From the NCBI GenBank assembly GCA_007126655.1, contig SLAV01000098.1, positions 1-40,545 on the forward strand: 40,545 bases of DNA, given 5' to 3'. Positions 1 to 40,545 of this stretch are shown here, in pieces (the first letter of the stretch is position 1; every line of letters starts with the position of its first letter). The notes beneath the pieces were generated by a model. That model made no database searches. It had not been told where the DNA came from and worked only from the letters and a program-made list of their open reading frames with translations. Source of the stretch: Haloferula sp. Lineage in GTDB: Bacteria; Verrucomicrobiota; Verrucomicrobiia; Verrucomicrobiales; Akkermansiaceae. The position numbers and the translations under genes were made by a program.

Positions 1-3000
1 ACTTCTTCGACGGCTTCCGCACCTCCCACGAAGTCTCGAAAATCGAACTCCTCCAGCCCGCAGACCTCGCAAAACTCATCGACCCCGCCTGCATCGACGC
101 CCACCGCAAACGCGGCCTCACACCCGACGCCCCGGTCGTCCGCGGCACCGCGCAAAACCCCGACGCCTTCTTCCAAGCCCGCGAAGCCGGCAACACCCAC
201 CACCACGCCGTCGCCGACATCGTCAAACAGGCCATGGCCGACTTCGCCGCGCAAACCGGGCGGAAATACCGGCTCTTCGATTACGAAGGCCACCCCGAGG
301 CCGACCGCGTCATCGTCATCCTCGGCTCCGGTGGCGAGACCTGCGGCGAAACCGTCGAAAAACTCAACGCCGCCGGCGCCCGCACCGGCCTCATCAAAGT
401 CCGCCTGTTCCGCCCCTTCTCCGTCGCCGACTTCGTCGCTGCCCTGCCCAAATCCGTGCGCTCCATCGCCGTGCTCGACCGCACCAAAGAACCCGGCGCA
501 CCCGGCGAACCACTCTACCTCGACGTCGCCGCCGCCCTCCGCCAAGCCGGTGAAAACGGCCTGATGGAAGACCCGCAGTCCGTCACCCTCATCGGCGGCC
601 GCTACGGCCTCGGCTCCAAGGAATTCACCCCCGCCATGGCCAAAGCCGTCTTCGACGAACTTGAAAAACCCGCGCCCAAGCGCGAGTTCACCGTCGGCAT
701 CAACGACGACATCACCCACCTATCCCTCGAAATCGACCCCGCCTTCACCACCGACGAACCCGCCGTCAAGCAAGCCGTCTTCTTTGGCCTCGGCTCCGAC
801 GGCACCGTCGGCGCCAACAAAAACTCCATCAAGATCATCGGCGAAAACACCCCCGCCTACGCCCAGGGCTACTTCGTGTACGACTCGAAAAAGTCCGGTG
901 CCATGACCGTCTCCCACCTTCGCTTCGGTCCGCGCCCGATCCGTTCCACCTACCTCATCCAGCAGGCCGACTTCGTCGCCTGCCACCGCTTCGAGCTGCT
1001 GCGCAAAACCGACGTCCTCGGCCTCGCCCAACCCGGAGCCACCTTCCTCCTCAACGCCCCCGGCGACCCCGCCGAAGTCTGGGGCAAACTCCCCCGCGAA
1101 GTGCAGGAGGAAATCATCGCCAAAAACCTCCAATGCCACGTCATCGACGCCAGCCGCGTCGCCCGCGAATGCGGCATGGCCGGCCGCATCAACACCATCA
1201 TGCAGACCTGCTTCTTCGCCATCTCCGGCGTGCTCCCGCGCGAAGAAGCCATCGCCGCCATCAAGACCGCCATCAGGAAAACCTACGGCAAACGCGGCGA
1301 AGCCATCGTCGCCCGCAACTTCGAGGCCGTCGATGCCACCCTCGCCAACCTCCACCGCCTCGACGTCCCCGCCACTGCGGACTCACCCCACCGCATGCCG
1401 CCGTGGGTGCCCGAAGGCGCGCCCGACTTCGTCCAACGCGTCACCGCCATGATGCTCGCCGGCAAGGGCGACCTCCTCCCCGTCAGTGCCTTCCCGATCG
1501 ACGGCACCTGGCCCACCGGCACCACCAAGTGGGAAAAACGCAACATCGCCGAGCAGATCCCCGTCTGGGAAACCGACATCTGCATCCAGTGCAACAAATG
1601 CGCCATGGTCTGCCCCCACGCCGCCATCCGCCCGAAACTCGTCGAACCCGCGGATCTCACAAACGCCCCGCCCACCTTCAAAACCGTCGAGTTCAAATCC
1701 CGTGATAATCCCGGCCTGCAATACGCCCTGCAGGTCGCCCCCGAAGACTGCACCGGCTGCCAGCTCTGCGTCCGCGTCTGCCCCGCCAAAGACAAGGCCA
1801 ACCCGAGCCGCAAAGCGCTCAACATGGCGCCACAAGCTCCGCTCCGCGACGCCGAACGCGAAAACTTCGCCTTCTTCCTCGACCTCCCCGACCCCGACCG
1901 CACCGCTTTCAAGGACGACCTCAAAACCAGCCAGTTCATGCCCCCGCTCATCGAGTTCAGCGGAGCATGCGCCGGCTGTGGCGAAACGCCCTACCTCAAG
2001 CTCCTCACCCAGATGTTCGGCGACCGCCTCGTCATCTCCAACGCCACCGGCTGCTCATCCATCTACGGCGGCAACCTGCCCACCACCCCCTACACCACCG
2101 ACAGTTGCGGCCGCGGCCCCGCCTGGGCCAACTCGCTCTTCGAAGACAACGCCGAATTCGGACTCGGCATGCGCGCCGGTCTCGACCACTCCGCCGAGTT
2201 CGCCCGCCTGCTCGTCCACGACCTCTCCGGCCGGATCGGCGACGACCGCGCCGAAGGCCTCATCACCGGCTCCCTCGGCGCCACCGACCCCGAATCCATC
2301 GCCATCCAGCGCGCCCGCGTCTCCGAACTCAAAACCACCCTCGCCAATCCATCAGAATCCGACGAAAAATCCGCCACCCTCCTCACCCTCGCCGACCACC
2401 TCGTCCCGCGCAGCGTCTGGATCGTCGGCGGCGATGGCTGGGCCTACGACATCGGCTACGGCGGCCTCGACCACGTCATCGCCTCCGGCCGCAACGTCAA
2501 CATCCTCGTCCTCGACACCGAAGTCTATTCCAACACCGGCGGCCAGCAATCCAAGTCCACCCCGCTCAGCGCCGTCGCCAAATTCAGCATGGCCGGCAAA
2601 GCCGCGCCCAAAAAAGACCTCGGCCTCATCATGGCCACCTACGGCACCGCCTACGTCGCCCGCATCGCCTTCGGAGCCAAAGACACCCACACCGTCACCG
2701 CCCTGCGCGAAGCCGAATCGTTCAACGGTCCTTCGCTCATCATCGCCTACAGCCACTGCGTCGCCCACGGCTACCACATGGCCGACGGGCTCGATCAACA
2801 AAAGCTCGCCGTCGCCACCGGCTACTGGCCGCTCTTCCGCTTCGACCCCCGCCGCGCAACCGCCGGTGAAAACCCGCTCAAACTCGACTCCGGCGCCCCC
2901 AAAGGCAGCCTCGCCGACTTCACCAAAGGCGAGACCCGCTTCCAAATGCTCAACCGCATCGACCCCGCACGCGCCGAAGCCCTCCACGCCGACGCCGCCG

Positions 3001-3059
3001 AATCCATCACCCGCCGCCACACCGTTTACAAACAAATGGTCGCCGCGTTTGAAGTGTAG
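1..3059 (+). CDS. nifJ: Pyruvate:ferredoxin (flavodoxin) oxidoreductase, 5' end cut by the window
   Basis: The enzyme oxidatively decarboxylates pyruvate to acetyl-CoA and passes electrons to ferredoxin or flavodoxin in the cytoplasm. The frame is open from base 3 (FFDGFRTSHEVSKIE, a conserved stretch of the N-terminal pyruvate-binding region), so the ATG at 234 is internal and the true start lies outside. About 1018 residues are visible against roughly 1170-1200 for the family. Two ferredoxin-type 4Fe-4S motifs are seen, CIQCNKCAMVCP from base 1581 and CTGCQLCVRVCP from base 1749. The TPP domain has CAGCGETPY near base 1969 and GDGWAYDIGYGG near base 2428, followed by LDTEVYSNTGGQ. A dihydroorotate-dehydrogenase-like gene follows at 3121, an arrangement I recall from other genomes. 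Codons end overwhelmingly in C. Confidence 0.97.
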   Translation, partial: FFDGFRTSHEVSKIELLQPADLAKLIDPACIDAHRKRGLTPDAPVVRGTAQNPDAFFQAREAGNTHHHAVADIVKQAMADFAAQTGRKYRLFDYEGHPEADRVIVILGSGGETCGETVEKLNAAGARTGLIKVRLFRPFSVADFVAALPKSVRSIAVLDRTKEPGAPGEPLYLDVAAALRQAGENGLMEDPQSVTLIGGRYGLGSKEFTPAMAKAVFDELEKPAPKREFTVGINDDITHLSLEIDPAFTTDEPAVKQAVFFGLGSDGTVGANKNSIKIIGENTPAYAQGYFVYDSKKSGAMTVSHLRFGPRPIRSTYLIQQADFVACHRFELLRKTDVLGLAQPGATFLLNAPGDPAEVWGKLPREVQEEIIAKNLQCHVIDASRVARECGMAGRINTIMQTCFFAISGVLPREEAIAAIKTAIRKTYGKRGEAIVARNFEAVDATLANLHRLDVPATADSPHRMPPWVPEGAPDFVQRVTAMMLAGKGDLLPVSAFPIDGTWPTGTTKWEKRNIAEQIPVWETDICIQCNKCAMVCPHAAIRPKLVEPADLTNAPPTFKTVEFKSRDNPGLQYALQVAPEDCTGCQLCVRVCPAKDKANPSRKALNMAPQAPLRDAERENFAFFLDLPDPDRTAFKDDLKTSQFMPPLIEFSGACAGCGETPYLKLLTQMFGDRLVISNATGCSSIYGGNLPTTPYTTDSCGRGPAWANSLFEDNAEFGLGMRAGLDHSAEFARLLVHDLSGRIGDDRAEGLITGSLGATDPESIAIQRARVSELKTTLANPSESDEKSATLLTLADHLVPRSVWIVGGDGWAYDIGYGGLDHVIASGRNVNILVLDTEVYSNTGGQQSKSTPLSAVAKFSMAGKAAPKKDLGLIMATYGTAYVARIAFGAKDTHTVTALREAESFNGPSLIIAYSHCVAHGYHMADGLDQQKLAVATGYWPLFRFDPRRATAGENPLKLDSGAPKGSLADFTKGETRFQMLNRIDPARAEALHADAAESITRRHTVYKQMVAAFEV

Positions 3060-3120
3060 AATTCAGAGTTCAGAATGCAGAACTCAAAACTCTAAACTCA
3101 AAACTCCAAACTTATTGCCC
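3060..3120. repeat. Low-complexity intergenic repeat of AACTC-type units
   Basis: The whole 61-base spacer between the oxidoreductase stop and the next start is built of degenerate short units, variants of TTCAGA, then ACTCAAA, ACTCTAA and ACTCCAAA. It looks like a decayed minisatellite. Similar simple spacers occur at 11354-11384 and 17359-17392. No Shine-Dalgarno sequence is evident before the ATG at 3121. Confidence 0.7.
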
Positions 3121-4113
3121 ATGAACCTCTCCACCACCTACCTCGGCCTCCCGCTCAAGAACCCGCTCGTCGCCGGGGCTTCGCCGTTGTCCGGCAAGCT
3201 CGACACCTGCCGCCGCCTTGAAGACGGCGGGGCCGCCGCGATTGTGCTGCACTCCTTGTTCGAGGAGCAAATCACCCGCCAGCAGGTCGCCGAGTTCGCG
3301 CACACCGAGTATCACTCCAACCAATTCGCCGAAGCCACCAGCTACTTCCCCGAACTCGACGACTACCGCCTCGGCCCCGATCACTACCTCGAACACATCG
3401 CCACCGTCAAAGCCGCCTGCGACATCCCGGTCATCGCCTCCCTCAACGGCTCGACCACCGGCGGCTGGATCGAGCATGCCAAGCTCATCGAAAAGGCCGG
3501 TGCCGACGCGCTTGAACTCAACGTCTATTACGTCGCCACCGATCCCACCGAATCCGGCAGCCAGGTCGAGCGGCGGGTTTATGAAATCGTCTCCTCCGTG
3601 CGCGAGATCATCGAGATCCCGATCTCCGTCAAGCTCTCGCAAAACTACTCGTCCCCCGCCCACTTCTGCGTCCAGCTCGGCTCGCTGGGGGCCAACGGCG
3701 TCGTCCTCTTCAACCGCTTCTATCAGCCCGACATCGACATCGAGGAACTCGACGTCGCACACCGTCTCGATCTCTCCAACTCCACCGAACTCCGCCTCCG
3801 CCTGCGTTGGGCCGCCATCCTCTACGGCCACATGCATGGCGACATCTCGCTCAGCGGCGGCGTCCACACCGTCGAGGACTGCATCAAGGCACTCATGGCC
3901 GGAGCCACCACCATCCAGCTCGCCTCCGTCCTCTTGAAATACGGCCCCGAACACATCGCCACGCTCACCCATGGCATCGCCCGCTGGCTCATCGACCACG
4001 AATACGAATCGCTCGACCAGCTCCGCGGCAGCATGTCCCACCAACACTGCCCCGACCCCGCCGCCTACGAACGCGGCAACTATCTCAAGACGTTGCAGCT
4101 TTGGAACGTGTGA
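3121..4113 (+). CDS. Dihydroorotate dehydrogenase-like flavoprotein
   Basis: The 330-residue protein belongs to the class of FMN-binding TIM-barrel proteins usually annotated dihydroorotate dehydrogenase-like. It opens with LSTTYLGLPLKNPLVAGASP, typical of the PyrD barrel entry, and carries VIASLNGSTTGGW, a substrate/FMN loop, ISVKLSQNYSS, then NGVVLFNRFYQPDID and the phosphate-binding end ISLSGGVHT. The reading frame stays open far upstream through the oxidoreductase gene, but homology begins only at this ATG. Its position just after nifJ suggests a link to ferredoxin-dependent redox chemistry rather than pyrimidine synthesis. It may reduce an unknown substrate. True PyrD function is possible but less likely, since the other pyr genes of the window lie 22 kb away. 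Confidence 0.88.
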   Translation: MNLSTTYLGLPLKNPLVAGASPLSGKLDTCRRLEDGGAAAIVLHSLFEEQITRQQVAEFAHTEYHSNQFAEATSYFPELDDYRLGPDHYLEHIATVKAACDIPVIASLNGSTTGGWIEHAKLIEKAGADALELNVYYVATDPTESGSQVERRVYEIVSSVREIIEIPISVKLSQNYSSPAHFCVQLGSLGANGVVLFNRFYQPDIDIEELDVAHRLDLSNSTELRLRLRWAAILYGHMHGDISLSGGVHTVEDCIKALMAGATTIQLASVLLKYGPEHIATLTHGIARWLIDHEYESLDQLRGSMSHQHCPDPAAYERGNYLKTLQLWNV

Positions 4114-4363
4114 ATGTGTTGAATTGACCGGGCATGGACCCGGGCCGCCAGGAGGACCGTGCGCTTTCCGCGATGGATCGTTTGTCGTTTGGTCATGCTT
4201 GAGCATGTTTTGCATTCGAATGCCGCTTGCGAGCCCTCTGGATTTGGCGCGCATGATTGCACAGTCGATGCGTGCGATCCTGAATGATTCCCAAACAATT
4301 CGACCCTGGCAGGCTTTCCATGACGGGTTGACACCCCTCCGCGGCCGCCGCCATGCTCCGGGC
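4114..4363. repeat. Intergenic spacer with an exact 12-base direct repeat and a palindrome
   Basis: No gene is seen. The 12-mer CCGGGCATGGAC occurs at 4128-4139 and again at 4358-4369, where the second copy contains the fabG-like start codon. A perfect hairpin-type palindrome, CATGCT-TG-AGCATG, lies at 4194-4207. A TTGACA at 4328-4333 sits too near the start to give a normal leader and has no good -10 partner. Confidence 0.55.
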
Positions 4364-5110
4364 ATGGACGACTTGAAAGATCATGTGGCGGTTGTGACCG
4401 GCGGCGGCCGTGGCATCGGCCGGGAAGTGGCGCGCGAGCTGGCATCCCGCGGCGCGCGCGTCGCCGTGGTAAGCCGCAACCCGGAGAGCTGCGGCAGCGC
4501 CGTTGAGGCGATCCATGCGGAATTCCCCGGACAGGCAGCCGCATACGCGGTTGACGTGGCCGATCACACCGCCGTCCAGGAGGTCGCGAAGCGGATCCTC
4601 GGCGACCTTGGCGGCACGGACATCCTCGTCAACAACGCCGGCATCACCCGTGACGGCCTGCTCATGCGAATGAAGGAGGAGGACTGGGACGCCGTGCTCG
4701 ACACGAATCTCAAAGGCGCCTTCAACACCGTGAAGGCGTTCATGCGGCCGCTCATGAAGTCGGAACATGGGCGCATCATCAACATCGCTTCCGTCATCGG
4801 CCTCATCGGCAACGCCGGGCAGGCGAACTACTCCGCCAGCAAGGCCGGCCTGATCGGCTTCACCAAGGCCGTCGCCCGCGAGCTGGCCGGCCGCGCCGTC
4901 ACCTGCAACGCCGTGGCACCCGGCTTCATCACCACCGACATGACCAGCGAGCTGCCCGAATCCGTGCGCGAGGCTGTGCTCGCCAAAATTCCGCTCGCCA
5001 CCTTTGGCGAGCCGCGTGACATCGCGGCTGCCGTCGCCTACCTGGCCGGCCCGTCCGCCCGTTACATCACCGGGCAGGTGCTCGCCGTGGACGGCGGGAT
5101 GACGATGTGA
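4364..5110 (+). CDS. fabG: 3-oxoacyl-[acyl-carrier-protein] reductase, FabG-type short-chain dehydrogenase
   Basis: This 248-residue cytoplasmic SDR most probably reduces 3-oxoacyl-ACP with NADPH in fatty-acid elongation. The nucleotide-binding TGGGRGIG is near residues 14-21, NNAG is near the middle, and the catalytic Ser-Tyr-Lys set is visible in NIASVIGLIGNAGQANYSASKAG-type order (Ser, then YSASK). The end GPSARYITGQVLAVDGGM is classic for FabG. The ATG at 4364 is chosen because family similarity starts at DDLKDHVAVVTGG, although the frame is open further upstream. No other fatty-acid gene is adjacent, so another SDR substrate such as an acetoacetyl-CoA type cannot be excluded. Confidence 0.88.
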   Translation: MDDLKDHVAVVTGGGRGIGREVARELASRGARVAVVSRNPESCGSAVEAIHAEFPGQAAAYAVDVADHTAVQEVAKRILGDLGGTDILVNNAGITRDGLLMRMKEEDWDAVLDTNLKGAFNTVKAFMRPLMKSEHGRIINIASVIGLIGNAGQANYSASKAGLIGFTKAVARELAGRAVTCNAVAPGFITTDMTSELPESVREAVLAKIPLATFGEPRDIAAAVAYLAGPSARYITGQVLAVDGGMTM

Positions 5111-5156
5111 ACATCCCGCCATCCCGCACCGGGAATCCCACCAGCCAACCCGGACC

Positions 5157-5642
5157 ATGGAACTTTTTCTCCTCCGCCACGGCAAAGCCGAGGCCCACGG
5201 CCACCCAGGCGGCGATGGCGCGCGGGCCTTGGTCGGAAAGGGCCGTGATCAGGCGCGCGGAGCCGCGTCATTCCTCAAGGCCGCAGGCCGCCTGCCCGAT
5301 ATCGTGCTCACCAGCCCGGTCCTGCGCGCGAGTCAGACCGCCGAGGTCTTCTGCGAATCCGCCGGTCTGGACGCGCCGCTCTGGCAACCGTGGCTCGCAT
5401 GCGGCATGCGCCCGGAGGAGGCCGCCGCCGAACTCGGCGGGTTCCGGGAATTCACCCGCGTCATGATCGTCGGCCACGAACCGGATTTCTCGGTGCTCGC
5501 CGGGTGGCTGCTCGATACCCGGGCAGGCGGCGTCGAGATCAAAAAAGGCTCCCTCGCCTGCATCCGCTGCACGCCGCCATCGCGTGGCGGGCACTTGGTC
5601 TTTCTCGCGCCGCCCGCCATGATCCGCGGCGCGGCGGTCTGA
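5157..5642 (+). CDS. sixA: SixA-like phosphohistidine phosphatase
   Basis: The 161-residue histidine-phosphatase-family protein starts MELFLLRHGKAE. The RHG catalytic motif with the phosphate-accepting His is at residues 7-9, and the second conserved His is in IVGHEPDFS. SPVLRASQTAEVF matches the SPxxRAxQTA helix of SixA. The family removes phosphate from histidine of phosphorelay or nitrogen-PTS proteins. It lies 46 bases after the FabG-like gene on the same strand. Its target here is unknown; no HPt protein is nearby. Confidence 0.85.
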   Translation: MELFLLRHGKAEAHGHPGGDGARALVGKGRDQARGAASFLKAAGRLPDIVLTSPVLRASQTAEVFCESAGLDAPLWQPWLACGMRPEEAAAELGGFREFTRVMIVGHEPDFSVLAGWLLDTRAGGVEIKKGSLACIRCTPPSRGGHLVFLAPPAMIRGAAV

Positions 5643-5664
5643 TGCCCGCGACCGCCCGGCCCGA

Positions 5665-5715
5665 GCGGATTGGACATTTCCAACGATCCGTGGATAAATC
5701 GTCACGTCAATCCGC
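5665..5715. promoter_or_regulatory. Imperfect inverted repeat upstream of the FHA-cytochrome gene
   Basis: GCGGATTGGAC at 5665-5675 and GTCAATCCGC at 5706-5715 are complementary apart from one bulged base. The spacer is followed by an A/T-rich stretch (TTATTAATATTC) just before the ATG at 5728. It could be an operator or a leader hairpin. No clean sigma-70 promoter is visible. Confidence 0.35.
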
Positions 5716-5727
5716 TTATTAATATTC

Positions 5728-7791
5728 ATGCCGCGCATCACCATCACGGTTCCGGGAAAAAACCCGCAGCCCTATTTTTTCAAACCCGAAAGGAAACAGA
5801 TCCAGATCGGGCGGGGCAGCAGCAATGAAATCGTCGTCGATTGCCCTTCGGTCTCTACCGTCCACGCCGAGCTTGTCCGCACCGACGGAGGATACGAACT
5901 CAGGGATCTCGGCTCGACCAACGGCATCAAGAAGGACGGCCAGCGCGTCAAATCCCTGCGCCTGGGGGAAACCGACAAGGCCACGCTCGGTGACGTCGCG
6001 TTCGATTTCAGCACCCTTGAGGCCGCGCCTGCAGGCGACGTCAAAACCGACGAAGACGCGGCCAAACCACCGCTTCCCGACATCAAACCGGACCCCACCG
6101 CAAAAACCGAAAACAAGGAAAACACCCCCGAATCCATGCCCGCCCCCGCCCCGGACGCCGCGCCGTCCTCCGACTCCGACTCCGCAAATTCCTCATCCCA
6201 GAGGCCCGCCGGGCTTTTCGGGCCGATTATCTTCGCCATCCTCGGCATCGCCCTGGTCGCATATGCCGTGCTCGGCATTCCACAGCGCACGGGGGACGTC
6301 AATGAATGGTATCTTTTCCTCGGCAGGTTCCACCCGCTCGTCGTCCACTTCCCGATCGGGCTGTTGGTTCTGGCCGCGCTGTTCGAGTGGATCGGGGTCA
6401 TCCGCCCGTTGCGCCACCTGCGCCGCGCGGTGCCCGCCATCCTTGTCCTCGGCGCGCTAGGCGCGTTGTCCGCAGTTTACCACGGCGTGCTGCTCACCGC
6501 CGGCGGCGGAACCATGGGCGACACCGTGGAGAGCCACCTCTGGGCCGGAGCCGCGCTGGCGGCGGTCATGTTCCTGCTCGTGCCGCTGCGCGCGACCACT
6601 TGGGAAAAACCCCGCTGGCTCACCGGCCTTTGCTACCAGGCCATGCTGCTGGCCTCACTCGTCCTGCTGGCGGCGGCCAGCCACCTCGGCGGCAGCATCA
6701 CGCACGGGCGCGAATATCTTGTCGAATACATGCCCGAGCCGTTGCGCGAGTCGCTCTCCGGGTTGCCGGAGCCGCTCCGCGACTTCATCGGCCTCACCGA
6801 GGCGGCACCACCGGTGGACGTCGAAGGCATCACCCTCTACGACGCGGTCTTCGCCGGTCCGGTCGGCCAATATTGCGTCGCCTGCCACAAGCCGGACCGC
6901 GTTCGCGGCGGGCTGCTGATGCACACGCTGGACGCCCTCCTCGAGGGTGGAAATTCCGGGCCCGCCATCGTCTATGGCGATCTTGAAGCCAGCGAACTCT
7001 TCACCCGCATCACCCTGCCGGAGGACGACGATTTACACATGCCACCCGACGGCCGCCAGGGTTTCTCCGATACCCAGATCGATTGGTTCGAATGGTGGAT
7101 CGCCTCCGGCATCCCGGGCGACACCCCCGCCGCAGAAATCACCGACGCGCCGGACGACATCCTCGAGGCCATCCATACAGCCGTCGCCGCTGCCGAGGCC
7201 GGCGGAGAAGAGGGCGATGAGGCCGACGTCGAGGAATCCGCCCCCGCCTGGACCACGGAGGAAGTCAATGCCGTCAACGAAAGCCTCGCCGCCGGCCGCA
7301 TCGTCCCCGTGTCCCGCAATCCCGAGGACGGCCTCGTCATCACCACCGCCGGTGCGGGCGACAATTTTACCGACGCCGATCTCGAAGCCATCGCGCCGCT
7401 CGGACCGTTCGTCGTCGAGGCCGACCTGTCCCGCACCGGCATCACCGACGGCGGCATGGCGACCGTCGGCGAATGGCTCGCCATCCGCCGGTTGCGCGTC
7501 GATCATACCGCCATCGGCGATTCCGGAGTCCGCGCGATCGACCGCCTCCCGGCTCTCACGTCACTCAATCTCTATCAAACCCGGATCACCAATGCCAGCG
7601 TCGAACCGCTGCTCGCCATGCCGGCGCTTGAGTCCCTGTTCGTCGGGGAGACCGCGCTGGACGATGACGCCCTCGACCGGCTCGGCCCGCTGCTTCCCGT
7701 CGTCCCGCCGCCCCCGCCCGCAGATGAAGAAGAGGGCCACGGTAACGGCGACGATTCCGAGAATCCGGAGGAGGATGCCGACGAGGATTGA
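5728..7791 (+). CDS. FHA domain - DUF2231 membrane - Planctomycete-type cytochrome - leucine-rich-like repeat protein
   Basis: This 687-residue fusion starts with an FHA phosphothreonine-binding domain (about 1-95; GRGSS at 28-32, then VSTVHAELV and LRDLGSTNG). A charged, Pro/Ala-rich linker follows, then a membrane helix at about 166-184. A DUF2231 domain with about four helices begins near 191 (WYLFLGRFHPLVVHFPIG). Next is a heme-binding segment with CxxCH at 383-387 (CVACHK) and the PSCyt1-like ending MPPDGR. The C-terminal third (about 535-660) has degenerate leucine-rich-like units and an acidic tail. Five helices would put the FHA domain in the cytoplasm and the heme and repeat domains in the periplasm, as c-type heme attachment requires. 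DUF2231-PSCyt1-repeat proteins are familiar in Verrucomicrobiota; the FHA front is the odd part. Function is unknown. Confidence 0.85.
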   Translation: MPRITITVPGKNPQPYFFKPERKQIQIGRGSSNEIVVDCPSVSTVHAELVRTDGGYELRDLGSTNGIKKDGQRVKSLRLGETDKATLGDVAFDFSTLEAAPAGDVKTDEDAAKPPLPDIKPDPTAKTENKENTPESMPAPAPDAAPSSDSDSANSSSQRPAGLFGPIIFAILGIALVAYAVLGIPQRTGDVNEWYLFLGRFHPLVVHFPIGLLVLAALFEWIGVIRPLRHLRRAVPAILVLGALGALSAVYHGVLLTAGGGTMGDTVESHLWAGAALAAVMFLLVPLRATTWEKPRWLTGLCYQAMLLASLVLLAAASHLGGSITHGREYLVEYMPEPLRESLSGLPEPLRDFIGLTEAAPPVDVEGITLYDAVFAGPVGQYCVACHKPDRVRGGLLMHTLDALLEGGNSGPAIVYGDLEASELFTRITLPEDDDLHMPPDGRQGFSDTQIDWFEWWIASGIPGDTPAAEITDAPDDILEAIHTAVAAAEAGGEEGDEADVEESAPAWTTEEVNAVNESLAAGRIVPVSRNPEDGLVITTAGAGDNFTDADLEAIAPLGPFVVEADLSRTGITDGGMATVGEWLAIRRLRVDHTAIGDSGVRAIDRLPALTSLNLYQTRITNASVEPLLAMPALESLFVGETALDDDALDRLGPLLPVVPPPPPADEEEGHGNGDDSENPEEDADED

Positions 7792-7826
7792 TTTGATCAC
7801 CCGTTGATCCGGGTTCAGCCGGCCCA

Positions 7827-7849
7827 CGCCACCTGCCGGGCGGGTGGCG
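7827..7849. terminator. Hairpin after the FHA-cytochrome gene, possible weak terminator
   Basis: CGCCACC at 7827-7833 pairs with GGGTGGCG at 7842-7849. There is no T run after it, so Rho-independent termination is doubtful. A second small inverted repeat around GGAAATT/AATTTC follows before nadE. Confidence 0.3.
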
Positions 7850-7913
7850 CGGAAATTCATGCAAATTTCGGTTTCCCGCCGGGGGTTCCGGGTGTTGGCT
7901 GGCGGGCGCAACC

Positions 7914-9551
7914 ATGAAAATCGGCATCGCCCAGCTCAACCCGGTCGTCGGGGACTTCGCGGGAAACGCGAAAAAGCTGCTCGCCGCCTACCGCGAGTGC
8001 CTGGATTCGGGTGCGGAGCTGGTGGTCGCGCCGGAGCTGTCGCTGGCCGGGTATCCGCCGCGCGACCTTGTTCTCAAGTCGCAGTTCGTGCCGAAGTGCC
8101 TGCAGGCGCTCGATTACCTCTCCGGGGAAATCGGCGCGGTGCCGCTGGTCGTGGGCACGCTGGATTTCAACGACGCCGAACGCCCCGGCAAGCCGTTCCG
8201 CAACACCGCCGCCTGGCTGGAAAACGGGGAAATCCGCCACCGCTGCCACAAGACGCTGCTGCCCACCTACGACGTCTTCGACGAAGCCCGCTATTTCGCC
8301 CCGGCGGAGCATTGCGAGCCGGTCCTCTGGAACGGCCTGCGCGTCGGCGTGACGGTGTGCGAGGACATCTGGGACGAGGATTTCCTCGAACGCCCGCTCT
8401 ACGACCGCGATCCGGTGCGCGAACTCGCCTCCTCCGGCATCGACCTCCTGCTCAACATCAGCGCCTCGCCCTACCACCTCGGCAAGCCCGCCCAGCGCGA
8501 GGCGGTGCTCGCGTCCGCCGCGCGCAAGGCGCGGGCCACCGTCGTGTATGCCAACGCCGTCGGCGGGCAGGACCAGCTCGTCTTCGACGGCCGCTCCCAG
8601 GTCGTGCGGCCCGACGGCCGCGTCGTCGCCCGCATGCCCGCCTTCGGGGAGGCTTGCGCGGTTTTCGATTGCGGGGCCGGCTCGCCCGCGCTCCCCGAGG
8701 CGGCGGAAGACGCGCCCGCCGAGTTGTTCGCCGCGCTGGTGCTCGGCTTGCGCGATTACGTGGCCAAATGCGGGTTCACCAGCGTGTGCCTCGGCCTGAG
8801 CGGCGGCATCGATTCCGCGCTCACCGCGGCGGTGGCCGTCGAGGCGCTCGGCGCGGAGAACGTCCGTGGCCTCACCATGCCCGCGCCGTATTCCTCGCGC
8901 GGCAGCATCGACGATTCCCTCGCCCTCGCGAAAAACCTCGGCATGCGCTGCGACGAAGTGCGCATCACCGCCGCCTTCGAGGAGGTGAAACAAACCATGG
9001 CCCCCGTTTTCAAGGGCATGGACGAGGACGTCACCGAGGAGAACATGCAGGCCCGCATCCGCGGCCTTCTTCTCATGGCCCTCTCCAACAAGGAGAACCG
9101 CCTGCTCCTCACCACCGGCAACAAAAGCGAGCTGGCCGTCGGATACTGCACCATCTACGGCGACATGTGCGGCGGCCTCGCCGTCATTTCGGACCTTCCG
9201 AAAACCCGTGTCTATCAGATCTGCCGGTGGCTTAACCGAGACCGCGAGGTGATCCCGTGGAACACCATCGAGAAACCGCCAAGCGCCGAGCTGCGGCCCG
9301 ACCAGAAGGACCAGGACACCCTGCCGGACTACGACGTGCTCGACGCCATCCTCGAACTCTACATCGAGAACCACCTCTCGACCGACGAGATCATCGAACG
9401 CGGTCACGACGAGGCCATGGTTCGCTGGATCCAGCGCCGTGTCGATTTCAACGAATGGAAGCGCCAGCAGGCCGCACCCGGCCTGCGCGTCACCAGCAAG
9501 GCGTTCGGCATGGGCCGGCGCATGCCAATCGCCCAGCGGTTCTCCGGGTAA
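7914..9551 (+). CDS. nadE: Glutamine-dependent NAD+ synthetase
   Basis: The 545-residue two-domain enzyme performs the last step of NAD synthesis, amidating nicotinic acid adenine dinucleotide with ammonia taken from glutamine. The N-terminal nitrilase-like glutaminase shows its Glu-Lys-Cys triad at about E41 (APELSLAGYPPRD), K113 (HKTLLPTYDVFDE) and C149 (VCEDIWDE). The C-terminal synthetase has the ATP-pyrophosphatase loop SGGIDS at 296-301, then TTGNKSELAVGYCTIYGDM. Full length agrees with the family. The ATG at 7914 begins MKIGIAQLNPVVGDF, the usual N-terminus. Confidence 0.97.
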   Translation: MKIGIAQLNPVVGDFAGNAKKLLAAYRECLDSGAELVVAPELSLAGYPPRDLVLKSQFVPKCLQALDYLSGEIGAVPLVVGTLDFNDAERPGKPFRNTAAWLENGEIRHRCHKTLLPTYDVFDEARYFAPAEHCEPVLWNGLRVGVTVCEDIWDEDFLERPLYDRDPVRELASSGIDLLLNISASPYHLGKPAQREAVLASAARKARATVVYANAVGGQDQLVFDGRSQVVRPDGRVVARMPAFGEACAVFDCGAGSPALPEAAEDAPAELFAALVLGLRDYVAKCGFTSVCLGLSGGIDSALTAAVAVEALGAENVRGLTMPAPYSSRGSIDDSLALAKNLGMRCDEVRITAAFEEVKQTMAPVFKGMDEDVTEENMQARIRGLLLMALSNKENRLLLTTGNKSELAVGYCTIYGDMCGGLAVISDLPKTRVYQICRWLNRDREVIPWNTIEKPPSAELRPDQKDQDTLPDYDVLDAILELYIENHLSTDEIIERGHDEAMVRWIQRRVDFNEWKRQQAAPGLRVTSKAFGMGRRMPIAQRFSG

Positions 9552-9643
9552 TCCACCGCTCCAGCCGGTTCCGCCGCGTTTCCGGCCCGATCCCGCTTGT
9601 CATGACCCCCGGTTCTGCGCGATAATCAATGGGAAAGGCAATT

Positions 9644-10783
9644 ATGAAACTCCTCCTGCATCATGCCCGACTGATCTCACCCGACCGGGACATTCCGGAC
9701 GGGGCCCTGCTGCTGGAAAACGGGCGCATCGCCGCGGTCTTCGGCCCGGGCGAGAATTTGCCCGAAGCCGACGAGTCGATCGACATCGGCGGCCGTCTGG
9801 TCATGCCGGGATTCATCGACATCCACAGCCACGGCGCCGACGGACGCGACGTGTGCGACGACCACGGGGACTCAATCCCCCACATCGCGCGGCGCAAGCT
9901 CCAGGAGGGCGTCACCACCTGGCTGCCCACCACCCTCACCCAGCCGCCGGAAAAACTCGAATCCATCGCCGCCAGGTGCGCCGCCTACATGGCCGATCCG
10001 GTCGCCTGCCGCGCGCCGGGCATGCACGTCGAGGGGCCCTTCATCAACCGCGACAAAGCCGGGGCGCAGAACCCGCAATACGTCCGCCCGCCGGACGCCG
10101 CGGAAATCGAGCGCCTTCACGCCATCGCGCCCGCGCTGATCCTCTCGATCGCGCCGGATGTCGAGGACGCGGACGTCGTCATCGAGCGGGCCACCGCCCT
10201 CGGCATCACCTGTTCCGCGGCCCACACCTCGGCCACCGCCGCGCGCATCTTCGACGCGAAGACCGCCGGGCTGCGCCATCTCACCCATTTCTGCAACGCC
10301 ATGACGCCGCTCCACCACCGCGAGATCGGCGTTGTCGGCGCGGGAATGCTCGACGACGAGCTGATGATCGAGGTGATCTGCGACGCGATCCACCTCTGCC
10401 CGGAGATGCTCAAACTCGTCTTCAAGCTCGTGCCCGCGGACCGGCTCATGCTGATCACCGACTCGACCGCCGCCTCGTGGATCGGCTCGGGCGAGGTGGA
10501 GCTTGGCGGCCTCGCGTGCGTCGTCCGCGACGGCCGCGCCGTGCTCAAGGAAGGCGGCGCGCTGGCCGGCTCCGCCCTGCTCTACAACGAGGGCCTCCGC
10601 AACGCCGCGCGCATCACCGGCCTGCCGCTCGACCAGCTCGTGAAGGCCACCTCGTCGAACCAGGCGCGCTCGCTCGGCCTGGAGGGATTCGGCAGGCTCG
10701 AACCCGGTTTCCACGCCGACCTCGTGATCCTCGACGAGGACTTCCACGTCCTGCAGACCTTCGTCGGCGGCGTCATGAGATAA
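9644..10783 (+). CDS. nagA: N-acetylglucosamine-6-phosphate deacetylase
   Basis: This amidohydrolase removes acetate from GlcNAc-6-phosphate in aminosugar and cell-wall recycling. Metal-binding His residues appear in GFIDIHSHGADG (H61, H63), the substrate loop in HVEGPFINRDKAGAQN, further His in AAHTSATAA and LTHFCNAMTPLHHRE, and the catalytic Asp in LITDSTAAS (about D273). The start at 9644 is preferred to the ATG at 9629 because GGAAAGG lies 5 bases before it and similarity starts at LLLHHARLI. The product is 379 residues. No nagB or transporter is adjacent. Confidence 0.94.
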   Translation: MKLLLHHARLISPDRDIPDGALLLENGRIAAVFGPGENLPEADESIDIGGRLVMPGFIDIHSHGADGRDVCDDHGDSIPHIARRKLQEGVTTWLPTTLTQPPEKLESIAARCAAYMADPVACRAPGMHVEGPFINRDKAGAQNPQYVRPPDAAEIERLHAIAPALILSIAPDVEDADVVIERATALGITCSAAHTSATAARIFDAKTAGLRHLTHFCNAMTPLHHREIGVVGAGMLDDELMIEVICDAIHLCPEMLKLVFKLVPADRLMLITDSTAASWIGSGEVELGGLACVVRDGRAVLKEGGALAGSALLYNEGLRNAARITGLPLDQLVKATSSNQARSLGLEGFGRLEPGFHADLVILDEDFHVLQTFVGGVMR

Positions 10784-10800
10784 CCCACCAATCCTCCACC

Positions 10801-10938
10801 ATGGGCACCATCGGAATCCAGGAACTCGTCATCATTCTCATCATGTTCGGAGTGCCGCTGGTTTTGCTTGTGGGTCTCGTCATCTGGATCGCCCTCGCCA
10901 AGCGCTCGCAGATGAAAAAGGACCGGCGCAAGCCGTGA
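10801..10938 (+). CDS. 45-residue single-pass membrane peptide with a TatA-like N-terminus
   Basis: The short frame encodes MGTIGIQELVIILIMFGVP, a hydrophobic helix to about residue 33 and a basic tail ending KRSQMKKDRRKP. IGIQELVIILI strongly recalls the start of TatA/TatE, but the amphipathic helix and the FGPKKLPE motif are absent. It starts 17 bases after nagA on the same strand, so co-expression is likely. Similar short membrane proteins with this opening are common in Bacteroidota and Verrucomicrobiota. Function is unknown. Confidence 0.65.
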   Translation: MGTIGIQELVIILIMFGVPLVLLVGLVIWIALAKRSQMKKDRRKP

Positions 10939-10942
10939 ACCG

Positions 10943-11376
10943 TCACGCGTATCTCGCCTCCAGCGCCTGCCGCACCAAGGGGCCACCGTCGCGTCGTCCA
11001 CGCGGCTGGTGTTGATGACCAGGTCGAATTGCAGCGGATCGCTGATGTCGCGGCCGAAGTTCGTCTTGTGGTAGCGCTTGCGGGCGCGGTCTCGCCGGGC
11101 CACCACGTCGGCGGCTGACTTGGTCGTCGGCTTCTGCAGTTTCGCGTAATGGCGGACACGGGTATCCACCTCGCCGACGAGCCGGACGTGCAGCGCGCCC
11201 GCGACGTTGGCGGCGACGAGGTTCGCGCCGCGGCCGACGATGATGGCATTGCCCGCCACCGCCAGCCGCCGCACCGTCTCCGCCACCTTGCGGACGGTCG
11301 TGTACGTCCCCGCGTGGAGGCCGGGCATTTCGCCGATCAACGTGCGGATGTCCTCCGTTTTTTCCTTACTCCTTAC
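10943..11376 (-). pseudogene. Decayed cytidylate-kinase-like gene (5' truncated, 3' frameshift)
   Basis: On the minus strand the frame encodes a cytidylate-kinase-2 type core: TYTTVRKVAETVRRLA, NAIIVGRGANLVAANV, HVRLVGEVDTRV, ARRDRARKRYHKTNFGRD and FDLVINTSRVDDATVAP. The P-loop half, expected before this, is absent: an in-frame TAA lies at 11377-11379 and no start codon precedes the similarity except a TTG at 11340. At the 3' end the frame slips at a GGGG run (10979-10982). Restoring one base gives the expected ending LVRQALEARYA and a stop at 10943-10945. Both lesions point to a dead gene, although the single-base one could be a sequencing error. Confidence 0.8.
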
Positions 11377-11384
11377 TTATCCTT
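11354..11384. repeat. Simple A/G-rich tandem-like repeat at the truncated end of the kinase pseudogene
   Basis: Read on the minus strand the segment runs AAGGATAAGTAAGGAGTAAG and then a poly-A stretch. These are degenerate AAGGAGT-type units exactly where the kinase similarity breaks off. It resembles in style the low-complexity spacers at 3060 and 17359, but the units differ. Confidence 0.5.
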
Positions 11385-11476
11385 CCGCGTTCATTTCGCC
11401 CGGTCAAGAAAACCCGGCGTCACAAGGGAGCCCGGGGTTGCCAACCGCCGCGCGAGACGTTTCAGTTCGCGCCCCG

Positions 11477-13486
11477 ATGGCAGGCGCTTTCTCATTCGAC
11501 TCCCTCAACGCGGCGCAGCGCCGTGCCGTCGCGGCGCTCGACGGTCCGGTGATGATCCTCGCCGGCGCCGGCACCGGCAAAACCCGCACCGTCACCTGCC
11601 GCATCGCCAACATGCTCGAACACCGGATCGCCCCGCAGTCGGTCCTTGCCGTCACCTTCACCAACAAGGCGGCCAACGAAATGCGCGAGCGCATCGCCGG
11701 CATGGTCAGCAAAAAGGCCGCGGACGCCATGACCGTCTGCACTTTCCACTCGCTCTGCGTGCGCCTCCTGCGTGGCGGCATCGACCGCCTCGGATACAAG
11801 AAAAACTTCTCGATCTGCGCACATGCCGACCAGGTCGGCATCATGCGCCAGCTCATCGTCCGCAAGGGCGGTGCCGACGAAAAAGTGAAGCCCGAGGTTG
11901 TTCTCGGTGCCATCTCCAAGGCGAAGAACAAGGGACTCGACCCGCGCGCGCTCGAAGACGACTTCTTCGCAACCCTTTCCGCCGCCTACCACGACGAACT
12001 CCGCGCCCGCAACGCCGTGGACTTCGACGACCTGCTCGTCCTCGGCGAACGCATGCTGCGCGAACACGCCGATGTGCGCGACCACTTCCGCGCGCGGTTC
12101 GAGCGGGTGACCGTCGATGAGTTCCAGGACACCAACTCCCTGCAGATGCGCCTGCTCCAGCAGCTCGCCGGCCCGCCGCACCACGTCTGCGTCGTCGGCG
12201 ACGACGACCAGTCGATCTACGGCTGGCGCGGAGCAGAGGTGGCGAACATCCTCGAATTCGAGCGCTTCTTCCCGAATCCGACCATCATCCGGCTGGAGGA
12301 GAACTACCGCTCGACCCACGCCGTGCTGCACACCGCCAACAGCCTGATCCGCCACAACGCCGGGCGGCGCGGGAAAATCCTGCGCTCCACCCGCAAGGGC
12401 GGCGACCCGGTGCGCGTCTGTGCCATGCCGGGCGACGACGAGGAGGCCGAATTGATCGCCGAGGAAATCCTCGAGGGCAAGGGAACCCTCGGCCGCGATT
12501 GGGAGGACTACGCCATCCTCTTCCGCACCAACACCCAGAGCCGCAAGCTCGAACTCGCCATGCGCGACCGCAAGATCCCCTACCGCATGATCGGCGCGCA
12601 AAGCTTTTACGACCGCCGCGAGGTGCGCGACGTGCTCGCCTACCTCAACGTCATCGACGCCCCCGAGGCCGACGTGCCGCTGCTCCGCATCCTCAACGCG
12701 CCACCGCGCGGCATCGGCCAGACGACCGCCGTGCTCGCCACCGACTGGAGCCGCGAGCGCAACCGCAGCGTCTGGGAGGCCCTGTGCGATCCGGAATTCA
12801 CCGCCACCCTCGCCCCCAGGGCGCGCGCGGCGGTCGAATCATTCGTCGCCATGGTCTCAGGCGCAAAGGACCGCATCGCCATCCGCAGGGACAACCCGGC
12901 CGATGTGATCCTCGAATTGCTCAAGGAAATCGAATACCTCCCGTGGGTCGAGCGCGGCTGCAAGACCGACGACGAAAAACGCGTCCGCGGCGAGGGCGTC
13001 TTCAGCGTAATCGAAAGCCTGCGCGCCCACCACGCCAAAGGCCGGAAGCTCCGCAAATTCCTCGACAACGCCGCCCTCGATTCCGACCGCGGCGACGACA
13101 TCGAGAAACAGCAGGGCGTCACCCTCATCACCATGCACGCCTCCAAGGGGCTGGAATTCCCGAACGTCTATCTCGTCGGCCTGGAGGAAGGCTACCTGCC
13201 CCACAGCCGCAGCATCGCCGAGGGCACCAAGGACGAGGAACGCCGCCTCCTCTACGTCGGCATCACCCGCGCGCAGGACAACCTCACGCTCTGCCACTGC
13301 AACACCCGCATCAAATACGGCCAGCCCACCGGCTGCCAGCCGAGCAGTTTCCTCCAGGAACTCGACGACGCCCACCTAGTCCACACCAGCTACGATGACA
13401 TCATGGGCGCCGAGGCCAGCAGCGATGACCTCGCCGCCTTCTTCGCCAACATGCGCGACATGCTCGACGACGACGACGAAAATTGA
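11477..13486 (+). CDS. UvrD/Rep/PcrA-type superfamily 1 DNA helicase
   Basis: The 669-residue ATP-dependent 3'-5' DNA helicase acts in repair or replication restart. Walker A is AGAGTGKT (about 29-36). TFTNKAANEMRERI, VDEFQDTN (Walker B), GDDDQSIYGWRGAE, LEENYRST and MHASKGLEFPNVYLVGLEEG are all in the family order. LYVGITRAQDNL marks motif VI. The length matches E. coli Rep, and the long C-terminal extension of UvrD/PcrA is missing, so Rep-like is the better description. The ATG at 11477 is chosen because similarity starts at FDSLNAAQRRAV, although the frame is open upstream across the kinase relic. A terminator-like hairpin follows at 13595. Confidence 0.95.
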   Translation: MAGAFSFDSLNAAQRRAVAALDGPVMILAGAGTGKTRTVTCRIANMLEHRIAPQSVLAVTFTNKAANEMRERIAGMVSKKAADAMTVCTFHSLCVRLLRGGIDRLGYKKNFSICAHADQVGIMRQLIVRKGGADEKVKPEVVLGAISKAKNKGLDPRALEDDFFATLSAAYHDELRARNAVDFDDLLVLGERMLREHADVRDHFRARFERVTVDEFQDTNSLQMRLLQQLAGPPHHVCVVGDDDQSIYGWRGAEVANILEFERFFPNPTIIRLEENYRSTHAVLHTANSLIRHNAGRRGKILRSTRKGGDPVRVCAMPGDDEEAELIAEEILEGKGTLGRDWEDYAILFRTNTQSRKLELAMRDRKIPYRMIGAQSFYDRREVRDVLAYLNVIDAPEADVPLLRILNAPPRGIGQTTAVLATDWSRERNRSVWEALCDPEFTATLAPRARAAVESFVAMVSGAKDRIAIRRDNPADVILELLKEIEYLPWVERGCKTDDEKRVRGEGVFSVIESLRAHHAKGRKLRKFLDNAALDSDRGDDIEKQQGVTLITMHASKGLEFPNVYLVGLEEGYLPHSRSIAEGTKDEERRLLYVGITRAQDNLTLCHCNTRIKYGQPTGCQPSSFLQELDDAHLVHTSYDDIMGAEASSDDLAAFFANMRDMLDDDDEN

Positions 13487-13594
13487 CCGCCAATATGCTT
13501 AGTTATTTCGATGGTACGGATTCGCAGTGATGTGGTGCCGACCGGGGCACGGTGGGTGGTCGGGCGGTTTTTCATGGCGAGGCTAACCGGGCAT

Positions 13595-13626
13595 TTTTGT
13601 GCCCCTTTGTTTAGCACAAAATTTTT
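13595..13626 (+). terminator. Rho-independent-like terminator after the helicase
   Basis: TTTTGTGC at 13595-13602 pairs perfectly with GCACAAAA at 13614-13621 and TTTTT follows at 13622-13626. An alternative stem GGGCA/TGCCC (13589-13593 with 13600-13604) competes with it. It lies 109 bases downstream of the helicase stop. Confidence 0.6.
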
Positions 13627-13728
13627 CTCAATCTTTCCAGTCCATGTATAAGCTCAAGCCCAACGCCCTGGACTTCGAGCATTATTCCGAAAAAAACCTC
13701 GCCTCAGGAGGTGGAATTCTATATCTGC

Positions 13729-16700
13729 ATGGAGATGCGCTGTTTCCTTGCCGTCGCTCTCATTGCTTTCACCTCATGGCTTCCCGCCACGGCGGAACCC
13801 GCGGATTTCCTCTCATCCCGCACTGAACTCCGCCTCGGCGAAAGCGTGATGATCCCCCTCCAGCGCGCCACCCCGGCGGAAACCCGAGTCACCACCACAC
13901 TCACCGCCGACCCGCCCGGCGTGGTCGAAATCCTCCACGAACCCGAATTCCTCGCCGGCCACGACACCGGCTTCGCCCGAGTCCGCACCCTCGCCCCCGG
14001 CGAAACCACCCTCCGCCACGGCGAATCCGAACTGCAAATCCACATCACCGGAGAGCGCCCGATCTCCATGGTCCGCCAGATGCGCCCGCGCTTCACATCG
14101 CCATCCGAAAACAGCGCCGCCTGGGGCACCATCGCCATCGGCGCGGAAATGTGGGTCGGCGCACCCGGCGTGGACCGCATGCGCGAACCCGAGGCCAGAC
14201 TCCACCTCCCCGATGGTCGCGAAATCTCCGCCGACGAGGCATTCCCACCCGTCGATGGCCCCTTCTGGCGTCTGGTCTTCCACCTCGACACCACCACCCT
14301 GCCCCCCGGCGAAGCCGCCCTCACCCTCTCCGCCACGCCCCCCCTCGATGGCGAAGAAAACCCCGCCCCGCTCACCAGCGAACCCCACACCATCATCATC
14401 CTGCCCCCGCCCGGCGAAGACGACATCCTCTTCTCCGGCGAATGCGAGGACGCCCTCGAAACCCCGCGCACCGATCGCATGGGCCGCGAACCACCCGGCG
14501 TCGTCATGGCGCCCGGCGCATCCGGCTACCGCGCCGTCGCCCTACGCCGCCGCCGGCCCGTATGGGTCATCAAACCCGAAATCCCCGAAGCCGGGCGCTA
14601 CCAGCTCATGGTCCGCGCGCGCGGCACCCTCGCTGGCTCCGCCTACCCGTCGCTCGGCATCGTCCTCGGCGAAAATGCCAGCAACTCATCCTCCGTCCGC
14701 CTCGCCTCCGCCGACTGGCATGACGTCCCCGTCGGCCGCCCGATCACGCTCGAAGAAGGCCCGCAATGGATCGGCCTCACGCTCGCCAACGAATTCAACT
14801 ACCGCAACCAAATCGTCCGCCTCGCCGAGATCGACCGCTACCAACTCCGCCGCGTCCCCGACGACCTCGCCAGCGGCGGCTCCTCCATGATGATGGGCGG
14901 CACCATGATGGCCGCCGATACCCCGTCCGAAGAAAAAGACACCGAAAAACGCGCCGACCAACTCCGCGTCGCCTTCACCAGCCTCGTCGATGGCGACGCC
15001 ATCCGCGGCCGCACCACCCTCAACGCCACCCTGCGCAGCCCGTCGCTGCGCCACGAGCGCGACTACCCGCAGATCCGCTCCGACCTCTGGATCAACGGCC
15101 GCGTCGCCGCCTCCGCCCGCGGCCAGCACCCGTCGTTCACCGTCCACGCCCACGACTTCCAACCCGGCGAAAACACCATCCAGGTCCACTCCGTATCCCC
15201 CTGCGGAAATCAGGCGCTCACCACCGAACAAACGCTCCACGCCACATCAAAAGCCCACCCCGAATCCCGCCTCGACACCACCTTCAACCACGACCGCTAC
15301 GCCCTCAACCGCGGCAACTGGCGTCACATCAACCGCACCCGCATCGACGACGACAACCCCCTCGCCGGCCCCGATGCCCCCGACCACGCCCACACCCTGA
15401 CCACCCGCCGCGCCACCCGCTTCGAAATCCCCCGCAACATCACCGGCCCGCGCCGCCTCGCCATCCAAACCCGCGCCATCCCCGAGTCCGAACCCGGCAC
15501 CCTCATCGTCACCCTCCACCAACCCGACGCCCGCCCGCGCCGCAACCGCGAGATCGAACTCGCCCGCCACACCCCCGGCGAATCCTGGCAATGGCACGCC
15601 CTCGACACCATCGACATCGCCAGCGGTCGCAAATGGATCACCTTCGACCTCACCGAAGGTGAAGCCGCCCTCGGCGGATGCAGCATCGACACCGAAGTCT
15701 TCATCGACGCCGCCCCACCCGTCGTCGAAGTCCTCTACCCAACACCCGGCTCCCACCTCTCCGCCGATGGCGACGCCATCGTCCTCCACGCCTTCGACGA
15801 CCTCGCCCTCAGCCGCTTCGAACTCTTCATCGATGGGGAAAAACAACCCCTCCCCTACCCCGCCGGCAACACCACCGGCCCCGTCGTCCTCCACATCCCC
15901 GGCGCATGGCTCGCGCCCGGCGCGCGCACCCTCGAAGTCGCCGCCATCGACGAATCCGGCAAAACCACCCGCACCCCCGCCATCGACGTCGAAGTCCGCG
16001 CCGAAACCGGCCCCGAACTCACCCTCGCCTACCCGCGCGCCATCCGCCTCGCCACCAACCTCGGCCTCGGCCTCGACACCCGCACCATCGCCGCCATCCT
16101 CACCAAGGGCGAGCAACCCTGGCTCGACGCCCAGCTCGACGCCGCCGACACCACCTGCCCCCACATCGACGCCCTCGCCGGGACGTTGTTCCCCACCATC
16201 AGCGACTACAACATCCGTGGACGCGTCGTCACCGACCTCCTCGCCACCCGCCACCCCGTGCGCGCGCGCTTCGCCATGTTCGCCCAGAACCACTTCTCCA
16301 CCTGGATAAGCAAAACCGGGGCCGATGCCAAATGGCGAGAACACACCGCCTTCCGCGACCTCGGCCCCGCCCGCTTCCAAGACCTCCTCCTCACCTCCGC
16401 CACCTCCCCCGCCATGATGGTCTATCTCGACCAACAAAACAGCTTTGGCCGCCAGCTCAACGAAAACTACGCCCGCGAGGTCATGGAACTCCACACCGTC
16501 GGCGTCCACGCCGGCTACACCCAGGACGACGTCGCCCAGCTCGCCATGCTCCTCAGTGGCTGGGGTGCCCAGCGCGAGTCCACCATGGACGGCGGCTCCA
16601 TCGGCCACGAATACCGCTTCTCCCCCTACCTCGCCGCCCCCGACCCGCTCGAAGTCTTCGGACTCGCCGTCCCCGCCGCAGGCACTCCCGACACCGCCGA

Positions 16701-17358
16701 CCACCGCGTCCGCATGGTCATCGAAATGCTTGCCTCCCGCCCGCAGACCGCCCGCTTCATCGCCGAAAAAATGGTCGCCCACTACCTCGGCCTGCCCGCC
16801 CACGAACCCACCGTCGCCGCCCTCGAAGCCGAGTTCCACCACAGCGGCGGCAACCTCCGCAGCATGCTCGCCATGCTCGCCACCTCCCCCGGCATGATGG
16901 CCACCGACCGACCCGGAAAAATCCTCGCCCCCGTCGAATTCGGCGTCGCCACCCAACGCGCCGCCGCCACGCTCCACCCGTGGTCCGTCATCGACCTCGC
17001 CGACCGCAGTGGCCGCAACCTCTTCGACCGCGCCAGCCCCGACGGCTTCCCCGAAAGCAACGACGAATACTCGGACTCCAACTACCAGCTCCAGAAATGG
17101 CGTTTCTGCCAACACCTCGAATGGCAGCTCCGCGGCCACCTCCCCTCCCAAGCCTTCACCCCCGAAGCCCTCGCCGACCCCGCCACCCGCGACGCCCTCA
17201 TCGACCTCGCCACCGCCCAGCGCCTCGGAGCCCGACCCACCGAATCCACCCGCCAGGCCCTCCACCAAATCCTCACCCAGGAAATCCCCGATCAAAACCA
17301 ACACCGCAACCTCTTCACCACCTTCCTCCACATGACCCCCGCCTTCCAAACCCGCTAA
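13729..17358 (+). CDS. Secreted DUF1800 protein with carbohydrate-binding-like and Ig-like modules
   Basis: The roughly 1209-residue protein begins with a signal peptide (MRCFLAVALIAFTSWLPATA). At about 234-375 there is a carbohydrate-binding-like module (FSGECEDA ... GRYQLMVRARGTLAGSAYPS). A short Met-rich run, SSMMMGGTMMAAD, lies near 384. An Ig-like region follows at about 663-760, and the C-terminal 430 residues are a DUF1800 domain (QNHFSTWISK, QNSFGRQLNENYAREVMELH). DUF1800 has no settled activity. The start is uncertain: ATGs at 13729 and 13735 both precede the signal peptide, and AGGAGG at 13706-13711 is too far from either for ideal spacing. The partner DUF1501 gene follows 34 bases later. 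Codons are extremely C-rich. Confidence 0.88.
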   Translation: MEMRCFLAVALIAFTSWLPATAEPADFLSSRTELRLGESVMIPLQRATPAETRVTTTLTADPPGVVEILHEPEFLAGHDTGFARVRTLAPGETTLRHGESELQIHITGERPISMVRQMRPRFTSPSENSAAWGTIAIGAEMWVGAPGVDRMREPEARLHLPDGREISADEAFPPVDGPFWRLVFHLDTTTLPPGEAALTLSATPPLDGEENPAPLTSEPHTIIILPPPGEDDILFSGECEDALETPRTDRMGREPPGVVMAPGASGYRAVALRRRRPVWVIKPEIPEAGRYQLMVRARGTLAGSAYPSLGIVLGENASNSSSVRLASADWHDVPVGRPITLEEGPQWIGLTLANEFNYRNQIVRLAEIDRYQLRRVPDDLASGGSSMMMGGTMMAADTPSEEKDTEKRADQLRVAFTSLVDGDAIRGRTTLNATLRSPSLRHERDYPQIRSDLWINGRVAASARGQHPSFTVHAHDFQPGENTIQVHSVSPCGNQALTTEQTLHATSKAHPESRLDTTFNHDRYALNRGNWRHINRTRIDDDNPLAGPDAPDHAHTLTTRRATRFEIPRNITGPRRLAIQTRAIPESEPGTLIVTLHQPDARPRRNREIELARHTPGESWQWHALDTIDIASGRKWITFDLTEGEAALGGCSIDTEVFIDAAPPVVEVLYPTPGSHLSADGDAIVLHAFDDLALSRFELFIDGEKQPLPYPAGNTTGPVVLHIPGAWLAPGARTLEVAAIDESGKTTRTPAIDVEVRAETGPELTLAYPRAIRLATNLGLGLDTRTIAAILTKGEQPWLDAQLDAADTTCPHIDALAGTLFPTISDYNIRGRVVTDLLATRHPVRARFAMFAQNHFSTWISKTGADAKWREHTAFRDLGPARFQDLLLTSATSPAMMVYLDQQNSFGRQLNENYAREVMELHTVGVHAGYTQDDVAQLAMLLSGWGAQRESTMDGGSIGHEYRFSPYLAAPDPLEVFGLAVPAAGTPDTADHRVRMVIEMLASRPQTARFIAEKMVAHYLGLPAHEPTVAALEAEFHHSGGNLRSMLAMLATSPGMMATDRPGKILAPVEFGVATQRAAATLHPWSVIDLADRSGRNLFDRASPDGFPESNDEYSDSNYQLQKWRFCQHLEWQLRGHLPSQAFTPEALADPATRDALIDLATAQRLGARPTESTRQALHQILTQEIPDQNQHRNLFTTFLHMTPAFQTR

Positions 17359-17392
17359 CAAAAAATCTCAAATCTCAAATCCACCACCCGCC
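17359..17392. repeat. Short A-rich spacer with ATCTCAA direct repeats
   Basis: The 34-base gap between the DUF1800 and DUF1501 genes contains AATCTCAAATCTCAAATCC, a tandem repeat of a seven-base unit. No Shine-Dalgarno sequence is visible before the ATG at 17393. The style matches the spacer at 3060-3120. Confidence 0.5.
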
Positions 17393-18661
17393 ATGCACCC
17401 CACCCGCCGCACCTTCCTCCGCACCACCGGCAGCTTCGCCCTGCTCGGCAGTCTCGCCCCGTTCCAAGTCTTCGCCGGCTCCGGCCCCGACGTCCGTCCC
17501 ACCCGCAAAGGCAAGACCCTCGTCGCCGTCTTCCTGCGCGGCGGCATCGACGGTCTCAACGTCATCGTCCCCCATGCCGATCGCGATTACTACCGCCACC
17601 GCAGCTCCCTCGCCATCGCCCGCCCCTCCCGCGGCAACCGCGACGCCTGCCTCGACCTCGACGGCTACTTCGGCCTCCACCCCTCCGCCGAAGCCCTCAT
17701 GCCCCACTTCAACGACGGCACCGTCCGCGCCCTCCAGGCCGTCGGCTACGCCAAAAACACCCGCTCCCACTTCGAAGAGCAGGACACCTGGGAAACCGCC
17801 GTCGCCGGCAACGCCCTCTCCGCCGACGGCTGGCTCAACCGCCACCTCGCCAGTTCCACCGGCCACGGCACCATCCGCGCCGTCGCCATCGGCGGCAACC
17901 TCCCGCGCATGCTCCGCGGCAGCGCCCCCGCCTACGCCATCCGCGGCATCGAAGACCTCGCCATGCCCACCACCCCCGGCGATGCCGACGTCCTCCGCAC
18001 CGCCCTCGAAACCGCATACTGCACCCAGCCGGATGCCGCCCACCACCCGCTCGCCGACCTCCTCGCCCAGACCGCCAGCGCCACCCTCGAAGGCACCCGC
18101 CAGCTCGAAGCCCTCGCCAAAGAGGAATACCAACCCGCCCACGGAGCCACCTACGCCAACAACGGCGTCGCCCGCCAGTTCCGCGAAGCCGCCCGCCTCA
18201 TCAAGGCCGGCCTCGGCACCGAGGTCATCCAGATCGACTACGGCGGCTGGGACACCCACAACAACCAGGGCGCCACCACCGGCGGCTTCCCCAACCGCCT
18301 GCACGCCCTCACCGAAGCCATGGCCGCCTTCAATCAAGACCTCGGCGACAAAATGGACGACGTCCTCGTCCTCACCCTCAGCGACTTCGGCCGCACCGTC
18401 CGCCAGAACGGCAACAACGGCACCGACCACGGCTGGGCCAACTGCATGCTCGCCATGGGCGGCGCCCTCGCCAAAAACGACGCCCCCGTCCTTGGCGACT
18501 GGCCCACCCTCGCCGTCGAAAAACTCGAACGTGGCCGCGACCTCCAGCACACCACCGACTTCCGCGACGTCCTCGCCGAAGCCGCCGCCCGCCACCTCGG
18601 CAACCCCAACACCACCCACATCATCCCCGACCACCCCGCCAAACCCGTCGGCCTCGTCTGA
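17393..18661 (+). CDS. Tat-exported DUF1501 protein
   Basis: The 422-residue protein starts MHPTRRTFLRTTGSFALLGS, a twin-arginine signal with a hydrophobic stretch ending near FAGSG. The mature part has the DUF1501 hallmarks VAVFLRGGIDGLNVIVPHAD, GYFGLHPSAEALMPHF, YGGWDTHNNQG and TLSDFGRTVRQNGNNGTDHG. The family is related to the alkaline phosphatase/sulfatase fold and typically sits beside DUF1800, as here. The pair is probably exported together, with the function unknown. Family members are often mislabelled as sulfatases. The codon style is the same as in the DUF1800 gene, supporting a shared history. Confidence 0.92.
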   Translation: MHPTRRTFLRTTGSFALLGSLAPFQVFAGSGPDVRPTRKGKTLVAVFLRGGIDGLNVIVPHADRDYYRHRSSLAIARPSRGNRDACLDLDGYFGLHPSAEALMPHFNDGTVRALQAVGYAKNTRSHFEEQDTWETAVAGNALSADGWLNRHLASSTGHGTIRAVAIGGNLPRMLRGSAPAYAIRGIEDLAMPTTPGDADVLRTALETAYCTQPDAAHHPLADLLAQTASATLEGTRQLEALAKEEYQPAHGATYANNGVARQFREAARLIKAGLGTEVIQIDYGGWDTHNNQGATTGGFPNRLHALTEAMAAFNQDLGDKMDDVLVLTLSDFGRTVRQNGNNGTDHGWANCMLAMGGALAKNDAPVLGDWPTLAVEKLERGRDLQHTTDFRDVLAEAAARHLGNPNTTHIIPDHPAKPVGLV

Positions 18662-18662
18662 T

Positions 18663-18740
18663 CCGTGGCGGCGCTTTGCAAGCGCCGTGCCCTCCTTTTG
18701 GACTGCGGTGGAAGCGCCAGCGCCTCACCGTTTTCAAACC
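18663..18740. repeat. REP-like palindromic intergenic element
   Basis: Directly after the DUF1501 stop there is a hairpin, CGGCGCTT-TGC-AAGCGCCG (18669-18687). A second imperfect stem follows, around GCGGTGGAAGCGCCAGCGCC and CACCG. Compact GC palindromes ending genes like this are typical of dispersed REP elements, and the wording resembles repeats I recall from Verrucomicrobiota genomes. Only one copy is present in the window. The rest of the gap to 18922 shows no gene. Confidence 0.5.
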
Positions 18741-18922
18741 AGGGTTCCGCCACACCCCACACAAGCCGCGTCCACTCTCAAAAATGCAGCGATTCTGACA
18801 TGTAACGGGTGCAGGACAAAAAAAGTCAGCCTGGACATCACAGGCTCAGTTTGGGCCACCAATGAGAGGTTCTATCAGTTGCTAATATTTTTTCATACGA
18901 GTTATTCGCATTTGGATGGGGG

Positions 18923-19427
18923 TTATTTTTGCGCCACTTTGAGTAGCCAGGAGCCGTAGGCGATTTGGTTTTTCAGATGAAGATTGGCGTCGTAGGTGGT
19001 GTGGTCGTGCCACATACGCCAGATGATTTTTATCCAGCGTTGTCCCAGCGCACGCAATGCTTGCGCATGACTGACGCCACGCTGGCGTTGCTGGGAGGTT
19101 TGCGACCGCCAGAGCTTGTGGACATGAAGGAACTTTTCCCATTGTCTCTTGCCTGCTTTGGTCAGCACTTGGGCGGTAGGAAAACAAACGTTCGACGAAT
19201 GCCCAGGCGTAAGGTGCGGTCCAATCATCGAAAATCTCCAGTGCGGCAGGGTAGTATTCGCGCAGAGTCTGGCGCAACTGACAGATCAGTGCGGTCCGCT
19301 CCTCAATAAGCTGATGTGTTACGGGTTGCAACAACCCCTTGATAGCATAGGTCGGGACAGGTTTGCCATTCGGGGCATGACTCGGCCCGGCTCCAGCTTT
19401 CCAGACAGGCAGTCGAGGAAAATGCTA
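18923..19427 (-). mobile_element. IS110-family transposase relic
   Basis: Minus-strand translation gives FPRLPVWKAGAGPSHAPNGK, HQLIEERTALICQLRQTLRE, YYPAALEIFDDW and FVERL, the linker region of IS110 transposases. After a frameshift near 19180 it continues with LTKAGKRQWEKFLHVHKLW. It then jumps directly to GVSHAQALRALGQRWIKIIW and a C-terminus at 18923. The N-terminal DEDD nuclease region and the Transposase_20 domain are missing, so the element is dead. Its upstream edge coincides with the stop codon of the GH95 gene (19425-19427). No terminal repeats are visible, as expected for the family. Confidence 0.8.
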
Positions 19428-21803
19428 TGGCATAAATTCGACGCTTTCGCCGGCTTCGGTCGCATGGGTTTCCTCGTGGTCGCCGTAGCGGATGGTTAGC
19501 GGTCCGCCCAGGCGGGAGTGGATGACGGCCCGGACGAGTCCTCCGTCGCGCCATTCCATGTCCACCACGAAGCCGCCGCGGACGGTGAAGCCGCGGGCGG
19601 AGCCGGTCGCCCATGATTCCGGGCGCGCGGGCAGGAGGTCAACGGCACCGTCGTGGCTTTGCACGAGGATTTCGGCGATCGCGTTGGTGAGGCCGAAGTT
19701 CTGGTCGAGCTGGCAGCGATGGTCGCCGAAGAAATTGGGCGACGGGCGGGCGGCGAGCTGGTCGAGCGCCTTGAGGGCCGTCTCGCCATCGCCGAATCGT
19801 GCATACATGGCGCTGCGCCAGGCCATCGCCCATCCCGCGCCCTTGATGCCGCGGTTGACGAGGGATTTGTGCGTGGCTTCGGCCAGCTCCGGCGTCTTGC
19901 GCGGCGAAATCTGCAGGCCGGGATGGAATCCGACGAGGTGGGAGAGGTGGCGGTGTTCCGGGTCGGCCTCGCGCTCGATTTCGATGCCCCATTCAAGGAT
20001 GTCTCCGTCCTTGCCGATGCGCGGGTATTCCAGTTCTTCGAGGGTGTTGCGGATGTCGGTGAGGAATGCTTCCTCCTCCTCCTCGATGCCGAGGATGGCG
20101 GCGGCCTCCAGCGTGTCGGTCATGATCTGCCAGGTGATGCTCTGTTCGTAGGCGGTCACCGGGCCGATTTCGGAGAACTGTTCCTCGCCGTCTTCATCGA
20201 GGTAATGAAATCCGATTTCGTGGGAAGCGGCCGCGCGCGGCACCCACTTGCCGGTCTCCGCGTCGCGGATGAGCCAACTGCGGACGAATTCACAGGTTTC
20301 GCGGAGAATCGGCCAGCCGCGTTCGCGGAGCATGTCGGTGTCGCCGGAGTAGCGGTGGTGCTCCATGATGTCCATGGCTTGCCAGGGTGCGGAAATGAGC
20401 GATCCGCTCCAGCGTGGTTCGCGTGCCTTGGAGATGCACCGTCCCCAGAGGTTGAGCGCGTGCGGCGTGCAGAATCCCTCGGCACCGTAGGCTTGCGCCA
20501 TTTTCCGGCCCTCTTCGCGGAGCATGTCGAGCAGCCAGAAAATCGGCTCATGGCACTCGATGAGACCGGTGGTGAACGCCGGCCAGTAGTTCATCTGCAT
20601 GTTGATGTTGAGGTGGTAGTCGCTCTGCCACGGGTTGCGCAACTGGTGCGCCCAGATTCCCTGGAGGTTCGCGGGACGCGTTCCGGGCCGGGATGAGGAG
20701 ACCAGCAGGTAACGGCCGAACTGGAAGTATTTCTCCATGAGTTCCGGATCGGATGCGGTTCCGTCGAACCGTTCGAGGCGTTCGTCGTTGGGCAGGGCGC
20801 GAAGCTCCGGCGCGCTTTCGCCGAGATCAATGTCGCAACGGTGCATGAGGGAGGCCACGTCATCCATCGAATCCTGCTTGATTTTCTCCCATGGCTTTTC
20901 CTCTGCTTTGGCGAGGATTTCGGCGGCTTGCTTCTGCCATCCGTCGGGCAGGGGTTGTTGGGGCTGGTCCGGATTGTAATCGGTCGCGCAGGTGAGCAGC
21001 AGGGTGACGCCGCCGGCCTCGCGCACGTGCAGGACGCCGTCTTCATCGCCGGCGGTCACGGTGCCGCTGTCTGGCAGCACTTTCACGAGCGTCGAGAACT
21101 TCGTGCCGAGATAGCGGTCCGCGGCCCGGGGGTATTGGGCCTGGCCCTCGAAAAGCAGGGTGTCGTCCGCGGTGGCGACCGGGCGGATGCTTCTCGCCGG
21201 GTGGGTCATGCTGAGGTCGAAATCGAGGCCGCCTTCCGCAGTGGTGGTGATCCGGATGGCGATGCAGTCGTCAACCGCCGAGCTGACCGTTTCCTGCGTG
21301 ATCACCGAACCGTCCGACAACGGTTGCGTGATGGTGACCAGGCCGGTGGCGATGTCGAGGCTGCGGCGGTAGCCGTCGTCCGCCGGCTCCACATCGCCGA
21401 TGTGCTCGATCCACAGGTCGCCCATGGTCTGATATGAACCGATCTGCGGCGCATCGGCCATGATGATCTCGGTCGCATACAAATCATGTGCCTCCCGGTA
21501 TTTCCCGGCCTCCACCAGTTCTTGTGCCTCGGCGACGCGATACCTGGTGGTTTCCGGGTGCCGCATCATCGGCTCCCTGGCCCAGATGGTGTCTTCGTTG
21601 AGCTGGATCCGCTCTTTCGGATAGATGCCCTGGACCATCGCACCAAGACGCCCGTTCCCCACGGGCAACCCGAGTTTCCACTCCTCTGAAGGTTGGTTGA
21701 ACCAAATTTCGCGCGGTTCCTGCCAGGGTTCCTGGCCATGGGCCGAGGCGGATGCTCCGAGATGGACGAACAATGCGGCAAGAAGGAATCGGAAACAATT
21801 CAT
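19425..21803 (-). CDS. Secreted glycoside hydrolase family 95 (alpha-L-fucosidase or alpha-L-galactosidase)
   Basis: The 792-residue protein has a signal peptide (FRFLLAALFVHLGASASAHG) and the GH95 N-terminal domain (WFNQPSEEWKLGLPVGNGRL, IQLNEDTIWA). The catalytic barrel has NLQGIWAHQLRNPWQSDYH, LNINMQMNYWPA with the paired Asn of the base, SHEIGF with the probable acid Glu, and HRCQLDQNFG, where most members have QIDGNFG. This would cleave alpha-1,2-L-fucose or related L-galactose from glycans in the periplasm or outside. The Met at 21803 is preferred over upstream in-frame Met codons because it starts the signal peptide and has GAGAGG before it. It diverges from the GH27 gene. The QLDQNFG variant may alter specificity. 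Confidence 0.9.
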   Translation of the reverse strand: MNCFRFLLAALFVHLGASASAHGQEPWQEPREIWFNQPSEEWKLGLPVGNGRLGAMVQGIYPKERIQLNEDTIWAREPMMRHPETTRYRVAEAQELVEAGKYREAHDLYATEIIMADAPQIGSYQTMGDLWIEHIGDVEPADDGYRRSLDIATGLVTITQPLSDGSVITQETVSSAVDDCIAIRITTTAEGGLDFDLSMTHPARSIRPVATADDTLLFEGQAQYPRAADRYLGTKFSTLVKVLPDSGTVTAGDEDGVLHVREAGGVTLLLTCATDYNPDQPQQPLPDGWQKQAAEILAKAEEKPWEKIKQDSMDDVASLMHRCDIDLGESAPELRALPNDERLERFDGTASDPELMEKYFQFGRYLLVSSSRPGTRPANLQGIWAHQLRNPWQSDYHLNINMQMNYWPAFTTGLIECHEPIFWLLDMLREEGRKMAQAYGAEGFCTPHALNLWGRCISKAREPRWSGSLISAPWQAMDIMEHHRYSGDTDMLRERGWPILRETCEFVRSWLIRDAETGKWVPRAAASHEIGFHYLDEDGEEQFSEIGPVTAYEQSITWQIMTDTLEAAAILGIEEEEEAFLTDIRNTLEELEYPRIGKDGDILEWGIEIEREADPEHRHLSHLVGFHPGLQISPRKTPELAEATHKSLVNRGIKGAGWAMAWRSAMYARFGDGETALKALDQLAARPSPNFFGDHRCQLDQNFGLTNAIAEILVQSHDGAVDLLPARPESWATGSARGFTVRGGFVVDMEWRDGGLVRAVIHSRLGGPLTIRYGDHEETHATEAGESVEFMP

Positions 21804-22148
21804 GAGGCCTCTCAATACGTGGCTTGGTGTGGCCTTTTGTCGGAAAAACCGAAAATTTCGAGGCAATAAGGTGTTCCGCGACGAACCATTCCGAGTTTCG
21901 ATTGCCAGGAAGCATCCCATCAACTATTCCCATGCCGCCTTGCACCGCGCCACTGGTGCGAAAAGCCGGGCGATATGGTTTGGTGCAGCCCGGACAGAAG
22001 CGTATGAATGTGAAAACACCTCCCATCCGGGGATATTTTCCGCAGCTTGAAACCGTATCGAAAGCATTCCGCACGATTTACGTGAGTCAATGATCCGCAA
22101 ATCCATGTGGTAAACGTGCCGAAAACGACCTTAGCATCCGACTGAAAC
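21804..22148. promoter_or_regulatory. Divergent intergenic region between GH95 and GH27 genes
   Basis: The 345 bases hold no convincing gene and are clearly richer in A+T than the flanking genes. They must contain the start signals of both glycoside hydrolase genes. A short palindrome CGAAA-A-TTTCG lies at 21850-21860, and GTAAACG just before the GH27 gene resembles half of a LacI-type operator. I could not identify a strong promoter on either strand. Confidence 0.5.
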
Positions 22149-23852
22149 ATGAGAAAACCGATGAATTCCCAGGGGCGGCACCTCCTTGGCAAAGCCTGCC
22201 TTCTAACAATAAATTTCGCGGTTCTGTCCACCGCTTCGCCGGCAGCCGGCCGGGATCCGGTTTATGATGCCAGAGTCGCGGAGGGTGAAATCCTCACGCC
22301 GCTCCCTGGCGACGCTCCGACGATCAACGGGGCCGGAATCCGTGGTGTGCGTGAGAACAAGCATTTCGTTTACCGGATCCCCTGCCAAGGCAAGCGGCCG
22401 ATCCAGTTCAAAGTGGAAGGACTGCCCGGAAGCATGGAGCTCGACGCGGAACGCGGAGTGATCCGCGGTCGCACGCCGATGGAAGCTGGCGATTACGAGA
22501 TGACAATTCATGCCGGCAACGCGCACGGAGAGGACTCGCGATCCCTGAAGCTGGTGGTCGGTGGCAAGCTCGCACTCACACCGCCCACCGGCTACAGCAG
22601 TTGGGGCGGGCACATGCTCGACATCAATCACGACACGGTGCTCAAGGTCCTCGACGTGTTCGTCAACGAGGGACTTGCGGACGCGGGATTCGAGTTCATC
22701 TGCATCGACGACGGATGGGGCCTGATCGATCCGGATTTGTATGCGGGCAACGTTTTCAAGGACAAGTTCGCGGACTCCGGCTTCAATACCGAGGCGGCGA
22801 GAGAATGGTGTGAGAACCAATTCCGCCGGATGGGCGACTTCGACCCGGCCAGCGTGGTCGGGCGCACGCGCGATGACGAGGGCCGGCCATTGACCAATCA
22901 CCACTTCCCGGACATGAGGGGCATGGTTGACGCGCTTCATGCGGAGGGGATCAAGGCGGGCATTTACAGCAGCCCCGGATTGACCACCTGCCAGATCCAG
23001 CTTGGCTCATGGGGGCATGAGGCGATTGATGCCAGGCAGTTCGCCGAGTGGGGTTTTGATTTTCTGAAATACGACCGCTGCGGCATCAGATTCCGGATCG
23101 CCAAGGCAAGGGCGGAGGGAGGTGATTTCACCATCGAGGACATTTGGAAGCCCATGATCGGTCACCTGCGCGAGCAGGACCGGGACATCATTTACAACCT
23201 GTGCCAGTATGGAATCCAGCAGCCCTGGACCTGGGCTCCGGAGTGGGACATGCAGTCCTGGCGGATCGGAGGCGATCTGAATACCCATGTCCACGGCTAT
23301 TTCGACCTGGCTTTGCGCATCGCCGGGGATCTCCGGGACTACAGCAAGCCGGGACAGTGGAACGATCCCGATTTCATGTATATCCATTACATCAAGGATG
23401 TGGACAACAAGGGAGGACCCTCCAGCGAGATCCAACAAAACACGAACGAGCGCTACCAGTATGCCACACTGTGGTCCATCGTCTGCGCTCCCTACTTTTT
23501 CTCGACCGACATCCACAAGATCGACGAATTCACCATCCGGCTGCTCGCCAACGCCGAGATCGTGAACGTCAATCAGGACGAACTGGGCGTGGTTGCCAAA
23601 GTGCGCCGCGAGACCGATGAGGAGGTTGTCATGACGAAACCGCTCGCCGACGGCAGCCAGGTCCTGGCGCTTTTCAGTCGCAACCCGGATGAGGAATCCG
23701 TCATTTCGGTGACATGGGAGGAAATTGGCATCGATGGCCCGCAATCGCTGCGCGATCTCTGGCGGCACGACGATATCGGTGTCCACACCGAGGGAATCCG
23801 CGTCCGCCTGAGCCCGTCCGGTTGTGCGGTCTTCCGGATGCGGCAGCCTTAG
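22149..23852 (+). CDS. Secreted glycoside hydrolase family 27 alpha-galactosidase with an N-terminal Ig-like domain
   Basis: The 567-residue protein has a signal peptide (about 1-35), a putative Ig-like domain (about 55-135; PIQFKVEGLPGSMELDAERG) and a GH27 barrel from TPPTGYSSWGGHMLDIN. ICIDDGWG and FLKYDRCG carry substrate-binding and nucleophile Asp (about D309). The likely acid/base is in SWRIGGDLNTH (about D376). GQWNDPDFM and VNQDELGVVAK are conserved family blocks. It would release terminal alpha-D-galactose, or beta-L-arabinopyranose in some members. A second possible start lies four codons downstream. It is followed on the same strand by the GH120 gene. Confidence 0.93.
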   Translation: MRKPMNSQGRHLLGKACLLTINFAVLSTASPAAGRDPVYDARVAEGEILTPLPGDAPTINGAGIRGVRENKHFVYRIPCQGKRPIQFKVEGLPGSMELDAERGVIRGRTPMEAGDYEMTIHAGNAHGEDSRSLKLVVGGKLALTPPTGYSSWGGHMLDINHDTVLKVLDVFVNEGLADAGFEFICIDDGWGLIDPDLYAGNVFKDKFADSGFNTEAAREWCENQFRRMGDFDPASVVGRTRDDEGRPLTNHHFPDMRGMVDALHAEGIKAGIYSSPGLTTCQIQLGSWGHEAIDARQFAEWGFDFLKYDRCGIRFRIAKARAEGGDFTIEDIWKPMIGHLREQDRDIIYNLCQYGIQQPWTWAPEWDMQSWRIGGDLNTHVHGYFDLALRIAGDLRDYSKPGQWNDPDFMYIHYIKDVDNKGGPSSEIQQNTNERYQYATLWSIVCAPYFFSTDIHKIDEFTIRLLANAEIVNVNQDELGVVAKVRRETDEEVVMTKPLADGSQVLALFSRNPDEESVISVTWEEIGIDGPQSLRDLWRHDDIGVHTEGIRVRLSPSGCAVFRMRQP

Positions 23853-23874
23853 GCGGTCGACGACCGCGCGGTCG
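23853..23874. terminator. GC palindrome just after the GH27 gene
   Basis: Three copies of the same 7-mer alternate in orientation: GCGGTCG, CGACCGC and GCGGTCG. The last two make a perfect 14-base palindrome at 23861-23874. ATTTACTTTCC follows, so weak termination is possible. It could equally be a protein-binding site. Confidence 0.4.
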
Positions 23875-24023
23875 ATTTACTTTCCGCTGAAGACCGTGGC
23901 AACAGCCGGCGGCCGGAACGGAGGCGTGGGTTTTCGGTCGAGCCCTTCTTGAAGAGCATTGGGTGGTGTTGATCGCTCTGCCGTGCCTCTTGATCCGAAC
24001 TTAGCCAGTGCCCCGGGAAAGGT

Positions 24024-24045
24024 TTCACGCATGATTCACGCATGA
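24024..24045 (+). promoter_or_regulatory. Two exact tandem copies of TTCACGCATGA before the GH120 gene
   Basis: The 11-mer TTCACGCATGA occurs at 24024-24034 and 24035-24045, about one helical turn apart. TGTGACG follows immediately, so TCAC and GTGA also face each other over seven bases. The block ends 24 bases before the GH120 ATG, a position suited to an operator or activator site. Confidence 0.45.
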
Positions 24046-24069
24046 TGTGACGTATGGTAATGCCAAACG

Positions 24070-25917
24070 ATGAAACAGACATTCATTTTGCTTTTGGTCG
24101 GTGCCTGCGCGGCAATGGCCCAAGCCACTGGGCGCGAATATTACGTCTCCACCAGCGGTCACGACACGGCCAGTGGTGCGGCTGATGCTCCGTTACGGAC
24201 AATCCAGGAAGCCGCCAACCGGGCGATGCCCGGCGACACCATCACGGTGCATGAGGGGATCTACCGCGAACGCATCGATCCGCCGCGCGGTGGAGAGTCG
24301 GATGACAAACGCATCACCTACCAGGCCGCGCCGGGGGCGACGGTGGTCATCAAGGGATCCGAAGTGGTGGATGGCTGGGAAAACGTGGAGCACGACACCT
24401 GGAGGGTGATCCTGCCAAATGCGTTCTTCGGAGACTTCAACCCCTACGCCGATGAGATCCGTGGCGACTGGTTCCACCCGCTCGACCGCAAGCACCACAC
24501 CGGCGCGGTCTATCTCGATGGCCACTGGCTGGCGGAGGCCGCCGAATTCGACGAGGTGATGGCACCTGCCGGCGAGCAACCGCTTTGGTTCGGCTCGGTG
24601 GACGGAGAAAACACCACGATCCATGCGCAGCTCCCGGGCGTCGATCCGAATGTGGATGGCATCGAGATCAACGTCCGCCAAGCCGTCTTCTACCCCGGCG
24701 AGCCCGGCCGCAACTACATCACCGTGCGGGGCTTCACGATGGAGCACGCCGCCACCAACTGGGCCCCGCCGACCGCCGAACAGATCGGCTTGATCGGCAC
24801 GCATTGGAGCAAAGGGTGGATCATCGAAGACAACATCATCCGCTACTCGGTGTGCACCGGCATCACGCTCGGCAAGCATGGCGATGAGTTCGACAATACC
24901 TCGGCCGATACCGCCGAAGGATATGTGGAAACCATCAGACGCGGGCTCGCCGCCGGGTGGTCCAAGGAAAACATCGGGCACCACATCGTGCGCGGAAATC
25001 ACATCTCGCACTGCGAGCAGGCCGGCATTGTCGGCAGCCTCGGCCCGGCCTTCAGCCTGATCGAGCGCAACCACATCCACGACATCCATGTGCGCCAGTT
25101 GTTCAGCGGGCACGAGCAGGCGGGCATCAAGCTGCATGCGCCGATCGACACGATCATTCGCGACAACCACATCCATCGGGCGAGCCGCGGCATCTGGCTC
25201 GACTGGATGACGCAGGGCACCCACGTCACCCGCAACCTCGTCCACGACATATCGCCGCGCGAGGATTTGTACGTCGAGGTGAACCACGGGCCGTTTCTCA
25301 TCGATCACAACATCTTTCTCTCGGACATCGCGATCCTGGACATTTCGCAGGGCGGCGCCTATGCGCACAACCTGGTGGCCGGCCGGATCATCGTCCGCGA
25401 GGGCGGCGGCCGCGAAACCCCATGGCACCCGGCACACAGCACGGAGATCGCCGGGCTTGCCACCATCCAAGGCGGAGACAACCGGTTCATCCATAACCTC
25501 TTCATCGCCCCCGCCGGGCTGGATCGCTTTGATGAGGCCGGGTTACCGATGATGGTGGTGGGCAATCTTTATTTGAACGGGGCCACGCCTTCCGGCCATG
25601 AAACGAACCCTGCGGTGGCGGAGGCCGACCCCCAGCTCCGCCTGTCGCGCGACAGCGACGGAGCATGGTGGCTCGAACTGACGCTGGAAAAGGCATGGGC
25701 GGGCGACGTTGAGCGCGCCATCGTGACGAGCGGGCACCTCGGCCGGGCGGTGGTGCCGGATCAACCGTTCGTGCAACCGGACGGCTCACCCCACCGGCTG
25801 GACCAGGACTTTTTTGGCAACCCGAGAAACGCCGACTCTGCTTTCCCCGGTCCGTTCGAAATCGAATCTGACGGCCGGCATCGGTGGAAGATCCGGAGCG
25901 GCAATGGATTCCCATGA
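24070..25917 (+). CDS. Secreted GH120-type beta-xylosidase (right-handed beta-helix)
   Basis: The 615-residue protein has a signal peptide (MKQTFILLLVGACAAMAQA) and a parallel beta-helix. It closely follows what I recall of the GH120 beta-xylosidase of Thermoanaerobacterium: NAFFGDFNPYADEIRGDW, NYITVRGFTMEHAATNWAPP, GLIGTHWSKGWIIEDNII and GHEQAGIKLHAPID. GIWLDWMTQGT has D378 and YVEVNHGPFLIDHN has E403. These two correspond to the nucleophile Asp and acid/base Glu described for the family (Asp382 and Glu405 as I recall). Members release xylose from xylooligosaccharides. Generic tools might call it only a beta-helix or DUF1565 protein. It follows GH27 by 217 bases. Confidence 0.85.
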   Translation: MKQTFILLLVGACAAMAQATGREYYVSTSGHDTASGAADAPLRTIQEAANRAMPGDTITVHEGIYRERIDPPRGGESDDKRITYQAAPGATVVIKGSEVVDGWENVEHDTWRVILPNAFFGDFNPYADEIRGDWFHPLDRKHHTGAVYLDGHWLAEAAEFDEVMAPAGEQPLWFGSVDGENTTIHAQLPGVDPNVDGIEINVRQAVFYPGEPGRNYITVRGFTMEHAATNWAPPTAEQIGLIGTHWSKGWIIEDNIIRYSVCTGITLGKHGDEFDNTSADTAEGYVETIRRGLAAGWSKENIGHHIVRGNHISHCEQAGIVGSLGPAFSLIERNHIHDIHVRQLFSGHEQAGIKLHAPIDTIIRDNHIHRASRGIWLDWMTQGTHVTRNLVHDISPREDLYVEVNHGPFLIDHNIFLSDIAILDISQGGAYAHNLVAGRIIVREGGGRETPWHPAHSTEIAGLATIQGGDNRFIHNLFIAPAGLDRFDEAGLPMMVVGNLYLNGATPSGHETNPAVAEADPQLRLSRDSDGAWWLELTLEKAWAGDVERAIVTSGHLGRAVVPDQPFVQPDGSPHRLDQDFFGNPRNADSAFPGPFEIESDGRHRWKIRSGNGFP

Positions 25918-26125
25918 ATCCGGGCTTCAACAAACCGGTCTGTGGAATGCGCGTCCCGCTCACTTCGCATGTCCGCGGCAAGGTTCCGCCTGCCAAATCA
26001 TGCATTCCCCGCTCCCTCTGAGATGTTCGGAAATAGCGCGGCGAACCACGCCATGGGATTTCCGTGCAATTCATCGATCCTGGCGGATGACGACCCATGG
26101 ACTCGCGCCATCAACCTCCCCGCAG

Positions 26126-26914
26126 TCACTTCCCGGAGACCGGGAACGCGTTCGAGATCTGATCCGCCCACTTGCGCGCGCGGGCACCGAAGCCGAGGTC
26201 GTCCGCCGCATACAGGATGCCGCGCGAGACGTTGATCACATCCGGCGCCTCGCGCCCCGCACCGCCCAGGTCGTCCAGCACCCCGCCCTGCGCGCCGAGG
26301 CCGGGCACCAGCAGCGGCGCGTCCATGGGCAGGCGTGGCAGCACGTCGCCCGCGTTGGTGAGGCCGCAGACGTAGCCGACGTCCGTTTTTTTTCCTTCGG
26401 ATTTCGCCCGCTCGCCGAGAGCGGTCACAAGTTCGAACACCTCGCGGCCGTCGGCGAGTTTCTGGCGTTGGAAATCCGCGCTGCCGGCGTTCGACGTAAC
26501 CGCGAGCAGGTAGATCCCCTTGCCCTCCCAATCGAGAAACGGCTCGATCGAATCATAGCCGAGGAACGGGTTGAGGGTGACGGCATCGACCTTCCAGTTC
26601 TCGAAGTATCCCCGCGCGTAGTATTTCTGCGTCTCACCGATGTCGCTGCGCTTCGCGTCGAGGATCACCGGCACCTCGTCGGGGATCCGCTCCAGCAGTC
26701 CGCCGAGGAGCCCGACGCCATCCGGCCCCATCGCCTCGAAATAGGCCATGTTCGGCTTGAAGGCAGCCGCCCACAGCGCGGTTTCCTCGATCACGCGGCC
26801 GAGGAAATCCCGCGCCGAATCCACGCCGCCATCGCCCGGCCGGGGGTCCAGCCCCACGCACAACCGCGATCCGGTGCGGGCGATGCTTTTCCCGAGAAGT
26901 TCGTTGTAGCGCAT
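26126..26914 (-). CDS. pyrF: Orotidine 5'-phosphate decarboxylase, type 2
   Basis: This 262-residue cytoplasmic enzyme makes UMP from OMP. CVGLDPRPGD, FKPNMAYFEAMG and VILDAKRSDIG (catalytic Lys about 88; most type 2 members have KRGDIG) are visible. TLNPFLGYDSIEPFL, VPGLGAQGG and INVSRGILYA complete the pattern. The start at 26914 gives MRYNELLGKSI, the typical opening; an in-frame Met ten codons upstream is less likely. It converges with the GH120 gene and is separate from pyrR/pyrB. Confidence 0.94.
   Translation of the reverse strand: MRYNELLGKSIARTGSRLCVGLDPRPGDGGVDSARDFLGRVIEETALWAAAFKPNMAYFEAMGPDGVGLLGGLLERIPDEVPVILDAKRSDIGETQKYYARGYFENWKVDAVTLNPFLGYDSIEPFLDWEGKGIYLLAVTSNAGSADFQRQKLADGREVFELVTALGERAKSEGKKTDVGYVCGLTNAGDVLPRLPMDAPLLVPGLGAQGGVLDDLGGAGREAPDVINVSRGILYAADDLGFGARARKWADQISNAFPVSGK
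26130..26146. terminator. Inverted repeat at the 3' end of pyrF
   Basis: TTCCCGG-AGA-CCGGGAA is a perfect 7-base stem with a 3-base loop, inside the last codons of pyrF and without a T run. A structural role in termination between convergent genes is possible only. Confidence 0.25.
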
Positions 26915-27039
26915 GGCCGCAACATGCGCCCGCGGCCACCCCATGCAAAAGCGAAAAATACGCAATCCCCACCGTGCGCCGGACAGCGGTCGGTTCATCG
27001 CTGCTGGACGCGGAGCGGCTTCCGCGTCATGTTCCAATC

Positions 27040-27588
27040 GTGCGCCACGCCATCCTCACCATCCTGCACGAAGGCGGCCCCATCCTGTGGGCGCTGATGG
27101 TGCTTGCCGTGATGATCTACACATTCCTCTTCCGCGTTTGGCACCAGATCGCGGGCACCCGCTGCTTGGTGGCCGGGCATTCATGGGAAAAATCCCACGC
27201 CCCCGGATCCAGCCCGCCCCGGCAGAGTGACGCTGAGGACCGCCGGCTCGCCGAGCGCGAGTTCGCCGCCTTCGAGCTGGACAACCTCGCCTGGATCCGC
27301 CGCCGCATCCCGTTTCTCACCGTCCTCATCAGCGCCGCCCCGCTGCTCGGCCTGCTCGGCACCGTCGCCGGCATGCTGATCACCTTCCAGGGTATGGCGA
27401 CCGCCTCCGCCGCCGCGCCCATCGACACCATTTCCGCCGGCATCTCCAAGGCGCTGCTCACCACCCAGGCCGGCCTCGTCATCGCCGTGCCCGCCGCCTT
27501 CTGCCTCGCTCTCATCAAGCGACGCGCCGACGTCACCCACCTCGAACTCCAGCGCCAGCTACACACCCGACTCGCCGCCCGGCCATGA
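27040..27588 (+). CDS. exbB: MotA/TolQ/ExbB proton channel family protein
   Basis: The about 182-residue inner-membrane protein has three membrane segments: PILWALMVLAVMIYTFLF, then IPFLTVLISAAPLLGLLGTV, then LLTTQAGLVIAVPAAFCLAL. The signature APLLGLLGTVAGMLITF is typical of ExbB. With ExbD it would use the proton gradient to energise outer-membrane uptake. The start is uncertain: GTG at 27040 gives a sensible N-terminus, and GTG at 26974 would add 22 residues; neither has a good Shine-Dalgarno sequence. It overlaps exbD by four bases (ATGA). Confidence 0.88.
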   Translation: MRHAILTILHEGGPILWALMVLAVMIYTFLFRVWHQIAGTRCLVAGHSWEKSHAPGSSPPRQSDAEDRRLAEREFAAFELDNLAWIRRRIPFLTVLISAAPLLGLLGTVAGMLITFQGMATASAAAPIDTISAGISKALLTTQAGLVIAVPAAFCLALIKRRADVTHLELQRQLHTRLAARP

Positions 27589-27989
27589 GACGCTTCCGCC
27601 ACGCCACCCGCATCGAGACCACCGGCACGATCGACATCTCGCCGCTCATCGACGTCGTTTTCCTTCTCCTCATCTTCTTCATCGTCACCACCGTGTTCGT
27701 CCGTGAGACCGGGGTGGACGTCTCGAAACCCCGCGCCGCCAGCTCGGAGGATCTCGACCAACAGGCCATCCTCATCGCCGTCACCCACGAGGGGCGCGTC
27801 TGGCAGGGCGGCCGCGAGATCGGGCCGGACGGTGTGCGCACCGTTGTCTCCGCCCTGCTCGAGGAAACGCCCGACACCCCCGTCATCATCCGCGCCGACG
27901 CCAACGCCGCCACCGAGGCCACCGTCAACGTCATCGACGGCGCCAAGCTCGGAGGAGCCGCCACCGTCTCGCTCGCGACCGAACGCTGA
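27585..27989 (+). CDS. exbD: ExbD/TolR biopolymer transport protein
   Basis: The 134-residue protein has a short cytoplasmic N-terminus, the conserved IDISPLIDVVFLLLIFFIV (the Asp is the proton-carrying residue of the family) and a periplasmic domain ending GAKLGGAATVSLATER. The start overlaps the exbB stop as ATGA, so the two are translationally coupled. No TonB or receptor gene follows. The next 203 bases to the end of pyrB contain no recognisable gene. Confidence 0.93.
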   Translation: MRRFRHATRIETTGTIDISPLIDVVFLLLIFFIVTTVFVRETGVDVSKPRAASSEDLDQQAILIAVTHEGRVWQGGREIGPDGVRTVVSALLEETPDTPVIIRADANAATEATVNVIDGAKLGGAATVSLATER

Positions 27990-28192
27990 AGCCCGGCAAA
28001 ACCCGTGCCAACCCGCCCGCCGAACGCTACAGCGGCCTCGCCAGCGGTACAGGTGGAGAGGCGGCGGAACGGGGCGCGCAACATGAGGGGAAATGACGCG
28101 GAGGCGGCGGGAGTGTTGTGATCAATGCGGGACCCGCCGAGAAACACCGGCTCTACCCGTGTGGTGTGATGACTTTCCACAATATGCCGGAA

Positions 28193-29119
28193 TCAGCCCA
28201 TCTGGCTTTTCGGCCTGAGCGAGTAAAGCACGGCCATGCGGATGGCGATTCCGTTTTCGACCTGATCGTTGATCAGGGAGTGTTCGTAATTCATGACCGC
28301 ATCGCACAACTCGACACCGCGGTTCACCGGACCCGGATGCATGAGGTAGAGTCCGCGGGCGCGCAGGTCCTCCAACCGCGTCTCGGTGATGCCGTAGAGG
28401 CGGTGGTATTCGCGCAAGCTAGGGAAAAACTGCGCCGACTGCCGCTCCATCTGGACGCGGAGCAGATACACGACGTCCGGCTCCCATGCCATGGCCTCGC
28501 CATAATTCGTGAACCGGAGGACTTCGGGCGGCGGGTTTTTCGGCACGAGTGAACCGGGACCCAGCCAGGCCACCCGGACGCCCAGCATGCCGAGGATGGC
28601 GGTGGTGGAGCGGGCGACACGCGAGTGCAGGATATCCCCGATGACGAGCACTTTTTTCCCGCAGGGTTCGGGGAATTTCTCCTTGATGGTGAATGCATCG
28701 AGCAAGGCCTGCGTGGGGTGGGCATGCGCGCCATCGCCTGCGTTGACAACGGAAGCATGCGTCTGGGCGGCGATCAGCCCCGGCAAGCCGGATCGACCGT
28801 GGCGGACGATGATGTAATCGGTGCGCATGGCCTGGAGTGTCTCCACCGTTTCGCGAACGGACTCTCCCTTGGTGATTGAGGACTGGGAGACATCGAAGTT
28901 GGTGACGTCCGCGGAGAGGCGCTTTGCCGCGACCTCGAAGGAGGAGTGGGTGCGGGTGCTCGGCTCGTAGAAAAGCATGAGCACGGATTTCCCTTTCAAT
29001 GCCGGGACTTTCTTGACGGATCTTTTAAAAACCTCCTTGAACGGCGCTGCTTGATCGAGCAGTTGGTCGATTTCCCCTCGTTCGAGGGAGGCGATGGTGA
29101 GCAGGTCTTTACGTGGCAT
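28193..29119 (-). CDS. pyrB: Aspartate carbamoyltransferase, catalytic chain
   Basis: The 308-residue enzyme joins carbamoyl phosphate and aspartate, the committed step of pyrimidine synthesis. The carbamoyl-phosphate motif STRTHSSFE begins at residue 54; DVSQSSITKGES, HPTQALLDAFTI, ILHSRVARSTT and LMHPGPVNRGVE are all present. The gene start overlaps the stop of the upstream membrane-protein gene by 11 bases. No pyrI regulatory chain is seen, so control probably comes through pyrR. Confidence 0.97.
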   Translation of the reverse strand: MPRKDLLTIASLERGEIDQLLDQAAPFKEVFKRSVKKVPALKGKSVLMLFYEPSTRTHSSFEVAAKRLSADVTNFDVSQSSITKGESVRETVETLQAMRTDYIIVRHGRSGLPGLIAAQTHASVVNAGDGAHAHPTQALLDAFTIKEKFPEPCGKKVLVIGDILHSRVARSTTAILGMLGVRVAWLGPGSLVPKNPPPEVLRFTNYGEAMAWEPDVVYLLRVQMERQSAQFFPSLREYHRLYGITETRLEDLRARGLYLMHPGPVNRGVELCDAVMNYEHSLINDQVENGIAIRMAVLYSLRPKSQMG

Positions 29120-29657
29120 GCCGGAGCTGGGGAAAATACTGCAGGGCCGCGTAGATCATGACAAACAAAACCACCACCGAGATGAATGCCCCGTGGTGAC
29201 GGGAATAAGCGCGGAAAAAAAACAGGAAGACAGCGTATGCGAGCGCCGTCAGGGACATCGTGAGCGTTAGCAAAGGCAGGATCTCCCGATATGCCGGAAC
29301 CGCGGCGGACGCAGCAAGCAGGTAGCCCGCGACCACCCATATCGTACGGGCACGCCGCACCGGGAGTCGCAGCGCCTCGTTCTGTGTCTCGAACATTCCG
29401 CGCCGCCGCAGATCGGCGAGTTCCTGCTCGCTATGGCGGTGCATGGGCAGTCCGCTCGCGGGGTCAATCTCCACTTCGGGGGCGTCTCCAACGGGCGCGG
29501 GCGAGTGGAACGCCGGGGCGGAGCCGGGCGTTAGCTTCGCCGCAGGTTCCGGCGGAGGTGGCGCGGGGTTCTCGTTCGGGGCGGCGGGAACGCCGAGCTT
29601 GTCGCGCAGTTCGGCGATTTCCCCCGGGGTTTTCTTATTCTCCGGCAGCGGGCTCAT
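29109..29657 (-). CDS. Membrane protein of unknown function between pyrR and pyrB
   Basis: The 182-residue protein has a Pro/Ala-rich soluble N-terminal half (PAPPPPEPAAKL) and a conserved-looking middle, IDPASGLPMHRHSEQELADL. Three membrane helices follow: TIWVVAGYLLAASAAVPAY, then LTLTMSLTALAYAVFLFFF, then AFISVVVLFVMIYAALQYF. It overlaps pyrR by 23 bases and pyrB by 11, so it is translated from the pyr transcript. I do not recognise the family. A role in pyrimidine uptake is a guess; it has too few helices for a typical permease. Confidence 0.8.
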   Translation of the reverse strand: MSPLPENKKTPGEIAELRDKLGVPAAPNENPAPPPPEPAAKLTPGSAPAFHSPAPVGDAPEVEIDPASGLPMHRHSEQELADLRRRGMFETQNEALRLPVRRARTIWVVAGYLLAASAAVPAYREILPLLTLTMSLTALAYAVFLFFFRAYSRHHGAFISVVVLFVMIYAALQYFPQLRHAT

Positions 29658-30204
29658 GGGTTTCGACTGATGGGAGGGGTTCCTTCGGGATGATGCGGAC
29701 CTCTTCCTTGCCATCAGTCCCTTCAAGCGAGACATGTACATGGTCGAGGCGCCGGGTGTCGAGAAGGATTGCCGTGTAATCGGGCTGGACAGGCATCTCG
29801 CGGTGGCCGCGGTCGATCAGGACGGCGAGTTCCACCTTGGCGGGCCGACCGTAGTCGGAAAGGGCGTCGAGCGCGGCGCGGATGGTCCGGCCGGTGAAGA
29901 GCACGTCGTCCACCAGGATGACGTGCGCTCCATTGATGGTGAAGGGGATGTCGCTTTCCTGGAGCGCCGGGTTTTCGTGAAGGTGTTCGTAATCATCGCG
30001 GTAAAGCGAGATATCGAGCACGCCGAAGGACAGGTCCTGATCATCGCCAGCGAGTTCGTTGAGCACCCGCTCCGCCACCTCGTCGCCCCTTGAGCGTATG
30101 CCAACGAGGCAGATTGGCTTGCCTCTGGTGGCGGCACGGATGTCATTGGCGAGCTTGGTGACGCCGCGGGCGATGTCATCGGCGGTGAGGATGCGTTCTT
30201 GCAT
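29635..30204 (-). CDS. pyrR: PyrR: pyrimidine operon regulator and uracil phosphoribosyltransferase
   Basis: The 189-residue protein has the PRPP-binding signature VILVDDVLFTGRTI (about 95-108), the N-terminus ILTADDIARGVTKLANDI and GHREMPVQPDYTA, all typical of PyrR. In other bacteria PyrR binds UMP and attenuates pyr mRNA, and it also has UPRTase activity. The Met at 30204 is chosen because similarity starts at QERILTADDI; the longer open frame upstream has no family match. It is first in an overlapping cluster leading to pyrB. A structured leader lies before it. Confidence 0.93.
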   Translation of the reverse strand: MQERILTADDIARGVTKLANDIRAATRGKPICLVGIRSRGDEVAERVLNELAGDDQDLSFGVLDISLYRDDYEHLHENPALQESDIPFTINGAHVILVDDVLFTGRTIRAALDALSDYGRPAKVELAVLIDRGHREMPVQPDYTAILLDTRRLDHVHVSLEGTDGKEEVRIIPKEPLPSVETHEPAAGE

Positions 30205-30237
30205 GGCGGTGGTGAAAAATGTGGCGGCGGGAAGACG

Positions 30238-30316
30238 CCACACACCAACCCTGATCGAGCCAATACCGCGATGCAAGCCACCATCGCCACGGCTTGCGGC
30301 GATTCGGGTTGTGTGT
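30238..30316 (-). promoter_or_regulatory. Nested inverted repeats in the pyrR leader
   Basis: On the plus strand ACACACCAACCC at 30240-30251 is complementary, with one bulge, to GGGTTGTGTGT at 30306-30316. Inside lies a second perfect pair, GCAAGCC at 30273-30279 and GGCTTGC at 30291-30297. The RNA read toward pyrR would form a long stem with an inner hairpin 34-112 bases before the start codon. I see no classical PyrR-binding loop and no terminator T run. Confidence 0.45.
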
Positions 30317-30367
30317 CGCATCAAACCGGTTGTTGCGTTCCCGGCTCCGGCGGGGTATGGAACGCGC

Positions 30368-30793
30368 ATGTCAGTTGTTGCCAATGAATCCCGCATCATG
30401 GACAAGACCCGCGAATTGTGCGCGGAGATTGCCGAAGACCCGCGTGTGCTGGAACTCCAGCATACCGTGGAGAAATTCCTCGCGAACGATGCCGCGAAGG
30501 TCCAATATAAATCCGTCCACGAGCGTGGCGAGGCGCTGCACCAGAAGCAGCACGCCGGTGTCGAGCTGAGCGCCGCCGAGATCCGCGAGTTCGAGGGTGC
30601 GCGCGACGAGCTTTTCAACAATCCGGTCGCCGTCGACTTCATGAACGCCCAGCGCGAGCTCGAAGGGCTCCAACGCGAGGTCGGCAAGCTTGTCTCGATG
30701 ACCCTCGAACTGGGTCGAGTCCCCACCGATGAGGATATCGCCGAAGCCGAGGGCGGGGGTTGCTGCGGTGGTGGCGGCTGTGGCTGCCACTGA
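30368..30793 (+). CDS. YlbF-family protein with a Cys-rich C-terminal tail
   Basis: The 141-residue, mostly helical protein matches the YlbF/YmcA family (ELCAEIAEDPRVLELQHTVE, LFNNPVAVDFMNAQRELEGL). In Bacillus, YlbF and YmcA join YaaT in a complex that affects RNase Y and carries Fe-S clusters. Here the end is C132, C133, C138, C140 and H141 in a Gly-rich tail (GGGCCGGGGCGCH), which looks like a metal or Fe-S ligand set. It diverges from pyrR. The start at 30368 is the first ATG with family-like sequence. No YmcA or YaaT gene is nearby. Confidence 0.8.
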   Translation: MSVVANESRIMDKTRELCAEIAEDPRVLELQHTVEKFLANDAAKVQYKSVHERGEALHQKQHAGVELSAAEIREFEGARDELFNNPVAVDFMNAQRELEGLQREVGKLVSMTLELGRVPTDEDIAEAEGGGCCGGGGCGCH

Positions 30794-30883
30794 ATCGGCG
30801 CATCCGCGCGGAGACCGAGACGGAGCGGACGTCGGCATTCCGCGCTGGTCACACGCCACTTCCCGGCTATGGTGCGCGTCGAA

Positions 30884-31942
30884 ATGAAAATCGACGTCAA
30901 ACTGCTTTCCCGAATTTGCGAGGCTCCGGGCGCGCCCGGTTCTGAAAAATCCATCCGCGACCTCGTCGTGGCCGAACTCAAGGGACTGGCCGACAAGGTC
31001 GAGATCGACAACATGGGCAACGTGATCGCCCTGAAGAAAGGGCGCTCGTCGGCGAAGAAAACCATGGCCGCCGCGCACATGGACGAGATCGGCTTCATCG
31101 TGACGCACATCACCGACGAGGGATTCGTCCGCTTCAACCCCGTTGGCGGGTTCGACCCGAAAACGCTCACCTCCCAGCGCGTGATCATCCACGGCCGCAA
31201 GGATGTGCCCGGCGTCATGGGCAGCAAGCCGATCCACATCATGCAGCCCGATGAGCGGAACAAAGCGATGAAGCTCACCGATTACTTCATCGACACCGGG
31301 ATGTCCGGCGACTCGCTGCGCAAGCTGGTGAAGGTGGGCGATTTCATCACCCGGCACTCGCCGCTGATGGAGTTCGGCAATTGCGTGAACGCGAAGTCAC
31401 TCGACAACCGCGCCTCGGTCTATGTGCTGCTCGAATGCCTGCGCGTGTTGAAGAAATCGCGCCGCAAGCCGGCCTACGACTTCCACGCCGCGTTCACCGT
31501 GCAGGAGGAGGTGGGCCTGCGCGGGGCGAATGCCGCGACGCTGGGCATCCAGCCGGACTTCGGCATCGGCCTGGACACCACCATCGCCTACGACGTGCCG
31601 GGTTCCTCGCCCCAGGAGCGTTGCACGCGTCTTGGTCACGGCGCGGCGATCAAGCTGATGGACTCCTCGGTGATCTGCGACTACCGGATGATCGACTTCA
31701 TGAAGGCGACCGCGAAAAAAGCCGGCATCAAGTGGCAGCCGGAAATCCTCTCCGCCGGCGGCACCGACACCGCCAGCCTGCAGCGCATGGTCGGCGGCGG
31801 ATCGATCAGTGGCGCGATCTCCGTGCCCACGCGCCACATCCACCAGACGATTGAGACGTGCGACAAGTCCGACCTCGGAGCCTGCGTCGATCTCCTGGCC
31901 GCGTGCGTCTGCGGTATCGACAAGCACGACTGGAAACACTGA
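30884..31942 (+). CDS. M42-family aminopeptidase / glucanase-like metallopeptidase
   Basis: The 352-residue (from this start) cytoplasmic enzyme has the M42 metal-ligand blocks AAHMDEIGFIV, then VNAKSLDNRAS, then TVQEEVGLRGANAA (catalytic Glu pair), then GLDTTIAYD, and HIHQTIETCD near the end. It would remove N-terminal residues from peptides. The ATG at 30884 gives MKIDVKLLSRICEAPG, the usual family opening; an ATG five codons upstream (30869) is the alternative. RuvC follows 9 bases later, so the two are probably co-transcribed. Confidence 0.92.
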   Translation: MKIDVKLLSRICEAPGAPGSEKSIRDLVVAELKGLADKVEIDNMGNVIALKKGRSSAKKTMAAAHMDEIGFIVTHITDEGFVRFNPVGGFDPKTLTSQRVIIHGRKDVPGVMGSKPIHIMQPDERNKAMKLTDYFIDTGMSGDSLRKLVKVGDFITRHSPLMEFGNCVNAKSLDNRASVYVLLECLRVLKKSRRKPAYDFHAAFTVQEEVGLRGANAATLGIQPDFGIGLDTTIAYDVPGSSPQERCTRLGHGAAIKLMDSSVICDYRMIDFMKATAKKAGIKWQPEILSAGGTDTASLQRMVGGGSISGAISVPTRHIHQTIETCDKSDLGACVDLLAACVCGIDKHDWKH

Positions 31943-31951
31943 CCCGTCCGC

Positions 31952-32455
31952 ATGCGTGTGCTCGCCATCGACCCCGCCATCCGCAACACCGGCTACGCGG
32001 TGGTCGAGGGCGACACCCGCGCGGCGCGCGCCATCGCCTACGACGTGATCCGCGTTGCCGCGAAAATCCCCCAGTCCGGCGCGCTTTCCGCCATCCGCAG
32101 CCAATTGTGCGAGGTGATCCGGCGGCACGATCCCGCGGAGGTCGCCGTCGAGGGGGTCATTTACGTCCAGTCGCACCGCACGGCCATCACCATGGGGGCG
32201 GCCCGCGCGGCGGCGTTGATCGCGGCGGCGGACCACGGCCTGCCGGTATTCGAGTATTCGCCGAAAAAGGTGAAACAGGCCGTCGTCGGCCGTGGCGCGG
32301 CGGACAAATCCCAGGTCGCCTTCATGGTGCGCGCGCTGCTCGGCCTCGCGGAAACCCCGCCCGCCGACGCCGCGGACGCCATCGCCATCGCCATGGCCCA
32401 CCTCCAGGCCACCGACCCGCTCAAGGCGCGCGTTTTCGACCGCCGCCGGGTGTGA
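31952..32455 (+). CDS. ruvC: Crossover junction endodeoxyribonuclease RuvC
   Basis: The 167-residue nuclease resolves Holliday junctions. The catalytic carboxylates are recognisable as D7 (LAIDPAIRNTGYAV), E68 (VEGVIYVQS) and D139/D142 (PADAADAIAIAMAH). Length and order match the family. The gene starts 9 bases after the M42 peptidase and ends 25 bases before lipB. No ruvA or ruvB is present in the window. Confidence 0.93.
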   Translation: MRVLAIDPAIRNTGYAVVEGDTRAARAIAYDVIRVAAKIPQSGALSAIRSQLCEVIRRHDPAEVAVEGVIYVQSHRTAITMGAARAAALIAAADHGLPVFEYSPKKVKQAVVGRGAADKSQVAFMVRALLGLAETPPADAADAIAIAMAHLQATDPLKARVFDRRRV

Positions 32456-32480
32456 CCCGCCAACCACACGCGCCCCACAG

Positions 32481-33122
32481 ATGCCGCAGATCATCCACCT
32501 CCGCGAACCGGTTTCCTACGGGGACGGGCTGCGCATGCAGCAGGCGCGCGTCGCCGCCATCCTCGACGGGTCCGGGCCGGAAACCATCCTCCTGCTCGAG
32601 CACGAGCCGGTTTACACCATCGGCCGGCTGCGCGACCGGTCGTCACTGCGCGAAGCGGCCCTGTTGCCCCACCCCGTCGTCGAAACCAACCGCGGCGGCC
32701 AGGCGACCTACCACGGCCCCGGCCAGCTCGTGGGCTATCCATTGCTCGACCTGACGCGGCGCGGGCGCGACCTCCACGCCCACCTGCGCCGCATCGAGGA
32801 CGCGCTCATCCGCGCCTGCGCCGCGTTCGGCGTCGATGCCGGCCGCCGCGACGGCCTCACCGGCGTGTGGGCCGGGCCGCGCAAGCTCGCGTCCATCGGC
32901 GTGGGCGTCCGCAAATGGGTGTCGATGCACGGATTCGCCATCAACATCGCGAGCGAGTCGCTGCCGCCGTTTTTCGCGATCACCCCTTGCGGCATCGAGG
33001 GCGTGGCCATGGGCTGCCTGGAACAGGAGGCCGGGCGCGACATTGCGATGGACGAGGCCCGCGCGGTGGTCGCGGCTGAACTGGAACGCGAATTCGTTCG
33101 TCAGTGCACACGCCAGTCATGA
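32481..33122 (+). CDS. lipB: Octanoyl-[acyl-carrier-protein] transferase
   Basis: The 213-residue enzyme transfers octanoate from ACP to lipoyl domains. RGGQATYHGPGQLVGYPLLD (71-90), K135 in RKLASIGVGV and C170 in ITPCGIEGVAMG form the conserved active site. The ATG at 32481 starts the similarity. The last residues (QCTRQS) look unlike a family terminus, and the gene ends where an outer-membrane-protein fragment begins, so its extreme 3' end may have been altered by a rearrangement. The catalytic part is intact. Confidence 0.94.
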   Translation: MPQIIHLREPVSYGDGLRMQQARVAAILDGSGPETILLLEHEPVYTIGRLRDRSSLREAALLPHPVVETNRGGQATYHGPGQLVGYPLLDLTRRGRDLHAHLRRIEDALIRACAAFGVDAGRRDGLTGVWAGPRKLASIGVGVRKWVSMHGFAINIASESLPPFFAITPCGIEGVAMGCLEQEAGRDIAMDEARAVVAAELEREFVRQCTRQS

Positions 33123-33438
33123 GGTCAATCCCTGGTTCATCCCGCTCGCCGAGCTGAACTGGTTCCGGACCTGGAGCCCCGGCAACGGCACCGGCAACTA
33201 TCCGACCCATCTCGGCGGCGCACTGCCCGCGGCCATCGCCTTTGAAGGGGGAGACCTGTTCAATCTCGGCGCGGTCAACGCCGGACAAAACCGCGACCTG
33301 GTCACCGCCGCGATCGGCTTCCGCTCGCGCGTCCACCCCTCCGCCGAATTCGGCGTGGCCTATGAAACGCCGCTCACAGACAAAAGCTCCAGCCTGATGC
33401 GGGACCGCATCACCATCGACCTGGTGTGGAGATTCTGA
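33121..33438 (+). pseudogene. C-terminal fragment of an outer-membrane beta-barrel protein
   Basis: The frame reads NPWFIPLAELNWFRTWSPGN, then LGGALPAAIAFEGGDLFNLG, then AAIGFRSRVHPSAEFGVAYE, and ends with ITIDLVWRF. Alternating hydrophobic strands and a terminal Phe are the mark of a last beta-strand recognised by BamA. There is no start codon in this frame after lipB, so about 105 residues of a longer protein remain. It is most likely a relic. It could be made only through a read-through event at the lipB stop. Confidence 0.65.
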
Positions 33439-33521
33439 CTCGGGCCATTCTCCATGGAAAAACCGCAACCACGGCCCCGGTCGTGCTTGCTTTTTCTTTT
33501 TTCCGGGGTAACCGGGATGCC

Positions 33522-33998
33522 ATGTCAATCGCGCTCCGTCTCATCACCGTCATCACCAGCCTGCTTGTCATCGGCTGCGCCGGTGCGGGTCGCACGCCAT
33601 TCACGCCGGAATCCGGCCCGCCCACCGTGGGCATGCCCGCTGCCTTGAGCGAACGCGAGCGGTTGTTCATGCCCGACGTGGAAGCCGCGCTGCGCGACGA
33701 GGGCCTGCTGCCGGTGCGCCACGGCGGAGGCGAGATGGATCTCGAATTCACCATCGACGCCGGCCCGATCAACACCAACACCCGCATTATCCTGCTCGAG
33801 GGTCGCCGCACCATCGCCCGCGGCACCGGGCGGGCTTCCGGCGTGCCGCTGGTCGGTCGGTCGACCGTCGCCGAGAATTCGTTCGCGCGCGCATTCGAGG
33901 AATTCCAGGCCGAACTCGCCCAGGCGCGCGTTCGGCGCGGCTGGCAGCAACCACGCTCCACGCGCCCGGCCAGCGGCGGCGATCTGCCGGTCGATTGA
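33522..33998 (+). CDS. Predicted lipoprotein of unknown function
   Basis: The 158-residue protein has a lipoprotein signal with lipobox VIGC (Cys19) after a hydrophobic stretch (LRLITVITSLLVIGC). The mature part shows LSERERLFMPDVEAALRDEG, then EMDLEFTIDAGPINTNTRII and RTIARGTGRASG. It appears to be a small beta-rich periplasmic or outer-membrane lipoprotein. I do not recognise the family. It follows the outer-membrane-protein fragment, so it may once have shared its operon. Confidence 0.75.
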   Translation: MSIALRLITVITSLLVIGCAGAGRTPFTPESGPPTVGMPAALSERERLFMPDVEAALRDEGLLPVRHGGGEMDLEFTIDAGPINTNTRIILLEGRRTIARGTGRASGVPLVGRSTVAENSFARAFEEFQAELAQARVRRGWQQPRSTRPASGGDLPVD

Positions 33999-34091
33999 TC
34001 TTTACCACACTGGAAAACGCCACACACCAACTTGATTCACCAGATAACCAACCATTCATTTTCAAGCTTTCAGGCCAACTTAATCCTGAGC

Positions 34092-34119
34092 TTGACAGAA
34101 CCGCACCCACCACTAATAT
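34092..34119 (+). promoter_or_regulatory. Sigma-70-type promoter of rpsT
   Basis: TTGACA (34092-34097) is followed after 16 bases by TAATAT (34114-34119), giving a start near 34126 and a leader of about 79 bases. A small hairpin, CCCGTC-CC-GACGGG, lies just after at about 34122-34135. No Shine-Dalgarno sequence precedes the rpsT ATG (TTTCGTATC). Confidence 0.75.
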
Positions 34120-34204
34120 CGCCCGTCCCGACGGGTCGTTGAACTTTAGCCCGTAACAAGCACTAACATCACACGGTCCATCAATCACCAATCCATTTCG
34201 TATC

Positions 34205-34468
34205 ATGGCCAACCACAAATCCTCAATCAAACGGGCGCGCCAGACAATCATCCGCACCGAGCGCAACCGCGCCGAAAAACAACGCATCCGGACGATTCGC
34301 AAGAAAACCCTCGCCGCCATAGCCGCAGGCGACAAGGACGAGGCAGCCTCTGCCGCCTCCAAACTGGCATCCGCCGTGGACAAAGCCGCGAAAAAGAATC
34401 TCTATCACCCGAACAAGGCCGCGAATATCAAGCGCAAGACCTCCAAGGCCCTCGCCGCGCTCGCCTGA
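34205..34468 (+). CDS. rpsT: 30S ribosomal protein S20
   Basis: The 87-residue basic protein (MANHKSSIKRARQTIIRTER ... NLYHPNKAANIKRKTSKALA) is full-length S20, which binds 16S rRNA in the small subunit. It stands as its own unit between a clear promoter at 34092 and a strong terminator at 34510. Ribosomal protein genes of this class may be autoregulated; the small leader hairpin is the only candidate element seen. Confidence 0.98.
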   Translation: MANHKSSIKRARQTIIRTERNRAEKQRIRTIRKKTLAAIAAGDKDEAASAASKLASAVDKAAKKNLYHPNKAANIKRKTSKALAALA

Positions 34469-34509
34469 TCCGGGTTTCCCGCATTTTCCCGTCATTTCAT
34501 CCCCGAGAG

Positions 34510-34541
34510 AAAGCGGACCGGTCACCCGGCTCCGCTTTTTT
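34510..34541 (+). terminator. Rho-independent terminator after rpsT
   Basis: AAAGCGGA pairs with TCCGCTTT around an inner CCGG/CCGG stem, and the T run continues to 34541. It begins 42 bases after the rpsT stop. Confidence 0.85.
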
Positions 34542-34552
34542 CACGCAACACC

Positions 34553-34783
34553 ATGACACCCACACCACCCACAGCCCGCGCAGAGGCGGCCGCGCGGATC
34601 GCGGAAAATCCGGATGGCTACAAGGTCTGTGAGGGATGCGATTCGATCATCGGTATCGGCGCGACCATCTGCCCGAACTGCCATAGCTTCCGCTTCGATC
34701 ACAGTCGCGAACGCGTCGTCATGCAGGCGCGCATCCTAGGTGCCCGAGAACAAACGTCCGTGACCTCCGACGACCTCCACTGA
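34553..34783 (+). CDS. Small zinc-ribbon protein
   Basis: The 76-residue protein carries two CxxC knuckles, C26-x2-C29 (CEGC) and C40-x2-C43 (CPNC), in a zinc-ribbon arrangement, followed by SFRFDHSRERVVMQARILG. Such small proteins are frequent in Verrucomicrobiota and are usually unnamed. It begins just 11 bases after the rpsT terminator and ends 13 bases before the DUF1802 gene, with which it is probably co-transcribed. Nucleic-acid or protein binding is likely; the partner is unknown. Confidence 0.75.
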   Translation: MTPTPPTARAEAAARIAENPDGYKVCEGCDSIIGIGATICPNCHSFRFDHSRERVVMQARILGAREQTSVTSDDLH

Positions 34784-34796
34784 GCCCGATCACCAC

Positions 34797-35360
34797 ATGG
34801 AAAGCCCGCTCTCCACTGGATTCAAGGAATGGCAGGTCGTCTGCGACGCGCTCGCATCAGGCCGACAGAAAATTCTTCTCCGCAAGGGCGGCATCCACGA
34901 GGGACGGACAGGCTTTTCCTTCGCCCACAACGCGTTCTTCCTCTTCCCGACCCGTTTCCATGCCAATGCCTCGCAGGTGAGGGAGGGCCATGTCGAGACC
35001 GCACCGGAATGGCGCGAAGGCGACCCGGTGTCGATCACTCATTTCGTGCGTGTGCCGCGCGCCGTCACCCTCTTTGAGTGGGACGCCGTCGCCGCGCTCG
35101 AACCTCTCCACATCTATGCCGAAGCCACCGTGCGGGACCGCTTTTTCTGGCAGGGCCGCAACATGCCGTCGGGCAGCATCCACGTCGCGCTCGCGGAGAC
35201 CCGCCGGCTCGCCAGCCCCTGGCGGATACGCTATGTCCCCGCATTCGGCGGCTGCCGAAGCTGGATCACCCTGCCGAAGCCGCCCGCCGGACTGCTCGAT
35301 GGCGCCCAACCGGTCTGCGACCCCGGCGAACTTGCGGCCCTCGCTGCCCGGCTCTTTTGA
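34797..35360 (+). CDS. DUF1802 family protein
   Basis: The 187-residue protein begins STGFKEWQVVCDALASGRQK and continues ILLRKGGIHE ... FSFAHNAFFLFPTRFH, typical of DUF1802, a family of unknown function. The middle has WREGDPVSITHFVRV, and the C-terminal half holds FGGCRSWITLP. No membrane helices or signal peptide are seen. The gene follows the zinc-ribbon gene closely. Nothing in the context indicates an enzyme activity. Confidence 0.75.
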   Translation: MESPLSTGFKEWQVVCDALASGRQKILLRKGGIHEGRTGFSFAHNAFFLFPTRFHANASQVREGHVETAPEWREGDPVSITHFVRVPRAVTLFEWDAVAALEPLHIYAEATVRDRFFWQGRNMPSGSIHVALAETRRLASPWRIRYVPAFGGCRSWITLPKPPAGLLDGAQPVCDPGELAALAARLF

Positions 35361-35435
35361 CGAAAAGCGGAAAAAAGGCGTGCTTTACCGGGGCTTTCGG
35401 GGTTCAATATCCAAAACCTTGATACTCTGAATGCC

Positions 35436-36341
35436 ATGCAGGCCACGTTGCTCCCTCCCCGACAGCCACACTTGTGCGCACCCCTCACCTCGAACCGTGA
35501 TCTCGGCTCGTGCTTGGTTGCGAACATACCCCTGCGTGAACTGCTCGCCACGGAGCTGAACCGTGCCGGTTTCCAGCTCGTCGAGCCAAACGAAGCCACC
35601 GAGCGAACCCTGCGCATCCCCATCGACAACTGGATCGAACTCGGAGCCCTGCTCCTGCTCGGGCGCAACCCCGCCTCAGCATGCCTCTGCAGCGAAGAGG
35701 GCGACGTCTTCGCGTGGAAGGGTTCCACCGATCCCGCGGAGTGCGAGCAACGCATCGTCACCAGCGCACGCTGTTTTGAAATCAAATACCCGTGGGATCT
35801 CCTCCGCATGAACGAGGAAGTGCTCTCCATGGTCGACGAAACCTCCCTGCTCGGCGAGATCAGCCCCCTCGCAACCATCCACGGCAGCGTCCGCGTGGCC
35901 AGTGGCAGCCGCATCCTGCCCGGCACCGTTATCGAGGGCCCCGTCGTCATCGGACCGAACAGCCAGATCGGGCCCAACGCCTACCTCCGCGGCCACACCT
36001 CCATCGGTGCGAACTGCTTCGTCGGCAACGGCGCGGAAATCAAGAACTCCATCATCTACAACAACACTTACATTTCACGCCAATGCTATGTCGGCGACTC
36101 CATCGTCGCCACCCACGTCACTTTCGGCGCCGGCACCGCCACCGAAAACCACCGGCACGACGGGCGCCACCACGTTTCAATGATCCGGGGCAATGCCGTC
36201 AACACGCGGCGCATCAAGCTCGGTGCCATCGTCGGCGATGGCGTTTGTACCGGCGTGAACACCTCCATCGAGGCCGGCGTCAAAATCGGCATCGCCCGCA
36301 CCACCACTCCGGGCAGTTACGTCAAACAGGATCTTCTGTGA
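35436..36341 (+). CDS. Left-handed beta-helix protein with a shortened N-terminal domain (GlmU-like)
   Basis: The 301-residue protein has a C-terminal left-handed beta-helix of hexapeptide repeats (about 140-290): ISPLATIHGSVRVASGSRIL, VIEGPVVIGPNSQIGPNAYL, HTSIGANCFVGNGAEIKNS and KLGAIVGDGVCTGVNTSIEA. This resembles the acetyltransferase half of GlmU and related sugar nucleotidyltransferases. The N-terminal part (LVANIPLRELLATELNRAGF) recalls the start of a nucleotidyltransferase fold but lacks the GxGTRxxP loop. It may be an acyltransferase or a structural protein. The phoB-like gene follows 58 bases later. Confidence 0.75.
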   Translation: MQATLLPPRQPHLCAPLTSNRDLGSCLVANIPLRELLATELNRAGFQLVEPNEATERTLRIPIDNWIELGALLLLGRNPASACLCSEEGDVFAWKGSTDPAECEQRIVTSARCFEIKYPWDLLRMNEEVLSMVDETSLLGEISPLATIHGSVRVASGSRILPGTVIEGPVVIGPNSQIGPNAYLRGHTSIGANCFVGNGAEIKNSIIYNNTYISRQCYVGDSIVATHVTFGAGTATENHRHDGRHHVSMIRGNAVNTRRIKLGAIVGDGVCTGVNTSIEAGVKIGIARTTTPGSYVKQDLL

Positions 36342-36399
36342 CCAAATCGTCACTTCCGACGGATTCCACCCGACAAGCGCCCATTGTAAACGAATCTCA

Positions 36400-37086
36400 A
36401 TGCAGAAGATTCTGATCGTCGAGGACGAACACGACATCGCCGAACTCATCGCCTTCAACCTCAGGCGCGCCGGATACGAAGTCATCATGGCGCACGACGG
36501 CATCGAGGGTACCGTCATGGCCATGCGTGAGCGTCCCGCACTGATCGTGCTCGACCTCATGCTCCCCGGGCGTGACGGCTACGGCGTTTATCGTGAGCTG
36601 CGCCGGGACGCGCGCACCGCCTCCACCCCCGTCATCATGCTCACCGCGCGCGCACAGACGGAGGACCGCATCCAGGGCCTCGAAACCGGAGCGGATGATT
36701 ACCTGACCAAGCCATTCAGCCCCAAAGAGCTGATGCTCCGCATCCGGGCCATCCTCAAGCGCGGCGACGCGCCGCCCGGCGCCAGCGAGTTCACCCACGG
36801 GCCGTTCCGTTTCGACAAGAACGCGCTCAAATTCTACGTCGGGACCGATTCAGTGGATCTGACCCCCACCGAGTTCAAACTGCTCCTCTACCTCTGCGAA
36901 CGAGCCGGCAGACCCCAGGAGCGCAACCATCTGCTGCGCACCATCTGGGGATACAGCGACGAGGCCCATTCGCGCACCCTCGACACCCACATGAAGCGCC
37001 TGCGCCAGAAACTCGGCGCGCATCATGGTTCCTGGATTGAAACGGTGCGCGGCGTCGGCTATCGCGTGGCCACCCAAGCCCCATGA
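36400..37086 (+). CDS. phoB: PhoB-type response regulator
   Basis: The 228-residue regulator has a receiver domain with phospho-acceptor D52 (LIVLDLMLPGRDG), T82 and K104 (DDYLTKPF), and a winged-helix OmpR/PhoB DNA-binding domain (LTPTEFKLLLYLCERAGRPQ ... VRGVGYRV). It overlaps the kinase gene as ATGA, so the pair is coupled. PhoB-type is judged by overall sequence and pairing with a PhoR-like kinase. A phosphate role is not proved because no pst genes lie in the window. Confidence 0.9.
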   Translation: MQKILIVEDEHDIAELIAFNLRRAGYEVIMAHDGIEGTVMAMRERPALIVLDLMLPGRDGYGVYRELRRDARTASTPVIMLTARAQTEDRIQGLETGADDYLTKPFSPKELMLRIRAILKRGDAPPGASEFTHGPFRFDKNALKFYVGTDSVDLTPTEFKLLLYLCERAGRPQERNHLLRTIWGYSDEAHSRTLDTHMKRLRQKLGAHHGSWIETVRGVGYRVATQAP

Positions 37087-38306
37087 CCACCCATGCCGCC
37101 GTTCTTCTCCTTGCAGTGGCCCTGCTGGCCGTGGCGGTTCTCACGTGGCGGTTGCGCCGCGCCCGTATCGAACATATCGAGGAAATCCGCGCATGGCGAA
37201 CCCTGCTCGCCGAGGAGCTCGCCAGCGCGCGTGACGAGCGGCACCGCCTCCTCGACGCCCTCGGCGATGCCTTCCTCATCGTGGACGGGTCACACCACAT
37301 CCGGTTTGCCAACCGGGCCGCGCGGGAGCTCTTCGGCAAGCGCGAGATTTTGGGGCGCACTGTCCGCGAAACCCTGCTTGACCCGCGCCTCGTCGAGGTC
37401 CTGCTACGTTGCATCGAAACCGGCGAAGCCGAGCGCGCGCGCGTCGTCTTTGCCCGGCAGACCTCCCCGCGCGGTGACAACGAAACCCGCGGTCTCAACG
37501 CATGGACCATCGATGCCGCCCCACTCTCCACCACCCCTGACACCAACCCCGACACCCGCGTGGTGATCCGCGACGTGACCACCGAACACCAGCTCGAACA
37601 AATCAGGAAGGACTTCGTCGCGAACGCCTCGCACGAACTGCGCACCCCCCTCGCCATCATCAGCGGCTACCTCGAGAACCTCCTCGACGACGGGCTTGTC
37701 GAGGAACCCGACACCGCGCGCCATTTTCTCGGCGTGATGCGCAAACACACCGATCGCATCTCGCGAATCGTCGAGGACATGCTCGTCATCTCCCGCCTCG
37801 AATCCGGCGAGGCCGGCAGCCTGAACATCGAGCCCTTCAAGCTCCGCTCGTGCGTCCAGGATGTCCTCGAGCGCCTCGAGTCGGTGATCCGCAGCCAAAA
37901 TGCCACAGTCCGCGTCAACCTGCACGATCCCGAATTCGTTATCCACGGCGACCGGTTCTACTGGACCCAGGTCCTGTTCAACCTCGTCGAAAACGCGCTC
38001 AAGCAAAACCCCCACCCGGGGCTGGATGTCGAGGTCGGTTGCGCCACCAGTGACGATGGCGTGCTTCGCGTCTGGGTGTCCGACGACGGTGTCGGCATTC
38101 CCAGCGCTGACCTGCCTCACATCTTCCGCCGCTTCTATCGCTGTGCGAAACACCACTCGCAGCAGGAAATCAAGGGCACCGGCCTTGGCTTATCCATCGT
38201 CAAGCGCGCCATCGAGGCCCACGGCGGTGAAATCACCGTCACGTCCGTCCCCGGCAACGAAACCAAATTCACCATCATTCTTCCCGGCCCTGCCGAGGCT
38301 TCGTGA
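37083..38306 (+). CDS. phoR: PhoR-type sensor histidine kinase
   Basis: The 407-residue kinase has one N-terminal membrane helix (about 5-22), a PAS-like domain (about 52-165; LLDALGDAFLIVDGSHHIRF), the phosphorylated His in ANASHELRTPLAIISGYLEN (H184) and a HATPase domain (LVENALKQNP, VSDDGVGIP, GTGLGLSIVKRAI). There is no periplasmic sensor loop, so the signal is probably cytoplasmic or comes through a partner. It is coupled to the upstream regulator. Confidence 0.9.
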   Translation: MTTHAAVLLLAVALLAVAVLTWRLRRARIEHIEEIRAWRTLLAEELASARDERHRLLDALGDAFLIVDGSHHIRFANRAARELFGKREILGRTVRETLLDPRLVEVLLRCIETGEAERARVVFARQTSPRGDNETRGLNAWTIDAAPLSTTPDTNPDTRVVIRDVTTEHQLEQIRKDFVANASHELRTPLAIISGYLENLLDDGLVEEPDTARHFLGVMRKHTDRISRIVEDMLVISRLESGEAGSLNIEPFKLRSCVQDVLERLESVIRSQNATVRVNLHDPEFVIHGDRFYWTQVLFNLVENALKQNPHPGLDVEVGCATSDDGVLRVWVSDDGVGIPSADLPHIFRRFYRCAKHHSQQEIKGTGLGLSIVKRAIEAHGGEITVTSVPGNETKFTIILPGPAEAS

Positions 38307-38330
38307 GGGTCCGCCAGTTCTCCGGCTTCG

Positions 38331-38759
38331 TCACGGAATGTCGAAATCCGGCGGGGCCAGCTCGAAGCCATCGAATTGGAATGCGGGCGAAACGGTGCAA
38401 CTGACCAGCGTGTAATCGCCCGTGCTGCGCGCGGCCTGCCAATGGTTGGCGGGCACGACGAGCTGCGGCGACTGCCCGGCAAGCACGTCCCCGCCCAGCA
38501 GATCGCGGCTCGCCGGGCCGGCGTCGGTGGCGCTGATGGCGAGTTCCAGCGGCGCGCCGGCGTGCCAGAGCCAGATTTCATCGGCATCGACGCGGTGCCA
38601 GTGGCTGCGCTCGCCGCCTCGGAGCAGGAACAGGATGGCGGTGCCCGCCGGCCTGCCGCCGTCGGGCGCGGCGGCCTCCCACGTCTGGCGGTAATGCCCG
38701 CCTTCCGGGTGGGGCGTCAGGTTGAGGCGGGCGATCAATTGTTCGGCTTCGCGAGACAT
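38331..38759 (-). CDS. Cupin-fold DUF985 protein
   Basis: The 142-residue protein matches the DUF985/cupin_5 family: LNLTPHPEGGHYRQTW, then AILFLLRGGERSHWHRVDAD and EIWLWHAGAPLEL. The end, TGDYTLVSCTVSPAFQFDGF, follows the family pattern. It is a single-domain beta-barrel without a known reaction; sugar isomerase-like folds are related. The Met at 38759 starts the similarity. It lies opposite in direction to its neighbours and diverges from the gene at 38840. Confidence 0.9.
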   Translation of the reverse strand: MSREAEQLIARLNLTPHPEGGHYRQTWEAAAPDGGRPAGTAILFLLRGGERSHWHRVDADEIWLWHAGAPLELAISATDAGPASRDLLGGDVLAGQSPQLVVPANHWQAARSTGDYTLVSCTVSPAFQFDGFELAPPDFDIP

Positions 38760-38839
38760 GCCCTCACCTTGGCCATCCCCGGCCCGCGTGCCAAGGCCGG
38801 GAATATGCGATGGACAGCGGCCCGGGGAAACGCGGATAA

Positions 38840-39181
38840 ATGGCGCGCATGACCGATCCATCCGAACCCGGTATCCGCGACCACGGCCCGCAGCCGTTCG
38901 ACGCGGTGCTGCGAAACCGGGGGTTGACGAACGCCGGATTCGTGGCGGCGGCCGGCGAGCAGATCACCCACAAGCATGTGCGGCGCGCGCGCGAGGGCCG
39001 CCAGTTGACGACGCGCATGATGCTGAAGCTCACCCGCATCCTCAACGAGGTGGTCGCCGCCGGGATGACGGACGAGGAGCGCAGGGACTTCACCCCCTAC
39101 CTGCATCGCGACCTGTTCACCTACGCCAAGGGCCGCGACGCGGCGCGCCCGGATCCCAACGCCGCGCGCCCGGCACCGTGA
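38840..39181 (+). CDS. Small protein with a helix-turn-helix-like N-terminal region
   Basis: The 113-residue basic protein has FDAVLRNRGLTNAGFVAAAG, then ITHKHVRRAREGRQLTTRMM and LKLTRILNEVV, a pattern like a Cro/XRE-type helix-turn-helix domain, then a short C-terminal tail. I do not recognise the family. An ATG at 38849 is an alternative start. Its stop overlaps the next start as GTGA, so it is coupled to the FAD oxidoreductase. A regulatory or structural role is possible. Confidence 0.65.
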   Translation: MARMTDPSEPGIRDHGPQPFDAVLRNRGLTNAGFVAAAGEQITHKHVRRAREGRQLTTRMMLKLTRILNEVVAAGMTDEERRDFTPYLHRDLFTYAKGRDAARPDPNAARPAP

Positions 39182-40182
39182 AATCCGGCGACCAGCCGTG
39201 GCGTGTGGTCGGCCAAGGGCTGGCTGGCACCAGCCTGGCCTGGCGGTTCCTCGAACGCGGCGCGGAGTTCACCATCGCAAGCGACGGGCGCCCCGGCAGT
39301 TCGCGCGTCGCCGCCGGGCTGGTGAACCCGGTCACCGGCAGGAACTTCGGCCCGAGCTGGCGGATCGGCGACTTTCTGCCCGAGGCGGCCGGCTTTTACG
39401 AAAAAACCGGATCCTTTCTCGGCATCCGCTGCTGGCATCCGCTGCCGGTGCTGCGCCTGGCGCGCGACGCGGAGGAATGGCGGCGCATCGATGCCCGCAT
39501 GGCGAATCCGGAGGCCGCCCCGTGGATCGCAGGCGTCGCGCCGCCGCCGCCCGGCTGGCACGCCGCAGTGGAATTGCGCGGCGGCGGCCGGCTCGACGCG
39601 CGCGCCTTCCTCGACGCGTCGGCGGCGCATTTTGAGAAACTCGGCATCCTGCGACAACGGGAGGAGGATCCTCCTGACGGGCCGGACGCCCGCACCATCC
39701 TCTGCCAGGGCGCGGCGGGCTTGCTCGACGGGCGGCTCGGCCCGCACCGCTGCGCCAAGGGCGAGATCCTCACGGTGCACGCACCGGGGTGGTCGGAGTC
39801 GCACATCCGCGTCGGCGCGGGCGGCTGGCTGGTGCCGGTGGGAGGCGGGCGCTTCAAGGCCGGCTCGACCTACGAGTGGGACACGCTCGATTCAGAGCCG
39901 ACGGTGGCCGGACTCGATCGGCTGCGCGAAACGGCCCGCAGGCTGGGTGGCGACGACGCGTTCGCCGTGGTCGCGCACGAGGCAGGCGTGAGGCCGATTT
40001 TGCGGCGCAGCCAGCCCGTCATCGGCCGCCACCCGGACGGCGGTTTTGTCTTCAACGGCCTCGGATCGAAGGGATCGCTCTACGCCCCCGGCTGCGCCCG
40101 CCGCCTTGCCGACGCCTGCCTTGAGGGCGCGGCGATCGGGGCCGATCTTGATTTTGAATCCTTCCGTCATGGCCGAGCCTGA
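39178..40182 (+). CDS. FAD-dependent oxidoreductase of the DAO type
   Basis: The 334-residue protein begins with a dinucleotide-binding motif, VVGQGLAGTSLAWRFLERGA, followed by SSRVAAGLVNPVTGRNF. It ends with VRPILRRSQPVIGRHPDGGF and NGLGSKGSLYAPGCAR, a pattern of glycine/D-amino acid oxidase-like flavoproteins such as the MnmC C-terminal half or ThiO. The substrate cannot be assigned. The start is a GTG overlapping the previous stop (GTGA), and the next gene starts inside its 3' end. Confidence 0.85.
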   Translation: MKSGDQPWRVVGQGLAGTSLAWRFLERGAEFTIASDGRPGSSRVAAGLVNPVTGRNFGPSWRIGDFLPEAAGFYEKTGSFLGIRCWHPLPVLRLARDAEEWRRIDARMANPEAAPWIAGVAPPPPGWHAAVELRGGGRLDARAFLDASAAHFEKLGILRQREEDPPDGPDARTILCQGAAGLLDGRLGPHRCAKGEILTVHAPGWSESHIRVGAGGWLVPVGGGRFKAGSTYEWDTLDSEPTVAGLDRLRETARRLGGDDAFAVVAHEAGVRPILRRSQPVIGRHPDGGFVFNGLGSKGSLYAPGCARRLADACLEGAAIGADLDFESFRHGRA

Positions 40183-40545
40183 CCCGCATTTCCCGCCCCG
40201 CCCGACGGCCCTCGCCCACGCGCTGACCGCGCGCGCGCTGGCGCCCGGCGATCTCGCGGTGGACGCCACCTGCGGCAACGGCCACGACACGCTGCACCTC
40301 GCGCGCCACGTCGGCGCGGGCGGCACCGTGGTGGCCATCGACATCCAGGCCGCCGCGCTGGACGAAACCCGCCGCCGCCTCGAATCCGAGGGCATGGACG
40401 ACGGGCGCGTGCGACTGGTCCGGGACTGCCACAGCGCGATGGGCGGGCATGTGTCAGCCGGTGCCGCCGCGGTGGTCGTGTTCAACCTGGGCTACCTGCC
40501 GGGGGGCGATCACGCGGTGACGACGCGCGCGGAAACGACGCCCGC
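40169..40545 (+). CDS. Putative rRNA methylase, class I SAM-dependent, cut by the window end
   Basis: The frame starts MAEPDPHFPPRPTALAHALT inside the end of the FAD gene (overlap 14 bases) and runs off the window. The SAM-binding VDATCGNGHDTLHLA and the diagnostic VVFNLGYLPGGDHAVTTRAE match the YtqB/rRNA methylase family. About 125 residues are visible of the usual 180-200. Overlap suggests coupling to the upstream pair. Confidence 0.88.
   Translation, partial: MAEPDPHFPPRPTALAHALTARALAPGDLAVDATCGNGHDTLHLARHVGAGGTVVAIDIQAAALDETRRRLESEGMDDGRVRLVRDCHSAMGGHVSAGAAAVVVFNLGYLPGGDHAVTTRAETTP

Follow-up and report, generated by a model that had tools for sequence, protein, structure and literature searches.

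An FHA domain joined in one chain to a DUF2231-PSCyt1 membrane cytochrome in Haloferula, with similar fusions in related genomes

We describe a gene from a draft genome of Haloferula sp. whose product joins an FHA domain, a predicted reader of phosphothreonine, to a predicted membrane cytochrome in a single chain. The gene occupies positions 5728-7791 on the plus strand of the window, the whole 40,545-nucleotide stretch of DNA that was analysed, and is one uninterrupted open reading frame of 687 amino acids, running from ATG to stop with no internal stop. Proteins with PSCyt and PSD domains are numerous in some Verrucomicrobia and planctomycetes, and a cytoplasmic FHA handle would offer a route to a phosphorylated partner and hence to the process that these cytochromes serve. 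Similar fusions in relatives hint that protein-kinase signalling and membrane cytochromes are connected.

Domain architecture

An earlier note on this DNA had read an FHA domain, five predicted helices including DUF2231, a CxxCH site and leucine-rich-like repeats in one chain; Pfam and hydropathy agree, and the order FHA, linker, five predicted helices with DUF2231, PSCyt1 and LRR-like region is confirmed as real (Table 1). The FHA domain (PF00498) scores 53.7 bits against a cut-off of 20.7 (E 2.9e-14), PSCyt1 (PF07635) 58.6 bits against 22 (E 9.8e-16) and DUF2231 (PF09990) 29.8 bits against 26.4 (E 7.1e-7). LRR_6, LRR_8 and LRR_4 all fall under their Pfam cut-offs in the window protein (LRR_6 at 15.6 bits against 23.4). 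The same region can be aligned to the repeats of homologues, one of which (L146) passes with LRR_6 at 35.6 bits, and the solved repeat proteins 4q62 and 9j7j match the window protein by sequence with E under 1e-3. None of the NCBIfam whole-protein models TagH (36.7 bits against 120.25), GltG (32.3 against 650), FhaB (36.5 against 125) and EspA (32.6 against 1400) reaches its cut-off, and matches to NCBIfam FHA-protein models are confined to the front of the protein, ending at residue 153 or earlier. The acidic C-terminal tail recurs in the nearest cytochrome homologue, L007. Third-position GC is high all along the gene (FHA 0.76, linker 0.73, TM-DUF2231 0.86, cytochrome 0.83, LRR 0.80), and overall GC is 0.59 in the FHA part against 0.66-0.68 in the DUF2231, cytochrome and LRR parts.

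Table 1. Parts of the fusion gene and its neighbours, in window coordinates
Feature	Position	Strand	Remark
fabG, adjoining sixA	4364-5110		
SixA-like histidine phosphatase (His_Phos_1), upstream neighbour	5157-5642	+	
FHA region, residues 1-97 (Pfam core 26-87 = 5803-5988)	5728-6018	+	predicted cytoplasmic
Linker rich in Asp/Glu/Pro/Ser, residues 98-163	6019-6216	+	
Transmembrane helix 1, residues 166-184	6223-6279	+	predicted in to out
DUF2231, residues 201-324, helices 2-5	6328-6699	+	Pfam and hydropathy
PSCyt1 cytochrome c domain, residues 383-442	6874-7053	+	CVACH at 6874-6888
Leucine-rich-like repeats, about residues 560-655	7405-7692	+	under Pfam cut-offs in the window protein
Acidic C-terminal tail, about residues 660-687	7705-7788	+	
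NAD synthase, downstream neighbour	7914-9551	+	

Conserved sites and membrane topology

The phosphothreonine pocket of FHA domains is marked by GR, S..H and N-G motifs. In the window protein the pocket residues G28, R29, S41, S43, H46, S63, T64, N65 and G66 are invariant across all 30 rows of the FHA alignment (30 of 33 rows, leaving out L055, L072 and L073), and the same residues are retained in five other fused FHA domains (L145, L146, L147, L148 and L150). The nearest solved FHA domain by sequence is that of Rv1747 (E 9.9e-9). With its pocket kept, the domain is predicted to bind phosphothreonine.

The cytochrome alignment used 24 of 51 available rows. The heme motif CVACH falls at residues 383-387, with C383, C386 and H387 present in 23 of the 23 rows that have letters there, and M438 (7039-7041) is conserved in 24 of 24 rows, the window's own included. 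We therefore predict from these residues that the PSCyt1 domain carries heme, with Met438 as its likely second axial ligand. Histidines 202, 207, 270 and 319 of DUF2231 are conserved in 23 of 23 rows and His326, just past the Pfam match, in 22 of 23. All five (6328-6705) lie at the predicted periplasmic face, and a second redox or metal (heme) site at this cluster is plausible.

Hydropathy scanning marks five hydrophobic stretches at residues 166-184, 204-222, 238-256, 271-289 and 298-316, the last four inside the DUF2231 match. Counts of K+R to D+E are 4/0 and 2/1 for the loops predicted inside and 2/2 and 0/2 for those predicted outside. Attachment of c-type heme takes place on the outer (periplasmic) side of the inner membrane. 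Taken together, helices and charges place the FHA domain in the cytoplasm by the positive-inside rule, with the heme and the repeats predicted to lie across the inner membrane. The earlier note had put the FHA domain opposite the heme domain and had named their lying on the same side as the outcome that would speak against its idea; the predicted topology sides with the former. That note's interpretation, which went on to suggest that Ser/Thr kinase signalling could be linked to periplasmic electron transfer or redox sensing, is partly supported.

Among six FHA-less homologues, the helix scan gives five helices in L035, L036 and L010 and four in L004, L006 and L050; L146 and L150 also have four. 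One stretch is sub-threshold in the four-helix homologues, so the five-helix reading is less firm for the family than for the window protein. A single-sequence AlphaFold model was poor (mean pLDDT 44.9, pTM 0.27), too poor for a fold search, yet it has helices at all five predicted places.

Ancestry of the two halves

In 59 genomes including G000 (58 with a match), the FHA part and the cytochrome part match separate places in the other genomes. Among the matches listed there, cytochrome-part rows covering DUF2231 begin at residue 113 or beyond, and a separate FHA row starts from residue 1 in at least 31 of 36 same-genus relatives. A wider set of 73 same-genus genomes (61 with a match at 1e-40) likewise has, besides G000, no listed row that begins before residue 113. 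The standalone FHA protein is laid out as MPR, FHA, linker, helix and short tail, with one predicted helix in 28 of 29 rows and two in the remaining one. The window's own genome, which has two FHA domains in all by Pfam, encodes such a protein on contig 171 (L052), 49% identical to the fused FHA.

Phylogenies of the two halves differ. A first FHA tree puts the fused domain within a 31-row same-genus group (100/99, against two distant rows), beside L054 (90/77). A second tree with more rows, which leaves out the distant L072 and L073, groups it with L161, L146 and L150 (81/94) in a part of the tree that brings long branches together; rows in the trees were trimmed to the shared part. The fused FHA has a long branch in both (0.83 in the first, 0.49 in the second). 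Its exact place varies, and the trees indicate that the domain is a member of a family that is normally standalone and tail-anchored in this genus. The cytochrome half falls outside the clade of its genus. It pairs with L007, from another family (100/99), near f17 sequences; L007 fills 46% of the columns in the cytochrome tree. The second cytochrome tree leaves out L120 (a very long branch), L141 (identical to the query) and L150 (truncated). The gene thus joins two modules that differ in ancestry.

The earlier note had also named a finding that would undo the fusion, namely homologues that start after the linker with a separate FHA gene upstream. Part of this is what we found: the listed same-genus homologues of the cytochrome part do begin beyond residue 112, and there is a separate FHA gene. 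In the 32 FHA loci examined, however, that gene is not upstream of the cytochrome gene, and other genomes carry the fusion too, so the gene is a real fusion and its start is not mis-called. An ancestral gene pair, with FHA first and the cytochrome next, which we had considered, is likewise unseen in those 32 loci. In G028 an FHA gene and a cytochrome gene share a contig about 32 kb apart, and in L068, L158 and L161 PSCyt1-type genes are found a few kb or less from FHA genes; such genes are common here, and we attach no weight to this closeness.

Fusions in other genomes

Four strict searches, whose draws overlapped and each held the window's own genome, covered 384, 73, 386 and 387 genomes. 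With E cut-offs set respectively to 1e-60, 1e-40, 1e-64 and 1e-64, they gave no other fusion among the matches listed; those of 384, 386 and 387 genomes scored at most three candidates per genome. That the window fusion is a singleton was overturned by a search with the FHA part alone; G691 had been among the 386 genomes of the strict search, its fusion below the E cut-off. Of 386 genomes of the order, 267 had matches at 1e-9. Matches were listed down to E 1.3e-17 and within the order, so the spread of fusions is a lower bound. We examined eight places, comprising six listed rows with open frames of at least 395, a contig-end row in G671 and one row in G048. Five hold fusions (L145, L146, L147, L148 and L150), all in draft genomes; in L149, L152 and, at a greater distance, L151 (G048), the FHA protein stands alone.

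These fusions fall into several types. L146 (G691, 639 aa) has the order FHA-TM-DUF2231-PSCyt1-LRR, with FHA, PSCyt1 and LRR_6 over their cut-offs and DUF2231 at 22.2 bits against 26.4. In its counterpart L150 (G671) a contig end truncates the chain past DUF2231, whose 26.4 bits just equal the cut-off. L147 (87-3170, plus strand, 1028 aa) reads FHA-TM-PSCyt1-PSD3-PSD5-PSD4-PSCyt3-PSD2, and L148 (3-2057, minus strand, 685 aa) is of the same FHA-TM-PSCyt1-PSD type, cut within PSD4. In L145 (G451:C102, 1352-2764, minus strand) the same FHA family sits on a MoxR-type AAA ATPase (AAA_3, E 9.5e-62). L145 comes from the window's genus, and the other four belong to g26, another genus in that family. 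As near copies, L146 and L150 are counted as one case; L147 and L148, which make up a clade (100/99), may also be a single case.

Forcing the cytochrome halves of the window protein (P0001) and L146 together cost 106 log units (p-AU 0.000117), L146 being itself a long branch. Because these two cytochrome halves are not sisters, the combination was assembled more than once, and the PSD-type fusion is a third combination. Holding the three DUF2231-type FHA domains together was not rejected (p-AU 0.159), nor was holding the four g26 fused FHA domains together (p-AU 0.385). The FHA may thus have joined independently, or one FHA front may have moved later onto another cytochrome; either route is compatible with the trees.

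Comparison with known systems

The closest relatives by architecture are FHA-less DUF2231-PSCyt1-LRR cytochromes, which share the helices, the CxxCH domain and the repeats (identity 34% for L004, 36% for L035 and 39% for L036) but, unlike the window protein, lack FHA and have only a short tail ahead of the helices, their start lying past the linker. L007 (G048) is 50% identical over residues 420-648, its start lost to a contig end. L146 and L150 of g26 match the window protein in the order FHA-TM-DUF2231(-PSCyt1-LRR) and keep the pocket, with an FHA 41% identical to the window's, whereas their cytochrome half is 27% identical and of a different lineage. The same-genus standalone FHA proteins (such as L057 and the own L052) share the MPR-FHA start, the pocket, 46-65% identity over the FHA and a membrane anchor after the linker; they differ in that a single helix with a short tail stands where the window protein has DUF2231, heme domain and LRR, and their genes lie elsewhere in the genome. 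L147 and L148 resemble the window protein in placing the same FHA family before an exported PSCyt1 cytochrome and differ from it in having one anchor helix, no DUF2231, a large PSD part and, in L147, a second CxxCH. Two distant loci from named relatives, L033 and L034, were left out of the comparison.

Further afield, the FHA-ABC transporter Rv1747 and GarA/OdhI are relatives of the FHA part by sequence. These proteins are actinobacterial and use the FHA domain as a kinase-dependent handle on another module. FHA sits on a transporter in Rv1747 and is free in GarA/OdhI, and neither is joined to a cytochrome. To our knowledge, no other protein combines a phosphothreonine reader with a c-type heme on opposite sides of a membrane. 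In the open-access literature we found no protein combining FHA with DUF2231, PSCyt1 or a c-type cytochrome; an entry in a domain database or a mention in a subscription paper is quite possible. The passages of PMC2754498 that mention FHA and PSD1 concern different proteins. In PMC5615132 the text and legend on PSCyt/PSD proteins name no FHA, and the same passages give nothing as known of the functions of these proteins.

Possible function and alternatives

With moderate confidence, we read the window protein as a phospho-dependent membrane dock, in which FHA would tie a phosphothreonine protein to a periplasm-facing cytochrome. A planctomycete-type membrane cytochrome would have had its short cytoplasmic N-terminal tail swapped for FHA. 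The FHA domain would bind a cytosolic protein that carries phosphothreonine, in the simplest case a Ser/Thr kinase that has phosphorylated itself, or a substrate of that kinase, so that this partner would be docked or clustered at the cytochrome, or the cytochrome placed where the kinase is active. Periplasmic electron transfer could fall to the DUF2231 bundle and the c-type heme, and the LRR region would serve for protein or ligand contact. We lean towards an inside-out direction of the signal, the state of the kinase controlling the cytochrome's site of action or its partner.

We infer docking as the function, and this FHA family probably served as a membrane dock before the fusion. Because the parent FHA is itself predicted to be membrane-anchored, the simplest reading is that a phospho-dependent dock exchanged its bare anchor for a cytochrome. 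In support, FHA recurs on membrane cytochromes, of the DUF2231 type in L146 and L150 and of the PSCyt1-PSD type in L147 and L148. Against it, the FHA-MoxR fusion L145 may mean that the domain moves between proteins and has no particular connection with redox, the long branch of the fused FHA could reflect relaxed constraint, and among the listed rows other same-genus genomes lack the fusion. The four-helix scans of several homologues and the poor structural model, which lends the arrangement no support, also weigh against it.

The traffic could also run outside-in, with the state of the heme or an LRR ligand altering the helix bundle and hence the grip of the FHA on its phosphoprotein, so that the periplasm is reported to kinases. 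We consider this unlikely. A single chain crosses the membrane, the five conserved histidines at the predicted periplasmic face lie beside the c-heme site, and metal or envelope sensing would fit the neighbours of two fusions: L150 adjoins a TonB-receptor gene with a ZnuA-type importer gene near (Pfam), and L146 is flanked by genes that by eye resemble those for TonB receptors. Such neighbours are absent beside the window gene, though, and the approximately 66 low-complexity residues between FHA and helix 1 would be a poor mechanical coupler. We know of no conformational link, and in L147 and L148 the FHA is tied to the cytochrome domain by one helix. Nor do we give much credit to a neutral or structural swap, which seems improbable; here the FHA would be a folded tail or a self-association domain that reads no phosphorylation, on a cytochrome working like its FHA-less relatives. 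The listed same-genus homologues manage without FHA, the FHA branch is long and the fusion partner varies, but all six fused FHA domains keep the pocket residues and FHA is found on exported cytochromes in three combinations.

Two further explanations concern the gene itself. It is very unlikely that it yields both the full protein and an FHA-less cytochrome started at Met137 in the linker (6136-6138). That codon aligns by MAFFT with the start Met of cytochrome-only homologues, in a gapped region where the alignment is weak, and AAGGA stands at 6115-6119, 16 bases before the ATG; ribosome-binding sites usually lie closer than 16 bases, and the spacing is long for one. An assembly or binning artefact that joined genes of two organisms in the linker we hold to be extremely improbable. 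The genome is a draft of 390 contigs, the halves differ in ancestry and FHA GC is below that of the DUF2231, cytochrome and LRR parts. Yet a single frame with high third-position GC spans the joint, the gene is internal to a 40.5-kb contig, where it follows the fabG-sixA pair that relatives also keep, and the same or a similar architecture occurs in other draft genomes, which makes a lone misassembly unlikely.

The wider meaning might be that Ser/Thr-kinase signalling and respiration are coupled across the membrane: threonine phosphorylation inside would gate, or be informed by, electron transfer outside, with FHA grafted repeatedly onto exported planctomycete-type cytochromes in this bacterial family. 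We offer this wider reading tentatively and think it doubtful.

Genomic setting

The fabG-sixA pair is found together in 28 of 29 sixA loci of relatives, and an FHA-less cytochrome gene stands beside it in G032, in divergent orientation (L025). The pair was considered and set aside as a functional clue, since the fusion does not accompany it in relatives; together with NAD synthase, this setting says little about function. Neither a kinase nor a protein phosphatase could be recognised next to the gene, with Pfam run on some of the window's genes, and this too weighs against the dock. Elsewhere the own genome has eight Pkinase matches over the cut-off, perhaps in fewer genes as two share one contig, and two Cytochrom_C_asm matches, candidates for heme attachment. 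A neighbour of the own standalone FHA (9035-11002 in L052) that by eye looked kinase-like was set aside, its trimmed version having no Pfam match at 0.01. Downstream of L147 lies a DUF1552 gene; DUF1552 proteins are the usual partners of PSD proteins.

By eye, standalone FHA loci often have a small divergent bactofilin-like gene (L059, L060, L064 and L076; L054, L056 and L058), and some have a DacA-like carboxypeptidase gene downstream, so the parent FHA perhaps has a cell-envelope role. Genus g26 also has short FHA-only proteins of 105-127 aa: L157 (4741-5121, minus strand), L158 (5184-5567, minus), L159 (2142-2459, minus) and L160 (2981-3298, plus). The L158 gene lies just upstream of a hisD-like gene on the same strand (by eye). 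A second FHA protein of the same-genus genome G447 (L161, 4655-5410, plus strand) apparently has two helices after its FHA domain, again by eye. Further along the window are a DUF1800-DUF1501 pair (13711-17358 and 17393-18661) and, at 19425-25917, sugar-degradation genes for a GH95-type protein, an alpha-galactosidase-type protein and a GH120-insertion/beta-helix protein.
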